Assembly (NCBI RefSeq): GCF_011022235.1
Contig: NZ_JAAIYP010000011.1
Location: 1-64,000 of the forward strand
DNA: 64,000 nt
Reading direction: 5' to 3'
Origin: Magnetospirillum aberrantis SpK
Lineage (GTDB): Bacteria; Pseudomonadota; Alphaproteobacteria; Rhodospirillales; Magnetospirillaceae
Part shown: positions 1 to 64,000 of the stretch, piece after piece
Position numbering within the stretch: position 1 is the first letter of the stretch
How the letters are laid out: every line of letters starts with the position of its first letter
The notes under the pieces: generated by a model
Seen by the model: only the letters and a program-made list of their open reading frames with translations
Database searches by the model: none
Told to the model about the DNA's origin: nothing
Made by a program: the position numbers and the translations under genes

Positions 1-1
1 A

Positions 2-388
2 ATCACGGCAGATCCGAAACATGCGAATTCGCTCGGCAATCTGGCTTGGATTTTGATCGCCGATGGCCGTGAGGGCGAGGCGGCGGAGTTGGTGGAACGG
101 GCGTTGGACGCCGCGAATCCAGGCAGTCAGCGTGACCTTATCCTCGAATGCTGGTTCTATCGTTACGCGGTGTTCCCAAAATGGCGGGAGCGGGCGTTGG
201 TCGAGATGGCGGGGTTGATCGCCGATGGGGTGCGGTCGCCGGGATGGGATTTGCGGGGTGTGGTGGCGCGGGGCGAGGCGTTGGGGCATCCCCGGCCGGA
301 TTTGTTGCGGACGGTGGCGGCGGTGATCGCCGCTGAGACCGAGGCTGACAGTCTGGCGGTGTACGACGGCTGGCCGAAGGCCGCGTGA
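2..388 (+). CDS. C-terminal fragment of a TPR-repeat protein (5' end outside window)
   Basis: The reading frame is open from the first bases of the window and ends in TGA at 386-388, so only the C-terminal part (about 128 residues) is present. The first visible residues read as the second half of a tetratricopeptide repeat: 'DPKHANSLGNLAW' followed by a Leu/Ala-rich helix containing 'EAAELVERALD'. The remainder is helical and rich in Ala, Arg and Leu, with no catalytic motif. TPR proteins generally serve as protein-interaction scaffolds; no specific partner can be named. The internal TTG at 53 is not a believable start because the TPR signature begins upstream of it. Confidence 0.6.
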   Translation: MTADPKHANSLGNLAWILIADGREGEAAELVERALDAANPGSQRDLILECWFYRYAVFPKWRERALVEMAGLIADGVRSPGWDLRGVVARGEALGHPRPDLLRTVAAVIAAETEADSLAVYDGWPKAA

Positions 389-476
389 GGGGGAAAGAAA
401 GGGCGCGGAGAGGAGACTTTCCGCCCCCTTTTCGTTCAGTCAAGGACGTGCGGCGGCAAGAGAAACCGGGTGGTTC

Positions 477-1460
477 TCACGGCACCAGCACCGCCGCTCC
501 GGTCAACCGGCCGTCGCGCAGGTCGGACAAGGCCTGGTTGGCATCCGACAGGGCATAGGCCGTGGTTTCCATATGAAGCGGAATCTTGGCCGCCAGGGCC
601 ATGAATTCGTCGCCGTCGCGGCGGGTCAGGTTGGCGACCGAACGCAGCACCCGTTCGCCCCACAGCAAGGCGTAGGGGAAGGCCGGAACGTCGCTCATGT
701 GGATGCCGGCGCACACCACCACGCCGGCCGGCTTTACCCGCGCCAGGGCTTCGGGGATCAGCGCCCCCACCGGGGCGAAGACGATGGCGGCGCCCAGGGG
801 CTCGGGCGGCGGCGTTCCGGCATCATAGGCGCCGGCACAGCCCAGCTTGAGGGCCAGAGTTTGGGCGGCGACGTCGCCCGGTCGGGTGAAGGCGTAGACG
901 GTGCGGCCTTGCGCCCTGGCCACCTGGGCCAGGATGTGGGCGGCGGCTCCGAACCCCCAAAACCCCAGAGGGTCGGCATTGCCGGTCATGGCAAGCGCCC
1001 GGTGGCCGATCAGGCCGGCGCACAGCAACGGCGCGGCGGCGACGTCGTCGAGGTTGGGCGGCAGGCGGAAGCAATAGCCGGCTTCGGCCACCGCGTATTC
1101 GGCATAGCCGCCGTCCAGGGTGTAGCCGGTGAACCCCGCCTGCTCGCATAAATTCTCGTGACCGCTGCGGCAGGTGGGGCAGGCACCGCAAGTGTGGCCC
1201 AGCCAGGGAATGCCCACGCGCTCGCCCAAGGCGAGGTCCCACACACCGGGGCCGACGGCATCGACGCGGCCGACGATTTCGTGGCCGGGCACCAAGGGCA
1301 GCTTTGGGTGTGCAAGCTCGCCGTCAACCACATGCAGATCGGTACGGCATACGCCGCAGGCCAGAACCTTCACTCGGACTTGCCCTGGGCCGGGAATGGG
1401 CATGGCAAGTTCGGCCTGCCGTAATGGCCGCCCTGGGGCGTCCAGCAGCATGGCGCGCAT
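477..1460 (-). CDS. zinc-dependent alcohol dehydrogenase family protein (MDR superfamily)
   Basis: A 327-residue medium-chain dehydrogenase/reductase that should oxidise alcohols or reduce aldehydes with NAD(P) in the cytoplasm. The catalytic-zinc site is visible as Cys38 (CGVCRTD) and His60-Glu61 (PGHE). The four structural-zinc cysteines Cys91, Cys94, Cys97 and Cys105 lie in 'CGACPTCRSGHENLC'. The nucleotide-binding region has a 'GFWGFGAAAH' glycine-rich turn. Length and motif order fit the AdhP/YjgB-type group. The gene is transcribed away from the pdh operon, and an 'aggagg'-like ribosome site (plus strand 1466-1471) precedes ATG 1460. The substrate cannot be read from sequence. Confidence 0.85.
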   Translation of the reverse strand: MRAMLLDAPGRPLRQAELAMPIPGPGQVRVKVLACGVCRTDLHVVDGELAHPKLPLVPGHEIVGRVDAVGPGVWDLALGERVGIPWLGHTCGACPTCRSGHENLCEQAGFTGYTLDGGYAEYAVAEAGYCFRLPPNLDDVAAAPLLCAGLIGHRALAMTGNADPLGFWGFGAAAHILAQVARAQGRTVYAFTRPGDVAAQTLALKLGCAGAYDAGTPPPEPLGAAIVFAPVGALIPEALARVKPAGVVVCAGIHMSDVPAFPYALLWGERVLRSVANLTRRDGDEFMALAAKIPLHMETTAYALSDANQALSDLRDGRLTGAAVLVP

Positions 1461-1768
1461 GGCAACCTCCTTTCGTGGAGTAGCCCTGGTGAAAACGGCT
1501 TGGCATCATTATGCGCGCTTCGACGAAAGAAAGGGGCTTTTCCTGGAGCGGCAGGCTTCCGATATGTGAGGGGCGGTATCGGCACGGCGAAAGGCATAAA
1601 ACAGCGACACCACCTCAAAGGATGGGGTGTGGGGTGGTTAACCATAAAACGGTTAATTGCTTATATTGCGTTGCAAAACAAATGTTTCCGCCGTCGTTGG
1701 TGCTTGCAAAATAGGGTAGGCTCGTTTACCTATCTCTCGAAAGCAACATTCAAGCCCTGGGAGGAACC
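1461..1768. promoter_or_regulatory. divergent intergenic region between adh and pdhA
   Basis: About 308 bases without a credible gene. It must contain promoters for both the dehydrogenase (minus) and the pdh operon (plus). A weak sigma-70-like pair, TTAACC (1638-1643) and TATATT (1662-1667) with an 18-base spacer, points toward pdhA. The 8-base palindrome GGTTAACC (1636-1643) is followed by another GGTTAA at 1651. A strong ribosome-binding site, 'gggagga', lies just before the pdhA ATG. The promoter assignment is only a sequence resemblance. Confidence 0.3.
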
Positions 1769-2773
1769 ATGGCGACTAGTCCCAAGCGTCGGACCAAGGT
1801 GGCGGAGCCGGACACGGCTCAGTTGATCCAATGGTATCGCGACATGCTGCGCATCCGTCGATTCGAGGAAAAGGCGGGTCAGCTTTACGGCATGGGCCTG
1901 ATCGGTGGCTTCTGCCACCTTTATATCGGCCAGGAGGCCGTGGTGATCGGCATGCAATCGGCGGCCGGTCCGACCGATTCGGTCATCACCTCCTATCGCG
2001 ACCACGGTCAGATGCTGGCCTGCGGCATGGATCCCAAGGGCGTCATGGCCGAGCTGACCGGCCGCATCGGCGGCTATTCCAAGGGCAAGGGCGGCTCGAT
2101 GCACATGTTCAGCCGTGAAAAGCGCTTTTACGGCGGTCACGGCATCGTCGGCGCCCAGGTGCCGATCGGCACCGGCCTGGGGCTGGCGCATCAGTACACC
2201 AAGGATGGCGGCGTCTGTCATGTCTATCTGGGTGACGGCGCGTTGAACCAGGGCCAGGTCTACGAAAGCTTCAACATGGCGGCGCTGTGGAAGTTGCCGG
2301 TGGTGTACGTGATCGAGAACAACAAATACGCCATGGGCACCTCGATCGAGCGCGCCTCGGCCGGCGGCACGGAATTGTTCAAGCGCGGTGCCGCCTATGG
2401 CATCCCCGGCGAACCGGTCAACGGCATGAACGTGATCGAGGTCAACGAGGCAGCCACCCGCGCGCTGGAGCACGCCCGCTCGGGCCAGGGCCCCTATATC
2501 CTGGAAATGAAGACCTATCGCTATCGCGGCCATTCCATGTCCGACCCGGCCAAGTACCGGACCAAGGAGGAAGTCAGCCGCATGCGGGAACAGCACGATC
2601 CCATAGACACGTTGAAGGCCACGTTGCTGGAGATGGGCGCGGTGGACGAAGCGGCGCTCAAGGAAATCGACCGCGAGGTCAAGGCGGTGGTCAGCGAGGC
2701 CGCCGACTTTGCCCAGACCAGCCCCGAGCCGGATGCGGCCGAGCTGTGGACCGACGTGTTGATCGAGGCCTAA
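1769..2773 (+). CDS. pdhA: pyruvate dehydrogenase E1 component, alpha subunit
   Basis: A 334-residue thiamine-diphosphate enzyme subunit. With PdhB it decarboxylates pyruvate and acetylates the lipoyl group of E2, linking glycolysis to the TCA cycle. The ThDP/Mg motif is visible as '[12 protein letters not shown]' followed about 25 residues later by 'ENNKYAMGT'. The substrate-side loops 'YRDHGQ' and '[10 protein letters not shown]'-like '[11 protein letters not shown]' and the regulatory-loop equivalent '[15 protein letters not shown]' are typical of alphaproteobacterial/mitochondrial-type E1-alpha. A strong Shine-Dalgarno sequence (gggagga) precedes ATG 1769. It is the first gene of pdhA-pdhB-pdhC-(2 unknown)-lpdA, with a 10-base gap to pdhB. 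Confidence 0.97.
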
Positions 2774-2783
2774 GGAGCTGACG

Positions 2784-4151
2784 ATGGCGATCGAAGTATT
2801 GATGCCGGCGCTGTCGCCGACCATGACCGAGGGCAAGCTGGCCCGTTGGTTGAAGAACGAGGGTGACGCGGTCAAGTCCGGCGAGGTGCTGGCCGAGATC
2901 GAGACCGACAAGGCCACCATGGAACTGGAAGCGGTCGAGGAAGGCCATGTCGGCAAGATCCTGATCCAGGCCGGAACCGAAGGTGTGGCGGTCAACACCC
3001 CCATCGCCATCCTGTTGGAGGAAGGCGAGGATGAGACCGCGTTGACCAAGGTGATGGAGCAGCCCGTCTGCACCCAGCCGGTGCGCCACGACGCGCCCGG
3101 CACCGTCGCCGCCATCTGCGCCCCGGCTCCCAGCCGGCCGGCGCCCGAGGAAAAGGTCTATGCCTCCTATGCCCGCCAGACGGTGCGCGAATCGTTGCGC
3201 GACGCCATGGCCGAGGAAATGCGCCGCGATCCCGGCGTGTTCCTGTTGGGCGAGGAAGTGGGGCAGTACCAGGGCGCCTATAAGGTGTCGCAAGGTCTGC
3301 TCGACGAGTTCGGCCCCAGCCGCGTGATCGACACCCCGATCACCGAAATGGGCTTCGCCGGCATGGCGGTGGGCGCGGCCTTTGCCGGGCTCAAGCCGAT
3401 CGTCGAGTTCATGACCATGAACTTCTCGATGCAGGCCATCGACCACATCATCAATTCCGCGGCCAAGACCCTTTACATGTCGGGCGGGCAACAGCCGTGT
3501 CCCATCGTGTTCCGTGGTCCCAACGGTGCCGCCGCCCGTGTCGCCGCCCAGCACAGCCAGGATTTCGCGTCGTGGTACGCCCATTGCCCCGGCCTCAAGG
3601 TGGTGGCGCCGTGGTCGGCCGCCGACGCCAAGGGCCTGTTGAAGGCCGCCATCCGCGATCCCAACCCGGTGGTGGTGCTGGAAAACGAGATTCTTTACGG
3701 CCAAAGCTTCGACGTGCCCGAGGACCCGGATTTCATCGTGCCGCTGGGCAAGGCCAAGGTCGAACGCCTGGGTGAACATGTGACCATCGTCGCCTATTCC
3801 CGCATGGTCGGCGTCGCCCTTGACGCCGCCGCCAAGCTGGAGGCCGACGGTATCTCGGCCGAGGTGGTCAATTTGCGATCCTTGCGCCCGCTCGACATCG
3901 ACACCATCGTCGCCTCGGTGCGAAAGACCAACCGTCTGGTCACCGTCGAGGAAGGCTGGGCCTATGCCGGCATCGGTGCCGAGATCGCCGCCCAGATCAT
4001 GGAAAATGCCTTCGACTGGCTGGATGCTCCGGTGGTCCGCGTGGCCGGGCTGGACGTACCCATGCCCTATGCCGCCAACCTGGAACGCCTGGCGCTGCCG
4101 GGTGCGGACGACGTCGCCGACGCCGCCCGCAAGGTCTGCTACAAGAAGTAA
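2784..4151 (+). CDS. pdhB: pyruvate dehydrogenase E1 component, beta subunit with N-terminal lipoyl domain
   Basis: A 455-residue protein. Residues 1-80 are a biotinyl/lipoyl domain with the modifiable lysine K43 in 'ETDKATME'. A Pro/Ala-rich linker follows, and the E1-beta transketolase domains start near '[16 protein letters not shown]'. Signatures include '[17 protein letters not shown]', '[17 protein letters not shown]' and '[14 protein letters not shown]'. An extra lipoyl domain on E1-beta is known from alphaproteobacteria such as Sinorhizobium and Zymomonas. The domain closely resembles that of the neighbouring E2, which suggests an intragenic copy event. It works with PdhA in the cytoplasmic complex. 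Confidence 0.96.
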
Positions 4152-4164
4152 GGGGGAGAGCGTC

Positions 4165-5442
4165 ATGCCCATCGAGATTTTGATGCCCGCGCTCTCGCCG
4201 ACCATGAGCGAGGGCACCCTGGCCCGCTGGCTGAAGAACGAAGGCGACGCGGTCAAGTCCGGCGACGTCATCGCCGAGATCGAGACCGACAAGGCGACCA
4301 TGGAGTTCGAGGCGGTGGACGAGGGAACCATCGGCAAGATCCTGGTTCCCGCCGGAACCAGCGGGGTCAAGGTCAACACCCTGATCGCAATCCTGTTGGA
4401 AGAGGGCGAGGACGCTTCGGTCCTTTCCGCCGCGCCCAAGGCTGCCGCTGCCTCCGTCGCCGCCGCTGCTCCGGTCGCCTCTCCGGCTCCGGTCGCCGCC
4501 GCCCCGGCGGTTGCTCCCGTTGCGGTCCAAGCTGGCGACCGTGTGTTCGCCAGTCCGCTGGCCAGGCGTCTGGCCGCCGGGGCCGGTCTCGATCTCAAGG
4601 CGGTCAAGGGCTCCGGCCCCCATGGCCGCGTGGTCAAGGCCGACGTCGAGGCCGCGCTAAAGGGCGGTGTGGCCGTCGCGCCGGCCCCTGCCGCTGCTCC
4701 GGTCGCGGCCGCCGCGCCGAAGACCGCGATGGCCCCGGCCGCCGCCAATCCCTTCGAGCCCGCTTACGAGGAAGTTCCCAATTCCTCGATACGCAAGGTC
4801 ATCGCCCGCCGCCTGACCGAAGCCAAGCAGACCGTGCCGCATTTCTATCTCACCATCGATTGCGAGGTGGACGCGCTGCTCAAGGTTCGTGCCGAACTGA
4901 ACGGCCGTTCCGATTCCTACAAGCTGTCGGTCAACGACTTCGTCATCCGGGCCGTGGCCCTGGCGCTCAAAAAGGTTCCCGCCGCCAACGCCTCGTGGGG
5001 CGAGGATGCGATCAAGCTTTATAGGGATGTGGACGTCTCGGTGGCGGTGGCGACCCCCAATGGTCTGATCACCCCCATCGTCCGCCATGCCGACCACAAG
5101 GGGCTGGCGGCCATCTCGAACGAGATGAAGGAACTGGCGACCAAGGCCAAGGACGGCAAGCTCAAGCCCGAGGAATTCCAGGGTGGCGGGTTCACCATTT
5201 CCAACCTGGGCATGTATGGCATCAAGGAATTCGCCGCCATCATCAACCCACCCCAGGGCTGCATCCTGGCGGTGGGGGCCGGCGAACAGCGTCCGGTGGT
5301 CAAGAACGGCGCGCTGGCCATCGCCACGGTGATGACCTGTACCTTGTCGGTGGATCATCGTGTGGTGGACGGCGCGGTCGGCGCCGAGTTCCTGGCGGCG
5401 TTCAAGAAGCTGGTCGAAGATCCGCTTGCCATGCTGCTGTGA
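4165..5442 (+). CDS. pdhC: dihydrolipoamide acetyltransferase, E2 of pyruvate dehydrogenase
   Basis: The E2 core transfers the acetyl group from lipoyl-lysine to coenzyme A. The start chosen is ATG 4165 ([14 protein letters not shown]), 13 bases after the pdhB stop and preceded by 'agggggagag'; the frame stays open further upstream but only as a shadow of pdhB. The 425 residues contain one lipoyl domain (K43 in ETDKATME), an Ala/Pro/Val linker, a peripheral-subunit-binding domain starting at '[14 protein letters not shown]', a second Ala-rich linker, and the catalytic domain with '[10 protein letters not shown]' (His398 and the DG motif). Length and architecture match single-lipoyl alphaproteobacterial E2. 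Confidence 0.95.
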
Positions 5443-5460
5443 TATGTGACGGGGGGTGAC

Positions 5461-6069
5461 ATGGAACGGGAAACCATAACCCGCTCCATGCCCTCGGTAC
5501 GCTCGGCGTTCGAGGCATGGAAGGAAAACCTGCGCGAGGGGCGCATGGCCCAGGCGGGAAACGCCCTGTTCGGCGAATGCCTGGATTGGGGCGATTCCTT
5601 GCGGGCCATCTATGTCGGCGAAGGGCGTGACGCCCTGGCCGGGCGCGACCCGTTGACCCGTTTCTTCGTCACCCGTTTTCGCGGCATGCCGGTTCCCGCC
5701 GACATCGCCGCCGCTCCAGGCCATGCGGTGTTCCTGATGGCCTTTACCGCGTTTCCCTATCTGGACGCGCTGGTCGACGAACTGAGCCTGGGCGAGTTCG
5801 AGGCCGCCGCTGCCGACGGCGGTTTCACCGTGCGGCGGGTGCTGGCCGGCGAGGATGAAGGCGACGGCGCGCTGATGCCGGTGCGCAAGGCCGATCTGGG
5901 CTGGAGCTTCGACCTGATGCCGGTCTATCGCGCCAAGGCCCAGGCTTTGGACATGTATGTCGCCACCCGGCATGGCGGCGATTTCGACGATTTCCTGTGG
6001 GCTTACGTGGCCGACCACGACCTGATGTTCGAGATGGAACAGGCCTGGAACCCACTGACGAAAGGGTGA
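5461..6069 (+). CDS. hypothetical protein inside the pdh operon
   Basis: I do not recognise this 202-residue protein. It begins at ATG 5461 (MERETITRSM), which has 'cggggggt' upstream; a GTG at 5446 is an alternative. It is soluble, with no signal peptide or membrane segment, acidic and rich in Asp/Glu, Phe and Tyr, with an aromatic-rich C-terminus (DFDDFLWAYVADHDLMFEMEQ). It lies 18 bases after pdhC and 5 bases before the next unknown gene, in the same direction as the pdh genes. Co-transcription with pyruvate dehydrogenase is therefore likely. A role in the complex's assembly or regulation is possible only by context. Confidence 0.7.
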   Translation: MERETITRSMPSVRSAFEAWKENLREGRMAQAGNALFGECLDWGDSLRAIYVGEGRDALAGRDPLTRFFVTRFRGMPVPADIAAAPGHAVFLMAFTAFPYLDALVDELSLGEFEAAAADGGFTVRRVLAGEDEGDGALMPVRKADLGWSFDLMPVYRAKAQALDMYVATRHGGDFDDFLWAYVADHDLMFEMEQAWNPLTKG

Positions 6070-6074
6070 GAACC

Positions 6075-6542
6075 ATGCGCCTCAAGGTGCGAGAACTGCC
6101 CCGCCCGGTGGCGGCCGGCGCTCCGGTCGTGGAGACGCCCAACGCCGCCGAGGCCCAGGCCCTGGCCGGTCTGATGGCCATGCTGGAAGGCAGCCCATTG
6201 TTCAACGGTCATCTGGTGATGGCCGAGGAACAGGAACGCTGTTACCGCACCATCGGCGAATTGCGCCGGCTGGTTGCCGACACACGGCTGCTGCTGCCCG
6301 ACGATTCGGCGGCCAGCGACACCTTGGCGGCCATGCGTGCGGCGTGCCGCAAGTATTTGGACGAGGCCGAGGCCTGGGACAAAAAGTCCGGGCGTCGCTT
6401 TTCGTTGCCGACCTTCGCCTTTTTCCAGTTGTTGGGCGCCCTGCGCGAGGTGATGGGGCTGCATGTGTGGCGGCTGTGCGAACGCTACGACCTCGAGGTC
6501 GATGCCCGGCTGGTTCCTTTTTTCCCCGGTGGCCGCGAATGA
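6075..6542 (+). CDS. hypothetical protein inside the pdh operon
   Basis: A 155-residue protein of unknown function, starting at ATG 6075 with 'agggtgag' before it; the longer frame upstream is a shadow of the preceding gene. It is predicted to be largely helical and soluble. Visible features are a helix-rich middle (AEAQALAGLMAMLEGSPLF), a charged segment 'KYLDEAEAWDKKSGRRF' and a C-terminal aromatic/hydrophobic stretch. No known motif, cysteine pair or signal peptide is seen. It sits between the other unknown gene and lpdA (42-base gap), so it probably belongs to the pdh transcript. Function cannot be inferred. Confidence 0.7.
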   Translation: MRLKVRELPRPVAAGAPVVETPNAAEAQALAGLMAMLEGSPLFNGHLVMAEEQERCYRTIGELRRLVADTRLLLPDDSAASDTLAAMRAACRKYLDEAEAWDKKSGRRFSLPTFAFFQLLGALREVMGLHVWRLCERYDLEVDARLVPFFPGGRE

Positions 6543-6584
6543 CGCGGCGTCCGAGACACGCAATGATCCTGGTGGAGTACTGAC

Positions 6585-7976
6585 ATGGCCGACAACAGCT
6601 TCGACGTGGTGGTCATCGGCGGCGGTCCCGGCGGCTATGTGGCCGCCATCCGCGCCGCCCAGCTTGGCAAGAAGACCGCGCTGGTCGAGCGCGAGCATCT
6701 GGGCGGCATCTGCCTGAACTGGGGCTGCATCCCGACCAAGGCGCTTTTGCGCTCGGCCGAGGTCTACCGCAACATGCAGCACGCCGCGTCCTATGGCCTG
6801 TCGGCGCAGGGAATCGGCTTCGACCTGGCGGCGGTGGTCAAGCGTTCGCGCGGCGTGTCCGCCCAGTTGTCGGCCGGGGTCAAGGGTCTGTTGAAGAAGA
6901 ACAAGGTCACCGTGTTCGACGGCCACGGCAAGCTGTTGGGCAAAGGCAAGGTCGAGGTGGCGGGCAAGGACAACGTCACCTTGTCGTCGCCGCACGTCAT
7001 CCTGGCCACCGGTGGCCGCGCCCGCGTCATTCCCGGCTTCGAACCCGACGGCAAATATGTGTGGACCTACAAGGAGGCGCTGGTTCCCGACACCTTGCCC
7101 AAGCGCTTGCTGGTCATCGGTTCGGGGGCCATCGGCATCGAGTTCGCCAGCTTCTTCAACGCCCTGGGATCCCAGGTCACGGTCGTCGAGATGATGGACC
7201 GCGTCATGCCGGTGGAAGACGAGGAAATCAGCGCCTTCGCCCGCAAGTCGTTCGAGAAGCAGGGCATGAAGATCATGACCTCGGCCGGGGTCAAGGGCCT
7301 GCGCAAGCTGGCCGACGGCGTCGCCGTGCAGGTCGAGACAGGTGGCAAGATCGAAGAGATCGTGGTTGACCGCGTCATCTCGGCGGTGGGCGTGGTTGCC
7401 AACATCGAGAACATCGGTCTGGAAAACACCAAGGTCAAGGTGGAGAAGGGGCACGTGGTCACCGACGTGCTGTGCCGCACCGACGAACCGGGCGTCTACG
7501 CCATCGGCGACCTGACGGCGCCGCCATGGTTGGCGCACAAGGCCAGCCACGAAGGCATCATCTGCGTCGAAGCCATCGCCGGTCTGCATCCGCATACCAT
7601 GAACATCCGCAACATTCCCGGCTGCACCTATTGCCATCCCCAGGTGGCCAGTGTCGGGCTGAGCGAGAAGAAGGCGATCGAGAAGGGCTATCAGGTCCGG
7701 GTCGGCCGTTTCCCGTTCATCGGCAACGGCAAGGCCATCGCGTTGGGCGAACCGGAAGGTCTGGTCAAGACGGTGTTCGACGCCAAGACCGGCGAGCTTC
7801 TGGGGGCTCATATGGTCGGCGCCGAAGTCACCGAGATGATCCAGGGCTATACCATCGCCAAGACCCTGGAAACCACCGAGGCCGAGTTGATCCATACCGT
7901 GTTCCCGCATCCGACCCTGTCGGAGATGATGCACGAATCGGTGTTGTCGGCCTTTGGCCGGGCCATTCACTTCTAA
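6585..7976 (+). CDS. lpdA: dihydrolipoyl dehydrogenase (E3)
   Basis: A 463-residue FAD-dependent disulfide oxidoreductase that reoxidises dihydrolipoamide on E2 using NAD+. Signatures are the N-terminal FAD fingerprint 'VVVIGGGPGGYVAA', the redox-active disulfide 'GGICLNWGCIPTKAL', the NAD fold 'VIGSGAIGIEFASFF', the FAD-contact 'GVYAIGDLTAPPWLAHKASHEG' region (split across the domain) and the catalytic 'FPHPTLSE' with its His-Glu pair from the partner subunit. ATG 6585 follows 'ggtggag'. It closes the pdh operon, giving a complete E1-E2-E3 set. Other 2-oxoacid dehydrogenases may share it. Confidence 0.96.
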   Translation: MADNSFDVVVIGGGPGGYVAAIRAAQLGKKTALVEREHLGGICLNWGCIPTKALLRSAEVYRNMQHAASYGLSAQGIGFDLAAVVKRSRGVSAQLSAGVKGLLKKNKVTVFDGHGKLLGKGKVEVAGKDNVTLSSPHVILATGGRARVIPGFEPDGKYVWTYKEALVPDTLPKRLLVIGSGAIGIEFASFFNALGSQVTVVEMMDRVMPVEDEEISAFARKSFEKQGMKIMTSAGVKGLRKLADGVAVQVETGGKIEEIVVDRVISAVGVVANIENIGLENTKVKVEKGHVVTDVLCRTDEPGVYAIGDLTAPPWLAHKASHEGIICVEAIAGLHPHTMNIRNIPGCTYCHPQVASVGLSEKKAIEKGYQVRVGRFPFIGNGKAIALGEPEGLVKTVFDAKTGELLGAHMVGAEVTEMIQGYTIAKTLETTEAELIHTVFPHPTLSEMMHESVLSAFGRAIHF

Positions 7977-8052
7977 GACGTGTCCCTTCTGCCCCGGCCT
8001 CTGCCTTCGGGCGGGAGGAGGGGAGGGTTTGCCGGAGGCGCCGCCGCCTTAT

Positions 8053-8112
8053 CGTCATTGCCGGGCTTGACCCGGCAATCCATGGACCCTCGGGTCAAGC
8101 CCGAGGGTGACG
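8053..8112. repeat. dispersed palindromic repeat element, two internal hairpins
   Basis: A 60-base intergenic element starting CGTCATTGCCGGGCTTGACC and ending AAGCCCGAGGGTGACG. It contains two hairpins: GCCGGG..CCCGGC on the left and CCCTCGGGT..AGCCCGAGGG on the right. The outer ends GTCA and TGAC also pair. From memory, sequences of this type (GGGCTTGACCCGG..CCATGG) are common extragenic repeats in alphaproteobacteria. It lies between lpdA and lipA and could also weaken read-through. Only one copy was noticed in this window. Confidence 0.6.
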
Positions 8113-8191
8113 GTCAAAGAGAGACGTTTCCGCCTGAACCGGACGCACTCTTGTCTTGACCTGCCGCCTGTGCCGGGGACATATCCAAGCC

Positions 8192-9136
8192 ATGACCGAC
8201 AAGCCCGTACTTCGCCATCCTGAAAAGGCCCGCAAGCCCGACAATCCGTCTCCGCGCAAGCCGGAATGGATTCGCGTGAAAGCCCCCACCTCGGAAGAGG
8301 CGGCGGAAGTGCGCCGCCTGATGCGTGACAAGAACCTGCACACTGTGTGCGAGGAAGCGGCTTGCCCCAATATCGGCGAATGCTGGAAGCACAAGCACGC
8401 CACCTTCATGATCCTGGGGGATACCTGCACGCGGGCTTGCGCGTTCTGCAACGTCAAGACCGGCAAGCCGGGGGCCGTCGACATGATGGAACCCGAGAAT
8501 CTGGCCGAGAGCGTGGCCAAGATGGGCCTCAAGCATGTGGTCATCACCTCGGTCGACCGTGACGACCTGGCCGATGGCGGCGCCTTTCAGTTCGTCGCCT
8601 GCATCGAGCGCATCCGCGCCCTGGGCGGCGACACCACCATCGAGATCCTGACCCCCGATTTCCGCGACAAGGCTGGCGCCATCGAAACCGTGGCGCGGGC
8701 ACGTCCCGACGTGTTCAATCACAATCTGGAAACCGTGCCGCGGCTTTATCCCACCATCCGCCCCGGTGCCCGCTATTTCGAAAGCCTGCGCCTGTTGCAG
8801 AAGGTCAAGGAGGTGGACTCGTCCATCTTCACCAAATCGGGCATCATGGTCGGCCTGGGCGAAACCCGCAACGAGGTCATGCAGGTCATGGACGACATGC
8901 GTTCGGCCGGCATCGACTTCATCACCATCGGTCAATATCTTCAGCCGACGCCCAAGCATGTGGGGGTCGATCGCTTCGTCACCCCTGACGAATTCGACGA
9001 TTATCGCGCCCTGGCCAAGGCCAAGGGCTTCCTGATGGTGGCGGCGACGCCGCTGACCCGGTCGTCGCACCATGCCGATCGCGACTTCGCTGAGTTGCGT
9101 GCCGCGAGGCAAAAGCTGACCGGCGCGGCGGAGTAG
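8192..9136 (+). CDS. lipA: lipoyl synthase
   Basis: A radical-SAM enzyme that inserts two sulfur atoms into protein-bound octanoate, making the lipoyl cofactor used by the nearby PdhB and PdhC. The 314-residue frame is counted from ATG 8192 ([12 protein letters not shown]); an in-frame upstream ATG at 8156 would add 12 poorly conserved residues. The auxiliary cluster cysteines lie in '[12 protein letters not shown]', the radical-SAM CxxxCxxC is 'CTRACAFC', and the C-terminal 'RSSHHAD' carries the Ser that ligates the auxiliary cluster in this family. Downstream, the START-domain gene begins after 8 bases. Confidence 0.95.
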
Positions 9137-9144
9137 GGGGTTCC

Positions 9145-9591
9145 ATGCCGACCCACGCCGAAAAGCGCACCTTGCCCTATACGCCCCGGCAATTGTTCGA
9201 TCTGGTGGCGGATGTGGAGCGTTACCCGGAGTTCCTGCCGTGGTGCGTTGCCGCGCGCATCCGCCGGCGCGAGGGGTTGGTGTTCTTTGCCGATCTGGTC
9301 ATCGGCTTCAAGATGATCCGCGAACGTTACACCTCGAAGGTCGTCCTTGATCCCGAGGGACTGCGCGTCGACGTCAAGTACACCGAGGGTCCGTTCCACC
9401 ACCTGGACAACCACTGGATTTTCGTTCCGACGGCAGACGGCGGCACCACCATCGACTTCTTCGTCGATTTCGAGTTCCGTTCCAAGCTGCTGCAAAAGGT
9501 CATCGGCGCCTTGTTCAACGAGGCGGTCAAGCTGATGGTGGCGTCGTTCGAAAAACGCGCCAGACAGCTTTATGGGCCGGACGGCCGCTAA
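9145..9591 (+). CDS. Coq10/RatA-type START domain protein
   Basis: A 148-residue protein of the SRPBCC/START superfamily, probably binding ubiquinone or a related lipid in its cavity. 'PYTPRQLFDLVADVERYPEFLPWC' is the family's N-terminal signature (shown here split by domain: 'LFDLVADVERYPEFLPW'). The C-terminal helix 'NEAVKLMVASFEKRARQLYG' closes the fold. Homologues are annotated either as Coq10-like ubiquinone chaperones or as RatA-family toxins. Placement after lipA in many alphaproteobacteria favours the respiratory-cofactor role. It is translationally close to lipA (8-base gap). Confidence 0.85.
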   Translation: MPTHAEKRTLPYTPRQLFDLVADVERYPEFLPWCVAARIRRREGLVFFADLVIGFKMIRERYTSKVVLDPEGLRVDVKYTEGPFHHLDNHWIFVPTADGGTTIDFFVDFEFRSKLLQKVIGALFNEAVKLMVASFEKRARQLYGPDGR

Positions 9592-9628
9592 GCCTTATTC
9601 AAATCGCGTTGATCTGAACCGATCAACG

Positions 9629-9655
9629 CCGCCCTCAAGCGCCGGGCGGGTTTTT
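9629..9655 (+). terminator. rho-independent terminator after the lipA-coq10 unit
   Basis: CCGCCC (9629-9634) pairs with GGGCGG (9644-9649) around a 9-base loop and is followed by GTTTTT. It is 38 bases past the coq10-like stop. A second, competing hairpin just upstream pairs GCGTTGATC (9606-9614) with GATCAACGC (9621-9629). Confidence 0.6.
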
Positions 9656-9706
9656 CCAAAACCCTTGGCTCCCGCCGCATTGGCGGCGCGGGCGCCTTGC
9701 GCCCGA

Positions 9707-9741
9707 CCAAGTCTCGATGAGTCGCGCTCATCGAGACTTGG
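9707..9741. terminator. perfect 15-bp hairpin between convergent genes
   Basis: CCAAGTCTCGATGAG (9707-9721) and its exact complement (9727-9741) flank the 5-base loop TCGCG. It lies directly after the stop of the minus-strand GGDEF/EAL gene and downstream of the plus-strand lipA unit. Neither side has a proper T-run, so it may be a bidirectional terminator or an mRNA-stabilising stem. Confidence 0.4.
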
Positions 9742-9743
9742 CA

Positions 9744-12089
9744 TTATTCCGCCGCCGTGGCGTGGCCGTCCATGCGGCCCAGGCGCAGGATGCCCGAGAA
9801 GGTGTCGGCGGGAATTGGCCGCGAATAATAGAAGCCCTGGATCTCGTCGCATTTCAGTCCCTTGAGCACCTCAAGCTGGGCGTCGTTCTCGACACCTTCG
9901 GCGACGATTTCCAGGTTCAGCGAATGCCCCATGGCGATGATGGCGCCGACGATCTCGGCCGAGGCCGGGTTGGTGTCGATGTCCATCACGAACGAGCGGT
10001 CGATCTTGAGCTTGTCCAGCGGGAACTTCTTAAGATAGCTGAGCGACGAATAGCCGGTGCCGAAATCGTCCACCGCCAGCCGCACGCCGTGGCCGTGCAG
10101 TTCCATCAAGGTGGTGATGGCGCTTTCGGCGTTATGCATGACCGCGCTCTCGGTCAGCTCCAGTTCCAGGAAATCGGGGTCGATGCCGTGGATTTGCAAT
10201 GCTTCCTCGACCCGCTCGACCAGATCGGGCTGGCGGAACTGGTGGGCCGACAGGTTGACAGCCACTTGCACCACCGGTTGGCCGGCGTCGCGCCACGCCC
10301 TGATCTGCTCGCACACATGGTTCAGGACCCAATTGCCGATGGGGACGATCAGCCCGGTTTCCTCGGCGATGGGGATGAAGTCGGCGGGCGAGATCATGCC
10401 CAGTTCGGCATGGCGCCAGCGCACCAACGCTTCGGCGCCGACCACCCGGCCGGAACTGGTCTCGATCTTGGGCTGGTAGTAGACGACGAATTCGTCGCGT
10501 GACAGCGCCTTGCGCAATTCGGTTTCCAGGCGCAGCCGTTCCACCGAGTTGGCGTGCATTTCCGGGGTGTAGAACTGGAACGAGTTGTCGGCCAGTTCCT
10601 TGGACCGGTTCATGGCGGTTTCCGCCTTTTGCACTAGACTTTCGGGGTCGGTGCCGTCCACCGGATAGACGCTGATGCCGACCTTGGCGGTGACGAACAA
10701 TTCGTGGTCGCCGATCTCAAACGAGGCGGCAAAGCTTTCCAACAGGCGCGAGATGACCAGATGGGCGTCGTGGTCCTGGGCCAGGTCGGTCAGCAGACAA
10801 CAGAAGGTGTCGCCGCGCAGGCGGGCCACCGTGTCGTGTCCGCGCAGGCTGGCGCCCAGCCGGTCGGCGACGGAACGCAGCACCTGGTCGCCGGTCTGGT
10901 GGCCCAAGGTTTCGTTGATCTGTTTGAAACGGTTGAGCCCGACCATGACCAGGGCCAGCCTGCGGCCCGAACGCGGCGCGCGTTCCAAGGCTTGATCCAA
11001 GCGGTCCATCAACAGGTAACGGTTGGGCAGACGGGTGACCGCGTCATAATAGGTCAGGGTGCGGATGGTTTCTTCCGCCCGCTTGTGTTTCGAGATGTCC
11101 GAGAACACGCCCACATAGCGGGTGACCTGACCCGAAGGGTCGGTGATGGCCTTGATGGTCAGCCATTCGGGGAACGCCTCGCCGTCCTTGCGGCGGTTCC
11201 ATATTTCGCCCTGCCACTCGCCTTGCTCGCGGATGCGGGTCCACATGGCCGTATAGAAATCGGGGCCTTGCAGGCCGGATTTCAACATGGCGGCCTTTTG
11301 TCCCAGCACCTCGTCGCGCGCGTAGCCGGAGATGCGGCAGAAACCCTGGTTGACCCACAACATGGTGCCGCGTCGGTCGGTGACCATCACGCCTTCCATG
11401 GTGCATTCCAGAACTTTTTCCGCCACGTCGAGGCGGGCCAAGGCCCGCTTGCGGGCGGAAATGTCGTGCAGGACGACGACGAAATGACGTTCGCCGTCGC
11501 GTTCAAGCTGTGCCACCGACAATTCCATGGGGATGACGGCGCCATCCTTGCGCCGGCCCAGAACCTCGCGCCGCGACGACACAAGGTCGCCGCTGCCGTC
11601 GGCCACGAAAATCTTCCAGCGTTCGCGCAATTGCCGGGCATAGGGTTCGGCCAGAAGGCCGTCGACCGGTTCGTCCTTGGCTTCGTCCGGGGAATAGCCG
11701 AACAACGAAGCGGCCCGCGGATTGAACTTGCGCACCCGGCCGCGTTCGTCGGCGATGATCAGCGCGTCGGGAAGCGACGACATCATGGTGTCGAGGGCGG
11801 CTTCGGAAGCGCGGGCCAATTCGCGGGCGCGGGCCGACGCCTCGGCCTCGGTCGTCCGCACCCGGCTGGACAGCACCAGATAAAGCCCCAATGCCGAACT
11901 GGCCAGCCACCCGCTTAACGCGAACGGGCCGGGCAGGGTCGTTCCCAACACATCGTGGCTGTTGGCCAGGACGATGGCGGCAAGCCCCGCCAGGAAATAA
12001 AAGGAAACGGTCCAGAGCGGCACCCGTGTCGGCACCGGAATCGGCATCGCCAACCCTTGATCTTCGCTGGCTTTTTGTCCCCGATTCAC
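9744..12089 (-). CDS. membrane PAS-PAS-GGDEF-EAL protein, probable c-di-GMP phosphodiesterase
   Basis: A 781-residue c-di-GMP signalling protein. It has two membrane segments (about 27-50 and 60-78), two PAS domains (about 105-220 and 225-345), then GGDEF and EAL domains. The GGDEF signature is degenerate: RGDTF at 425-429 instead of GGDEF/GGEEF, so cyclase activity is unlikely, although GTP binding could remain. The EAL domain keeps its key motifs: 'EALVRW', 'ELTESAV', 'DDFGTGYSSL', 'KLKIDRSFV' and 'EGVEN'. The predicted activity is hydrolysis of c-di-GMP, gated by PAS sensing. It is convergent with the lipA unit and divergent from the SAM hydrolase gene. Confidence 0.9.
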   Translation of the reverse strand: MNRGQKASEDQGLAMPIPVPTRVPLWTVSFYFLAGLAAIVLANSHDVLGTTLPGPFALSGWLASSALGLYLVLSSRVRTTEAEASARARELARASEAALDTMMSSLPDALIIADERGRVRKFNPRAASLFGYSPDEAKDEPVDGLLAEPYARQLRERWKIFVADGSGDLVSSRREVLGRRKDGAVIPMELSVAQLERDGERHFVVVLHDISARKRALARLDVAEKVLECTMEGVMVTDRRGTMLWVNQGFCRISGYARDEVLGQKAAMLKSGLQGPDFYTAMWTRIREQGEWQGEIWNRRKDGEAFPEWLTIKAITDPSGQVTRYVGVFSDISKHKRAEETIRTLTYYDAVTRLPNRYLLMDRLDQALERAPRSGRRLALVMVGLNRFKQINETLGHQTGDQVLRSVADRLGASLRGHDTVARLRGDTFCCLLTDLAQDHDAHLVISRLLESFAASFEIGDHELFVTAKVGISVYPVDGTDPESLVQKAETAMNRSKELADNSFQFYTPEMHANSVERLRLETELRKALSRDEFVVYYQPKIETSSGRVVGAEALVRWRHAELGMISPADFIPIAEETGLIVPIGNWVLNHVCEQIRAWRDAGQPVVQVAVNLSAHQFRQPDLVERVEEALQIHGIDPDFLELELTESAVMHNAESAITTLMELHGHGVRLAVDDFGTGYSSLSYLKKFPLDKLKIDRSFVMDIDTNPASAEIVGAIIAMGHSLNLEIVAEGVENDAQLEVLKGLKCDEIQGFYYSRPIPADTFSGILRLGRMDGHATAAE

Positions 12090-12362
12090 TCTGACCTCGC
12101 AGTCAATACCCGAGCGTTCTTCGACCGGGCTCGTTCGAAGTTGGTCCCACCATACCCCCTATACTTGTACGGGAACAAGGGTTCCGATGGTCTAGGAACA
12201 TGAAAAGTGCATATGGGGAAAGGATAGGGTGGATGTTCGACCTGAGGGCGGGTTGGGGAACAAGGTTTTTATTTGTTGCGTTGCCGCATATGGATTTCTT
12301 GCGGAGATGATGTGCACGGCGAATAATGTGCATTGCTGTTGCATATTACGGGGGATCTTATC

Positions 12363-13103
12363 GTGCATCCAATCGGTCTCTTTACCGATTTCGGTGTGGC
12401 GGGGCCCTATCTGGGCCAAGTGCGTGGCGTGTTGCTGGAACAGGCGCCGGGCGCTCCCGTGCTTGACCTGATGGCCGATGCGCCCGCCTTTCATCCCCAG
12501 GCGGCGGCCTATCTGTTGGCGGCGCTGGTGCCGGAATGGCCGAAATCCATGGTCGTCGTCGCGGTGGTCGATCCCGGTGTCGGCGGCGACAGGTTGCCGT
12601 TGATCGTCGAAGTCGATGGAAGATGGTTTGTCGGGCCGGACAACGGCTTGTTCGAAATGCTGTTGCGGCGGGCCGACCATTGGCGATGCTGGGCCGTCAC
12701 CTGGCGGCCATCGCGTTTGTCGGCGTCGTTCCACGGACGCGACCTTTTTGCTCCGGTGGCGGCACGTTTGGCGCAAGGGGAACCGCCCGAACGGATCGGC
12801 GCGCGGCGGGTGGAACCGTTCCGCCCCGGCGATTGGCCCGACGACTTGGCGGAAGTGGTCTATGTGGATTGCTACGGCAACGTCATGACCGGCGTCCGCG
12901 CCTCGCAAGTGGCGGACACGACGTTGGTGCGGGTGGGGGCGTCGCGCCTGGGCCGGGCTGGAACTTTTTCGGACCACCCCGTCGGGATGCCGTTCTGGTA
13001 CGAGAACTCTATCGGTTTGTTGGAGGTGGCGGTCAACCAAGGATCGGCCAGCACGGTGTTGAAACTGGACGTCGGCAAGAAAATCGCCTTGGAAAATGTG
13101 TGA
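12363..13103 (+). CDS. S-adenosyl-L-methionine hydrolase (adenosine-forming), DUF62 family
   Basis: A 246-residue member of the SAM hydroxide adenosyltransferase/halogenase family, which splits S-adenosylmethionine with water to give adenosine and methionine. Family signatures are 'LFTDFGVAGPYLGQVRG' at the N-terminus, 'VDPGVGG', 'FVGPDNGLF', 'FHGRDLFAPVAA' and 'YVDCYGNVMTG'. The start is taken as GTG 12363 because 'cggggga' lies 8 bases upstream and VHPIGLFTDFG is the usual beginning; a TTG at 12333 is in frame but has no such site. It is followed 86 bases later by a metallo-hydrolase gene. The biological purpose of this family is still unclear. Confidence 0.85.
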   Translation: MHPIGLFTDFGVAGPYLGQVRGVLLEQAPGAPVLDLMADAPAFHPQAAAYLLAALVPEWPKSMVVVAVVDPGVGGDRLPLIVEVDGRWFVGPDNGLFEMLLRRADHWRCWAVTWRPSRLSASFHGRDLFAPVAARLAQGEPPERIGARRVEPFRPGDWPDDLAEVVYVDCYGNVMTGVRASQVADTTLVRVGASRLGRAGTFSDHPVGMPFWYENSIGLLEVAVNQGSASTVLKLDVGKKIALENV

Positions 13104-13189
13104 ACCGTCCGTATATCCGGCGGATTACCGATGCGCGACCTATCCAAAAGGTCTAGAATCCCGCAGTCAATGCTGGGGAGCATGGATGA

Positions 13190-14017
13190 ATGGGGTACAT
13201 GGTTAAGTTCTGGGGTGTGCGTGGAAGTATCGCCTGTCCCTCGACCGACCACATGATCTATGGCGGCAACACTTCGTGTGTGGAAATAGCCGTCGATGGC
13301 CATTCCTTCATTCTGGATGCGGGTACCGGCATCCGTACCCTGGGGCGCGAGCTGCTGAAAAGTGGCGCCAGTTCGGCGACCTTGATGCTGACCCATACCC
13401 ATTGGGACCACATCAACGGCTTTCCTTTTTTCGCTCCGGCGTTTGTTCCCGATTTCGCCTTGCGGATCATGGCCGGGCATTTGTCGGGAAAGCCGGGGGG
13501 GATCCGCGCCGTCTTGGCCAACCAGATGGAGAACCCGACCTTTCCGGTGCCGTTGTCGGCCATGCGCGGGGCCTTGTCCTTCGATGATTTCGTGGCCGGC
13601 GACACCCTGACCTTTCCCAACGGGGTGGTGGTGAAAACGGCCGCGCTGCGTCATCCCAACGGTGCCACCGGCTACCGGATCGAGGCTGCGGGGGTGTCGG
13701 TGTGCTACGTTACCGACACGGAACACCAGCCGGGAGAGCCCGACCGCAACGTCCTGACGTTGATCGAGGGAGCTGACGTGGTGATCTACGACAGCACCTA
13801 CACCGACGCCGAATTTCCGGCCAAGGTCGGTTGGGGGCACTCCACCTGGCAGGAAGGTGTCCGTCTGGCCAAGACGGCTGGGGTGAAGAAGCTGGTTTTG
13901 TTCCATCACGATCCCGACCACGACGACACCTTCATGGCCGAGGTCGAGCGCGAGGCCACCATCTTGTTGCCCGGCACCATCGCCGCCCGTGACGGCATGG
14001 AACTGGTTATGGCCTGA
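13190..14017 (+). CDS. MBL-fold metallo-hydrolase
   Basis: A 275-residue metallo-beta-lactamase-fold protein, probably binding two metal ions. The core motif is 'THTHWDHINGFPFF' (HxHxDH). A further metal-site Asp/His set is visible in 'CYVTDTEH' and 'YDSTYTD', and the terminal 'LVLFHHDPDHDD' is typical of the phosphorylsulfonate/PhnP-RNase Z-like group with the 'VRGSIACPS' N-terminus. A 'ggggag' site precedes ATG 13190; ATG 13199 is an alternative. The substrate is unknown. It is convergent with motB, 18 bases away. Confidence 0.85.
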   Translation: MGYMVKFWGVRGSIACPSTDHMIYGGNTSCVEIAVDGHSFILDAGTGIRTLGRELLKSGASSATLMLTHTHWDHINGFPFFAPAFVPDFALRIMAGHLSGKPGGIRAVLANQMENPTFPVPLSAMRGALSFDDFVAGDTLTFPNGVVVKTAALRHPNGATGYRIEAAGVSVCYVTDTEHQPGEPDRNVLTLIEGADVVIYDSTYTDAEFPAKVGWGHSTWQEGVRLAKTAGVKKLVLFHHDPDHDDTFMAEVEREATILLPGTIAARDGMELVMA

Positions 14018-14035
14018 GGGGCCAACCCTACAAAA

Positions 14036-14695
14036 TCAATGCGGGACCACGTGGACCGAGACCCGGCGGTTGAGCGCTTGGTTGACTGGCAGCGGTGTGC
14101 CTTCGGGGGTGCGGTTGGGGACGCGCGGCTTATATTGCCCGAACGCCGCGACGATCATCCGGCTTTCCTCGATCCCCAGGCTTTTCATGACGCGCATGGT
14201 CGACAAGGCGCGAGCCGCCGCCAGATCGAAATTGGTCGGATATTGGGCGGTGGCGACCGGTGTGTCGTCGGTGTGCCCTTGGATTTCCAATAGATATGTG
14301 GCGAAGCGCGGATGGCCCAAGGTGGTAGCCATTTCCTTGAGCAACGGCATGGCCTCGGATCGCACCTCGGCCGATCCCGGCTTGAACATGGCGCCCGCGT
14401 CCAGGTTCATCACCACGCCGCGGTCGTCGGTGGCGACGTCGGCCATGGCGTCGCCGCCCGACATGGCGGACACCACCTCGGTCAACTCCTTCTTCATGTC
14501 CTCGATGGGGCGCTGGGGCGGCATCTTGCCGATTTCCTTGGTCATGCCCGACTGCACCTTTTCGTACAAGACGGTGTCGATCTTGGAGATCGAGGCCAAA
14601 AGAATGAAGAAACACAGCAGCAAGGTCACCATGTCGCCATAGGTTTCCATCCAACTGCTGTCGACCTCGGCCGGCTTCCTCGGTGGGTTGGCCAT
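14036..14695 (-). CDS. motB: flagellar stator protein MotB
   Basis: A 219-residue stator subunit that anchors MotA to peptidoglycan and couples ion flow to rotation. One membrane helix near the N-terminus contains the essential ion-binding Asp21 in 'YGDMVTLLLCFFILL'. The C-terminal OmpA-like peptidoglycan-binding domain includes 'LEIQGHTDDTPV', 'NFDLAAARAL' and 'NRRVSV'. It is slightly short for the family because of a compact linker. It follows motA by 4 bases in one transcription unit. Confidence 0.93.
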   Translation of the reverse strand: MANPPRKPAEVDSSWMETYGDMVTLLLCFFILLASISKIDTVLYEKVQSGMTKEIGKMPPQRPIEDMKKELTEVVSAMSGGDAMADVATDDRGVVMNLDAGAMFKPGSAEVRSEAMPLLKEMATTLGHPRFATYLLEIQGHTDDTPVATAQYPTNFDLAAARALSTMRVMKSLGIEESRMIVAAFGQYKPRVPNRTPEGTPLPVNQALNRRVSVHVVPH

Positions 14696-14699
14696 GGCG

Positions 14700-15503
14700 C
14701 TACCCCTTGTGTTTCATCTGGCGGTCGATGTCGAAATGGATGGCCGGGTCCAGATACGAGTTCATGGCGTCCTGGATGTAGCGGGGGTTGCGGCGTTCCG
14801 CCAACAATGCCAGACCCTCGGCCACCAGCATGTTGCGGAAACGGATGATTTCCTGCCGCTGCTGGATCTTGGCCGCCGCCGGCATCAGCATCAGACGCGG
14901 CAACAGTACGCCGTAAAGGGTGGTGATCAGCGCCACCGCCATGCCGGGCCCCAACGACGCCGGGTCGGACCCCATCTTGCCCAACATGATGATCAGGCCG
15001 ACCAGGGTGCCGATCATGCCGAAGGCCGGGGCGGTGCCGGCCATGTTGCGCAGGATGTCGGCGGGCACGCAATTGCGGTGGAAGGTGGTTTCCACCAGAT
15101 TGGTCATGACCTGGCGCACCTCGTTGCCCGCATAGCCGGCGATCACCAGATCGACGCCGAATCCCAGGAACGGGTCTTGGCGCTTGATCTTGCCGCAATC
15201 GGCCTCGAGCCCCGGCAAGCCGTTCTTCTGGATGACGTAGCCCCAGCGGATGCAGCGCGCCACCTCTCCTTGCAGCACGCCGCGCTGGATGCGCGGCGCG
15301 AAGAAGATCGACGCCATCAGGCGCATGGCCTGATAGACGTAGCGCGGTTCATAGGAAATGAAGGTCGAGGCGAAGGTGCCGCCGATCACCATGACGAAGG
15401 ACGCCAGGTCCAGGAACACCAGATAGTTGTCCGTGGCAAGATAGATCGACCCGAGGAACAGCGCGATACCGGCCACAAAGCCGATGATTGTGGTGATCGA
15501 CAT
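14700..15503 (-). CDS. motA: flagellar stator protein MotA
   Basis: A 267-residue inner-membrane stator subunit with four predicted helices: two at the N-terminus (TTIIGFVAGIALFLGSIYL and FLDLASFVMVIGGTFASTF) and two in the 'AGTAPAFGMIGTLVGLIIML' to 'ALITTLYGVLLPRLML' region. The long cytoplasmic loop lies between them. The start is the conserved MSITTIIGF at 15503, with 'gaggcagga' before it; the frame remains open upstream but only as noncoding extension. It forms an operon with motB and diverges from a c-di-GMP gene, a pairing that suits motility control. Confidence 0.93.
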   Translation of the reverse strand: MSITTIIGFVAGIALFLGSIYLATDNYLVFLDLASFVMVIGGTFASTFISYEPRYVYQAMRLMASIFFAPRIQRGVLQGEVARCIRWGYVIQKNGLPGLEADCGKIKRQDPFLGFGVDLVIAGYAGNEVRQVMTNLVETTFHRNCVPADILRNMAGTAPAFGMIGTLVGLIIMLGKMGSDPASLGPGMAVALITTLYGVLLPRLMLMPAAAKIQQRQEIIRFRNMLVAEGLALLAERRNPRYIQDAMNSYLDPAIHFDIDRQMKHKG

Positions 15504-15532
15504 TCTGTCCTGCCTCTTTTTGCCCCAACGCG

Positions 15533-15567
15533 TATCGCGCACATGCATTTTGTGCCAAAGCGCGATA
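15533..15567. promoter_or_regulatory. inverted repeat upstream of motA (possible operator)
   Basis: TATCGCGC (15533-15540) and GCGCGATA (15560-15567) form a perfect 8-base inverted repeat with a 19-base spacer, 30-64 bases upstream of the motA start. It lies in the 176-base region divergent with the GGDEF/EAL gene. No regulator can be named. Confidence 0.3.
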
Positions 15568-15679
15568 TGGAGCAATATCTTCGCGGGATTTGCATAGAGC
15601 GATTGCTTGCGTACTACGGTGTTTGCCTTAGACTGCCGGGCCCGGCCGATGCCTCGGCCGGTGTGTGAAAGGAAGTGTG

Positions 15680-17986
15680 ATGGTGTTGTCCGCGCCCGGC
15701 GCGGTTCACGGAGCCTTGGTTGGCACCGCCGTTCTGGTGGTGGCCATGATGGCGGTCGGCCGCGCTTCGGGAGCGCCCAGGGGCCTGGCGTTGTTCGCTG
15801 GCGCCTTCGCCTTGCATGTGCTGCGCTATGCCCTGGTTCTTCTTCAGGATCAGGTGGGGCCGGTCCTGACCGCCATCGTGGCCGAATCGGCCCATGCCGG
15901 CGCCGGCGTGCTGATGCTGGCGGCGACCGTGGTGGAAATGCGCCGTGCACCGCCGCGTCGCGTGCTGTGGGCCTTGTGGGTCGGTATGACGGTGGCGTTG
16001 GCCGCCCTGGTTCCGGTTCTGGGTGGGGAAACGGCGGTGGCCGCCGTCACCATGTTCGTCGGCGCCGTGCTGTTGGCGGCGGCTTCGGCGTTCTTGCGCC
16101 GGGCCAAGCGGGCACCGGGGGCGGGCTATCATCTGGTGGCGGTGTTGTTCGCGCTGTGGGGTGTGCTCAAGCTGGTATGGCCGCTTTTGTCCTTGAACGA
16201 GTGGTTGCGGCCTGGCGGCGTTCTGGTGTCCGAGGTGGTGGTCATCTGCCTTGGCGTGGCGCTGCTTCTGGCCTCGGACCGCGAACGCCGCATGGCGGAA
16301 CTGGCCTCGCGGCGCCGGGCAGAGGCGTTGCTGCGCCTTCAGGGCGAAGCCATCGAAGCCGCCGCCAACGCCATCTTCATCACCGACCGGGCCGGCCGTA
16401 TCGAATGGTGCAACGCCGCCTTCACCCGCCTGTCGGGCTGGACCGCCGCCGAGGCGCGCCGTCGTCCCGCCCGGCGTCTGTTGGCCGGTCAGGACCGCGA
16501 CCGCCGTCTGCTCGAAGCGGTGGAGCAAGGGCGCATGTGGCGCGGCGAGCTGAGCCTGCGGCGCAAGGACGGCACCCTTTATATCGTCGATCAGACGGTG
16601 ACGCCGATTCTGGGCGACAAGGGCCGCGTCGCCCATTACGTGGTGGTCCAGGAGGACGTGACCGAGCGGCGCCAGGCGGAAGAACGCATCCGCTTCTTGT
16701 CCAACCACGATGCCCTGACCGCCTTGCCCAACCGGCTGCTGTTTCGCGAACATCTGCAACGCGCCGTCTCGCGGGCCCGGTCCGAGCGTGCGGGACTGGG
16801 CGTGCTGTTCCTCGATCTTGACGATTTCAGCCATTACAACGACGTTCTGGGGCATGACGGCGGCGACCGGCTGTTGTTGCTGGTGGTGGAACGGCTGATG
16901 TCGGCGGGGCGGGGCATCGACACCATCGCCCGTGTCGGCGGCGACGAATTCGCCCTGGTGGTCGAGGATCATTCGGGCGGCGAAGCGGCGGCGGATCTGG
17001 CCCAGGCCTTGCTGGAGGCGGTGACCCGGCCGTTCGACATCGACGGCAACGACGTCCAGGTGGGGGCCAGCGTCGGCATCGCCATGTTCCCCATGGACGG
17101 CGGCGACGCCGAAACCTTGATGAAGAACGCCGACGTCGCCATGTACCGCGCCATCCACGAGGTGCCGAACGGCTATCGTTTCTTCACCGCCACCATGGAC
17201 AGCGAACTGACCGCGCGGCGTCGGCTTGAGGGTGATTTGCGTCGGGCCGCCGGTCGTGGCGAACTGGTGCTGCATTATCAGCCGATCGTGGCGGTGAAGG
17301 ACCGGCGCATCGTCGGTTTCGAGGCGCTGGTGCGCTGGAACCATCCCACGGACGGCATGATTCCCCCCGGCCAGTTCATTCCGCTGGCCGAGGAAAACGG
17401 TATGATCGGCCCCATCGGCGAATGGGTTCTGGCCGAAGCCTGCCGTCAGGCCCGCTCCTGGATCGACGACGGGTTGCCGGTGGTGCCCATCGCCGTCAAC
17501 CTGTCGGCGGTGCAGATGCGGCGTCATGATCTGGCGCTGTTGGTTCGCCGGCTGATGACCGAGGCTCGTCTGCCGCCGGGCCGGCTGGAGCTGGAGTTGA
17601 CGGAAACCGCCATGATGGAGGACGCGGTCGCCGCCAGCCGTGTGCTGGCCGACATCAAGGCCATGGGCATGGAACTGGCGGTGGACGATTTCGGTACCGG
17701 CTATTCCTCGCTGGGGCGGCTCAAGCGTTTCCCGGTATGCAAGCTGAAGATCGACCGCTCGTTCGTCGCCGACGTCGCCGAGAACGACAGCGACCGCGCC
17801 ATTGCCCGCGCCATTATTTCGCTGGCCCATGCCCTTGAGCTCAAGGTGGTGGCGGAAGGGGTCGAGACCGAGGCGCAGTTCCAGACCCTGGCCGCCGAGC
17901 AATGCGATTGCGTCCAGGGGTTCCTGTTCAGCCCGGCGGTTCCGGCCCCACAGGCGGCGGACATGTTGCGCAAGGGCGGGTTCTGA
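15680..17986 (+). CDS. membrane PAS-GGDEF-EAL protein, c-di-GMP turnover
   Basis: A 768-residue protein with a strongly hydrophobic N-terminal sensor of roughly six or seven membrane helices (residues 8-205), a PAS domain (about 220-340), then GGDEF and EAL domains. Both catalytic signatures are intact: GGDEF at 420-424 within 'IARVGGDEFALVVED', and 'FEALVRWNHP', 'ELTETAMM', 'DDFGTGYSSLGRL', 'KLKIDRSFV', 'EGVETE' in the EAL domain. It could therefore make or degrade c-di-GMP. ATG 15680 is preceded by 'gaaagga'. It is divergent from motAB, which suggests a role in the motile-sessile switch. Confidence 0.9.
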   Translation: MVLSAPGAVHGALVGTAVLVVAMMAVGRASGAPRGLALFAGAFALHVLRYALVLLQDQVGPVLTAIVAESAHAGAGVLMLAATVVEMRRAPPRRVLWALWVGMTVALAALVPVLGGETAVAAVTMFVGAVLLAAASAFLRRAKRAPGAGYHLVAVLFALWGVLKLVWPLLSLNEWLRPGGVLVSEVVVICLGVALLLASDRERRMAELASRRRAEALLRLQGEAIEAAANAIFITDRAGRIEWCNAAFTRLSGWTAAEARRRPARRLLAGQDRDRRLLEAVEQGRMWRGELSLRRKDGTLYIVDQTVTPILGDKGRVAHYVVVQEDVTERRQAEERIRFLSNHDALTALPNRLLFREHLQRAVSRARSERAGLGVLFLDLDDFSHYNDVLGHDGGDRLLLLVVERLMSAGRGIDTIARVGGDEFALVVEDHSGGEAAADLAQALLEAVTRPFDIDGNDVQVGASVGIAMFPMDGGDAETLMKNADVAMYRAIHEVPNGYRFFTATMDSELTARRRLEGDLRRAAGRGELVLHYQPIVAVKDRRIVGFEALVRWNHPTDGMIPPGQFIPLAEENGMIGPIGEWVLAEACRQARSWIDDGLPVVPIAVNLSAVQMRRHDLALLVRRLMTEARLPPGRLELELTETAMMEDAVAASRVLADIKAMGMELAVDDFGTGYSSLGRLKRFPVCKLKIDRSFVADVAENDSDRAIARAIISLAHALELKVVAEGVETEAQFQTLAAEQCDCVQGFLFSPAVPAPQAADMLRKGGF

Positions 17987-18046
17987 ATTCCAGGGGGCAT
18001 TCACTTTCCCAGCGCGCAATTCGTTGATTTTGTGGGCCGATTCACC

Positions 18047-18080
18047 TGGCGGAAGGTTCATGCTCATGAACCTTCCGCCA
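18047..18080. repeat. 34-bp near-perfect palindrome (16-bp arms, 2-base centre)
   Basis: TGGCGGAAGGTTCATG (18047-18062) and its exact complement (18065-18080) are separated only by CT. It lies between the GGDEF/EAL gene and the CPA1 antiporter gene, 60 bases after the first stop. As RNA it would form a very stable hairpin with no T-run; as DNA it could be a protein-binding palindrome or cruciform. The half-sites face the opposite way to a CueR operator. Confidence 0.55.
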
Positions 18081-18155
18081 AGATCGGACCACTAGGCGCT
18101 GGGGCGTGTTTGCGCTAAACCTGTGGCCGGGAGAGTGAACCGGGGCAGGGCGGGA

Positions 18156-20657
18156 ATGCACGACATCGCGATGGCGGTTTTCGGGATTGGCGGGCTTTTG
18201 GCGCTCGCGACCCTGTTGGTTCCTGTCGCCGCCCGCGCCAACCTGGCTTTTTCCCTGGTTCTCGCCATGGCCGGCATCGTGTTGGGCGTGGTCGCCGACA
18301 CGGTCGGCTTGCTGGGGGGCATGGGCGGCGCGGTCGGTGACTTCCTGCATACCGTCGGCCGTTTCGAACTGTCTTCCGAAGCCTTCATCGTGGTCTTCCT
18401 GCCGGCCTTGCTGTTCGAGACGGCGGTGGTGGTCGATGTCCGTCGCCTGCTCGACGACCTTGCCCCAATCCTGCTGCTGGCGGTGGTGGCGGTGTTGGTC
18501 TCCACTTTCGCCATCGGTCTGGCCTTGGGCGCGGTCAGCGATGTCGGTCTGGTGGCCTGTCTGTTGCTGGCGGCGGTGGTGTCCACCACCGATCCCATCG
18601 CCGTGGTCGCCATTTTCCGCGAATTGGGGGTGCCCCACCGCCTCAGCCTGTTGGTGGAAGGCGAAAGCCTGTTCAACGACGCCGCCGCCATCGCCCTGTT
18701 CACCTTGTTCCTGGGCATGGCCACCGGCGAGCGTCAGCCCGACGTGCTGGCCGGCACGGCGAGCTTCCTGCGTGGTTTCGCCGGTGGCCTGCTGGTTGGC
18801 TACGTCTTCGGCCGTCTGGTGTGCTGGGGGTTCTCTTTGCTGCGCGGCCAGCGTTTCGCCGAGATCACGTTGACCGTCGCCACGGCCTATGTGGTGTTCA
18901 TCGTCGCCGAGCATTACCTGCATGTCTCGGGCGTGGTGGCGGTGGTGACCACTGCCCTGGTCATCAGCTTTCAAGGCCGCACCCGCGTTTCCGCCGCTAC
19001 CTGGACCAGTCTGCTCGAGGTGTGGCAACAGGTGGGGTTCTGGGCCAGTTCGCTGATCTTTCTTTTGGCCACCATGCGTGTGCCCAAGATGCTGGTCGGC
19101 ATGGATGCGGCGGCGCTGGGGCTTTTGGCGGTGCTGATCGTTTCGGCCCTGGCGGCCCGCGCGGTGGTGTTGTTCGGCCTGTTCCCGCTGCTTGGCGTCG
19201 TCGGTTGGGCCGAGCCGGTAGGGCGGCCGTTGCGGCTGGTGGTTCTGTGGGGCGGCCTGCGCGGCGCCATCTCGCTGGCCTTGGCCTTGGCGGTGGTCGA
19301 GAACCCCAGGGTGCCGGCCGAGGTGAAGTCGTTCGTGTCGGTGCTGTGCACGGGCTTCGTGCTGTTCACCTTGTTCGTCAACGCGCCGTTGCTGCGGCCG
19401 TTGATCCGCTTGCTCAAGCTGGACCGGCTGTCGCCGTCGGACATGGCGGTGCGCTGCCGGGCCATCGCCTCGACTGTCGAGACTGTGCGCCAACGGGTGT
19501 CCGACGCCGCCGATGGTTACGGCATCGAACGTTCGGTCGCCGCCGAACTGGCGCAATGCTACACCGAGCGTCTGGAACAGGCGGAAACCCATCTGGCCCA
19601 GGCCGGCAACGTTTGCAACGCCGATATGGTCCGCACCGGCCTTGCCATGCTGGCCGCGCGGGAAGAGGTCATCTATCGCCGCCATTACCGTGAAGGCGTG
19701 GTTCCCGGTCAGGTCACCCGCGGTCTTCTGAGCGCGGTCGCCCGCATCCAGGATGGTCTCAAGACCGGTGGCATCGACGGCTACATGGCCGGGCACGAAC
19801 GAGCGCTGGCCTTTCCTCGCCGGTTCCGGCTGGCGTTGCTGCTCCAGCGGCGGCTGGGCGCCGATGGTCCCTTGGCCCGTTATATCGCCGACCGGTTCGA
19901 GCGCCTGTTGATGCTTCAGGCGGCCTTGAACGCCTTGACCGACATGGTCGCGCGCGAGTTGCCCCGCCATGTGGGCGCCGATGGGGCGACCGAGGTGGCG
20001 GCGGTTCTGGCCGTTCGTCTGGACGGGGTCGAGAAGGCTTTGGCCGCGCTCAGGCTGCAATACGCCGATTTTTCGCGCGAATTGCAGATGCGCTATCTGC
20101 AACGCGCCGCCTTGCGGATCGAGGAGAACGAATATCGCCGCCTGCGGGCCGAAGCCATGGTGGGGGCCGAGGTGTTCAACGACCTGATGGCCGACTTGAA
20201 ACAGCGGGTTGCCCATCTGGCCCGCCGGCCGGCCATCAACCTGGATTTGGACCCCGAGACCATGGTGGCGCGCGTGCCGCTGTTCGCCGCCTTGCCCCCC
20301 GATGCGGTACGGCAGATTTCTCGCCTGCTGCGCCCCGTTCTGGCGGTGCCCGGCGAAATGGTGGTCCGCAAGGGCGAGGGTGGCGACGCCATGTATTTCG
20401 TCGCCTCGGGTGCGGTCGAGGTCATGGTGACACCCCGGCCGGTGCGGTTGGGCAGCGGCGACTTCTTTGGCGAGATGGCGTTGATTTCCGGCGCGCCACG
20501 AAGCGCCGACATCTCATCCTTGGGATTTTGTTCGTTGCTGGTGTTGCGGGCCGACGACTTCCAATCCCTGGTATCGGCCAGCCCGGTCTTGCGCGAACAC
20601 ATCCACGACACCGCGCGGCGGCGGAGCGGCGAAGCGGCGTCGGAATCGCAATCATAA
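18156..20657 (+). CDS. CPA1-family Na+/H+ antiporter with C-terminal cyclic-nucleotide-binding domain
   Basis: An 833-residue membrane transporter. Residues 1 to about 410 form the 12-13 helix exchanger domain with the family's ion-binding signature 'STTDPIAVVAIFRELG' and 'VEGESLFNDAAAIALF', plus 'WGGLRGAISLALAL'. A helical cytoplasmic linker follows (about 430-690). Residues about 695-825 are a CRP-type cyclic-nucleotide-binding domain with the phosphate-binding cassette 'GDFFGEMALISGAPRSADI'. The likely role is pH or sodium homeostasis gated by a cyclic nucleotide. ATG 18156 has 'gggcggga' before it; GTG 18123 is also in frame. SOS1/NhaP-like proteins share this design. Confidence 0.88.
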   Translation: MHDIAMAVFGIGGLLALATLLVPVAARANLAFSLVLAMAGIVLGVVADTVGLLGGMGGAVGDFLHTVGRFELSSEAFIVVFLPALLFETAVVVDVRRLLDDLAPILLLAVVAVLVSTFAIGLALGAVSDVGLVACLLLAAVVSTTDPIAVVAIFRELGVPHRLSLLVEGESLFNDAAAIALFTLFLGMATGERQPDVLAGTASFLRGFAGGLLVGYVFGRLVCWGFSLLRGQRFAEITLTVATAYVVFIVAEHYLHVSGVVAVVTTALVISFQGRTRVSAATWTSLLEVWQQVGFWASSLIFLLATMRVPKMLVGMDAAALGLLAVLIVSALAARAVVLFGLFPLLGVVGWAEPVGRPLRLVVLWGGLRGAISLALALAVVENPRVPAEVKSFVSVLCTGFVLFTLFVNAPLLRPLIRLLKLDRLSPSDMAVRCRAIASTVETVRQRVSDAADGYGIERSVAAELAQCYTERLEQAETHLAQAGNVCNADMVRTGLAMLAAREEVIYRRHYREGVVPGQVTRGLLSAVARIQDGLKTGGIDGYMAGHERALAFPRRFRLALLLQRRLGADGPLARYIADRFERLLMLQAALNALTDMVARELPRHVGADGATEVAAVLAVRLDGVEKALAALRLQYADFSRELQMRYLQRAALRIEENEYRRLRAEAMVGAEVFNDLMADLKQRVAHLARRPAINLDLDPETMVARVPLFAALPPDAVRQISRLLRPVLAVPGEMVVRKGEGGDAMYFVASGAVEVMVTPRPVRLGSGDFFGEMALISGAPRSADISSLGFCSLLVLRADDFQSLVSASPVLREHIHDTARRRSGEAASESQS

Positions 20658-20660
20658 AAA

Positions 20661-20683
20661 GGGGCGCCGTTTGACGGCGCCCC
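20661..20683 (-). terminator. rho-independent terminator of the Pat gene
   Basis: GGGGCGCCGT (20661-20670) pairs with ACGGCGCCCC (20674-20683) around TTG. On the minus strand the stem is followed by TTTTT (complement of 20656-20660), so it terminates the acetyltransferase transcript. Its T-run overlaps the stop codon of the convergent antiporter gene. Confidence 0.75.
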
Positions 20684-20692
20684 CGATCTTCG

Positions 20693-23419
20693 CTATTGCG
20701 CCTCGGGTGGTTCCGGTTCGGTCGGCGGCGGCTTGGACAAGTCGTATTCCACCTCGACGATGTCGCCGTCGATGGTCTTGGTCTGGACGAAGCCCAGATG
20801 CTCGACGAATTTGAGCATGCGGGTGTTGTCCTTCAACACCTGCCCGACGATCACTCCCGTTCCGCGTGAATGGCAGTATTCGATCATCTTGACCAGAAGG
20901 CGCTTGCCCAGGCCCGTTCCCTTGAGGTCCGAACGCACCAGGACGGCGAATTCGGCCTTTTCGTTGTCCGGGTCGGTGACCGTGCGCACCACGCCCAGGG
21001 TTTCCTTGGTGCCGTTCTCGTGGGTGTATTCGGCGATGAACGCCATCTCGCGGTCATAGTCGATCTGGGTCAGGCGCGCCATCTCGGAATGGGGCAATTC
21101 GTGCACCAGACCGAAGAAGCGGAAGCGGATGTCCTCGGGTGTCATCTTCGACACCAGGACGTGGTGGTTGGGTTCGTCCTCGGGGCGGATAGGACGCAAC
21201 AGCGTCTTGCGTCCCGACCCGTCCTGCATGGTGAAGATTTCCTCAAGCTCCGCCGGATAGGGGCGGATGGCCATGCGGTGCGGCCCCTTGGTGCCGGGTC
21301 CGACCTTGATCACCGCGTCAAGCGCGATCACCCCTTCGGAATCGCAACGTAGCGGGTTGATGTCCAATTCCTTGATCTGGGGGAAGTCGACGATCAATTG
21401 CGACACCTGGATCAGCACGGAATGCAGCGCGTCCAGGTTGGCCGGCGGACGGCCGCGATATTCCTGTAGCAGCGAGGCGACGCGGGTGCGTTGCACCAGG
21501 TCGGCGGCCAGGTTCAGGTTGAGCGGCGGCAACGCCACCGCGCGGTCGCCGATCACTTCGACCGCGACGCCGCCCTGGCCGAACAGGATGACCGGGCCGA
21601 ACAGCGGGTCGGTGGCGATGCCGACGATCAGTTCCTGGGCGCCGGGCTTGCGGCTCGCCATCTTCTGGACGGTGAAGCCTTCGATGCGGGCGTCGGGATA
21701 GGTCTTTTGCACCCGTGCCAACATGGAATTGGCGGCTTTTTCCACCTCGAACGGCGTTTCCAGGTTCAACACCACGCCGCCGACGTCGGATTTGTGCACG
21801 ATGTCGGGCGACAGAATTTTAAGCGCCACCGGAGCGTTCAGGCTTTTGGCGATGCGGCTGGCCTCGGCCGGGTGGCGGGCCATGCGGGTTTCGATGGTGG
21901 GAACGCCATAGGCGTCAAGCACCGCCTTGGCCTCGGCCTCGGTCATCAGGGAATCGCCGCGCGCGATGACCTCGTTGATGATGTCGCGAACGAAACCGCT
22001 GTCGGGAATGAAGTCCGACGCCGCCGAGGCCGGGACCTCCATCAGCATTTCCTGGTTGCGCTTGTATTCCAGCAGGTGCAGGAAGCCCTGGACGGCGGCA
22101 TAGGGGGTTTCGAAGGTGGGCACCGCCGCCTCGGCCAGCATGCGCCGGGCGTTGGCCACTTTCTCGCTGCCGACCCAACAGGTCATGATGTTGGCGCGGG
22201 TCTTTTCCTTGAATACCTTGATGACCGCCTCGGCCACCTGTTCGGGATCGGACATGGCGGTCGGCGCGTACATCACCAAGACGCCGTCCACCGCCTTGGT
22301 TTCCAGCAGGATGCCCAGGACCTTGGCGTAACGCTCGCCATCGGCCTCGCTGAAGATATTGATGGGGTTGCGGTGCGACCAGCCCGCCGGCAACACCGCG
22401 CTCAGTTTCTCCACCACCTCGTCGGGCAGCCGCGCCAGTTCGCCGCCGCCATCCGCCAGATCGTCGGCGGCGATGACGCCGATGCCGCCGCCATTGGTGA
22501 CGATGGCCAGACGCTTGCCCTTGACCGGGCGCGAGCGGGCCAGGGTCTCCACCGCGCCGAACAATTCGTCGATGTCTTGCACCCGCAGCATGCCGGCGCG
22601 GCGGATGGCGGCGTCGAACACCATGTCGGACACCGCCAGCGACCCGGTATGCGAGCTTGCCGCCGCCATGCCTTCGGTGGAACGGCCGGCCTTGATCACC
22701 AGGATCGGCTTGTTGCGGGCGGCGGCGCGGGCCGCCGACATGAAGTTGCGACGGCCGCGCAAGGTCTCCAGGTACAACAGGATCGCGCGGGTATAAGGGT
22801 CCGAGCCCAGGTAATCCAGGATGTCGCCGATCGAGATGTCGGCGCCCTCTCCGGTGTGGATGAAGTGCGAGAAGCCGATGCCCTTGGTGCATGCCCAATC
22901 CAGCACGGCGGTACACAGCGCGCCCGATTGCGACACGAAGGCGATCTTGCCCTTCAGCGCGTCCTCGGGGGCGATGCTGGCGTTCAGTCCGATGCCCGGC
23001 ACCAGGATGCCCATGGAATTGGGGCCCAGAACGCGCAGCCCGAATGGTTTGGCCTCGGCCAGCGCGGCTTCGAGCAAGGAGCGGCCCTCTGAATCCTTTT
23101 CCATTTCAAGGCCGCTGCTCATGACGCAGGCGGCGCGGGTCCCTTTCTCGCCAAGCGCACGGATCAGGCCGGGGACGGTGGACGCCGGCGTGCAGATCAC
23201 CGCGAGGTCGGGAACCATGGGCATGCTGGCGATGTCGGGATAGGCGAGCACGCCGGCCACCGACGGGTGTTCGGCGGTTACGGGAATGATGGGGCCGGCG
23301 AAATTGGCCTGAAGCAGATTCTTCATGACCACGGAACCCGGCGCCTTGGGCTTGGTGGTGGCGCCGATCACCGCGACCGATTGCGGTCGGAACAGGGCCT
23401 TCAGATTGCGAACGCTCAT
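20693..23419 (-). CDS. protein lysine acetyltransferase Pat-like: NDP-forming acyl-CoA synthetase fused to GNAT domain
   Basis: A 908-residue fusion. From the N-terminus: a CoA-binding Rossmann domain (FRPQSVAVIGATTKPKAPGS), a succinyl-CoA-ligase-like domain with 'SQSGAL', a second ligase domain, an ATP-grasp domain (about 490-710), and a C-terminal GNAT acetyltransferase (about 735-890) beginning 'LLRPIRPEDEPNHHVLVSK' with the CoA-binding 'RSDLKGTGLGKRLL'. Enterobacterial Pat/PatZ (YfiQ) has this layout; the synthetase part of those is catalytically inactive and the GNAT part acetylates enzymes such as acetyl-CoA synthetase. Neighbouring Pta and AckA suit acetyl-phosphate/acetyl-CoA control. 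It could alternatively retain ADP-forming ligase activity. Confidence 0.85.
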   Translation of the reverse strand: MSVRNLKALFRPQSVAVIGATTKPKAPGSVVMKNLLQANFAGPIIPVTAEHPSVAGVLAYPDIASMPMVPDLAVICTPASTVPGLIRALGEKGTRAACVMSSGLEMEKDSEGRSLLEAALAEAKPFGLRVLGPNSMGILVPGIGLNASIAPEDALKGKIAFVSQSGALCTAVLDWACTKGIGFSHFIHTGEGADISIGDILDYLGSDPYTRAILLYLETLRGRRNFMSAARAAARNKPILVIKAGRSTEGMAAASSHTGSLAVSDMVFDAAIRRAGMLRVQDIDELFGAVETLARSRPVKGKRLAIVTNGGGIGVIAADDLADGGGELARLPDEVVEKLSAVLPAGWSHRNPINIFSEADGERYAKVLGILLETKAVDGVLVMYAPTAMSDPEQVAEAVIKVFKEKTRANIMTCWVGSEKVANARRMLAEAAVPTFETPYAAVQGFLHLLEYKRNQEMLMEVPASAASDFIPDSGFVRDIINEVIARGDSLMTEAEAKAVLDAYGVPTIETRMARHPAEASRIAKSLNAPVALKILSPDIVHKSDVGGVVLNLETPFEVEKAANSMLARVQKTYPDARIEGFTVQKMASRKPGAQELIVGIATDPLFGPVILFGQGGVAVEVIGDRAVALPPLNLNLAADLVQRTRVASLLQEYRGRPPANLDALHSVLIQVSQLIVDFPQIKELDINPLRCDSEGVIALDAVIKVGPGTKGPHRMAIRPYPAELEEIFTMQDGSGRKTLLRPIRPEDEPNHHVLVSKMTPEDIRFRFFGLVHELPHSEMARLTQIDYDREMAFIAEYTHENGTKETLGVVRTVTDPDNEKAEFAVLVRSDLKGTGLGKRLLVKMIEYCHSRGTGVIVGQVLKDNTRMLKFVEHLGFVQTKTIDGDIVEVEYDLSKPPPTEPEPPEAQ

Positions 23420-23796
23420 GGGGTCCCCAGTCTATTACCTTGGTTTTGTCGCCGGGCAGATTACCGCCGCCCCCTGTGCACGGCAACGCGGCCAAAGGGC
23501 ATGTCCGCCATGTGTTTCTCCTCTTGTCCTTACCCGCACGGGTAGGGAAAGGGTATGAAGAAACGATGGTGGATCAATTATTTGCAAAATCAATCAAATC
23601 GTTTGGCGGATTTGCCATTCCATCAAGCCGGCAGTTTGCGTCGTTTTCGTTTTGAGATCAGAGTGACCGATTGATGAAGGATTGCCGAGGGACGTTGTAC
23701 AGTGGCGGCAATTGTCCTTATATTTTTGCGTCGCAACACAAAAGGCAGCGCGCCGGCATGCCAAGGGGCACAGCCGGTTCCGGCCAGGAGAAGCAA
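23420..23796. promoter_or_regulatory. divergent intergenic region between the Pat gene and maoC-pta; candidate promoter
   Basis: 377 bases with no credible gene. A sigma-70-like promoter for the maoC-pta/ackA unit is visible: TTGTAC (23695-23700), an 18-base spacer, and TATATT (23719-23724), about 70 bases before the start. An AT-richer block (23567-23605) with repeats of ATCAA is seen upstream. A short inverted repeat around CTACCCG/CGGGTAG-like sequence lies near 23531-23545. The promoter is a resemblance only. Confidence 0.4.
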
Positions 23797-25200
23797 ATGG
23801 TCGAGATGATGGAGAACCGGACCTGGGACGAAATCAAGGTCGGTGACAGCGCCTCTCTCATCCGCACTTGTCGCATGGAAGACGTCGAACTGTTCGGTGT
23901 CGCCACCGGCGACATGAATCCAACGCACTTCAACGCCGAACAGGCGGAAAAGCTGGCCGGCTATCGTCGGATTTTGGCCCATTCCATGTGGGGCGGCGCG
24001 CTTTTGTCCGGTCTTCTGGGCAGCGAGTTGCCCGGTCCCGGCACCATCTACAAAAGCCAGAACCTGCAATTCCATCGCGCCGTCGAGGTGGGTGACACCT
24101 TGACCGTCACCGTGGTTGTGCTGGAGAAAATCGCGCCGAACGTCATCGGTCTGTCGACGGTGGCGGTGAACCAGCGTGACGAAACGGTCTTCGACGGCCG
24201 CGCCGACGTGTACGCGCCGTTGATGAAGGTGGTGCAGCCCAAGGCCGAACTGCACGAGGTCAGCCTGCGCCGCCGTCACCATGTGTTCGAGGACATCATC
24301 GAACGCTGTGGTTCGCTGACCCCCATTTCGGTGGCGGTGTGCCATCCCTGCGACCAGGTGTCCCTGGAAGGTCCGGTCGAGGCGTTCAAGCGCGGCCTGA
24401 TCAACCCCATCCTGATCGGCCCCGAGGCCAAGATCCGTCAGGTGGCCGAGGAGAACGGCTTCGATCTTGCCGGTATCCGCATCGTCGACACCAGCCACAG
24501 CCACGAATCGGCTGAGAAAGCGGTGGCGATGTGCCGTTCGGGCGAGACCGAGGCGCTGATGAAGGGCTCGCTTCATACCGACGAAATGATGCACGAGGTG
24601 GCGCGCCGCGACATCGGCCTGCGCACCGGGCGGCGGATCAGCCATGTTTTCGTCATGGACGTGCCGACCTATCCCAAGACGCTGTTGATCACCGACGCCG
24701 CCATCAACATCTATCCGTCACTGGAAGACAAGGTGGACATCGTCCAGAACGCCATCGACCTGGCCCATTGCCTGGATGTGGCCAAACCCAAGGTGGCGAT
24801 CCTGTCGGCGGTCGAGACGGTCTATCCCAAGATCAACTCGACCATCGAGGCGGCGGCGTTGTGCAAGATGGCCGATCGCGGCCAGATCACCGGCGGCGAA
24901 CTGGACGGTCCGCTGGCCTTCGACAACGCCATCTCGGTCGAGGCGGCCAGGATCAAGAAGATCAACTCAACGGTGGCCGGCCATGCCGATATCTTGCTGG
25001 TACCCGATCTCGAGGCCGGCAACATGCTGGCCAAGCAGCTTTCCTATCTGGCCGACGCCGACGCCGCCGGCATCGTCTTGGGGGCGCGGGTGCCGATCGT
25101 GCTGACCAGCCGCGCCGATTCCGCCAAGGCCCGTCTGGCGTCGTGCGCGGTGGCGGTGCTGTTCGCCCATGCCCGCCGGGCCAAGGTCGCGGCAGAGTAA
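23797..25200 (+). CDS. bifunctional MaoC-like hydratase / phosphate acetyl(butyryl)transferase
   Basis: A 467-residue fusion. Residues about 1-145 are a MaoC hot-dog domain with the hydratase signature 'ATGDMNPTHFNAEQAE' and 'AHSMWGGALLSGLLG'. Residues about 160-465 are a phosphate acetyl/butyryl-transferase domain with 'PISVAVCHPCDQVSLEG', 'ALMKGSLHTDEMMHEV', 'ITDAAINIYP' and 'TAKARLASCAVAV'-like 'SAKARLASCAVAVLFA'. It converts acyl-CoA plus phosphate to acyl phosphate, with a possible enoyl/hydroxyacyl-CoA activity. The start is ATG 23797 after 'caggagaag'; the upstream extension has no conserved residues. ackA follows after 13 bases, making a Pta-AckA pathway. Confidence 0.88.
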   Translation: MVEMMENRTWDEIKVGDSASLIRTCRMEDVELFGVATGDMNPTHFNAEQAEKLAGYRRILAHSMWGGALLSGLLGSELPGPGTIYKSQNLQFHRAVEVGDTLTVTVVVLEKIAPNVIGLSTVAVNQRDETVFDGRADVYAPLMKVVQPKAELHEVSLRRRHHVFEDIIERCGSLTPISVAVCHPCDQVSLEGPVEAFKRGLINPILIGPEAKIRQVAEENGFDLAGIRIVDTSHSHESAEKAVAMCRSGETEALMKGSLHTDEMMHEVARRDIGLRTGRRISHVFVMDVPTYPKTLLITDAAINIYPSLEDKVDIVQNAIDLAHCLDVAKPKVAILSAVETVYPKINSTIEAAALCKMADRGQITGGELDGPLAFDNAISVEAARIKKINSTVAGHADILLVPDLEAGNMLAKQLSYLADADAAGIVLGARVPIVLTSRADSAKARLASCAVAVLFAHARRAKVAAE

Positions 25201-25213
25201 GGAGACGACAGAC

Positions 25214-26416
25214 ATGCGCGACGGTATTCTCGTCATCAACGCCGGTTCCTCCTCCATCAAGTTCTCGCTGTTCCTGTCCAACGGCGACGGCAAGCCGCTG
25301 TTGTCGTCGAAGGGCCAGGTGGAGGGCATCAACGTCGCCCCCCACTTCATCGCCCAAGGCCCCGACGGCACCGTGTTGTCGGAACAGCACTGGCCGGCCG
25401 ACAGCGACCTCAACCACGAGGATTTGCTGAAGCATCTGATCGACTGGGTCGAGGACCATCTGGACGGCGCTTCCCTGGTGGCCGCCGGCCATCGCGTGGT
25501 GCATGGCGGCCCGAAATACGCCAGCCCGGTGTTGGTGAACGATTCGGTGCTGGACGAACTGGACGGTTTCGTCCAATTGGCGCCGTTGCATCAGCCGCAT
25601 AATCTGGCGCCGATTCGGGCGCTGGCCAAGGTGCATCCCGGCCTGATGCAGGTGGCGTGTTTCGACACCGCCTTCCACACCACCAATCCCAAGGTGGCGA
25701 CCACCTTCGCCTTGCCGCGCCAGTTGACCGAGGAGGGCGTGCGCCGCTACGGCTTCCACGGCCTGTCCTATGAATTCATCGCCCGGCGCATACGTGAGAT
25801 CGCGCCCGAGGTGGCGGCGGGCAAGGTGGTGGTGTGCCACCTTGGTTCGGGGGCGTCCATGTGCGCCATCGATGGTGGCAAGTCGGTCGCCTCGACCTTG
25901 GGCTTCACCGCCGTCGATGGTTTGCCCATGGGGACCCGCACCGGCAATCTTGACCCCGGCGTCATCCTTTACCTGTTGCAGCAAAAGGGCATGAGCGCCA
26001 AGGAGATCGAAACGCTGCTTTACAAGCGTTCGGGTCTGCTGGGGGTGTCCGGGGTATCCAACGACATGCGCGTTTTGTTGGAAAGCGACGATCCCCACGC
26101 GGCCGAGGCGGTCGAGCTGTTCTGTTATCGCGTCAACCGCGAATTGGGATCTCTGGCCGCCGCCATGGGCGGGTTGGACGCCCTGGTGTTCACCGCCGGC
26201 ATCGGCGAGCATTCGGCTCCGGTGCGCGAACGGGTGTGCGCGGCGTCGGCCTGGTTGGGGATTTCGGTGGATGCGGCCGCCAACGACCGGCATGCCGAGC
26301 TTATTTCCGCGGACGACAGCCGTATTCCGGTCTACGTCATCCCCACCAACGAAGAGATGATGATCGCCAAGCATACCCGCGCCGTGGTGCGGCAATTGGC
26401 CGAGGCGGCGCAATAG
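25214..26416 (+). CDS. ackA: acetate kinase
   Basis: A 400-residue ASKHA-fold kinase that interconverts acetyl phosphate plus ADP with acetate plus ATP. The signatures are 'VINAGSSSIKFSLF' at the N-terminus, 'HRVVHGG', 'CFDTAFHTT', 'GFHGLSYEFI', 'CHLGSGASM', 'GTRTGNLDPGV' and 'FTAGIGEHS'. ATG 25214 is chosen because the site 'aaggagac' overlaps the stop of the preceding gene; the open frame upstream is a shadow. It is the second gene of the pta-ackA unit and is closed by a strong terminator. Confidence 0.95.
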   Translation: MRDGILVINAGSSSIKFSLFLSNGDGKPLLSSKGQVEGINVAPHFIAQGPDGTVLSEQHWPADSDLNHEDLLKHLIDWVEDHLDGASLVAAGHRVVHGGPKYASPVLVNDSVLDELDGFVQLAPLHQPHNLAPIRALAKVHPGLMQVACFDTAFHTTNPKVATTFALPRQLTEEGVRRYGFHGLSYEFIARRIREIAPEVAAGKVVVCHLGSGASMCAIDGGKSVASTLGFTAVDGLPMGTRTGNLDPGVILYLLQQKGMSAKEIETLLYKRSGLLGVSGVSNDMRVLLESDDPHAAEAVELFCYRVNRELGSLAAAMGGLDALVFTAGIGEHSAPVRERVCAASAWLGISVDAAANDRHAELISADDSRIPVYVIPTNEEMMIAKHTRAVVRQLAEAAQ

Positions 26417-26440
26417 CCGAAGGTTTGACCGTGGTTTGCC

Positions 26441-26470
26441 AGCCCCCGGTCGTTCGGCCGGGGGCTTTTT
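26441..26470 (+). terminator. rho-independent terminator of the pta-ackA unit
   Basis: GCCCCCGG (26442-26449) pairs with CCGGGGGC (26458-26465), loop TCGTTCGG, followed by TTTTT (26466-26470). It is 25 bases after the ackA stop. Confidence 0.85.
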
Positions 26471-26552
26471 GGGGTCTGGATTTCGTAGACAGTGGTGGGC
26501 CGTCGGGAAAACGGGCACAGTCGAAAAACGGGATCGGAAGAGGGGACGCGCG

Positions 26553-26930
26553 ATGCGCAAACTGAGGCTGGTGATTGGCAAGCTTGAGATCGAGGCGGAA
26601 CTGCTCGAAACGCCGACGGCGGACGCGCTTTACGCCGCCGCGCCGTTTGAGGCCCGTGCCGCCCATTGGGGCGAAGAGGTCTATTTTACCGTGCCGCTTG
26701 GGGTCGAAAGAGAGGCCGGTGCCCGCGACGTGGTGCAGCCCGGAGAACTGGCTTTCCGTGTCGAGGGTGAGGCGGTGGTGATCGGCTATGGACCGACGCC
26801 CAACTCGGAAGATACGGAAATCCGTTTGGCCATGCCGGCGAACGTGTGGGGAGTGACGAAAACCGACGTCCGCCAATTGCGCAAGGTCGAGGCCGGAGAC
26901 CTGATCCGGGTGGATGTTCTGGAATCCTGA
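26553..26930 (+). CDS. cyclophilin-like fold protein (TM1367/DUF369 family)
   Basis: A 125-residue small cytoplasmic beta-barrel protein. The family resemblance is in 'TPTADALYAAAPFEARAAHWGEEVYF' (seen in two pieces: 'TADALYAAAPFEA' and 'HWGEEVYF'), 'VVQPGELAF' and 'AIGYGPTP'-like 'VIGYGPTPNSE'. Members have a cyclophilin-like barrel but no known peptidyl-prolyl isomerase residues, and their role is not established. The start is ATG 26553 after 'gaagagggga'; the upstream frame runs into the ackA terminator. The next gene begins 88 bases later. Confidence 0.75.
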   Translation: MRKLRLVIGKLEIEAELLETPTADALYAAAPFEARAAHWGEEVYFTVPLGVEREAGARDVVQPGELAFRVEGEAVVIGYGPTPNSEDTEIRLAMPANVWGVTKTDVRQLRKVEAGDLIRVDVLES

Positions 26931-27018
26931 GTCATCAGGGCAAACCGAGGCTTGCGGCGGCCGGGACGCAGGGTGTAGCGTCCCGCGCTTTGAACCGTGC
27001 CGCTTTGCAGGGATCGAG

Positions 27019-27291
27019 ATGCCCCCCCTTCGTTTCGCCCTCGTCGTCGCGCTGTTGCTGGCACTGACCGGCTGTGGCGTGCCGGACATCGTCGCCCATG
27101 GCGTCAAATCCTACGAACGCAGCCAGCAGGCTGGCGGCGGCAACACCGCGCCGTCGTCACGACAGCCGCCCGCCGCACAATCGGCTCCGGCCGCCGCTCC
27201 CTCGGCGCGTTCGGATGCCGCCAGCGATTCCGGCTTCGTGCCGGAACCGGCGCCGCAACGGGAAACAGTAACCTCCGAACCCCTGCGCTGA
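27019..27291 (+). CDS. small putative lipoprotein
   Basis: A 90-residue exported protein. A signal peptide 'RFALVVALLLALTGC' ends in a lipobox LTGC, so Cys19 should be lipidated. The mature part is short, Pro/Ala/Ser/Gln-rich and probably disordered, with no enzymatic motif. ATG 27019 (MPPLRF) has 'gcaggga' upstream; the longer upstream frame is noncoding. It is convergent with the receiver-Hpt gene, 5 bases apart. Function unknown. Confidence 0.7.
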   Translation: MPPLRFALVVALLLALTGCGVPDIVAHGVKSYERSQQAGGGNTAPSSRQPPAAQSAPAAAPSARSDAASDSGFVPEPAPQRETVTSEPLR

Positions 27292-27296
27292 GGGTA

Positions 27297-28025
27297 TCAG
27301 TCCTGTGGCCGCCATGTGGCGGCGGCGGCGATGGCGCGGTCCACTTCGGCGGTCAGGCGGTCGAGCAGGTGACGGTCGCTCAAATCCGATGGATCGCCTT
27401 TTTGGATGGCCTGGGCGGTTTCCGACAGGCGACGGCATCCGACGCTGCCGGCGGCACCTTTCAGACGGTGGGCGTTTTCACGCACGGTTCGGCTGTCCCC
27501 GGCTTCCCATGCAGCGGTGATGCGTGACAGTTCCTCGCGAAAGGATTGCGGGGCGGCGGCCAGCAGCGCCAGGACGGTGCTGTCGCCGACCCATTGCCGC
27601 ATGTCCTCGATATAATCCGGGTCGAGGGCGGGCGAGTTGTCGTCGGCGCCGCCAACAGCCCATTCCAGGGTCGCGGCAAGGCGGGACACGGTGACCGGCT
27701 GGGGCAAAATGGCGTCCAACCCATCGGCAAGGCAATTTTTCTCGGCCTCGTCGTCGTTCTCGGGGATCAACGCCACCAGCGGCAGGCGGGCCTTGTCGCC
27801 GGGCAGCATGCGAATCAGACGGACGGCGGTGGCTGTGTCCATCACCGACAGGTGCATGTTCATCAGCACAAGATGGACGTCACGTGTTGCCGCCAGTTCC
27901 AGCACATGTGCGCCGTGCTCGGCGATGACCACCGAATGCCCAAGCTTTTCCAGCATGTGACGCAACATGGCCTGATTGACCGGGTTGCTCTCGGCAAGCA
28001 GGACGCAAAGCGATGATGCGGCCAC
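27297..28025 (-). CDS. pseudo-receiver / Hpt phosphotransfer protein
   Basis: A 242-residue two-domain signalling protein. Residues 5-122 are a receiver fold whose key residues are changed: the phospho-acceptor position in 'LVLMNMHLSVMD' is Asn56 rather than Asp, the acidic pair is Glu12-Ser13, the Thr/Ser switch position is Ile87, and the invariant Lys is Gln109 (ILPQPV). It should not be phosphorylated in the usual way. Residues about 145-240 are an Hpt domain with the intact phosphorylatable His186 in 'NAHRLKGAAGSVG'. It probably accepts phosphate from a separate hybrid kinase. No kinase gene is adjacent. The gene diverges from the norEF-like pair. Confidence 0.85.
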   Translation of the reverse strand: MAASSLCVLLAESNPVNQAMLRHMLEKLGHSVVIAEHGAHVLELAATRDVHLVLMNMHLSVMDTATAVRLIRMLPGDKARLPLVALIPENDDEAEKNCLADGLDAILPQPVTVSRLAATLEWAVGGADDNSPALDPDYIEDMRQWVGDSTVLALLAAAPQSFREELSRITAAWEAGDSRTVRENAHRLKGAAGSVGCRRLSETAQAIQKGDPSDLSDRHLLDRLTAEVDRAIAAAATWRPQD

Positions 28026-28126
28026 GTTCGTCTCCCTGTCGAGCTGTGGCGGCGGCGGTGGTGCCGCCGGCTGCTTCTTCCGGCATATACTTTAGCTTAA
28101 TGCTGATGAGTTGGATAAAGGAGCAC

Positions 28127-28140
28127 TTGATCGGCGTCAA
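28127..28140. promoter_or_regulatory. FNR/Nnr/Dnr-type box upstream of the norEF-like genes
   Basis: TTGAT-CGGC-GTCAA matches the FNR/CRP-family consensus TTGAT-N4-ATCAA at 9 of 10 positions. Its centre is about 42 bases upstream of the ATG at 28176, with a CATAAG -10-like hexamer at 28162-28167. That would place the transcription start almost at the start codon. Confidence 0.55.
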
Positions 28141-28175
28141 TGGCGGTGGTCAAGCCGGGGCCATAAGCTTGCTCC

Positions 28176-28754
28176 ATGACCGACACCGCCACCTCTCCGA
28201 CAGGGAACGGCGGCTGGGGCGCATTGTCCGAGCTGCCGGGAAATCCCATCATGTGGGTGCTGATCATCAGCGAATTGCTGGTGTTCGGCGCCTTCTTCCT
28301 TGGCTTCGGCGTTTCCCGCATGCTTCAGCCCGAGTTGTTCAGGGCCGGCCAAGCCATGCTGGACATCCGTCTGGGCGGGTTGAACACCTTGATCCTGGTG
28401 ACCAGCGGCTGGGCCGCCGCCAAGGCGGTCCAGGCCGGGGGACTGGGGCGTGTCGCGCTGTCCCGGCGCTGGCTGGCGGCGGCCATGGCGTTGGGCCTGG
28501 CTTTCCTGGTGGTCAAGGGGATCGAGTACGCCGACAAGGCGGCGCACGGCATCGACATCGAGACCAACACCTTTTTCACCTTGTTCTACCTGATGACCGG
28601 TTTTCATGCCCTGCATGTGGTCATGGGGGTCATCGTGCTGGCCATCGTCGGCTGGAAGAACAGTGTCGAGAACCTGGAGACCGGGGCGGCGTTCTGGCAC
28701 ATGGTCGACCTGATCTGGCTGATCTTGTTTCCCATCGTCTACCTGGTGCGGTGA
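28176..28754 (+). CDS. norE: heme-copper oxidase subunit III-like protein (NorE-like)
   Basis: A 192-residue integral membrane protein of the cytochrome c oxidase subunit III family, with five predicted helices. Signatures are 'ELPGNPIMWVLIISELLVFGAFF', seen in parts ('MWVLIISELLVFGAF'), 'FTLFYLMTGFHALHVVMG' and 'FWHMVDLIWLILFP' near the C-terminus. Short subunit-III-like proteins paired with a small membrane protein are NorE/NorF of denitrifiers, needed for full nitric-oxide reductase activity. No norCB is in the window. There is no good ribosome site before ATG 28176, so a leaderless mRNA is possible. The next gene starts 3 bases after the stop. Confidence 0.75.
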   Translation: MTDTATSPTGNGGWGALSELPGNPIMWVLIISELLVFGAFFLGFGVSRMLQPELFRAGQAMLDIRLGGLNTLILVTSGWAAAKAVQAGGLGRVALSRRWLAAAMALGLAFLVVKGIEYADKAAHGIDIETNTFFTLFYLMTGFHALHVVMGVIVLAIVGWKNSVENLETGAAFWHMVDLIWLILFPIVYLVR

Positions 28755-28757
28755 AGC

Positions 28758-29057
28758 ATGAACGTGAGCGAAACCAAGCTTGAAACCACGACCGACACCA
28801 GCCGCCGTCTGTTGTTCGCCTGGGGGCTTCTGGTTGGGCTGACGTTGGTGTCGCTGGTCGCCGTTCTGGGATTCGGCCATGGCGAGACCGGGCTGGCGGC
28901 GGCGGCGGTGGCGTTGACGGCCTCCTATTTCAAGGCACGTGCCGTTCTTGATCATTTCCTCGATCTACGGCGGGCCGGGCCGGGTTGGCGGCATTTCTTT
29001 TCCGGGACGTTGATCTTTCTGCTGGGATGTCTGCTTGCTACCTATGCATTTGCATGA
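28758..29057 (+). CDS. norF: small membrane protein, cytochrome c oxidase subunit IV-like (NorF-like)
   Basis: A 99-residue protein with three predicted helices: 'LLFAWGLLVGLTLVSLVAV', a middle helix 'GLAAAAVALTASYFKA' and a C-terminal 'FSGTLIFLLGCLLATYAFA'. The pattern fits prokaryotic COX4/NorF, with the typical 'KARAVLDHFLDLR' between helices two and three. It directly follows the NorE-like gene in one unit. The most likely role is assembly or stability of a nitric-oxide reductase or oxidase. The identification depends on small-protein similarity plus context. Confidence 0.65.
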   Translation: MNVSETKLETTTDTSRRLLFAWGLLVGLTLVSLVAVLGFGHGETGLAAAAVALTASYFKARAVLDHFLDLRRAGPGWRHFFSGTLIFLLGCLLATYAFA

Positions 29058-29169
29058 TAATGCAAGTGTTAGCCAAGATGGCATATATGTTATAAATACA
29101 ATCGAAGATTGATGATGGCGGGGGCTTTCCCTAGGATGCGGTCCAGACCCATCCATAAGGAAGAACGCC

Positions 29170-30336
29170 ATGACATCCACGAAGCGTGCGATCGCTCTGG
29201 CCGGCGGTGGTCCGGCCGTGGGGCTCAGCATTGGCAGCCTCAAGCGCCTCCATGAAGAACCCGACCTGCGTTTCGATGTCTGGACCCTGTCGTGCATTGG
29301 CGCGTGGCTGGGCATCGTCTGGAACCAGGCAGAACCGGGGCAAGAGGTCGACACCTCCATCGACTTTTTCCGTGGCATCTTTCGCCCAGACGATGTTTAC
29401 GACCGCTTCCCCATTGCCGCCGCCTTTGCTCCCGACTGGGTCGAATGCGCCCGCAACACCATGGATTTCATCCTCGACCCGCGCAGTTATCGCAATCTGG
29501 TGGTGCCGGACGCTATCTTGGCCGCCACCGAGGAATTGGTGCGCTTTGCCACCGATCCCAGACAGTGGAGCAATTCGAATTTCAATACGCTGATCCTGAA
29601 CCAGATCCTGGCGGTCAATCCGTGGAGCCGGTTCATGACCAGCCTGATGTACAAGAGCAAGACCAAGGGGTTGTCGCGGATTTATTACCCGGACAGCGCG
29701 TTGCTGGCCGAGATCAAGTTCGAAAATCTCTATAAGCCGGGTAAGCCGGTGCTCTACCACAATGCCTACAACCTGACCGACGACCGGCTGGAATTGTTCA
29801 GCAACGCCAATTCCAAGTATCAGCGCATCAGCGGCCACACCTTGTGCGCCTGTTCGGCGCTGCCTTATGTGGAGGAGCCGGTGGTCATGGACGGCAGGAC
29901 CTATTGCGAAGGGGCCACCGTCGACACCGTCAATTTCGAGGATCTGCTGAAGAACCACCCCGACCTGGACGAGGTGTGGGTCAGCCGTATTCTCGACATC
30001 AAACAGGTGCGCAAACCCGACAACCTGTATGACGCGCTGAACAATCTGGTGATGCTGTTCGCGGCCACCACCAGCGAGGACGACGTCAAGCTGTTCAAGT
30101 ATCATGCCGCCAAGACCCATCCCGATCTCAAGGTCATCGAGATTCCGGTGGACTTCAACGTCAACTACGACTGGACCTATTCCAACCTCGACCGTTCCAT
30201 CGTCGAAGGGTACGACGCCGCGGATGCGGTGGTCGCCGCCTATCGGCAAGGACGGACGCTCAGCCCTGTCGAAGCGCGCAAGCTGTCTCGCGAGAAGGTC
30301 TCGAAGGGCAAGGCGGCGAAGCTTGTACAGGCGTAG
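29170..30336 (+). CDS. patatin-like phospholipase family protein with altered catalytic dyad
   Basis: A 388-residue patatin-fold protein. The oxyanion-hole glycine loop is clear (ALAGGGPAVGLSIGSL). At the nucleophile elbow, where patatins have GxSxG, this protein reads L-S-C-I-G-A (residues 40-45), so the usual serine position is Cys42. At the Asp of the DG[GA] motif, the aligned segment 'MDGRTYCEGATVD' has either Asp241 or Glu247. It may be an esterase using Cys, a variant hydrolase, or a non-enzymatic binding protein. ATG 29170 is preceded by 'aaggaaga'. It stands alone, with an AT-rich promoter-like region (TATAAA near 29091) upstream. There is no signal peptide. Confidence 0.7.
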   Translation: MTSTKRAIALAGGGPAVGLSIGSLKRLHEEPDLRFDVWTLSCIGAWLGIVWNQAEPGQEVDTSIDFFRGIFRPDDVYDRFPIAAAFAPDWVECARNTMDFILDPRSYRNLVVPDAILAATEELVRFATDPRQWSNSNFNTLILNQILAVNPWSRFMTSLMYKSKTKGLSRIYYPDSALLAEIKFENLYKPGKPVLYHNAYNLTDDRLELFSNANSKYQRISGHTLCACSALPYVEEPVVMDGRTYCEGATVDTVNFEDLLKNHPDLDEVWVSRILDIKQVRKPDNLYDALNNLVMLFAATTSEDDVKLFKYHAAKTHPDLKVIEIPVDFNVNYDWTYSNLDRSIVEGYDAADAVVAAYRQGRTLSPVEARKLSREKVSKGKAAKLVQA

Positions 30337-30353
30337 CGGCTGGCGTATTTGAT

Positions 30354-30401
30354 TTTTCAAGTAATCGCCGGATTGCCTTGTCTGGTGTGACTACTTGAAA
30401 A
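30354..30401. repeat. inverted repeat after the patatin gene
   Basis: TTTTCAAGTA (30354-30363) and TACTTGAAAA (30392-30401) are exact complements 28 bases apart, 18 bases past the patatin stop. It may be a weak terminator or an operator for the chemoreceptor gene 150 bases downstream. Confidence 0.3.
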
Positions 30402-30495
30402 TTCAAAAAGTTGTTTCGGTGTCACGATTCCGTCTTCTGTGTAGTGGGGTCTGTACCTTACTATTCTTCTGGATAAGTGCTTACCGTTACCGCTC

Positions 30496-30503
30496 GCCGA
30501 TAA
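30496..30503 (+). promoter_or_regulatory. sigma-28 (FliA)-like -10 element upstream of the MCP gene
   Basis: GCCGATAA is an exact match to the flagellar sigma-28 -10 element, 46 bases upstream of the chemoreceptor start. The -35 side is poor: TAAG (30474-30477) is 18 bases away, rather than TAAA at about 15. It is plausible because chemoreceptor genes are often in the flagellar regulon. Confidence 0.35.
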
Positions 30504-30548
30504 GGCGTGTTACAAAAAACCTCGTGCGGGATAATGTGCGAGGGTGTC

Positions 30549-32249
30549 ATGCTTTTCTTCGATCATATGAAGATCGGCGCCAAGATCGCCATCGTTCCCA
30601 TTGTTGCCGCCTTGGGAATGGTGGTGGTCGCGGCTGTCGGCATGCGCGGCCTGTCGGAACAGCGTGCCTCCCTGAACGACATCGCCGACGTCTCGTTCGC
30701 CAAATCCGTCAGGATCGGAGCTCTGGCCAGCGTCATGCAGGCCGCCCACGCCGACCTTTACCGGTTGTTGACCTGGAATGCGGCCGGGGTCGACGAAAAG
30801 CAGATGGGCAAGGCCGAGGAAAGCTTCAACACAGAGCTGAAGCAGGCCGTGGACGATCTGGCCGCCTATCGTTCGGACCTTGCCTTGAACGAAGAGGAAC
30901 AGGCGCTTCTTGGGCGGATCGAACGGGCGCTGGCGTTGTATCGCGAGAACACGGACCAGGTGTTGTCCATGCAGCAGTTGGATTTCACCGCCGCCGTGTC
31001 GTTCATGTGGACAGCCCAGGACAATTTCCAGGCGCTGATGCGCGAGACCCGGCAAATGATCGCCCTTGAGGGGCGGCTGGTGGAAGAAGCCAAGAATGCC
31101 GCGGCGGCGGCGGCGGGGGCGACGCGGACGCTGTTCGTCACCATCACGGTGGGGGCCCTGGTGGCTCTGGCGTTGATCTCGCTGTTGCTGGGACGGGGCA
31201 TCGCGCGGGCGGTGGGGGGCATGACCGCAGCCATGGAACGGCTGGCACGCGGCGAGCTCGACACCCAGGTTCCGGCGATCGGCCGGCGTGACGAGATCGG
31301 TGCCATGGCTGGCGCGGTTCAAGTGTTCAAGGACAACGCGCTCAGGGTTCAGGCGCTGACCGCGGAACAGCAGGCCATGGCCCGCGAGGCGGAACAGGCC
31401 AAGCGCCGGGCTATGACCGACTTGGCCGACGAGATCGAGCAGAGCGTGCGCAGCGCCGTCGGTGCCGCATCGGCCGCCGCCGATTCCATCCGGGGCGAGG
31501 CCGAGGTGCTGGCCGTCAACGCGGAGACCGCGTCGGGCCGTTCGGCCGAGGCGGCGCAATCGTCCGAAGCGGCCAACGGCAACGTGGAAACCGTGGCGCA
31601 AGCCGCCGAACGTCTGGTTTCCGCCATCGGCGAGATCAATCGCCAGATATCCGAATCGTCGCAGGTGGCTAAGCAGGCGGTGGTCGAGGCCGCCCGCACC
31701 GACGAGACGGTCAAGGGGCTGACCCAGGCGTCAGCCAAGATCGGCGAGGTGGTGGGACTGATCAACGACATCGCGTCCCAGACCAATCTTTTGGCCTTGA
31801 ACGCGACCATCGAGGCGGCGCGGGCCGGCGAGGCCGGCAAGGGTTTCGCAGTGGTGGCCGGCGAGGTGAAAAGTCTGGCCAACCAGACCGCTCGGGCGAC
31901 CGAGGAAATCTCGGCGGAAATCAGCGCCATGAAAGGTGCCACCGATCAGGCGGTCAAAGCCATCGACGGCATCGTGGTGACAATTTCCCGCGTCAACCAA
32001 TCCTTGGCGGTCATCGCCGGCGCGGTGGCCGAACAGGGGCGCGCCACCGGCGAGATCAGTGAATCCGTGGCCCTGGCGGCCGACGGAACCCGCACGGTCA
32101 GCCATGGTATCGGCGAGGTACGTCGTGTCGCCGAGGAGGTGGGCACCGCCGCCGCCAACGTGCACGTCACCACCGAAGGTCTGGTGGAGGAATTTTCTCG
32201 CCTGCAATCGCAAGTGGATGGTCTGGTGTCGCGGCTGCGATCCGCGTGA
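30549..32249 (+). CDS. methyl-accepting chemotaxis protein
   Basis: A 566-residue transmembrane chemoreceptor. It has a membrane helix at about 12-32, a periplasmic helical sensor of about 155 residues (four-helix-bundle type), a second helix near 197-220, a HAMP domain, and a cytoplasmic signalling domain. The hairpin tip is canonical: 'QTNLLALNATIEAARAGEAG' followed by 'KGFAVVAGEVK'. There is no C-terminal CheR/CheB-tethering pentapeptide. ATG 30549 is preceded by 'gagggt'; MKIGAKIA at 30567 is an alternative. The next gene encodes a periplasmic Cache protein. A ligand cannot be named. Confidence 0.9.
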   Translation: MLFFDHMKIGAKIAIVPIVAALGMVVVAAVGMRGLSEQRASLNDIADVSFAKSVRIGALASVMQAAHADLYRLLTWNAAGVDEKQMGKAEESFNTELKQAVDDLAAYRSDLALNEEEQALLGRIERALALYRENTDQVLSMQQLDFTAAVSFMWTAQDNFQALMRETRQMIALEGRLVEEAKNAAAAAAGATRTLFVTITVGALVALALISLLLGRGIARAVGGMTAAMERLARGELDTQVPAIGRRDEIGAMAGAVQVFKDNALRVQALTAEQQAMAREAEQAKRRAMTDLADEIEQSVRSAVGAASAAADSIRGEAEVLAVNAETASGRSAEAAQSSEAANGNVETVAQAAERLVSAIGEINRQISESSQVAKQAVVEAARTDETVKGLTQASAKIGEVVGLINDIASQTNLLALNATIEAARAGEAGKGFAVVAGEVKSLANQTARATEEISAEISAMKGATDQAVKAIDGIVVTISRVNQSLAVIAGAVAEQGRATGEISESVALAADGTRTVSHGIGEVRRVAEEVGTAAANVHVTTEGLVEEFSRLQSQVDGLVSRLRSA

Positions 32250-32299
32250 CGGCGCCACGGCCGTATGAACCCGATGAAAAACAAGAGGAGGGACGGGAC

Positions 32300-32761
32300 G
32301 TGAGAAGTGTGTTCAAGATGGCGGCTGCCGCCGCTTTCGCCATGGCCGGGTTTGTTCCGGCCGCCTATGCCGACGAATGCGCGCCGGCTCAGGGATTGGT
32401 GGACAAGGCCATCACTCATTACAAGGATGTCGGCAAGGCCAAGGCTTTCGCCGATTTCATGGACAAGGGCAACAAGGAATGGGTGGACGGTGAATTGTAC
32501 GTCATCGTCAGCACCATGGACGGTATCTTCAAGGTGCACGCCATCAATCCCAAGTTGATCGACAATCCGCAATTGCCGACGCTCAAGGACACCAATGGCG
32601 TGATGATCATTCAGGAAATGATCCGGACCGGCAAGGCGACGCCCAATGGCGGCTGGGCCAAATACACCTGGACCCACCCGGAAACCAAAAAGCTTGCTCC
32701 CAAGCAAACTTGGGTGAAGGTGTATGACGACCAATTGTTCATGGCCGGCTGTTATCCCTGA
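32300..32761 (+). CDS. periplasmic single-Cache domain protein
   Basis: A 153-residue secreted protein. The start is GTG 32300 with a strong 'gaggaggga' site upstream; the longer open frame overlaps the MCP end. Residues 1-24 form a Sec signal peptide ending PAAYA|DE. The mature part resembles a small-molecule-binding single Cache domain: 'VDKAITHYKDVGKAKAFADF', 'DGELYVIVSTMDGIFKVHAI', and the terminal 'TWVKVYDDQLFMAGCYP'. Such stand-alone Cache proteins may deliver a ligand to a receptor; the MCP gene 50 bases upstream is the obvious candidate partner. Confidence 0.75.
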   Translation: MRSVFKMAAAAAFAMAGFVPAAYADECAPAQGLVDKAITHYKDVGKAKAFADFMDKGNKEWVDGELYVIVSTMDGIFKVHAINPKLIDNPQLPTLKDTNGVMIIQEMIRTGKATPNGGWAKYTWTHPETKKLAPKQTWVKVYDDQLFMAGCYP

Positions 32762-32783
32762 TCAATTTCCCACCGCACCTGTG

Positions 32784-32815
32784 ATGGCGCCCGCAGGCTT
32801 TGCCTCGGGCGCCAT
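32784..32815 (+). terminator. hairpin terminator after the Cache gene
   Basis: ATGGCGCCCG (32784-32793) pairs exactly with CGGGCGCCAT (32806-32815), followed by the T-rich TTCGTT. It is 22 bases past the stop. Confidence 0.55.
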
Positions 32816-33114
32816 TTCGTTATGAAATCGTTCATTGTCCGTCCCTTAGAGTTTCTTTGCGCGATGTATCGCGATGGTGGGAAACGTCTGACGCCTTGCT
32901 GGTGTTTCGTTGATCTGTCGCAAGCTGCTCCGCTGATGCGGCGATGGTTGGGGCAGTCAAAGGGGGCGCGAAGAGGATTGCGACGGGAGTGTTGACGAAG
33001 TCGTTCGAGGTGATGGTTGCGTTCAATTCCCGTCTATGCTTAAGCTGGAGATATCAGCACGGGAGAATCCATATTCAGTCCAAAGTGATGATTTGAGGTG
33101 GGGGCACCAATAAG
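32816..33114. other. gene-free stretch before the parA-che cluster
   Basis: About 430 bases between the Cache gene (ends 32761) and parA (starts 33194) hold no credible gene. The short frames on the minus strand lack ribosome sites and overlap the parA start. Apart from the terminator at 32784 and the palindrome at 33115, I see nothing distinctive; promoters for the chemosensory operon must lie in its right-hand part. Confidence 0.5.
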
Positions 33115-33136
33115 ACATGCGCACATGTGCGCATGT
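33115..33136. promoter_or_regulatory. 22-bp perfect palindrome, candidate operator of the parA-che operon
   Basis: ACATGCGCACA is followed immediately by its reverse complement TGTGCGCATGT. It ends 57 bases upstream of the parA ATG. A gapless palindrome of this length in a promoter region suggests a dimeric repressor/activator site; no cognate regulator is visible nearby. Confidence 0.5.
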
Positions 33137-33193
33137 AAATGATCGGTGAATGGGACAATAACGGCGGGCGAACAAAATGGACGATCATCGGCG

Positions 33194-34285
33194 ATGAAAC
33201 CGTATATCGTTGCCATCTTTAACCAAAAGGGCGGCATTTCGAAGACGACCACCAGCACGAACCTTGCGGTTTGTCTGGCGGCGTATGGTAAGTCTGTGGT
33301 GGTCATCGACCTGGATTCCCAAGGCGATTCCACCAAGAGTCTTGGCATCGACCCCAACGTGAAGCGCGGCATCTACGACCTGTTCGTCGGTTCCGCCGAG
33401 GTTGAGGAGGTCATGCAGGACACCGCGTTCGCGGGCGTCAAGGTCATTCCCTCGACCTACAGCTTGGCCGGCATCGAAATCCGGCTGTCCGAGCTCAAGG
33501 ATTCGCAGCGCACGCTGACCAACATCATCAGTCACACGGCGCTGGATTGCGATTACGTCATCATCGACTGCCCGCCGGCCCTGGGCATCCTTCCCATCAA
33601 CGCGCTAGCCGCCGCCCATGCGGTGATCATTCCGGTCACCGCCACGCCCTATGCCAACGATGGCTTGATGCGCACGCTTCCTTCCATCAAGTACGTCCAA
33701 GAGGGGCTGAACAAGGCCTTGTTGCTTCAGGGGGTGCTGTTCACCATCCATGACCGCAACAAGACCGCTCGCAAGATCAGCGAACTGATTCGCGCCCGTT
33801 TGGGTGGCACGGTCTATGGTGCCGAAATCCCGCGCGACACCATGGTCATCGAAGCCGCCACGGCCCGGTTGCCGGTCTGCGTCTACGCGCCCAAATCGGC
33901 CGCCGCTCAGGCTCATCTGGATTTCACCGGGGAATTCCTGGACCGTCACCAAAAGATCGCCGCCAAGGCTGGCGTGGTGGTGCCGCCACCGGGGCGGCGT
34001 GACGAGGCGCTGAACCGTCTTCTCGCCTGGCAGAGCGAACATGCGCACGAGGCCAGCCAACCCAATGGCGAGCGGGTGCGTCAACGCAAGCATCAGCTTG
34101 ACCGCATGCTTTATGGAAACCGCACTCCGCTTGAGCGTCTGCACCTTGGCGTGATTCATTTCTTTATCGAGAACCGGATTTCGCTGGTGGCTTTCTTGCT
34201 GGTGGTTCTGGCCGCCATGGTCACGCTGGTGGGCATGGGGGTCGAGGGTGTTCGCATGCTCGCCTCCACCATGGGTTTGTCCTGA
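33194..34285 (+). CDS. ParA-family ATPase with C-terminal membrane anchor, heading a chemosensory operon
   Basis: A 363-residue protein. Residues 1 to about 255 form a ParA/MinD-type P-loop ATPase: deviant Walker A 'NQKGGISKTTTSTNLA', 'VIDLDSQGDSTKSLG', Walker B-like 'YVIIDCPPALG'. A charged linker follows, and a hydrophobic helix at about 329-349 (ISLVAFLLVVLAAMV...) should anchor it in the inner membrane. No parB lies beside it. ParA relatives (ParC, PpfA) position chemotaxis arrays, and this gene sits 83 bases before cheW in the same direction, so array positioning or partitioning is the best inference. The start is ATG 33194 because MKPYIVAIFNQKGG is the normal ParA beginning. Confidence 0.85.
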   Translation: MKPYIVAIFNQKGGISKTTTSTNLAVCLAAYGKSVVVIDLDSQGDSTKSLGIDPNVKRGIYDLFVGSAEVEEVMQDTAFAGVKVIPSTYSLAGIEIRLSELKDSQRTLTNIISHTALDCDYVIIDCPPALGILPINALAAAHAVIIPVTATPYANDGLMRTLPSIKYVQEGLNKALLLQGVLFTIHDRNKTARKISELIRARLGGTVYGAEIPRDTMVIEAATARLPVCVYAPKSAAAQAHLDFTGEFLDRHQKIAAKAGVVVPPPGRRDEALNRLLAWQSEHAHEASQPNGERVRQRKHQLDRMLYGNRTPLERLHLGVIHFFIENRISLVAFLLVVLAAMVTLVGMGVEGVRMLASTMGLS

Positions 34286-34330
34286 TCCCGAAATATGTGT
34301 CTCTTTCGTGGATTGCGCGCTTTCCTTGCG

Positions 34331-34349
34331 TTTGGTTAAAATAACCAAA
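34331..34349. repeat. 8-bp inverted repeat between parA and cheW
   Basis: TTTGGTTA (34331-34338) and TAACCAAA (34342-34349) flank AAA. It lies 45 bases after parA and 20 bases before the cheW start. It may be an operator or a weak transcript-processing hairpin. Confidence 0.3.
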
Positions 34350-34368
34350 AGTTTTGGGGACAAACACG

Positions 34369-34875
34369 TTGGGCGGCGCGGGCGACGATCTTCATTCGGT
34401 GGTGATGTTCCGCCTGGGCGGCCAGCTTTTCGCCATCCCCGTCACTGACGTGCGCGAGGTTGTTCCCTATGCTTGGCTGGAACATCCCCCCCGCATGCCG
34501 GCCTTTGTCCAAGGCGTCCTGAATCTGGCCGGTACGGCGGTGCCGGTGTTGCGGCTGGACCGCCTTCTTGGGTTGGCGCAGTCTTCTTTCGGACTCGAAT
34601 CCTCGATTTTGATCATGACGGGTGCAGACGGGGGTGTCGGCCTGTTGGTCGACCATGTCGAAGGCGTGCGCGCCGCCGCCGATTTCCAGTTTTCGGCCAT
34701 CGATGACGGTCAATCCTTCCAGGGCTGCGTTAGCGGACAGATGCATGGGCCGCTGGGAAGCGCCCATCTGGTGTCGTGGCGTCAGGTGTTGCTGGAAGAG
34801 GAGCGCCAGCGTCTGGAGCAGTTCCGCCTCGATGCCGAACAAAGGCTGGCGCAATTGTCGGAAGGCCAGGGGTGA
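34369..34875 (+). CDS. cheW: CheW-like coupling protein (first copy)
   Basis: A 168-residue CheW-domain protein that would couple receptors to CheA. The family core reads 'VVMFRLGGQLFAIPVTDVREVV', visible in parts ('FRLGGQLFAIPV'), 'GVLNLAGTAVPVLRLDRLLG' and 'GLLVDHVEGV'. A Glu/Arg-rich C-terminal helix extends beyond the domain. The start is placed at TTG 34369 with 'ggggaca' 8 bases upstream; TTG 34354 and ATG 34405 are alternatives. The stop overlaps the GTG of cheR. It corresponds in position to WspB. Confidence 0.85.
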   Translation: MGGAGDDLHSVVMFRLGGQLFAIPVTDVREVVPYAWLEHPPRMPAFVQGVLNLAGTAVPVLRLDRLLGLAQSSFGLESSILIMTGADGGVGLLVDHVEGVRAAADFQFSAIDDGQSFQGCVSGQMHGPLGSAHLVSWRQVLLEEERQRLEQFRLDAEQRLAQLSEGQG

Positions 34876-36269
34876 GCGTGTCCGCCGCCACCGCCGCCGT
34901 CTTGGGCGATCCGTTCTTTCAACGTCTGAAGGCGTTGGTGATCGAAACCACCGGCATGGCCTTTTATGCCGACAAGGACGAGGATCTGGCCCGCATCGTC
35001 GCCGAACGCTTGACGGAAACCGGACTTGGGGTCTGTGCGCGCTATCTGGAGCTGATTGCCGACGTCGTGCGCGGCAAGGTCGAGATGGATGCGCTGGTGG
35101 CCGAGTTGACCATCGGCGAAACTTATTTCTTTCGCCATCGCGAACAATTCGACGCGCTGCGCGACATCATTCTGCCCGAAGCCCTGGTCCGCAACGAAGC
35201 CACCAGGTCGTTGCGCATCTGGAGTGCCGGTTGCGCCACCGGTCCCGAACCCTATTCTCTGGCGATCATGCTGAAACGCGAGTTCGGTCACCGCATCGCC
35301 GGCTGGAATGTCAGCATCCTGGGGACCGACATCAATCAGAAGTTCCTGGCCCGTGCCCGTGACGGCCGCTATGACGAATGGGCTTTCCGCGTCACCCCGG
35401 ATGCGGTGCGGCGCGAATGCTTCGACGCCGTCGGCAAGCAATGGCAGATCAAGCCGGAATTCAAGGATTGGGTCAGCTTTCAGTACCACAACCTCATTCG
35501 CAATCGTTTTCCGTCGCTGTTGGACAACCTTTCGGCCTTCGACGTCATCATCTGCCGTAACGTGGTGATCTATTTCAGCCGCGAGACGGTGGAAGCACTG
35601 GTGCCGTGCTTCCGCGAAAGTCTGGTGGACGGTGGCTGGCTGGTGATGGGACACGCCGAACCCAATATCGAATTGTTCCGCGATTTCCGCACCGTCAACA
35701 CCGAGGGCGCCGTGCTGTATCAGCGGGTCGACCGACCGCTTCCGTCGCGGGTCGCCCCCAAGGTCGTGCTGCCGATCCCGGAACCGCCGAAACGGTCGGA
35801 ACCGCGTTCCGCGCGGTCGACCAAGCCCAAGCCGGCACCCCGGCCGCAAGTGGCGGTGGGGCCGGCCTCGGACGGCGAGGTCGCGGCCGTCCGCGCCTTG
35901 GCCGACCAGGGAAAGTGGTCCGAGGCGATGGCCGCCTGCGACCGGCTGATCGCGGCCAACGTCTTGGACGCGGTCGCCCATTTCTACCGTGCCCTGGTGG
36001 CTGAACAACTGGGTGACCTTGAGGGCTGCGAAACCTATCTGAAGCGTGCCATTTATCTCGACCGTCACTTTGTCCTGCCCCATTATCACTTGGGGCTTTT
36101 CCTGTGGCGGCGCAACGACCCGGCAGGAGCCATGCGGTCGTTGCGCAACGTCGTGGCGTTGCTGAGACCGTTGCCGGACGATTTCGTGCTGGCGCATGGC
36201 GACGACATCACCGCCGGCCAATTGCGGGAAACGGTGGGCATGCATCTTGATCTGATCGGGGCGGCATGA
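34872..36269 (+). CDS. cheR: CheR-type methyltransferase with C-terminal TPR region
   Basis: A 465-residue SAM-dependent protein-glutamate methyltransferase acting on chemoreceptors. Residues about 10-275 are the CheR domain: 'AELTIGETYFFRHREQF', the SAM loop 'WSAGCATGPEPYSLAI', 'GTDINQKFLARAR', 'VIICRNVVIYF'. A Pro/Lys linker follows and then about two tetratricopeptide repeats (about 345-445, 'AVAHFYRALVAEQLGDLEGC'). WspC and the CheR3 type have this TPR tail. GTG 34872 overlaps the cheW stop (GTGA). The extension seen upstream belongs to cheW's other frame. Confidence 0.9.
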   Translation: MSVSAATAAVLGDPFFQRLKALVIETTGMAFYADKDEDLARIVAERLTETGLGVCARYLELIADVVRGKVEMDALVAELTIGETYFFRHREQFDALRDIILPEALVRNEATRSLRIWSAGCATGPEPYSLAIMLKREFGHRIAGWNVSILGTDINQKFLARARDGRYDEWAFRVTPDAVRRECFDAVGKQWQIKPEFKDWVSFQYHNLIRNRFPSLLDNLSAFDVIICRNVVIYFSRETVEALVPCFRESLVDGGWLVMGHAEPNIELFRDFRTVNTEGAVLYQRVDRPLPSRVAPKVVLPIPEPPKRSEPRSARSTKPKPAPRPQVAVGPASDGEVAAVRALADQGKWSEAMAACDRLIAANVLDAVAHFYRALVAEQLGDLEGCETYLKRAIYLDRHFVLPHYHLGLFLWRRNDPAGAMRSLRNVVALLRPLPDDFVLAHGDDITAGQLRETVGMHLDLIGAA

Positions 36270-36874
36270 GCGGGGCGAAGGAAACGGCGGGTCTGGTGGA
36301 ACGGCTGCATCGGCAGCTGGCGGCGGGATTCGACGTGAACGATCCCGTTTTCGTCGAACAGGTGCTGAAAGTGCGTGCGCGCCGACTGGCCGCTCCGCGT
36401 CAGCCCGAGGACGACCGTCCACAAGGGCTGGCCGTCCTGTGTTTCGCCATCGGCACCGAAAGCTACGCCTTGCCCTTGGCCGAGTTGGCCGAGGTGATGC
36501 CGTTGGCGCAATGGACGCCGGTACCGGGTTTGGCCCAGCACCTGTTGGGGGTCACCAACGTGCGCGGGGAGATCCATCCGGTGCTGAACCTGCATGCCAT
36601 GCTGACCCTGCCCGAACCCGAGGGGAGCGGACGCGCCTATGTGGTGTTCCTGCGCACGCCCGGCCGTGCCGTGGGGCTTCGCGTCGATGGCCTCAGCCGC
36701 ATTCGGTTCATCGATCCCGCACGGTTGACCGTACCGCACGAGACGGCCAACGGGCTGCCCCAGCGTTTCGTCGCCGGGATATCACCGGAAACCCTGATTT
36801 TGCTTGATGCCCGACAAATTCTGGCGCTCGACCTGCTCCAGGACCGCCGGGCCGACTATCGCCGCGCCACCTGA
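36266..36874 (+). CDS. cheW: CheW-like coupling protein (second copy)
   Basis: A 202-residue CheW-domain protein with about 55 extra residues at the N-terminus before 'LAVLCFAIGTESYALPLAEL'. Other family segments are 'HLLGVTNVRGEIHPVLNLHAM' (in parts) and 'AVGLRVDGLSRIRFID'. It overlaps cheR by ATGA, so it is translationally coupled. A second, longer CheW in this position matches WspD. Two different CheWs suggest that two receptor-binding modes or array interfaces are used by one CheA. Confidence 0.85.
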   Translation: MSGAKETAGLVERLHRQLAAGFDVNDPVFVEQVLKVRARRLAAPRQPEDDRPQGLAVLCFAIGTESYALPLAELAEVMPLAQWTPVPGLAQHLLGVTNVRGEIHPVLNLHAMLTLPEPEGSGRAYVVFLRTPGRAVGLRVDGLSRIRFIDPARLTVPHETANGLPQRFVAGISPETLILLDARQILALDLLQDRRADYRRAT

Positions 36875-36887
36875 AGGAAAAACGAGG

Positions 36888-38507
36888 ATGCACACCGCCG
36901 AATTCTCCGTGTGGAAGAAGATCACACTGCGCCGGAAGCTGATCATCGTGGCGGCGCTGTTTACCATGGTGTTGGGCGGGCTGATCGTCTTTAACGCCGC
37001 GATCCTGAATGCGCAAAAGGACCAGGGAACGGTGGGTGGGCTGGCTGCGCGCCAACGCACCTTGGTTCACCGCGCGGTCGAGGAAATGGTGCTGGTCGGG
37101 ATCGGACAGCCGGCCGATCTTGAGGCAACGTTCAAGCTGCTCAAGGATTCGCAAGAGGTTTTGCTGGACGGCGGCATGCTGCCCGGTGCCGAGACGACTG
37201 GTCTGCAAGGCATGATGCCGGCGACCCAGAACACCGAGATCCGGTCCCGCCTGATGGAACAAGGAACCCTGATCCGGGCGCTCGAGGCCGAGGCCGCTCG
37301 CTATCTGGCGCTGGCCGCCAACGATACCCGGCGGGGCGATAGGTTGCGTGAGGTGCGGGGTGCGGCGGCCAACCTACAGCAATCGGTCGAACAGATCATG
37401 CGGCTTTATGTCAATGATCGCGAGACCCGTCTCAACCAGGCCATCTTCTGGCAGGTGGTGGGCGGCATCGTCGTCGCCTTGGCCGGCGTCACCATCTCGA
37501 CGGTGATCAGCCGCCAGTTGGCCGACCCGCTGGCGTCGTGCGCCGCCGCCGCCCGCGAGATCGCCCAGGGCAACCTGCGCCAAAGCCAGCTGACCGTCAC
37601 TTCGGCCGACGAAGTGGGGGTGCTCCAGCAATCCTTCAACGAAATGCTGACGTCCTTGCGCGACATCGCCCTGCAATCGCGTTCTGTATGCGAGAACCTG
37701 ACTTTGGCCGCCGCCCAAATCCTGACCTCGACCCAGGAACAGGCCGCCGGCACCAAACAGCAGGCGGCGGCGGTCCAGGAAATCACCACCACGGTCGAAC
37801 AGATCAACCTGTCCTCGAAACAGGTGGCGGAACGTTCGCGTCAGGTCGCGGGCACGGCGGATGCGGTGTCGCAATCGGGCCATGCCGGCCTTCAGGCGGT
37901 GCACGAGGCCAGTGTCGGAATGGAAGCCATTCGCGAACAGGCGGAAAACGTCGCCGAGAACATCATCACGCTGTCCGAGCGGACCCAGGCCGTGGGCGAA
38001 ATCATCGCCACCGTCAACGACATCGCCGAGCAATCCAATCTGGTGGCGCTGAATGCTGCCATCGAGGCGGCCGACGCCCGCGAATCGGGGCGCCGTTTCT
38101 CGGTGGTGGCGGGCGAGATCAAGAACCTCGCCGATCAGGCCAAGGAAGCCACCGCTCAGGTGCGCGGCATCCTGGAACAGACGCAGAAGGGCATCAACAC
38201 CTCTGTCATGCTGACCGAGGAAGCCCTGAAGCGCGTCGAGACCGGACGCGAACGCACCAACGTCTCGGAACAGGTCATCCGCCAGATGGCCAACAACATC
38301 CAAGAGAGCGTCCAGGCCTTCCAACAGATTGTCGGCGCCACCAACCAGCAACAGATCGGTCTGGAACAGGTGACCCAGGCGTTGCATGAAATCCGTCAGG
38401 CCAGCCAACAGACCGCCGCCACCACCGGCCAGTTGGAAAAGGCGGCGGTGGAACTGACCCGCCTGGGCGAGCAACTGGCCAAGACGCTGGAGAAGTACAA
38501 GCTTTGA
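36888..38507 (+). CDS. methyl-accepting chemotaxis protein of the che cluster (PilJ-like sensor)
   Basis: A 539-residue chemoreceptor. Membrane helices lie at about 20-42 and 185-207. The periplasmic part begins with 'LAARQRTLVHRAVEEMVLVG', the type IV pilus/PilJ-NIT-like N-terminal sensor pattern. HAMP follows, then a signalling domain. Its hairpin tip deviates from the usual AARAGExGRGF and reads 'EAADARESGRRFSVVAGEIK'. Start ATG 36888 has 'aacgagg' before it. The stop overlaps the TTG start of cheA. It is the only receptor in the cluster and is thus its probable dedicated input, comparable to WspA. Confidence 0.88.
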   Translation: MHTAEFSVWKKITLRRKLIIVAALFTMVLGGLIVFNAAILNAQKDQGTVGGLAARQRTLVHRAVEEMVLVGIGQPADLEATFKLLKDSQEVLLDGGMLPGAETTGLQGMMPATQNTEIRSRLMEQGTLIRALEAEAARYLALAANDTRRGDRLREVRGAAANLQQSVEQIMRLYVNDRETRLNQAIFWQVVGGIVVALAGVTISTVISRQLADPLASCAAAAREIAQGNLRQSQLTVTSADEVGVLQQSFNEMLTSLRDIALQSRSVCENLTLAAAQILTSTQEQAAGTKQQAAAVQEITTTVEQINLSSKQVAERSRQVAGTADAVSQSGHAGLQAVHEASVGMEAIREQAENVAENIITLSERTQAVGEIIATVNDIAEQSNLVALNAAIEAADARESGRRFSVVAGEIKNLADQAKEATAQVRGILEQTQKGINTSVMLTEEALKRVETGRERTNVSEQVIRQMANNIQESVQAFQQIVGATNQQQIGLEQVTQALHEIRQASQQTAATTGQLEKAAVELTRLGEQLAKTLEKYKL

Positions 38508-40825
38508 ACGGCATCCGCGAAAGGCTGCTTGCGGCCTTCCAGGTGGAATATCGCGAACACCTGGAGGTCATCCGCAAACTGCTCGACGATTTGGTTCGTC
38601 GGACGGAAGGCAGCGGCATCGCCCAGTTGGATGAAACTTTTCGCCGCGCCCATTCTCTGAAGGGCGCGGCCCGTGCCGTCGATTTGTTGCCGGTCGAACA
38701 GCTGGCTCATCGCCTGGAAACCCTTTTCGCCCGCGTCCGTGGCGGCCAGATGCGGCTGGACAAGGAATTGTCCGCCGTGGTCGTCCATATCCTCGATCTG
38801 GTCGAGGATTGGGTCACGGCCTTCGTCGCCGGGCAGACACCGCCCGAAACCGCCGAGGCGGTGGCGTTGATCGAGCAATGGCTGGAGGGCGAAAGACCGC
38901 CGCCGCCGGCCCATTGCGCCCCGGCTCCCCCGCCGGCTCTCCCGTCGGTTCCGCCAATGGTGACGGTCCCCCCGGAACTGGTCGCCGCCGTGCCGGCACC
39001 GCCGCCATCGCCGCCGGCACGATCCGCGCAGTCCGAACCGCCGCCGGCTGTCGAACCGCCGCGCGGGCCGGTGGTGGCCGAGGAAACCGTGCGGGTGCGG
39101 GCACTGCATCTGGACCGTCTGTTGCGCAGTTCCAACGAATTGCTGACCGAGACCATGAACCAGCGCACGGTCACCGACAGCCTGTTGGACATGGACCGCC
39201 GATTGGCGGACATGGACCGGCACTGGCGGCGCCTGCGCAAACTGTCGGTGGGCTGGTTGCGCGAGATGGCTGACGAGGCGCGCGAGGGGCAGTTCGAACG
39301 CCAGGCCGAAATCCTGGAGCAGCAATTGCGGGCGGTGTCGCGTCGGGCCCGGCTGTCGCGGCGGCTGCAACAGCGCACCGGATGGAGCCTGCGGCAACTG
39401 GCGGCGGATTTGCAACAGGAAGTGCGTGACGCCCGCATGGTGCCGGCGGAAAGCGTGTTCGCCGGCTTTCGCAAGATGGTGCGCGACATCGCCCGCGAAT
39501 CGGGCAAGCTGGTTGAGGTTCAGGTGACCGGCCTTGAGGTCGAGGCCGACCGCATGGTGCTTCAGGGGCTCAAGGACCCGGTCATGCACCTGTTGCGCAA
39601 CGCCCTGGCCCATGGTGTGGAAGCGCCCGAGCAACGTCAGGATGTCGGAAAACCCGCCGGAGCCGTGGTGAGTCTGGGCTTCGCCGTGACCGAAGGGCGT
39701 CTGGTGGTCATGGTCGAGGACGACGGGCGTGGCCTCGACTATGCCGCCATCCGGGCCAAAGCGGTGGAGGTCGGCCTGTTCAACGCCGATGAGGCGGAGG
39801 AGCTGTCGCGCCAGACCCTGGTGGACCTGATTTTCGATCCCGGTTTTTCCACCAATCGGGCGGTGGACGATCTGTCGGGGCGCGGCATGGGGCTGTCCGT
39901 GGTGCGCGAGGCGGTGACCATGATGAACGGGACCATCGAGGTGCTGGCGCGCGAACCGGCGGGAACGCGGTTTCGCATCTCGGTGCCGTTGTCTGTGTCG
40001 ACCCAACGCCTGTTCCTGGTCGGGTGCCAAGGACACACCTATGCCGTGCCGACGGAGGGTGTCGACCGGCTGCACCGGGTACCGGCCGAGGCGGTGCGGA
40101 CGGTCGAGGGTAAATCTGTCGTCTATCTGGGCGAGCAGCAGGTGCCCTTGTTGTCGTTGGCCCATCTGCTGGCGCTGGGCGAGACGGCGGTCAAGGTCAG
40201 CCGCAACGTGGTGCCGCTGTTGGTGTTGAAGAACGGCGACCGCCGGGTGGCGGTGGCGGTGGACGAGTTCCTGTCCATCCGCGAAGCCCTGGTCAAGGAT
40301 ATCGGCGTGCCGGCCGCCATGGGCACCATGGTCGCCGGCGGCATGTTGCTGGAAGACGGCGGCGTCGCCTTGGTGCTCAATCCGTTCGAGATCGTCGAGA
40401 CCTTCCGCAAGTCGGGCTCGATCCGCGTGCTGACCACGGTGGAGAAACCACCGGAACGGCGGGCGCCGGTCATCTTGGTGGTCGACGATTCGCTGACCAC
40501 CCGCACGCTCGAGAAATCCATCCTCGAGGCCCATGGCTATGGCGTGCGTCTGGCCGTGGACGGCATCGAGGCGTTGGCCAAGCTGCGTGCCGACCATGTC
40601 GACCTGGTCATATCCGACATCCAGATGCCTCGGCTTGACGGTTTCGGCCTGTTGCAGGCCATCAAGGCCGACCAGGCGCTGAAGAAGCTGCCGGTCATCC
40701 TGGTCACCTCGCTCGAGGCGCGCGAGGATCGCGAACGCGGTCTTGCCTTGGGCGCCGACGCCTATGTGGTCAAACGCAAGTTCGACCAGAAGGAACTTCT
40801 CGAAACCATCGGACAGATTCTATGA
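38504..40825 (+). CDS. cheA: CheA histidine kinase-receiver hybrid
   Basis: A 773-residue chemotaxis kinase. It has an N-terminal Hpt (P1) domain with the phospho-accepting His50 in 'RAHSLKGAARAV', and a Pro-rich region (about 130-190) in place of a recognisable P2. Dimerisation and ATPase domains follow with N-box 'HLLRNALAHGVE', 'VEDDGRGLD' and 'GRGMGLSVV', then a CheW-like domain, and a C-terminal receiver with Asp705 in 'VISDIQMP' and Lys in 'YVVKRKFD'. CheA-receiver hybrids are typical of Wsp, Frz and Che3 systems rather than flagellar ones. It begins at TTG 38504 overlapping the MCP stop and ends overlapping cheB (ATGA). Confidence 0.93.
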   Translation: MNGIRERLLAAFQVEYREHLEVIRKLLDDLVRRTEGSGIAQLDETFRRAHSLKGAARAVDLLPVEQLAHRLETLFARVRGGQMRLDKELSAVVVHILDLVEDWVTAFVAGQTPPETAEAVALIEQWLEGERPPPPAHCAPAPPPALPSVPPMVTVPPELVAAVPAPPPSPPARSAQSEPPPAVEPPRGPVVAEETVRVRALHLDRLLRSSNELLTETMNQRTVTDSLLDMDRRLADMDRHWRRLRKLSVGWLREMADEAREGQFERQAEILEQQLRAVSRRARLSRRLQQRTGWSLRQLAADLQQEVRDARMVPAESVFAGFRKMVRDIARESGKLVEVQVTGLEVEADRMVLQGLKDPVMHLLRNALAHGVEAPEQRQDVGKPAGAVVSLGFAVTEGRLVVMVEDDGRGLDYAAIRAKAVEVGLFNADEAEELSRQTLVDLIFDPGFSTNRAVDDLSGRGMGLSVVREAVTMMNGTIEVLAREPAGTRFRISVPLSVSTQRLFLVGCQGHTYAVPTEGVDRLHRVPAEAVRTVEGKSVVYLGEQQVPLLSLAHLLALGETAVKVSRNVVPLLVLKNGDRRVAVAVDEFLSIREALVKDIGVPAAMGTMVAGGMLLEDGGVALVLNPFEIVETFRKSGSIRVLTTVEKPPERRAPVILVVDDSLTTRTLEKSILEAHGYGVRLAVDGIEALAKLRADHVDLVISDIQMPRLDGFGLLQAIKADQALKKLPVILVTSLEAREDRERGLALGADAYVVKRKFDQKELLETIGQIL

Positions 40826-41871
40826 GCCAGAAAATACGGGTCCTCATCGTAGAAGACTCGCTGGTGGTGCGCGAGCTCTTGTCCCACATCATCGGTTCCG
40901 ACGACCGTTTCGACGTGGTGGCCGCGGTGGAAAGCGCCGAGGAAGGGCTGGAACTCCTGAACGTGATGCGGCCCGACGTCATTTCCCTCGACATCCGGTT
41001 GCCGGGGATGAACGGCCTGGACGCCACCCTTCAGATCATGGCCAAGCGGCCGACTCCCATCGTGGTGGTCGCCGCCAACGTCGACGACGACGAATTGAAC
41101 ATCGCCATGAACGCGCTACGCGCCGGGGCCTTGGCGGTGGTGGAAAAGCCGGTCGGTGTCACCAACGCCGCCTTCGAATCCATGGCCCGCCACCTGTGTA
41201 CCCAATTGGCGATCATGAGCCAGGTCAAGGTGGTTCGTCAGGGGATCGACCGGGGGCTGAACTTCGGTGCCAAGGCGCCGGCGGTGGTGCCGCGCCGCTC
41301 GGGCCAGGGCTATGCCATGGTCGGTATCGTCTCCTCCACCGGCGGCCCCCAGGCCCTGGTGCAGATGCTGGGCGGGCTGGGGGCCGGGTTCGCATTGCCG
41401 ATCCTGTTGGTTCAGCACATCACCGCCAGTTTTCTCGACGGCTTTGTGTCCTGGTTGTCCGGGGTCACGCCGTTCAAGGTGCGAATTGCCCAAGATGGCG
41501 ACTCTCCCGAAGCCGGCACCGTCCTGGTTCCGCCGGCTGACCGGCACATGGCGCTCAAGGACGGGCGGGTGGTGTTGCTCGACACGCCGCCGCTGTGCAG
41601 CCAAAAGCCGTCGGGATCGGTGCTGTTGTCGTCTTTGGCCCGCGACCAGGGGCGTCGGGCCATCGGCGTGGTGTTGACCGGCATGGGCGCCGACGGTGCC
41701 GAGGGCATGGCGGAAATGCACCGGGCCGGTGCTTACACCATCGCCGAGGACGAAAGCACCTGCGTGGTTTACGGCATGCCGGCGGCGGCGGCGAAGCTTG
41801 GCGCGGTCAAGGAAATGCTGCCGCTGCCGGGGATCGCGCCGCGTCTGGTCCAGTTGACGGAGGGCAAGTGA
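40822..41871 (+). CDS. cheB: CheB protein-glutamate methylesterase
   Basis: A 349-residue response-regulator methylesterase that removes methyl groups from chemoreceptors. The N-terminal receiver has Asp57 in 'ISLDIRLPGMNG' and Lys109 in 'VVEKPVG'. The C-terminal esterase has its triad in 'VSSTGGPQ' (Ser172), 'LVQHI' (His199) and 'GMGADGAEG' (Asp291). The start ATG overlaps the cheA stop and the stop TGA overlaps the next ATG. The position corresponds to WspF, suggesting receptor adaptation in this pathway. Confidence 0.93.
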   Translation: MSQKIRVLIVEDSLVVRELLSHIIGSDDRFDVVAAVESAEEGLELLNVMRPDVISLDIRLPGMNGLDATLQIMAKRPTPIVVVAANVDDDELNIAMNALRAGALAVVEKPVGVTNAAFESMARHLCTQLAIMSQVKVVRQGIDRGLNFGAKAPAVVPRRSGQGYAMVGIVSSTGGPQALVQMLGGLGAGFALPILLVQHITASFLDGFVSWLSGVTPFKVRIAQDGDSPEAGTVLVPPADRHMALKDGRVVLLDTPPLCSQKPSGSVLLSSLARDQGRRAIGVVLTGMGADGAEGMAEMHRAGAYTIAEDESTCVVYGMPAAAAKLGAVKEMLPLPGIAPRLVQLTEGK

Positions 41872-43574
41872 TGGCGGAAGCGTCAGATTCCCTGATCCTG
41901 ATTGTCGAGGATTCGGCGACACAGGCGCTCAAGCTTCAGCATGTGCTGGAGAGCGAGGGGTTTCGCACGGTATGCGCCTATTCCGGTGAAGAGGCGTTGG
42001 AACAGCTTAATCGCATGCTGCCCAACCTGATGATCATCGACTATCACTTGCCGGGCATCCAAGGCGACGAGCTGTGCCGTCAGGTGCACATGGATCTGAC
42101 CACCCGTTCCATTCCCATCCTGATGCTGACCGCCGACGAGACACAGGCGACCGAGTTGCACGGGTTGGAATCGGGGGCCGACGACTTCGTCGCCAAGTCC
42201 GAGGACGTGGGCATCCTGCTGCTCAGGGTGCACAACCTGTTGCGCAAGTCGCGTCAGGATTCGGCCGTGCTTGATGTGGCGCGGTCGCTGTTTCGCCGTG
42301 CCCGCGTGCTGATCATCGACGACAGCCACACCTATCGCGAGACCCTGGCCCAGGAACTGCGCGAAGACGGCTGCGAGGTGGTGCAGGTGACCAGCGGCCC
42401 CGAGGGTTTGGCGCAATTGCGGGAACGCGACTATGACTGCGTCATGGTCGACATGGTCATGCCCGACATGGATGGCATCGCCGTGTGCCAGGAACTGTCA
42501 GCCCGACGCAACGACAGCGAGGCCCCGCTGGTGGTGCTGATGCTGTCGGCCTATGAGAACAAGGAGAACGTCACCCGCGCGCTTGAGGCCGGTGCCGACG
42601 ACTTCATCGGCAAGTCCACCGAGATGAGCGTGCTGCGGGCTCGGCTGCGAGCGCTTCTGCGCCGCAAGTTCCTGTTGGAGCAGAACCAGCGGATCATCGA
42701 GGAATTCCGTCTGCGCGAGATGGAAACCCTGCGCGCCAAGGCCGAGAAGGAAGCGGCCGAGGCCCGTGCCGCCCTGGCCGAAGGCCTGGCGCGGGCCAAC
42801 GCCGAACTTGAAGAGGCTAACGCCAAGCTGCGCGAGACCCAGGTGCATCTGATCCAATCGGAGAAGATGGCGTCGCTCGGCCAATTGGTGGCCGGCATCG
42901 CGCACGAGATCAACAACCCGCTGTCCTTTGCCCTGTCCAACGTCTTTTCCATCCAGTCGTGGCTGGGCGACGTGCTGCTGGAGGCCGGCGACAGCCTGAC
43001 GCCCGAAGCGCGGGCGCGCCTGGAAAAAGCCAACGCCCGTATCGTCGATACCGGCCAGGGATTGGAACGGGTGCGTGAACTGGTGGTCAAGCTGCGCACC
43101 TTCTCACGGCTGGACGAGGGTGAGTTCAAGACCATCGACGTGCGGGAAGCCATTGAATCGGTGTTGCTGTTCCTGCGTCACAAGACATCCGACCGGATCG
43201 AGGTGGTGCGCGATTATGGCCCTACCGGGGAATTGGCGTGTTTTGCCGGTCAGCTCAACCAGGTGCTGATGAACATCGTCGCCAACGCCGTTGACGCCAT
43301 CGCCGACGACGGTACCATCATCGTGCGCACGGCGATAGAGGATGGGGATTTCCTGATCGCGGTGAAGGACAGCGGGTGCGGCATTGCCCGCGAGCATGTG
43401 GAACACATTTTCGACCCCTTCTTCACCACGAAACCGGTGGGACAGGGGACAGGCCTGGGATTGGCCATCACCTACAAGATCGTCCAGGCCCACAAGGGCC
43501 GTGTCCAGGTGGACAGCGAACCGGGCAAGGGCACGGAAATTCGTGTCCTCATTCCAACCGGGCTTGTGCCCTGA
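41871..43574 (+). CDS. tandem-receiver hybrid histidine kinase (REC-REC-HK; CheS3-like)
   Basis: A 567-residue soluble kinase. The first receiver (about 8-125) has Asp in 'MIIDYHLPG' and Lys in 'FVAKSED'; the second (about 145-265) has 'VMVDMVMPDMDG' and 'FIGKSTE'. Both appear competent. A coiled coil (about 285-325) leads to a histidine kinase core with His345 in 'GIAHEINNPLSF', N-box 'NIVANAVDAI' and 'GTGLGLAI'. No transmembrane segment is present, so its input is probably phosphate from CheA. From memory, CheS3 of Rhodospirillum centenum has this layout and receives phosphate from CheA3 in cyst control. It is coupled to cheB by a TGATG overlap. Confidence 0.9.
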   Translation: MAEASDSLILIVEDSATQALKLQHVLESEGFRTVCAYSGEEALEQLNRMLPNLMIIDYHLPGIQGDELCRQVHMDLTTRSIPILMLTADETQATELHGLESGADDFVAKSEDVGILLLRVHNLLRKSRQDSAVLDVARSLFRRARVLIIDDSHTYRETLAQELREDGCEVVQVTSGPEGLAQLRERDYDCVMVDMVMPDMDGIAVCQELSARRNDSEAPLVVLMLSAYENKENVTRALEAGADDFIGKSTEMSVLRARLRALLRRKFLLEQNQRIIEEFRLREMETLRAKAEKEAAEARAALAEGLARANAELEEANAKLRETQVHLIQSEKMASLGQLVAGIAHEINNPLSFALSNVFSIQSWLGDVLLEAGDSLTPEARARLEKANARIVDTGQGLERVRELVVKLRTFSRLDEGEFKTIDVREAIESVLLFLRHKTSDRIEVVRDYGPTGELACFAGQLNQVLMNIVANAVDAIADDGTIIVRTAIEDGDFLIAVKDSGCGIAREHVEHIFDPFFTTKPVGQGTGLGLAITYKIVQAHKGRVQVDSEPGKGTEIRVLIPTGLVP

Positions 43575-43593
43575 TCGCCACGAGGAGGGGGCC

Positions 43594-45195
43594 ATGGCAT
43601 TGAGACCCGGCAAGGAAAACGTTCTGGTCGTCGATGACGAACCGCAAATTCTGACCGCCATCACCGACCTGATCGAGGACGAGTTCGCGGTGTGGACGGC
43701 CAGTGACGGTCCAACCGCGCTCAAGATCCTGGAAATGCAGGAAATGTCGGTGATCTTGTCGGATCAGCGCATGCCCGGCATGTCAGGGGCCGAGTTCCTG
43801 GGGGCGGCACGGGAAATCTCGGACGCCACACGTGTCCTGGTCACCGGTTATTCCGACCTGGATGCCCTGGTCAAGGCGGTCAACCTGGGTCAGATCCATG
43901 CCTATCTGTCAAAGCCATGGAACCCGCTAGAACTCAAGGTGGTGGTGCGAACCGCCGCCGATCGCTGGCGTCTGGGCCGCACGTTGCAGCACGAACGCAA
44001 CTTGCTGCGGTCGCTGATGGACAACGTGCCGGATGCCATCTTCTTCAAGGACCGTTCGTTGCACTTCACGCGGGTCAACCCGGCCCAGGCCAAGGTGTTG
44101 GGCGTCGAGGGATCGAACGAAGTCGTGGGGCACATGCTGGGCGATCTGGTGCCGCAGGAACGAGCCGCCTTGGTCGAGGAGCAGGAGCGCGACGTCATCG
44201 AACGTGGCGCCCCCATGGTCGACCGGGTCGAATCCATGCTCGATTCCGAAGGCAACGCCCATTGGTATTCCATCACCAAGGTGCCGATCCGCGAGCGTGA
44301 TCAGGTGGTGGGACTGGTCGGTATCGCCCGTGACATCACCAAGCGCAAGCAGGCCGAGGATTACCTGCGCCGTGCCCACGAGGAACTGCAAAAGGCGGTC
44401 GAGGAGCGCACGCGCTGGCTGCGTCAGGAAATCCGCCGCCGTGCCCAAGCCGAGGAACAGACCCGTGCCGCCCGCGACACCGCCGAGGCAGCCAGCCGGG
44501 CCAAGACCATCTTCCTGGCCAATATGAGCCACGAACTGCGAACCCCCTTGAACGCCATCATCGGCTTCGCCGAATTGGCGGCGACGTTGATGAACGACCA
44601 AGAAAGCCAGCGCCTTGCCGGCTATATGGGCGACATCACCGAATCAGCCCACCACCTGCTTCGGGTGATCAACGACATCTTGGACGTGTCGCGTATCGAG
44701 GTGGGCAAGGTGACGCTGCGCGAGGAGGACGTGGATGTCGCCCTGGTGATCCAGTCGGCCATGCGGCTGGCAGGGCACGTGGCCGCCGCCAAGCACCAGA
44801 CCCTGGCGTTGCGCATGGCCGACCCCTTTCCCCGGCTTTCCGCCGACGAGCGTCTGTTGAAGCAGATATTGCTCAACATCGTGTCCAACGCCGCCAAGTT
44901 CACGCCCGAGGGCGGCCATGTCACCGTGACGGCCGAAGAGGTGGACGGAGCCATTCGCATCACGATCGAGGACGACGGCGTCGGCATCGCCCCACACGAC
45001 ATTCCGCTGGTGCTGCAACCTTTCGGTCAGGCGGAAAATACCCTGACCCCAAAGCACGAAGGCACCGGTCTTGGTTTGCCGCTGGCCAAGGGTTTTATGG
45101 AACTGCACGGCGGCACGCTGGAACTGAAATCCGAGGTGGGCAAGGGAACGCGCATCACCCTGACCTTCCCGCCAGAGCGCACGGTCAAGACGTGA
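43594..45195 (+). CDS. receiver-PAS hybrid histidine kinase (REC-PAS-HK)
   Basis: A 533-residue soluble kinase ending the che cluster. Residues about 8-125 are a receiver with 'VILSDQRMPGMSG' and Lys in 'YLSKPWNPLEL', a type common in NtrC/HD-GYP proteins. A PAS/PAC domain (about 135-255) and a coiled coil follow. The HisKA domain has 'NMSHELRTPLNAIIGFAEL' and the ATPase has 'NIVSNAAKFTPEGG', 'DDGVGI' and 'GTGLGLPL'. ATG 43594 is preceded by 'gaggagggg', 19 bases after the previous stop. It could be a second output kinase of the chemosensory pathway. No DNA-binding or GGDEF output follows. Confidence 0.9.
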   Translation: MALRPGKENVLVVDDEPQILTAITDLIEDEFAVWTASDGPTALKILEMQEMSVILSDQRMPGMSGAEFLGAAREISDATRVLVTGYSDLDALVKAVNLGQIHAYLSKPWNPLELKVVVRTAADRWRLGRTLQHERNLLRSLMDNVPDAIFFKDRSLHFTRVNPAQAKVLGVEGSNEVVGHMLGDLVPQERAALVEEQERDVIERGAPMVDRVESMLDSEGNAHWYSITKVPIRERDQVVGLVGIARDITKRKQAEDYLRRAHEELQKAVEERTRWLRQEIRRRAQAEEQTRAARDTAEAASRAKTIFLANMSHELRTPLNAIIGFAELAATLMNDQESQRLAGYMGDITESAHHLLRVINDILDVSRIEVGKVTLREEDVDVALVIQSAMRLAGHVAAAKHQTLALRMADPFPRLSADERLLKQILLNIVSNAAKFTPEGGHVTVTAEEVDGAIRITIEDDGVGIAPHDIPLVLQPFGQAENTLTPKHEGTGLGLPLAKGFMELHGGTLELKSEVGKGTRITLTFPPERTVKT

Positions 45196-45242
45196 ACGGC
45201 GGAATTCGCCATGTGGCGTCACATTTGGTTACGTTTTGTTCC

Positions 45243-45446
45243 CTAACTGACAACCACCTGATCTTTCGACCAGCGCCGAGCCAGGCTGCTGGGCTGGCGG
45301 CACCATTCCTCGAAGCGACGTCGGGCGTCGGCCTCGGCGCGCTTGCGGTTGACGCGGCCGACATAGGTGATGCTCATCTCCACCGGGCCGTCGGCAAGAC
45401 GGCCATCGGCGGAAAAGGCGAAGCGAAGGGGGGCGCTCATGGGCAT
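45243..45446 (-). CDS. small hypothetical protein downstream of lexA
   Basis: A 67-residue basic protein with no recognised domain. The evidence that it is real is the strong ribosome site 'aggaggccccc' directly before ATG 45446 and its position 23 bases after lexA on the same strand. A middle segment 'NRKRAEADARRRFEEWCRQ' is a probable amphipathic helix. A second ATG lies two codons later. It may be co-transcribed with lexA and thus SOS-controlled, but no function can be offered. Confidence 0.6.
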   Translation of the reverse strand: MPMSAPLRFAFSADGRLADGPVEMSITYVGRVNRKRAEADARRRFEEWCRQPSSLARRWSKDQVVVS

Positions 45447-45469
45447 GGGGGCCTCCTGTTGGCAAGAGA

Positions 45470-46165
45470 TCAGTATTGCCGCACCAGGCCGATCAGACGG
45501 CCCTGAACCTTGACCCGGTCGGCGGGGAAGATCTTGGTTTCGTATTTCTTGTTGGCCGGCTCGAGCGCGATCGAGGCGCCACGGCGGCGCAACCGCTTCA
45601 GTGTCGCTTCCTGTTCGTCCACCAAGGCGACGACGATGGTTCCGGCCTCGGCGGTGTCGCAGCGACGGATCAGCACGGTGTCGCCATCCAGGATGCCGGC
45701 TTCGACCATGGAATCGCCCTCGATTGTCAGCGCGTAATGCTCTCCGGCTCCCAAAAGAGAAGCGGGTACCTCGATGCTGGCGGAATGGTCGCGCAATGCT
45801 TCGATCGGGGTGCCGGCGGCGATCTTGCCGTAAAGCGGCAGGCTGACCGCGTCGGCGTTGGAAGCCACCGGGGCGGCCCCGGCCAAGGCGAAGCCGCCGC
45901 GGATGACGGTGGGCGAGAACTTGGCCGAAGGGGCGGGAAGCGCGTCGACGTTCTCGGGCAACTTGACCACTTCAAGGGCGCGGGCGCGGTGTGCGAGACG
46001 GCGGATGAAGCCGCGTTCCTCAAGCCCGGTGATCAGACGATGGATGCCCGATTTCGACTTGAGGTCGAGGGCGTCCTTCATTTCGTCGAACGAAGGCGAT
46101 ATGCCGGAAGCACGCAGGCGCTGATCGATGAACATCAGCAATTCGTACTGCTTGCGGGTCAGCAT
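45470..46165 (-). CDS. lexA: LexA repressor
   Basis: The SOS-response repressor with self-cleavage stimulated by RecA. The 231-residue protein starts at [10 protein letters not shown] (46165). It has a winged-helix N-domain ('[20 protein letters not shown]', '[17 protein letters not shown]'), the Ala-Gly cleavage site in '[10 protein letters not shown]', the catalytic Ser in 'EGDSMVEAG' and the catalytic Lys in 'EATLKRLRR'. The frame extends upstream only as noncoding sequence through the LexA box. It lies between moeA and a small unknown gene, with its own promoter region. Confidence 0.95.
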
Positions 46166-46224
46166 GTGGGCAATCCCCCCGGACAGGCCGCGATTCGCGG
46201 AACAAAGGTGAAACCAATGTTCAT

Positions 46225-46239
46225 GTTCTATGCCTGTTC
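46225..46239. promoter_or_regulatory. LexA box (GTTC-N7-GTTC) upstream of lexA
   Basis: GTTC-TATGCCT-GTTC is an exact match to the direct-repeat LexA operator of alphaproteobacteria. It lies 60 bases upstream of the lexA ATG. Additional GTTC half-sites at 46219 and 46242 flank it. This indicates autoregulation of lexA and, by extension, SOS induction of the downstream small gene. Confidence 0.8.
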
Positions 46240-46272
46240 CCGTTCCCCCGTCAAGGAGGATTTGCACACATC

Positions 46273-47475
46273 TCAGAAAATGTCGGGCAACACCAGCGCA
46301 CTGGCCATTTCGCCGGCCTTGGCGGCGGCGGCGTGCGGCGTGCGGACGACGAAGGCGGTTGCCGTGGCCAAGCCGGAAACCACGGCGGAATCCTGGCGTT
46401 CGTGCGGTGTCGCCACCACGACACCGTCCTGGTCGCGCGTCAGGTCGGCACGCAGATAATCCTGGCGGGCATCGTTGGCCCGCACGTCGCGGCCCAGGCG
46501 AACCGGAATCTCCGACAAACCGCCGACAAGCCCGGACAGGGCGCGCAGCAGCGGCACCAGGAACACATAGGCGCCGACCATGGCCGAAACCGGGTTGCCG
46601 GGCAAGCCCAGCACGGGAACCGATTTCAGGGTGCCGAACATCAGCGGTTTTCCCGGCCGCATGGCGATCTTCCAGAAATCCAGCTTCATGCCGTGTTCTG
46701 CCAGCACGTCCTGGACCATGTCGTAATCGCCGACCGAAGCCCCGCCCGAAGTGACCAGAAGGTCGCAGCCGTTGGCCGCCGCGACCATGGCCGACAGGGA
46801 ATCCCGGCTGTCACCGGCGATGCCCAGTTGCAGCGCTTCGCCGCCCAAGGCGGTCACCAGGGCGGCAAGGGCGGGGCCGTTGCATGACGGTAATTGCGCT
46901 GCCGCCAAAGGGTCGCCCGGCATGGCGATTTCGTCGCCGGTGGACAAGATGGCGACGCGCGGCCGTCGGCGGACCGGCAGCCAGGGGACGTTCATGGCCG
47001 CCGCCAGGGCGATCTGACGAGGTCCTAGAATGGTTCCGGCTGTCAAACCCACTTGTCCCGGTTGGAAGTCCATGCCGCGCGGGCGCACGGACTGGCCGGC
47101 GCTCACGCTTTCCAACAGGCGGACCCTGTCGCCTTCGCGCTCGGTGTCTTCCTGCATGATCACCGCGTCGGTGCCCAGGGGGATGGGGGCGCCGGTGAAG
47201 ATGCGGACGGCCTGACCGGAGCCGATCTCACCGGTGAAGGGATGGCCGGCGGCGGATTGTCCGACAACCGTCAGTTCGGCGGGAATCGACGCGGTGTCGG
47301 CGGCGCGTACCGCATAGCCGTCCATGGCCGACACGTCGAGCGGCGGATGGGCGACGCGGGCAACCACGTCTTCGGCTACAACCCGGCCCAGGGCGGACGG
47401 GAGGGCGACCAGTTCCGCCGGCGACGGCCGGCACCCGGCCAAGACCCGTTCCAACGCCACTTCGACGGAAATCAT
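46273..47475 (-). CDS. moeA: molybdopterin molybdotransferase MoeA
   Basis: A 400-residue enzyme that inserts molybdate into adenylylated molybdopterin in the last step of molybdenum-cofactor synthesis. Signatures include '[15 protein letters not shown]', '[19 protein letters not shown]' in parts ('[17 protein letters not shown]'), 'LSTGDEI', '[12 protein letters not shown]' and '[10 protein letters not shown]'. It follows moaC by 1 base and is transcribed with trpGDC-moaC. Molybdenum-cofactor enzymes are common in denitrifiers; the nitrogenase cofactor uses a separate pathway. Confidence 0.95.
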
Positions 47476-47476
47476 G

Positions 47477-47956
47477 TCAGCGGACCTCGTAAACGCCCGA
47501 CTTGCCGCCCGATTTATGCACCAGATGGATGTCGGTGATGCACATGGATTTGTCCACCGCCTTGACCATGTCGTAGACGGTCAGCGCCGCCACCGATACG
47601 GCGGTCAACGCTTCCATCTCGACCCCGGTCTGGCCCTTGAGCTTGCAGGTGGCCTCGATGGCGACGGCGTTATTCTCGGGCTCCAGCGACAGGTCCACCT
47701 TCACCGAAGTCAAGGCCAGCGGGTGGCACAGCGGAATCAGCTCGGGCGTGCGCTTGGCGCCCATGATGCCGGCCAGTTGCGCCACCGCCAGAACATCGCC
47801 CTTTTTCAGGCCGCGCCGTTGGATCAGCGCCATGGTTTCGGGCGCCATCACCACGCGGCCGCGTGCCACCGCCACCCGCGTCGTCTCGGATTTGTCCGAG
47901 ACGTCCACCATCACCGCGTTGCCATCGGTGTCGAAATGGGTAAGGTCGGCGGCCAT
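47477..47956 (-). CDS. moaC: cyclic pyranopterin monophosphate synthase MoaC
   Basis: A 159-residue enzyme catalysing, after MoaA, formation of cyclic pyranopterin monophosphate in molybdenum-cofactor synthesis. It starts at MAADLTHFD (47956), with ATG overlapping the trpC stop (ATGA). Family motifs are '[14 protein letters not shown]', '[18 protein letters not shown]' and '[20 protein letters not shown]', the last carrying the catalytic Asp and Lys. The frame is open upstream within trpC but not coding there. Confidence 0.95.
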
Positions 47957-48777
47957 CAGCCCTTGGCGTCCAAGGTGGCGCCGCCGCCGACCAAAAGCAC
48001 GCGGGTCGCCATTTCGACGTCGGGCCGCTTCATCAGCGTCTCGCCGATCAGGAAGCGCTTGGCGCCGGCGGCGACCATGCGTTTGATGTCCACCGGGCTG
48101 TCGATACCGCTTTCGCACACGATGTGCCGGTCGCCGGGTACCAGCGGCGCCAGACGCTCGGTGGTGGCGAGATCGGTCTTCATGATCTTGAGGTCGCGGT
48201 TGTTGATGCCGATCAACGGCGACTTCAGCTTAAGCGCGCGCTCAAGTTCGGCTTCGTCGTGCACTTCGATCAGCACGTCCATGCCGTAGCCCAGCGCGAT
48301 GCTTTCCATGTTGGCCAACTCGACGTCGTCCAACGCGCCGACGATCAGCAAGATGCAGTCGGCGCCCAGGGCGCGGGCCTCGACCACCTGATAAGGATCG
48401 ACCATGAAATCCTTGCGGATCACCGGCAGGTCGCAAGCCGAGCGGGCCTCGCCCAGGTCGGCGTCGGAGCCCTGGAAGAAACGCTGGTCGGTCAGAACCG
48501 ACAGACAGGCGGCGCCGCCATGGGCGTAGGCGCGGGCCAACTGCGACGGCTTGAAGTCGGCGCGGATCAGTCCGGCCGACGGCGACGCCTTCTTGATCTC
48601 GGCGATCAGGCCGATGCCGGTGGTTTCCACCTTGTGGGTCAAGGCGGCGGCGAAGCCACGGGGCGGGGCCTGGTCCTGGGCGCGTTTCAACAGTTCCTGG
48701 ATGGGGCGGCGGCTTTTGTTCTCGGCGACCTGACGGCGTTTTTCGTCGCAGATGCGGTCCAGAATGGTTCCGGCCAC
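47956..48777 (-). CDS. trpC: indole-3-glycerol phosphate synthase
   Basis: A 273-residue TIM-barrel enzyme closing the indole ring in tryptophan synthesis. Signatures are '[19 protein letters not shown]', '[11 protein letters not shown]', '[13 protein letters not shown]', '[10 protein letters not shown]', '[10 protein letters not shown]' and 'VCESGI'. The catalytic Lys/Glu residues are in 'EIKKASPS' and 'RKDF'. Only one codon-sized space separates it from trpD and it overlaps moaC. It is a monofunctional TrpC without the TrpF fusion. Confidence 0.96.
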
Positions 48778-48778
48778 G

Positions 48779-49846
48779 TCAAATCTCCCGGTTGGTGATG
48801 GCGACCATGCGCTCCAGCGCGGCCAGGGCCTTGCCCCGGTCGATGCTGTCGGCGGCCATGACCGCGCCTTGCTTCAGGTCCTCGGCCTTTCCGGCTACCA
48901 CCAGGGCGGCGGCGGCGTTCAGGACCACGATGTCGCGGTAGGCGCCGGGCGCGCCGGCCAGCAAGGCCCGCAACGCCTCGGCGTTGGTGGCGGCGTCGCC
49001 GCCCTTCAGTTCGGCGGCGGTGGCGCGTCTGAGGCCGCAATCCTCGGGCCGCGCCTCGAACAGCGTCACCTTGCCGTCCTTCCATTCGCCGACCAGGGTC
49101 GGGCCGGTGGTGGTCAGTTCGTCCAGGCCATCGGAACCGTGCACCACCCAGGCGCGTTCGGCGCCCAGGCGGCCCAGCACGTTGGCCATGGGCTCGACCC
49201 ACTGGCTGGCGAACACGCCCATCACTTGGCGGGTGGTCCGCGCCGGGTTGGCCAGCGGCCCCAACAGGTTGAAGATGGTGCGCGTGCCCAGTTCGACGCG
49301 CGGGCCGGCCACATGGCGCATGGCGTTGTGGTGACGCGGCGCCATCAGGAAGCCGATGTTGTTGTCCCACAGGCTTTCCTTGACCAGCGCCATGTCGGCA
49401 TCGATCTTGATGCCCAACGCCCCCAGCACGTCGGCCGATCCCGATTTGGACGACAGCGCCCGGTTGCCGTGCTTGGCCACCGGCACGCCGGCGCCGGCCA
49501 CCACGAAGGCGGCGGCGGTCGAGATGTTGTAGGTGCCGGAACCGTCTCCGCCGGTGCCGCAGGTGTCGATGGCCCCCTCGGGTGCTTCCACCGGCAGCGC
49601 CTTGGCCCGCATGATGCGGGCAGCGCCGGTGATTTCCTCGATGGTTTCGCCGCGTACGCGCAACGCCATCAACAGGCCGCCGATCTGGGCCGGTGTGGCG
49701 TCGCCCGACATGATGACTTCGAACACCTCTTCGGCCTGGTCCTCGGACATGGTGTGGCCGACGGCGACGCGGCCCAGCACTTCCTTCATCAGAACCAGCG
49801 ACGTGGGGGCGGGAGCGGAGGTCGGGGTGGGGGTGGGCGTGGACAT
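48779..49846 (-). CDS. trpD: anthranilate phosphoribosyltransferase
   Basis: A 355-residue enzyme that transfers phosphoribose from PRPP to anthranilate. The start is [14 protein letters not shown] (49846), overlapping the trpG stop; the low-complexity Thr-Pro leader is unusual and the conserved part begins about residue 17. [11 protein letters not shown] at 49789 could be the functional start. Signatures are '[17 protein letters not shown]', '[18 protein letters not shown]' (parts), '[16 protein letters not shown]' and '[10 protein letters not shown]'. It belongs to the trpGDC unit. Confidence 0.95.
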
Positions 49847-50436
49847 CAGGCGATGGTTCCCTTGTACATGCGGCACAGGTCGAGGAAATTCTTGAGCATG
49901 GTGTGACCGTGTTCGGTCTCGATGCTTTCGGGATGGAACTGCACGCCCCACACCGGCAGGCCGCGACCGGCCAAACCCATGATCAGACCATCCTTGGTCC
50001 AGGCGGTGACCGTCAGGGTCGGGGGAAGGCTGTCGCGTTCGACCACCAGCGAATGGTAACGGGTGGCGCGGAACGGCGAGGGCAGACCGGCGAAGATACC
50101 GGTGCCGTCGTGGAAGATGTCGTCCACCTTGCCGTGCATGGGCTGTGGCGCACGTACAACCTTGCCGCCGAAAGCCTGGCCCATGGATTGTTCGCCCAGG
50201 CACACGCCGAACATCGGCACCTTGCCGGCGGCGGCCTTGATCAGGCCCAGGCAGATGCCGGCCTTGTCGGGATCGCAAGGGCCGGGCGAGATGACGATAC
50301 CCTCGGGGTTCAGCGCCAGCGCTTCGTCCACCGTGAGGGCGTCGTTGCGGTGCACCTGAACCTCGGCGCCCAACTCGCCCAGATAGTGCCAGAGGTTGTA
50401 GGTGAAGCTGTCGTAATTGTCGATCAGCAGGAACAT
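49846..50436 (-). CDS. trpG: anthranilate synthase component II (glutamine amidotransferase)
   Basis: A 196-residue class I glutamine amidotransferase that provides ammonia to TrpE (or PabB). The catalytic triad is visible: Cys in '[16 protein letters not shown]', His and Glu in '[14 protein letters not shown]'. It begins at [15 protein letters not shown] (50436); the upstream open frame is not coding. No trpE is adjacent, so the synthase subunit must be encoded elsewhere. It is the first gene of trpG-trpD-trpC-moaC-moeA. Confidence 0.95.
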
Positions 50437-50641
50437 GGCGCGCCCTAGAAAAGTATAAGGTTCATGCGGCGGGCCAAGCCCCGGCCGCGTGGGGCGCAGG
50501 TTACACGCCATCAATTCGCGACGCCATAGGCTTCGCGGCCCGTTTCCGCTGTCGCCGCCACAGGGATGGGCCAAGGACGGCGGCAAGAAGCGTGGGGCGT
50601 GACAGGGGCAACTCTTTCTCCTACAACGGCAGTGTGTATCA

Positions 50642-53014
50642 ATGGTGGAAACTCGGATGCCCCCTTCGGTCACCTCTCAGCGGGCTTGTCTGGTCGCCGC
50701 CGCAATGGTTGTCGCCGTGCTGGTTGCGGGGATGGTGTGGGCGGTTCCGCCGTTGCTCACCGCCTTTGCTGCCATGGGCGTCTATTTCGTGTCGGTGGCG
50801 ACCTACGAGTTGGCGGTTCTGCGCGTGCATCGCCGGGACAGCACCGGACTGGACTGGTCGTTGTGGCGGGAACGCCGCTTCGACCGGAAACGGGTGCTGG
50901 TGAAGCTGGTCGGGCTGTTCGGGTCGTGCGCGGTGGTGGTCGGGGTGCATTGGCTGTTCCGCATCTATGACCCCGGCCAGATGGAACTGGCGGGGTTGGT
51001 CGGCTTGGTGCTGTCGCCGCTGGGAGTGGGGCTGGCTGTCGGCTATGTCCTGGTGATCGACACCGTGATGGTGCGGCCCGAGGACGGCTACTGGCATGTC
51101 GGCAACCTCTTCCTGGGCCGCTTCGACCGGGTGGAACGGGACGAGTTGCGGGAACACGCCTTGGCCTGGACCATCAAGGGGCTGTTCCTGCCGATCATGT
51201 TTGTCTATCTGGTCGGCACGCTGGGGCGGCTGCAACATGATATCGGTTTCGTTTCCGCCGGTTATGTTCCCTTGGTCCGGTGGCTGGTGGACTTCGCGGC
51301 GGCCGTCGAGCTTACCGTAGTGTGCGTCGGCTATTCCTGTACCTTGCGGCTGTTCGACGCCCACATCCGTTCGTCGCACCCCTTCCTCCTCGGCTGGCTG
51401 GTCACCCTGGCCTGTTACGAGCCCTTCAACAAAGTGGTGACCGGGACCGTCCTGCGTTACAACGACGGACATTATTGGTTCGATTCCTTCGGCGACGTCC
51501 CGCTTATGGCGATTCCCTGGGGCGCGGCGCTGTTGGCTTCCTTCATCTTTTGGTTGTGGGCGACGACGGCCTTTGGCCTGCGCTGGTCCAACCTCACCCA
51601 TCGCGGCATCGTCACCAACGGTCCCTACCGTTTTACCAAGCATCCCGACTACCTGTCGAAATCCATCTTCTTCTGGCTGGTGAACGTGCCGTTCCTTTCC
51701 ACCGCCGGGGTGTTCGAGGCAGTGCAGGGATCGCTGATGCTGGCCGGCGTCAACCTGATCTACTATGGCCGGGCCAAGATGGAGGAACGCCACCTGTCCC
51801 GTGATCCGGCTTATCGTGCCTATGCGGCGGCGATCCGGGAGCGGGGCCTGTTCCGTTTCCTGCCCGGTCTGGCGACCAGGCTCGCCAGGATGCCGAACCG
51901 GGTGGCCGGAGGGAGACGCGTGCGGTTCTGGCTGCCGGTGGGCGCGGCGTTGGCCCTGGCTGGGGGGGGCGCGTTGAATATCCGGTCGGGGGCGGGGACG
52001 GATGTCCGTGACGTGGTCACGACCTTCATGGCGCGTCACCATATTGCCGGCGCGGTGGTGGCATATGGACCTGTCGGCGGCAAGCCGGTCGTGCAAGCCT
52101 TTGGTGAGTTGGACCCGTTGACACATGTGCCGATGCGGCCCGATCTTCGCTTCCACGTCGCCAGTCTTTCCAAACCGCTGACTGCCGCTGCCGTCTTCGC
52201 CTTGCGGCGCGAGGGACGGCTTGCCCTGGATGAGCGTTTGGCGGACATTTTCCCCGAAGTCGCCAGGGCGGCGGATGCACGATATGGGGAAATCACTGTC
52301 CGCCATCTGCTACAGCACACCGCCGGCTTTGACCGCACCGGCACCTTTGATCCCATGCTGGAGCCCGAGGCGGTTCTTGGGCGCGGCGGCGCGGATGTGG
52401 ATGTATGCGACGGCATCGCGGAAGCCATGCTGGAGCGTCCGTTGCAGTCTCGACCGGGAACGACCCAGGTTTATTCCAACCTCGGCTATTGCTGGCTGGG
52501 ACGGATCGTCGCGCGGCGCGCGGGCATGCCGTATGAAGAATATGTCCGCCAACAAGTCCTGGCGCCACTGGGCCTGCGGTGCCAGATCGGCGAAAGCGGG
52601 CTGGCGGCGGACGGCTTGGCCCAGGGGTACCTCGGTTCCGCACCACGCCCGCAGCCGTTACCCCATGATCGCCGGACAGAGGGGATGTGGCGTCGTCTGG
52701 GGGCGGCTGGCGGTTGGATTTGTTCCGCCGAGGAGTATTTTCGTTTCGCGTCGCAGGCGGTGGATCCCGAGGCACTGGTGCCGCCGTCGTCCGTGCCCTC
52801 GTCCTTCAGCTTTTACGGTTTGGGGTGGCGAGTTTGGCCGACGCGACATGTTCTGACCCACTCCGGGTTCATGCCGGGTGTGTTCAGCTTGACCATGAAA
52901 ATGGCTGACCAGTGGGTGGTGGTGGCTCTGTTCAATGGTGGGGTCGATGACGGGCTGGAGGCCTTTGGCGAACTGTTCGAGGGCTTGTCCCGCGTCAATC
53001 ATGACGGCGCCTGA
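50642..53014 (+). CDS. fusion of ICMT-like membrane methyltransferase and class C beta-lactamase-like serine hydrolase
   Basis: A 790-residue protein. Residues 1 to about 425 are membrane-embedded with about eight or nine helices. The last part carries the isoprenylcysteine-carboxyl-methyltransferase/NnrU-type signature '[20 protein letters not shown]' and '[19 protein letters not shown]'. Another helix (about 422-440) is followed by a serine-hydrolase domain (about 455-785) with the SxxK motif 'VASLSKPLT', the YxN motif 'VYSNLGYCW' and the terminal 'LTHSGFMPG'. All three catalytic motifs of the class C beta-lactamase/DD-peptidase group are present. The hydrolase probably faces the periplasm. 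ATG 50642 or ATG 50657 may be the start. Substrate unknown. Confidence 0.8.
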
Positions 53015-53035
53015 AACACGGGCCTGCGGTAATGC

Positions 53036-53066
53036 TTGACCTTCCAGCGACTGAAAGGTCAATTCT
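53036..53066 (+). promoter_or_regulatory. CueR-type operator/promoter of copA
   Basis: TTGACC (53036-53041) and AATTCT (53061-53066) are separated by a 19-base spacer typical of MerR-family promoters. Inside it the operator ACCTTCC-N7-GAAAGGT (53039-53059) matches the CueR consensus ACCTTCC-N7-GGAAGGT with one difference. The layout is the same as at E. coli copA. It lies 30 bases before the copA start. Confidence 0.75.
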
Positions 53067-53095
53067 TGGCAGGGTCGGAGCAAGGAGACGCAGCC

Positions 53096-55453
53096 ATGAC
53101 CCCTGTCACCCTCAGCCTGCCGGTGCGCGGCATGACCTGCGCCGCGTGTTCGACGCGCCTGGAACGTGTGCTGGGCAAGTTGCCTGGGGTGGTGGCGGCC
53201 AGTGTGTCGTTGGCTTCCGAAACCGCCGATTTGCGCATAGATCCCGCCCGGACCGGTCCTGAACAGGTGGCCGAGGCGGTGACCAAGGCCGGCTTCTCGG
53301 TGCCCGAGGAAAGTTTCGAACTGGCCATTTCCGGCATGACCTGCGCCGCGTGTTCGACGCGCCTGGAGCGGGTGCTGGGCAAGCTGGCCGGCGTGCGCCG
53401 GGCCGAGGTCAATCTTGCGGCCGAGCGGGCCAACGTCACCGCCCTGGCCGGTGCGGTCACCGTTGCCGGTCTGGTGGTGGCGGTGACCAAGGCCGGATTC
53501 GGTGCCCAGCCGGTGACCGGCGGCCAGGACCAACTGGCGCGTGAGGAAGAGGAGCACGCCGCCGATCTGCGTCGCCAGACGGTGCGTCTGGTGGTGTCGG
53601 CGGTGCTGACGCTGCCCTTGGTGGTGGGGATGGTGGTTCCGGCGCTGGCGGTCCCGGCCTGGGCCCAATTGGTGTTGGCGACGCCGGTGCAGTTCTGGAT
53701 CGGCGCCCGCTTCTATGCCGGCGCCTGGGCGTCGCTCAGGGGCGGGGTGGGGAACATGGACGTGCTGGTCGCCATGGGAACCTCGGCCGCCTATGGGTTG
53801 TCGGCGTGGCACATGGCCCAAGGGCATTTCAATCACGACGTGATGTATTTCGAGGGCGCGGCGGTGGTCATCACCCTGGTCCTGTTGGGCAAGGTGCTGG
53901 AGACGCGGGCCAAGCGCTCGGCGGCCGGCGCCATCCGTGCCCTGATGAAGCTGCGCCCCGACACCGCGCGGGTGGAACAGGACGGGACGGTGATCGAGTT
54001 GCCGGCCGACGTGGTGCCGGTGGGGGCGATGGTCCTGGTGCGGCCGGGCGAGCGGGTGCCGGTGGACGGCATGGTCGCCGATGGCGTCAGTCAGGTTGAC
54101 GAATCCCTGGTAACCGGGGAAAGCCTGCCGGTGCTCAAGGAAGCCGGGGCCGAAGTGGTGGCGGGTGCGGTCAACGGCGACGGCCTGTTGCGGATTCGCG
54201 CCACCCGCGTCGGCACCGACAGCACCATCAACCGCATCATTCGCATGGTCCAGGGCGCCCAGGCGTCGAAGGCGCCGGTGCAAAAGCTGGTGGACCGCAT
54301 TTCGGCGGTGTTCGTGCCGGCGGTGGTGGCGGTGGCTGCATTGTCACTGTTGGGATGGGGATTGGTTGCCGGCGATTGGGGACAGGCGGCGGTGGCGGCC
54401 ATTTCCGTGCTGGTGATCGCCTGCCCCTGTGCCTTGGGGCTTGCCACTCCCACCGCCATCATGGTCGGAACCGGCACCGCCGCCCGTCACGGCATCCTGA
54501 TCAAGGATGCCGAGGCGCTGGAACGTGCCCACGCGGTCGGCGTGGTGGTGTTCGACAAGACCGGGACCTTGACCGAAGGACGGCCGGCGGTGGTGACCCA
54601 CCAGGGCGATTCCGATCTGGTGCGGCTGGTGGCCTCGGCGCAACAGGGCAGCGAGCATCCGCTGGCTCGGGCGGTCCTGGCGGCGGCCGAAGGCTTGGTC
54701 TTGTCGCCGGTGGCCGGGTTCCGCAGCCTGCCGGGACGCGGTTTGTCGGCGACGGTTGACGGGCGCTCCCTGATGGTGGGCTCGGCCCGTCTGATGGCGG
54801 AAAATTCCATCGATGTCGGCCCATGGCGCAGCGACGCCGAAGCCGAGGAAGCGCGCGGGCGCACCGTGATGTGGGCAGCGGAAGGCAACCGCGTGCTGGG
54901 TTTCATCGCCGTGGCCGATCCGGTCAAGCCAAGTGCCGCCCAGGCTGTCGCCGGCCTTCGCGCCCAGGGGATCGAGACGGTGATGCTGACCGGCGACAAC
55001 GCCCGTGCCGCCGCCTTCGTCGCCGCCCAGGTGGGGGTGGACCGGGTGCTGGCCGAGGTGTTGCCCGAGGACAAGGCGGCGGAGGTCGCCAAGCTGAAGG
55101 CCGAGAACAAGGTGGTCGCCATGGTCGGCGACGGCATCAACGACGCTCCGGCTTTGGCGGCGGCCGACATCGGCATCGCCATGGGCACCGGCACCGACGT
55201 CGCCATGCAGGCCGCCGGGATCACCCTGGTCAAGGGTGATCCCGGTCTGCTGCCGGCGGCGTTGTCGGTGTCGCGCGCCACCTATGGCAAGATTCGCCAG
55301 AACCTGTTCTGGGCTTTCGTCTATAACGTGGTCGCGTTGCCGGCGGCCGCGCTCGGGTTGCTCAATCCGGTGATCGCCGGGGCGGCCATGGCGTTCTCCA
55401 GCGTGTCGGTGGTATCCAATTCCTTGCTGCTGCGGCGCTGGAGGGGACGATGA
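53096..55453 (+). CDS. copA: copper-exporting P1B-type ATPase with two heavy-metal-binding domains
   Basis: A 785-residue pump that exports Cu(I) from the cytoplasm at the cost of ATP. Two HMA domains, each with GMTCAACSTRLE, lie at about 5-70 and 75-140. Eight membrane helices follow, with the ion-path 'IACPCALG' motif, the phosphorylation site 'DKTGTLTEG', the hinge 'GDGINDAPAL' and the TGE actuator 'VTGESLPV'. The start is ATG 53096 after 'aaggaga'; an in-frame ATG at 53036 would lie inside the promoter. The two HMA metal sites share 35 identical bases. The stop overlaps the cueR start (ATGA). Confidence 0.95.
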   Translation: MTPVTLSLPVRGMTCAACSTRLERVLGKLPGVVAASVSLASETADLRIDPARTGPEQVAEAVTKAGFSVPEESFELAISGMTCAACSTRLERVLGKLAGVRRAEVNLAAERANVTALAGAVTVAGLVVAVTKAGFGAQPVTGGQDQLAREEEEHAADLRRQTVRLVVSAVLTLPLVVGMVVPALAVPAWAQLVLATPVQFWIGARFYAGAWASLRGGVGNMDVLVAMGTSAAYGLSAWHMAQGHFNHDVMYFEGAAVVITLVLLGKVLETRAKRSAAGAIRALMKLRPDTARVEQDGTVIELPADVVPVGAMVLVRPGERVPVDGMVADGVSQVDESLVTGESLPVLKEAGAEVVAGAVNGDGLLRIRATRVGTDSTINRIIRMVQGAQASKAPVQKLVDRISAVFVPAVVAVAALSLLGWGLVAGDWGQAAVAAISVLVIACPCALGLATPTAIMVGTGTAARHGILIKDAEALERAHAVGVVVFDKTGTLTEGRPAVVTHQGDSDLVRLVASAQQGSEHPLARAVLAAAEGLVLSPVAGFRSLPGRGLSATVDGRSLMVGSARLMAENSIDVGPWRSDAEAEEARGRTVMWAAEGNRVLGFIAVADPVKPSAAQAVAGLRAQGIETVMLTGDNARAAAFVAAQVGVDRVLAEVLPEDKAAEVAKLKAENKVVAMVGDGINDAPALAAADIGIAMGTGTDVAMQAAGITLVKGDPGLLPAALSVSRATYGKIRQNLFWAFVYNVVALPAAALGLLNPVIAGAAMAFSSVSVVSNSLLLRRWRGR

Positions 55454-55848
55454 ATATCGGAACGGCGGCGGCACGTTCGGGCGTGCCGGCCAAGACCATC
55501 CGTTATTACGAAGGCATCGGCCTGATCAACAAGGTCGGACGCACGGCGGGCGGGTATCGCGATTATTCCGACATCGACGTCGAGACGCTGAAATTCATCC
55601 AAAGGGCGCGTTCCCTGGGATTCTCGGTCAAGGATGTGGCCGATCTGCTGGCGTTGTGGCAAGATCGCGACCGCGCCAGTTCCGAGGTCAAGCGTATCGC
55701 CGAGGGCCATGTGGAAGCCATCGGCCGCAAGATCGTCGAACTCGAGGAAATCCGCCGAACGTTGGAAACCTTGATCCATCGTTGCCATGGCGACGACCGG
55801 CCCGATTGCCCCATCCTGGAGGGGCTGGCCCATCCCTGTTGCTCCTGA
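55450..55848 (+). CDS. cueR: CueR-like MerR-family copper-responsive regulator
   Basis: A 132-residue MerR-type activator. The N-terminal winged helix has 'NIGTAAARSGVPAKTIRYYE' and 'GYRDYSDIDVETLKFI'. A dimerisation helix follows, and the Cu(I)-binding loop has Cys112 and Cys120 with seven residues between them (C-HGDDRPD-C), the spacing found in E. coli CueR. A C-terminal CCS tail is also present. It overlaps copA and should activate the two CueR-type promoters at 53036 and 57108 when copper rises, thereby controlling its own operon. Confidence 0.9.
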   Translation: MNIGTAAARSGVPAKTIRYYEGIGLINKVGRTAGGYRDYSDIDVETLKFIQRARSLGFSVKDVADLLALWQDRDRASSEVKRIAEGHVEAIGRKIVELEEIRRTLETLIHRCHGDDRPDCPILEGLAHPCCS

Positions 55849-55932
55849 GCGGGAAAGCGGCGCGGTTGCGGTCGGCGGGGCCGTCCCGCTATAACCCGTT
55901 CTCTTGTATTCCCAGGAAAGGAGAAGCCGGCG

Positions 55933-57111
55933 GTGTCGCGGCGCGAAATCCGGCGCATGCTGATGGAACCCAAACATCGGCTGGTGGAACGGCCGTGGGT
56001 GGTGCCGGCGTTGATGGCCGTGGTGCTGGTGGCCGGCGTCGGCATCGGGGTCGGTGTGGGCGTCAGCATGTTGCCCGACACGCCGGAACCCCGTGGCGTG
56101 ACGACCGCCTGGGAACAGGCTGAAATGGCGGTGGACCGCCCGCCCCGGCGCGAAGGCGGGGTGGAACTGCCGGACGGCGACATGCCGCCTTTCGTGCCTA
56201 TCGTGCCGTTGCCGCGTCCGCGTCCGGGGGGCGCCAACGACGACGGCATGCAATATATCGAGGACGTGCCCCAGGCCGATGTCGCCGACGACGTGCAACC
56301 GCCGCCGGTCTCCGAGGCTCCGGCTTTCCAGGCTCCGGCCCAATCCGCGTCGCTGATCCTGCCCTCGCCGCCGGTGGTGGCGCCGGGGCAACCGGCCTGG
56401 GTGAAATACGCTGTGCCAGCGCCGCCGACCCACGGCCGGCCGATGATCGCGGTGGTGATCGACGATCTGGGGGTGGACCGCCGACGTTCGGAAAAGGTCA
56501 TTCCGTTACGCGCGCCGCTGACCCTGGCCTGGATGACCTATGCCCAGGACTTGCCGCGCCTGACTCACGAGGCCCGCGCCCATGGCCATGAATTGCTGGT
56601 GCATGTGCCCATGCAGCCGCAAGGCGGCAATTGGGATCCCGGTCCCGATGTGCTGGAGGTCGGCGTCCATCCCGAGGAAAACCGTCGCCGCCTGACCTGG
56701 GGGCTGAACCGTTTCGAAGGCTTCGTCGGCATCAACAACCACATGGGGTCGCGTTTCACCGGCGACCGGGTCGGCATGGTCGTGGTGATGGAGGAACTGC
56801 GTCGGCGCGGCCTGCTGTTCCTCGATTCGGTGACCACCGAGAAAAGCGTCGGCCGCGAGACCGCGCGCTCTTACGGCGTGCCGTTCGCCGCCCGCAACGT
56901 GTTCATCGACAACGAGCAAAGCGTCGCCAAGGTGCTGGCACAGTTGCAAAAGGCCGAAGCACACGCCCGCAGATACGGTTCCGCCATCGCCATCGGCCAT
57001 CCCCACGATTCGACCATCGAGGCGTTGCGGCAATGGCTGCCCGGTCTCGAGGCCAAGGGCTTGGTGCTGGTACCGGTCAGCGCCATCGTGCGGGCCAACG
57101 CCATCCCTTGA
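55933..57111 (+). CDS. divergent polysaccharide deacetylase (YibQ family)
   Basis: A 392-residue envelope protein. A single N-terminal membrane anchor (about 24-48) and a Pro-rich, acidic linker precede the divergent polysaccharide deacetylase domain (about 165-385). Signatures are 'IAVVIDDLGVDRRRSE', 'HELLVHVPMQPQGG', 'VGINNHMGSRFT', 'FLDSVTTEKSV' and 'AIAIGHPHDSTIEAL'. GTG 55933 has 'aaaggag' upstream. The gene usually sits beside EnvC/CtpA peptidoglycan genes; here it is between cueR and the copZ-like gene, which looks like a rearranged location. Substrate unproven; a peptidoglycan-related role is likely. Confidence 0.8.
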   Translation: MSRREIRRMLMEPKHRLVERPWVVPALMAVVLVAGVGIGVGVGVSMLPDTPEPRGVTTAWEQAEMAVDRPPRREGGVELPDGDMPPFVPIVPLPRPRPGGANDDGMQYIEDVPQADVADDVQPPPVSEAPAFQAPAQSASLILPSPPVVAPGQPAWVKYAVPAPPTHGRPMIAVVIDDLGVDRRRSEKVIPLRAPLTLAWMTYAQDLPRLTHEARAHGHELLVHVPMQPQGGNWDPGPDVLEVGVHPEENRRRLTWGLNRFEGFVGINNHMGSRFTGDRVGMVVVMEELRRRGLLFLDSVTTEKSVGRETARSYGVPFAARNVFIDNEQSVAKVLAQLQKAEAHARRYGSAIAIGHPHDSTIEALRQWLPGLEAKGLVLVPVSAIVRANAIP

Positions 57112-57138
57112 CCTTCCCCCGGTGGGAAGGTTCACATT
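57108..57138 (+). promoter_or_regulatory. CueR-type operator/promoter of the copZ-like gene
   Basis: TTGACC (57108-57113), 19-base spacer, CACATT (57133-57138). The operator ACCTTCC-CCCGGTG-GGAAGGT (57111-57131) is a perfect inverted repeat matching the CueR consensus. It overlaps the last codons of the deacetylase gene and ends 32 bases before the copZ-like ATG. Confidence 0.8.
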
Positions 57139-57169
57139 GGGCCAGGATCACATCTCGGGAGAGTTCCCC

Positions 57170-57370
57170 ATGACCAGCACCTATCGCGTCACCGGCATGA
57201 GCTGCGGTGGTTGCGCCCGTTCCGTGGAAACCGCCATCAAGGCACTGGCGCCCGCCGCCATTGTCAACGTCGACCTGGACGCCAAGGCGGTGACCGTGGA
57301 CGGCGCCAGCGCCGACCAGGTCAAACAGGCGGTGGACGATGCCGGCTTCGGTTTCGAGGGCGCGGTCTAA
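57170..57370 (+). CDS. copZ: copper chaperone with heavy-metal-associated domain (CopZ-like)
   Basis: A 66-residue single-domain protein with the metal-binding motif 'VTGMSCGGCARSVETAI' (GMxCxxC). It has the ferredoxin-like HMA pattern ending 'VKQAVDDAGFGFEG'. The role is to carry Cu(I) in the cytoplasm to CopA. The start is ATG 57170 with 'cgggagag' upstream; an earlier ATG at 57122 lies inside the CueR promoter. A CueR operator directly precedes the gene. The stop overlaps, by 4 bases, the convergent stop of the alpha/beta hydrolase gene. Confidence 0.88.
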   Translation: MTSTYRVTGMSCGGCARSVETAIKALAPAAIVNVDLDAKAVTVDGASADQVKQAVDDAGFGFEGAV

Positions 57371-58257
57371 GCAACCACCCGGTCCGGCCACGGATTGACG
57401 CCGTCTTGCAGCCAACGCACGGTGTCGGGCCAGAAGCGGTCGGCGTGGCGGTCGTGGAACATGCTGAAATGGCCGACCCGGTCGAAGCCCAGGTCGGCCG
57501 GCAGTACTTCCGCCTGGATGCGCCGCGCCCCGGTGTAATAGTCAAGCCCCGCCCGCACGGCGTCGCGGGTGCCGTATTCGTCGTCCGACAGGGCGATGGA
57601 CAGGATGTCGGCCCGCACGGCGGCGAAGTTGTGCAGAATCGCCGTCCGTTCCGCCGCCGGATAGCTGGATTCCATGCGGCGGCGGCGGAAGCTCCATTCC
57701 AACGCCACGCCGGCCGGCAAGTCCTCGAGCCAACCCAGGCGCTTGCCGGGGAAATAGCCCAATCCCAGGGTCAGGGCCGGCATCACCACATGCCAGCGCC
57801 ACAACAGGCCCAGACGCTTGGTGGAACGGTAGTTGCGCCAGAACGCATATTGCCCGCCGATCGCCAGGATGCGGTCGATGCGTGACGCCATCGGCGCGAA
57901 ACCGGGCAGGAAGCCGCCGATGCTGTGGCCGACCACGCCCAGGAAGCCGTGCGGGTCGCGCAGGCGGGCCCAGTGCACCACCGCGTCGAAATCAAATTCG
58001 CCCCAATGCCGCCATTCCATCCTGAGATCGCGCAGCCGTTCGGGGCGCGAGGCACCGATGCCGCGATAATCGTAGGTGACCACGTCAAAGCCCTGGTTGG
58101 TCAGGAAGCGGGCGTAGCGGTGGTAATAGCCGGCGGCGACGCCGGTGGCGGCGTTGACGATGACCGTGCCGTTCCGGGGGCCTTGGGCGGATTGCCACAG
58201 ATGCCCGCCCAGGCGGAAACCGTCGCGGCAGGAAATGTGAAGGGGTTGGGCGTCCAA
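57367..58257 (-). CDS. alpha/beta hydrolase
   Basis: An alpha/beta-hydrolase-fold protein of about 296 residues, cytoplasmic. The nucleophile elbow is 'GVVGHSIGGFLPG' (GHSIG), the oxyanion region is 'VNAATGVAAGYYHRYA', the acid lies near 'DEYGTRDA', and the His is in 'DRVGHFSMF'. The start is uncertain: TTG 58257 gives the normal length, but the frame is open up to ATG 58434, and TTG 58323 is another option. The region 58369-58422 looks like the terminator of fixX, which argues for a start below it. Substrate unknown. Confidence 0.75.
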   Translation of the reverse strand: MDAQPLHISCRDGFRLGGHLWQSAQGPRNGTVIVNAATGVAAGYYHRYARFLTNQGFDVVTYDYRGIGASRPERLRDLRMEWRHWGEFDFDAVVHWARLRDPHGFLGVVGHSIGGFLPGFAPMASRIDRILAIGGQYAFWRNYRSTKRLGLLWRWHVVMPALTLGLGYFPGKRLGWLEDLPAGVALEWSFRRRRMESSYPAAERTAILHNFAAVRADILSIALSDDEYGTRDAVRAGLDYYTGARRIQAEVLPADLGFDRVGHFSMFHDRHADRFWPDTVRWLQDGVNPWPDRVVA

Positions 58258-58368
58258 GGGGGTGTGGTCCGGGGTGGTTGCGGTCGGACCAGCATAGTAG
58301 GGGCGGCGTCGTGTCGCCGCCAAACGAGAAGAGCTTGCCCCGCCCTTAAGGGAAGCTTGTCGAGGACA

Positions 58369-58422
58369 ACCCCCGTCCGCGCCGATCCGCCAGGGAGGAG
58401 AGCGGGCGACGCGGACGGGGGT
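58369..58422 (-). terminator. 13-bp hairpin downstream of fixX
   Basis: ACCCCCGTCCGCG (58369-58381) pairs exactly with CGCGGACGGGGGT (58410-58422) across a 28-base loop. It lies 34 bases past the fixX stop on the minus strand. There is only a weak T-rich tail (TTGTCC), so rho-independent termination is likely but not certain. Confidence 0.5.
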
Positions 58423-58455
58423 AGAGAGGCGCAAGGGGGAAGGGGGATGCGCCGC

Positions 58456-58734
58456 TCAACCGAACTTGAACAAGATGCCGTAGCCGCCGCGCGGATAATC
58501 CCACTGAAGCTCGCCGGTGCCGGCACAGATGACGCGGCAGGTGCCGCATTCCAGGCAGCCGTCGGGGGTGACGACCACCGAACCGTCTTCCTCTTCGGCG
58601 TAACAGCCGGCCGGGCACACGGTGACCAAGCTTTTCAGGGCCGGCGACGGCGCGCCCTTGGCGACGATGGCGATGTGGGGGTGTCCCTCGTCCACCATGT
58701 AGCGGTTGTTGTAGAGTTTTTCCTCGACCTTCAT
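58456..58734 (-). CDS. fixX: ferredoxin-like protein FixX
   Basis: A 92-residue ferredoxin of the FixABCX electron-bifurcating complex, which feeds low-potential electrons to nitrogenase. The C-terminal cluster motif is 'CLECGTCRVIC', preceded by 'TVCPAGCYAEE', giving the ligands for a [4Fe-4S] cluster. The start is MKVEEKLYNNRY (58734) after the strong site 'aggagg'; the longer upstream frame overlaps fixC. It is the last gene of the operon and 10 bases from fixC. Confidence 0.93.
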   Translation of the reverse strand: MKVEEKLYNNRYMVDEGHPHIAIVAKGAPSPALKSLVTVCPAGCYAEEEDGSVVVTPDGCLECGTCRVICAGTGELQWDYPRGGYGILFKFG

Positions 58735-58744
58735 CGTCGCCTCC

Positions 58745-60043
58745 TCAGCGCCACGCACGGGCGATCTTGACCGCGTCGCCGATCAGGCCGCGCAGACGGC
58801 GCCCCGAACGGAAGGTGCGGAAAATGGTCTTTTCCTTGTCCAGCTTGGGCATGCCATCGACACGGAACCAGGTCTCTGCCGCCTTGCTGAGCAGGTTGGG
58901 GTAGGTGGTGACGAACTGCCGGTTCTCGTGCAGGATTTCCGGCAGGTTCTTGTATTTCTTCAGGTCCTTCATGACGAAGCTGTCTTCCAGCGTCTTGCGG
59001 TAACGCGCCAGGTTGGCTTCGGTCATGGACTTGCCCTCGGCCTTCAGGGCGACCACGGTCTCGGCGGCCATGCGACCGGTCTCCATGGCAAGGTTCGAGC
59101 CCTCGCGGTGCATGGAATTCACGAACTGGCCGGAATCGCCGACGATCAGCCAGCCGTCGCCATGCAGCTTGGGGATGGCCTTGTAGCCGCCCTCGGGGAT
59201 CAGGTGGGCGGCATATTCCTTGACCTCGGAGCCTTCGATCAGCGGCGCGATCGACGGATGCTTCTTGAACTTGTCGAGCATCACGTAGGGGCTGGTGCCG
59301 CTGTCGCGGAAGTCGGATACCAGACAGCCGATGCCGACCGACAGCGATTCGCCGTTGGTGTACAGGAAGGCGGTGCCCATCAGGCCCATGGTGACGGTAC
59401 CCAAGGCCTCGATCACCACGCCTTCGTTGTCCTTCACGTTGAAACGCTGTTCGATCACCTCACGCGGCAGGAAGTGCATCTCCTTGACCGCCAGCGCGGC
59501 GTGTTCGGGCTTGATCTCGTCGCGGATGCCGGAACGCTGTCCGACCAGCGAGTTGACGCCGTCGGCCAGGATCACCACGTCGGCGTGGATGACGCTGTCG
59601 TCGCGGTCGGTCTTGATGCCGACCACCTTGCCTTTTTCGTCGCGGGCCAGTTCGGTGACGGTGGTTTCGCACACCACCAGGGCGCCGGCCTCGCGGACCT
59701 TGGAGTTGAACCACTTGTCGAACTGGGCGCGGACGATGGTGTAGCGGTTGGGACGTTCCTCGTTGAAGGTGTCCGAACGGTAATGGGTGCCGCAATGGGA
59801 CCTGTCGTCCAGCATCCACAGGCGCTGCTCGACGATGTGACGTTCGAGCGGCGCTTCCTCGCGGAAGTCGGGAATGATCTTCTCAAGGCTGGTGGCGTAC
59901 AGGATGGCGCCCTGGACGTTCTTCGAACCCGAGGTTTCGCCGCGCTCCACCTGAAGCACCGACAGGCCGGCCTTGGCCAGGACATAGGCGGCGGAATTGC
60001 CGGAGGGACCGGCTCCGACCACGATGGCGTCGAACTTTTCCAT
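58745..60043 (-). CDS. fixC: FixC, electron-transfer flavoprotein-quinone oxidoreductase-like
   Basis: A 432-residue FAD protein related to ETF-ubiquinone oxidoreductase; in FixABCX it takes electrons from FixAB and passes them to quinone and FixX. The FAD fold '[18 protein letters not shown]' starts at residue 5. Other family segments are '[13 protein letters not shown]', '[20 protein letters not shown]' in parts and '[18 protein letters not shown]'. It lies 15 bases after fixB. Confidence 0.95.
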
Positions 60044-60058
60044 GGTGGGGGCTCTCCT

Positions 60059-61150
60059 TTACTCGGCCGCTTGCGAACGCGACAGGTGACGGCGGAACGC
60101 CTCGGTCAGCGCCGGCAGTACGGTCAGCGCGTCGCCGACGATGCCTTGGTGAGCGAAGTCGAAGATGGGCGCGTTGGGGTCGGTGTTGATGGCCAGGATC
60201 TGGTCGGCGCCTTCGACGCCGACCCGGTGCTGGATGGCGCCCGAGATGCCGGCGGCGATGTAAAGACGTGGCCGGATGGTCTTGCCGGTCTGGCCGATCT
60301 GGCGCGAGGCATCGATCCAGCCCTTTTGCACCAGTGGCCGCGAGCCGCCATATTCGGCGCCCAGGACGGCGGCCAGATCCTTGACCAACTTGAAGTTCTC
60401 GGGCTTGCCCAGGCCGACGCCGCCGGCCACCACCACGTCGGCATAGGCCAGGTGCGCGTCTTCCTTGGCGGCGTCGGGGATGAAGTCCAGAATCTTGGTG
60501 ACCACGCTTTCCTCGGCCATGCCCAGCGGATGCAGCACGATGCCGCCGCTGCGGCCCGGCTGGCGGTCGGGCATGGCCATGACGCGCGGGCGGATGGTCG
60601 CCATTTGCGGGCGGACGTTCAGGGTGTAGATGGTGCACAACAGCGAGCCGCCGAAGGTCGGGCGGGTGGCGCCCAAGGAACGGTCGTCGTCGATGGCCAG
60701 CGCCGTGCAATCGGCGGTCAGGCCGGTCTTCAACGTGGTCGCCACCGATCCGGCGAGGTCGCGGCCCAGGTTGGTGGCGCCCAGCAACAAAATCTCGGGC
60801 TTGTAGGTGTTGACCAGTTCGGTCATGCCCTTGGTGTAGGTTTCGTTGCGGTAATCGGCCAGCAACGGGTCCTGGATGGTGTAGACCTTGTCGGCGCCGT
60901 ATTCATAGGCGGTGGCGATGGCGGCGTCGCAGCCGTCGCCGCTGGCGCCCATGACCACGCCGGCCAGTTCCACGCCCAGCTTGTCGGCCAGCTTGCGGCC
61001 TTCACCCATCAATTCCCACGACACCGGGTGAACCTGGCCGCGTTCCACTTCCACGAACACCCAGACGTCCTTGTAGGTCTTGAAGTGGTCGGACAGTTCG
61101 GCCTTCATCTTGCCGCGCGAGGGCGCCGCGGCGGGTTTGGCTTCGCTCAT
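60059..61150 (-). CDS. fixB: FixB, electron-transfer flavoprotein alpha-subunit-like
   Basis: A 363-residue ETF-alpha homologue. The C-terminal FAD-binding domain shows 'GARKSG'-type residues as '[20 protein letters not shown]' (parts), '[19 protein letters not shown]' (parts) and '[21 protein letters not shown]' (parts). The N-terminal domain has '[20 protein letters not shown]'. With FixA it forms the NADH-oxidising bifurcating flavoprotein of the Fix complex. It is 13 bases after fixA in the same transcript. Confidence 0.95.
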
Positions 61151-61163
61151 CTCTCAAGTCTCC

Positions 61164-62006
61164 TTAGGCGCCGGTCTGGCGGAAGAGGGTCTCTTCCAGC
61201 CGGCCATCGGCGGCGAACAGGGCGGCCACGGTGGCGGAGGCGATGTCGCCGCCCTCCGCGGCCTCGATCATCTTGGCCTTTTCCTTGCGCGGCTGAGGGG
61301 CGAACACCTTCTTGACCACGGTGGGCGACCCCTTGAGGCCGCACAGCGCGATGTCGGCGATGCCGGCGGCGGCGGCGTTCCACACGGTGATCTCGGTGCG
61401 GGCGGCGCGCAGCATGTCGGCCATGGTGCCGCGGCGCACGGTGTTGGTGTGTTCCAGCATGGTGACCAGGCATGGCAAGGCGGTGGTCAGAACCTGCACG
61501 CCGCCTTCGGCACGGCGCTCGACGGTGATCTTGCGGGCGCCAAGATCGACGGCGCGGATCTTTTCCACATAGGTCAACTGGTTCAGCTCAAGACGCTTGG
61601 CGATGCCGGGTCCGACCTGGGCTGTGTCGCCGTCGATGGTCTGTTTGCCGCAAAACACCATGTCCACCGGGTCGGTTTCCGACAATTTGGCGATGGCCGA
61701 GGACAGCGCGAACGATGTGGCCAGAGTATCCGACCCGGCGAAGAAGCGGTCGGACAACAACACCGCGGCGTCGGCGCCGATGGACAGCGCCTTGCGCAAC
61801 GCCTGATCGGCCATGGGCGGGCCCATGGTCAGGACGGTGACCTTGCCGTTGAACTGGTCGCGCAGGCGCAACGCTTCTTCCAGCGAATAGAGGTCGTAGG
61901 GGTTGATGATGGTGGGCACACCCTGGCGCATGATGGTGTTGGTCACCGGATGCACGCGAATCTGGGCGCTGTCCGGCACCTGCTTGATGCAGACGACGAT
62001 ATGCAT
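61164..62006 (-). CDS. fixA: FixA, electron-transfer flavoprotein beta-subunit-like
   Basis: A 280-residue ETF-beta homologue binding the bifurcating flavin with FixB. Signatures are 'MHIVVCIKQVPDSAQIRVHP', 'INPYDLYSLEEALRLRDQF', 'TVLTMGPPMADQALRKALS' and 'FCGKQTIDGDTAQVGPGIA'. The N-terminus MHIVVCIKQVPD is the usual beginning of the family. It lies 23 bases after nifW and starts the fixABCX block, whose job is to supply reduced ferredoxin/flavodoxin to nitrogenase. Confidence 0.95.
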   Translation of the reverse strand: MHIVVCIKQVPDSAQIRVHPVTNTIMRQGVPTIINPYDLYSLEEALRLRDQFNGKVTVLTMGPPMADQALRKALSIGADAAVLLSDRFFAGSDTLATSFALSSAIAKLSETDPVDMVFCGKQTIDGDTAQVGPGIAKRLELNQLTYVEKIRAVDLGARKITVERRAEGGVQVLTTALPCLVTMLEHTNTVRRGTMADMLRAARTEITVWNAAAAGIADIALCGLKGSPTVVKKVFAPQPRKEKAKMIEAAEGGDIASATVAALFAADGRLEETLFRQTGA

Positions 62007-62029
62007 GGGTACTCCTGGGCTCGGGCTGC

Positions 62030-62368
62030 TCAGCGGACAGAGCGGATGGACGACAGCGGCACGAAACCGGTCTTGGTGTCCTTGAAGACCTTGAAATCCT
62101 TGAGACCCTGGCCCGAGGCGAATTCGAGATAGGCCTTTTCCAGGGCATGGCGGCAGGCGACGCGCTGGGCGCCGTCCTCGAGCGCACGCAGTGCCGACAT
62201 GTCCAACAGCGCGTTGAAGCGCTTGAGGATATGCAGGCGGTGGACGCTGACCACCTGTTGGTCGAAGGCGACGTCAAGGATGTCGAAGAATTCCTCGGCG
62301 GCGGACAGCCGGGCGAGGGTGTCGAGGAAGCTGCCGTCGGCAGGCTTGCACTGGGCGGGGCTGCACAT
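62030..62368 (-). CDS. nifW: nitrogenase-stabilizing/protective protein NifW
   Basis: A 112-residue protein thought to protect or help mature the MoFe protein of nitrogenase. Family signatures are 'LSAAEEFFDILDVAFDQQVV', 'VHRLHILKRFN' and 'CRHALEKAYLEFA' and 'VFKDTKTGFVPLSSI'. Length is normal. It is preceded by nifV (15-base gap) and followed by fixA, the same nifV-nifW-fixABC order seen in Azospirillum-type nif clusters. Confidence 0.92.
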   Translation of the reverse strand: MCSPAQCKPADGSFLDTLARLSAAEEFFDILDVAFDQQVVSVHRLHILKRFNALLDMSALRALEDGAQRVACRHALEKAYLEFASGQGLKDFKVFKDTKTGFVPLSSIRSVR

Positions 62369-62383
62369 GGTGGCTCTCCTTGT

Positions 62384-63508
62384 TCAGTTCACCGGCGCTT
62401 CGGCGAGGAAACGGCGCAAATCGTCGGGCGAGGGGGGGCGCTTGGTCTCGGCGGCCAGCACGCGCACACGGGCCAGCATGGCGCGGGCCTGGGGAACCGT
62501 GGGCGCCAGACCAAGCTGGGTGCAGGCGTGCAATACCGAGGTCAGCCCCGAATGCTTGCCCAGCACCACGCGATGGGCTCGGCCCAGTTCCAGCGGGTCC
62601 AAGGCTTCGTAGTTGCGGCGGTCGCGCAACAGGCCGGAAACGTGGATGCCGCTTTCGTGGGTGAAAATGGCGTCGCCGACGATGCTCTTGTTGACCGGAA
62701 CCGGCCGGCCGGAAGCGTCGGCGACCAACGCCGAGACCTTGGACAGCGCCGTCTTGGCGACGGCGCAATCCAACCCGTAAAGATGGTCGAGCGCCACCAC
62801 CACTTCCTCGAGCGGGGCATTGCCGGCCCGTTCGCCCAGACCGTTGACGGTGGTCGAGACGTGGCTGGCGCCCCCCTTGACGGCGGCCAGGGAATTGGCG
62901 GTCGCCAACCCCAGATCGTCGTGGGCGTGAATTTCCAGTTCCAGCGAGGTGCCGGACCGCAGGCGCTTGAACAAGTCATGGGTGGCGAACGGGTCCAGCA
63001 CGCCCAAGGTGTCGGCGAAACGGAAACGGCGTGCGCCGGCGCTGGCACAGACGCCGATGACGTCTTCCAGGAAGGCCGGATCGGCCCGCGACGAATCCTC
63101 GCCGCCCACCGCCACGTCAAGCCCGGCGTCGCGGGCCCGGCTGACCATGGTGTAAACATGGGCCAATGCCCAGGCGCGGTCGCGGTCCAGCTTCTTGGCC
63201 AATTGCTGGTCGGACACCGGAATGGACAGGTTGACCATGGAGACGTCGCATCGCAACGCCGCCGCCAGGTCGTCGTCGCGCATGCGGCACCAGGCGATCA
63301 GCCGGGCGTTGAGGCCCAGCGCCGCCACCGCGCGGATCGAGGCGCATTCCTCTTCGCCCATGGCGGGAATGCCGACCTCGATCTCGGGTACGCCGGCCTG
63401 GTCCAGCGCGCAGGCGATGGACAGCTTTTCCATCAGGGTGAAGGCCACCCCGGCGGTCTGCTCGCCGTCTCTCAGCGTGGTGTCGTTGACGACGATGGCT
63501 GCGGTCAT
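62384..63508 (-). CDS. nifV: homocitrate synthase NifV
   Basis: A 374-residue enzyme that condenses acetyl-CoA and 2-oxoglutarate to homocitrate, the organic ligand of the nitrogenase iron-molybdenum cofactor. Signatures are '[16 protein letters not shown]' at the N-terminus, '[12 protein letters not shown]', '[20 protein letters not shown]' (parts; HxH metal site) and '[16 protein letters not shown]'. The start is MTAAIVVND (63508) after 'aggagcc'; the longer upstream frame runs into the IscA-like gene. Stop-to-start gap to the preceding gene is 11 bases. Confidence 0.95.
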
Positions 63509-63519
63509 GGCCCGGCTCC

Positions 63520-63831
63520 TCAGCAGCTGCCGCCGCTGCACGAACACTTGCCCCCCGCGTTGGGGTTTTCGAAGATGAAGCCGGAATCGGGGCCGGCGTT
63601 GACGAAGTCGACCACCGTGCCGGTCAACCACATGACCGAGGATGGATCGACGTAGACCTTGATGCCGTCGAATTCCATGATCTCGTCGCCGTGCTCGGCG
63701 TCGTTTTCCAGGACCAGGGAATATTTCAGGCCGGAACAGCCGCCCGAGGCGACGCTGATACGCAAACCCTGGGTGTCGTCCTCACGCACGCTTTTCACGG
63801 CGGCGACGGCGCGGTCGGTGACAGTCAGCAT
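63520..63831 (-). CDS. IscA/HesB-family iron-sulfur assembly protein (nif-associated)
   Basis: A 103-residue A-type iron-sulfur carrier. The three conserved cysteine positions are visible: '[11 protein letters not shown]' and the C-terminal '[11 protein letters not shown]' (CxC). Copies in nif clusters (NifIscA/HesB) help load clusters on nitrogenase proteins. It is the first gene downstream of the sigma-54/NifA promoter region and heads iscA-nifV-nifW-fixABCX. The 32-base leader before ATG 63831 contains 'aggagg'. Confidence 0.9.
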
Positions 63832-63873
63832 GGCAACCCTCCTGGTGACGAAACGGTAACCCGTCTGTCACCA

Positions 63874-63889
63874 AGCAAGGTTGATGCCA
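63874..63889 (-). promoter_or_regulatory. sigma-54 (-24/-12) promoter of the nif-fix operon
   Basis: On the minus strand TGGCATCAACCTTGCT (complement of 63874-63889) matches the sigma-54 consensus TGGCACG-N4-TTGCW, with GG and GC exactly 10 bases apart (63888-63887 and 63876-63875). Predicted transcription start near 63863, about 32 bases upstream of the first gene. Confidence 0.75.
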
Positions 63890-63951
63890 ATTCATAGATA
63901 TTTGTATTTGCTGTGTTTTATTGATTTAAGGGCTGTCGGCAATGCGACGTT

Positions 63952-63967
63952 TGTCGGATTGCCGACA
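63952..63967. promoter_or_regulatory. NifA upstream activator sequence
   Basis: TGT-CGGATTGCCG-ACA is an exact TGT-N10-ACA NifA site. It is centred about 97 bases upstream of the predicted start, the usual distance. A near-copy (TGT-N10-ACG) begins at 63934. The pair also forms an 11-base inverted repeat, CTGTCGGCAAT (63933) with ATTGCCGACAG (63958-63968). The 60 bases between it and the promoter are AT-rich, suitable for IHF bending. Confidence 0.65.
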
Positions 63968-64000
63968 GGGGGCCTACACCCATTTCAGCCGTTTCAGGGC

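Follow-up and report, generated by a model that had tools for sequence, protein, structure and literature searches.

What does a chemotaxis-like operon control when it ends in sensor kinases and has no linked CheY gene? A locus of Magnetospirillum aberrantis SpK raises this question. The operon lies in the window (the whole stretch of 64,000 nucleotides that was analyzed, contig C11 of a 4.15 Mb genome), where the che genes and two kinase genes span 34354–45195, parA excluded (Table 1). Its signal probably goes to two ordinary sensor kinases and not to the flagellum. An earlier note, made from the sequence alone, had listed the encoded domains from a membrane ParA to HK2, and Pfam found every one of them in the same order. 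The note also had nearly all genes joined by overlaps. Five of the eight junctions do overlap (cheW1/cheR, cheR/cheW2, mcp/cheA, cheA/cheB and cheB/hk1); the other three are gaps of at least 68 nt (parA/cheW1), 13 nt (cheW2/mcp) and 19 nt (hk1/hk2). Promoter and terminator scans yielded about as much as shuffled sequences did, and among the NCBIfam matches listed for the operon proteins only CheB scored above cut-off.

Table 1. Genes of the locus, with coordinates taken from the start-codon table.
Feature	Coordinates	Strand	Evidence
parA-like ATPase, C-terminal membrane helix	33194..34285	+	Pfam AAA_31 1.7e-49
cheW1	34354..34875	+	Pfam CheW 3.6e-24; alternative start GTG 34399
cheR + C-terminal TPR	34872..36269	+	Pfam CheR 5.6e-48; TPR matches weak
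cheW2, N-terminal extension	36266..36874	+	Pfam CheW 1.2e-25
MCP (HAMP, MCPsignal)	36888..38507	+	Pfam; hydropathy; comparison with E. coli Tar
cheA: Hpt-HATPase-CheW-REC	38504..40825	+	Pfam; CheA trees
cheB (REC-methylesterase)	40822..41871	+	Pfam CheB_methylest 4.9e-54
HK1: REC-REC-HisKA(HEINNP)-HATPase, both receivers intact	41871..43574	+	Pfam; phospho-site residues
HK2: REC-PAS-HisKA(HELRTP)-HATPase	43594..45195	+	Pfam; HK tree

The REC-REC-kinase HK1 and the REC-PAS-kinase HK2 directly follow cheB and are, as proposed, the linked outputs of the operon. Pfam found no CheY, CheD, CheZ or GGDEF regulator among ten flanking ORFs (27297–53014), again in line with the note. Both kinases look soluble, with no membrane-grade segment (best hydropathy over 19 residues, 1.12 for HK1 and 1.26 for HK2). 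The description of them as hybrid kinases needs correction as to layout: their receivers are N-terminal only, and none is C-terminal. Phospho-site residues are present in both HK1 receivers and in the HK2 receiver.

The next gene downstream of hk2 is lexA, on the opposite (minus) strand. An exact GTTC-N7-GTTC, the pattern of the alphaproteobacterial LexA box, stands near its start (46225–46239); the window has three matches to this motif against 2.5 expected by chance. Farther on, a 790-residue protein (50642–53014) has a beta-lactamase-like domain at its C terminus and, ahead of it, a below-cut-off match to membrane methyltransferase families. Upstream of parA, Pfam identified an MCP and an sCache protein; the MCP, with a four-helix-bundle sensor, comes first and overlaps the sCache gene by four bases (30507–32761). 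A relative of the Cache gene precedes parA in 8 of the 13 family loci that we fetched, the others being cut near there. A perfect 22-bp palindrome (33115–33136) lies 57 bp upstream of the parA start; it occurs once in the window, and a comparison with 20 upstream regions from relatives turned up nothing similar. A REC-Hpt protein (27297–28025, minus strand), encoded about 6 kb ahead of the operon, is a possible phosphotransfer intermediate.

Relatives of HK1 (E ≤ 1e-80) were found in 28 of the 248 genomes of the order, including 21 of the 37 genomes of the family with our own genome counted; of the other 20 family genomes that have hk1, 13 supplied loci for comparison. The order cheW-cheR-cheW-mcp-cheA-cheB-hk1 was kept in all 13, so the operon is not a chance assembly. 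A parA gene directly precedes it in 12, and hk2 follows hk1 in 10, a separate hk2 being missing from the remaining three. Seven loci were fetched from other families, and six of them keep the core order through to hk1; cheW2 in L059 and most of cheR in L065 were not matched whole. L061 is an unlinked second REC-REC match in genome G008 whose counterpart in the HK1 search holds one in-frame stop, and it was excluded from the alignments. None of the five other-family loci whose contig extends far enough has hk2 after hk1. Because hk2 is absent from these five and from three family loci, it is not essential to this type of operon. In L063 the gene that follows hk1 on the same strand encodes 574 residues with no Pfam match. 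The nine-gene order, which the earlier note proposed to look for across Rhodospirillales, is not general: parA adjoins the operon only in the fetched loci of the window's family, and it is the core that is more widespread. One more family genome, G240, outside the 13 fetched loci and with a distant HK1 relative (37%), has parA directly followed by cheW2-mcp-cheA (L186, 1–4505); cheW1 and cheR are absent there.

A search with CheA reached further. Among its best 80 relatives in named genomes, several of them the same genomes as in the HK1 search, profiles placed a REC-REC-kinase directly after cheB in 37, with a second REC-kinase behind it in 27 of these. In ten others a separate receiver gene is followed by a kinase-REC gene; the remaining 33 have other layouts, are cut short or show no cheB. 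The window is thus not alone in its two-kinase layout, which Microvirga, Methylobacterium, Roseomonas and Caulobacteraceae share, HK2 having an extra C-terminal receiver there.

CheA itself retains the Hpt histidine and the REC aspartate and has no P2 or P3 Pfam match. Trees were built on kinase-to-receiver regions, a quick one with 72 rows and a careful one with 52; the latter omits 20 rows, for the most part near-duplicates or long branches, Burkholderia and Halomonas among them. The careful tree places the window CheA, with support of 100/100, inside a clade whose members show two receivers after cheB wherever the gene is visible (in L074 it lies beyond the contig). E. coli CheA splits off together with the other three CheAs encoded in the window's genome (100/100; the quick tree is weaker with the same grouping). 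Grouping with flagellar-class kinases had been named in advance as the result that would overturn the earlier note; the window CheA stands apart from the flagellar references, which in these trees are E. coli CheA and the three CheAs of its own genome only. The Burkholderia and Halomonas CheAs fall outside the dual-receiver clade on long branches (quick tree), and Halomonas shows, with REC-REC-GGDEF, that dual receivers also occur outside it. The position of CheA, the multidomain response regulator outputs and the CheR-TPR detected by Pfam all mark a pathway of alternative function. CheR-TPR mostly belongs to such pathways (PMC3447774). A kinase output as such is ordinary, because about 40% of the regulators in cheR-TPR clusters bear a kinase module (PMC3447774).

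Two membrane helices flank the periplasmic part of the receptor (hydropathy 2.49 at 18 and 2.21 at 190). The signaling hairpin is 14 residues longer per arm than that of E. coli Tar, which has 36 heptads, and the receptor is thus of the 40-heptad type; it lacks the C-terminal pentapeptide of Tar. Among six MCPs tested, the periplasmic part matched PilJ above cut-off in two (L060 and L063) and below it in L046; those of the window, L189 and L086 gave no match.

Judged by sequence, the receiver pair is the constant element of the dual-receiver clade and the kinase joined to it is what changes. The pair is joined to a HEINNP-type kinase in the window, Microvirga, Methylobacterium and others, to a HELRTP-type kinase in most loci from other families of the order, to a PAS-HWE kinase in Che3-type loci and, in L080, to a kinase that also bears an Hpt domain and one more receiver. 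In Azospirillum the pair has no kinase, and the kinase gene is separate. By parsimony, the kinase type must have changed at least five times among 46 rows and the receiver state at least five times among 53, with Methylobacterium coded as having lost the second receiver, though its aspartate is kept and the other residues are not. Four phospho-site positions per receiver were scored in 57 proteins, comprising 53 of the 55 clade rows and four more from Azospirillum; L074 and L075, from which no dual-receiver protein was extracted, lie outside this set. At least one receiver is fully intact, with all four residues, in 57/57. Both are intact in 23, the second is lost in 15 and keeps only the aspartate in seven, and the first is lost in 11 (10 Azospirillum and L077) and keeps only the aspartate in one. 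The decayed first receiver of Azospirillum is not seen by Pfam and was placed by profile or alignment. The sample is clumped, so these losses represent about five events, not 57. The sampled lineages have lost one receiver or the other, and none has lost both.

Three relatives carry a natural fusion. In L056 (G146), L057 (G118) and L058 (G126) the hk1 gene encodes the two receivers and coiled coil of HK1 followed by the kinase core of HK2; the locus no longer holds HK1's own kinase, nor an hk2 gene apart. The fused kinase half of L056 and L057 is 54–75% identical to family HK2s and 25–35% to HK1 kinases, and all three fused kinases nest in the HK2 clade of the HK tree (SH-aLRT 100, subgroup 97). 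The same layout appears in the named records of P. kuznetsovii (L066) and an uncultured Rhodospirillaceae bacterium (L069), which are two of these three genomes, not additional cases. Because HK1 receivers have been joined to an HK2 core, the fusion ties the two proteins to one pathway; within what can be read from sequence, it is the strongest argument for such a shared pathway. An ancestral single kinase that later split into HK1 and HK2 is not favored, given the two-kinase layout of Microvirga, Methylobacterium, Roseomonas and Caulobacteraceae, and the HK tree leaves the direction, split or fusion, unsettled. The constant receiver pair, the reciprocal receiver losses and the fusion are the less ordinary features of the system, and our limited search of partly available literature found no description of them.

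The fusion also bears on the strongest competing explanation, that CheA phosphorylates HK1 and HK2 in parallel and each serves a different regulator. Each protein has a receiver of its own with phospho-site residues, and the two kinase domains fall in different groups of the HK tree, as two separate outputs would have it. A gene that combines the parts of both, with the rest lost from the locus in three relatives, fits one shared output better, and we regard the parallel arrangement as possible though doubtful.

A second issue is whether ParA belongs to the system, as the earlier note implied by counting it in the operon. The predicted membrane anchor is there: the window protein has a hydrophobic helix at its C terminus (Kyte-Doolittle 2.77 over 19 residues), and such a tail was found in all 21 aligned proteins, a set that includes the window protein and relatives without the che operon. 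This form of ParA seems confined to the family, matches that reach the tail being present in 27/37 family genomes; in the 211 genomes outside it only two ParA matches reached E ≤ 1e-60, and both stop before the tail. PpfA and ParC position arrays elsewhere, and ParA could likewise be a working part that positions the receptor array. Its place beside the operon in 12/13 fetched family loci and its presence in 21/21 family genomes with hk1 would suit such a role. Yet parA is also present in 6 of the 16 family genomes without hk1. One of these (G176) is cut by the contig end, and the fetched flanks of the other five have no cheW, cheR, cheA or cheB, with an MCP gene near parA in two. In G152 and G237 parA stands directly beside the lexA homologue, which in the window lies beyond the che operon, and no parA was found at the operon in the fetched loci of other families. 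A part in positioning the array is therefore unlikely. Because parA is kept without the che operon, and in two genomes directly beside lexA, it makes more sense as a resident of the locus and is probably, on this comparison of sequences, an independent neighbor.

Among known systems, the closest is Che3 of Rhodospirillum centenum, and the kinship that the earlier note suggested is supported: the window CheA joins those of the Che3-type loci of Indioceanicola and Azospirillum oleiclasticum (96/89, careful tree), which stand in for R. centenum, itself absent from the tree. These two loci have a receiver gene before cheW and a REC-REC-PAS-HWE kinase with a decayed second receiver, the layout published for CheS3 (PMC3868531). 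Che3 (CheA3-CheS3-CheY3) shares with the window a CheA with its own receiver, two CheW, CheR, CheB, an MCP and a REC-REC kinase after cheB. In R. centenum, CheA3 phosphorylates its own receiver and CheS3-REC1, and CheS3 phosphorylates CheY3 (PMC3868531). The window differs in several respects. CheS3 is a PAS-HWE kinase with alanine at the aspartate position of its second receiver (PMC3868531), and HK1 has neither feature. Che3 also has CheY3 within its cluster and one kinase beside CheA3 (PMC3868531), whereas Pfam found no REC-only, CheY3-like protein among the cluster and the flanking ORFs tested. The Che3-type CheY of Indioceanicola matched nothing in the window's genome, an empty answer of little weight. 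Frz of Myxococcus xanthus likewise combines a CheA that has its own receiver with a two-receiver protein; FrzE acts on the dual receiver FrzZ, and its own receiver is a likely sink (PMC4546325). Unlike HK1, FrzZ has no kinase, and the window has no stand-alone dual receiver; the most Frz-like members are those of Azospirillum, in which the receiver pair stands alone and has a decayed first half.

The Wsp label given by the earlier note did not survive: the MCP gene is not first, Pfam showed no REC-GGDEF protein in the cluster or among the flanking ORFs, and the window CheA belongs to the dual-receiver clade. Wsp membership was rejected on gene order, output and CheA grouping. In a looser version, a Wsp-type surface sensor would use a kinase output like Burkholderia WspH to drive biofilm formation via a remote regulator. 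The inventory, including CheR-TPR and CheA-REC, is the same; WspH is a REC-kinase output within a Wsp system, with RowR as its suspected unlinked regulator (PMC8552884), and WspE is likewise reported without recognizable P2 and P3 regions. However, the che genes of the B. stagnalis Wsp locus begin with the MCP gene, and a single REC-kinase lies upstream; in the window the MCP gene follows cheW2 and precedes cheA, and the receiver is dual, not single. The Burkholderia CheA lies outside the dual-receiver clade (a long branch in the quick tree, absent from the careful one), and Wsp is reported from beta- and gammaproteobacteria only (PMC8552884). We consider this version improbable. A fourth flagellar chemotaxis system that has lost its CheY is hardly credible: magnetospirilla do use several che operons, and deletion of cheOp1 and cheOp4 affects aerotaxis in M. 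gryphiswaldense (PMC12442639), but the CheA tree, the multidomain outputs and CheR-TPR (PMC3447774) speak against it.

We favor, with reasonable though not high confidence, a Che3-like chemosensory pathway of alternative function in which CheA signals to the dual receiver of HK1, both kinases belong to a single pathway, and the output leaves through an unlinked regulator. The parts, their conservation, the grouping of CheA, the intact phospho-site residues and the natural HK1-HK2 fusion were observed; from these we infer every phosphotransfer step, the sign of each and the output, for which the earlier note proposed a developmental or surface-related role. The membrane receptor and two CheW couplers would gate CheA, with CheR-TPR and CheB adapting the receptor system. 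Phosphorylated CheA would be drained by its own receiver and, under strong drive, would phosphorylate the dual receiver of HK1, by homology with the step from CheA3 to CheS3-REC1. The phosphorylated pair would switch the HK1 kinase, and the signal would pass to or beside HK2, the likelier last kinase, and on to the unlinked response regulator. Several points count against this reading. Both receivers are intact in the window, unlike those of CheS3, and input may be split between them; the HK1 kinase differs in family from the HWE kinase of CheS3; and some loci of the type have no separate hk2.

A more speculative generalization casts the REC-REC protein behind cheB as an adaptor, through which one chemosensory core can be coupled to whichever sensor kinase is available. 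The window would then have a three-kinase series from CheA through HK1 and HK2 to an unlinked regulator, which the relatives shortened by fusing the adaptor onto HK2, and either receiver could work. We put this forward tentatively.

The genome of G140, a member of the same genus that we take to be M. gryphiswaldense MSR-1, carries the operon. The four CheA and four CheB of the window's own genome are in line with the four che operons of M. gryphiswaldense, of which cheOp1 and cheOp4 are F5 and F7 systems (PMC12442639); by elimination, the window operon is probably cheOp2 or cheOp3. Our search of partly available literature found no function for these two. The operon thus apparently occurs in a laboratory species for which that literature assigns no role to two che operons out of four. 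The phosphate route is known for few non-flagellar chemosensory pathways. Here the fusion and the reciprocal receiver losses indicate which domains should talk to one another, and thus allow the path from CheA to a separate kinase to be tested directly.
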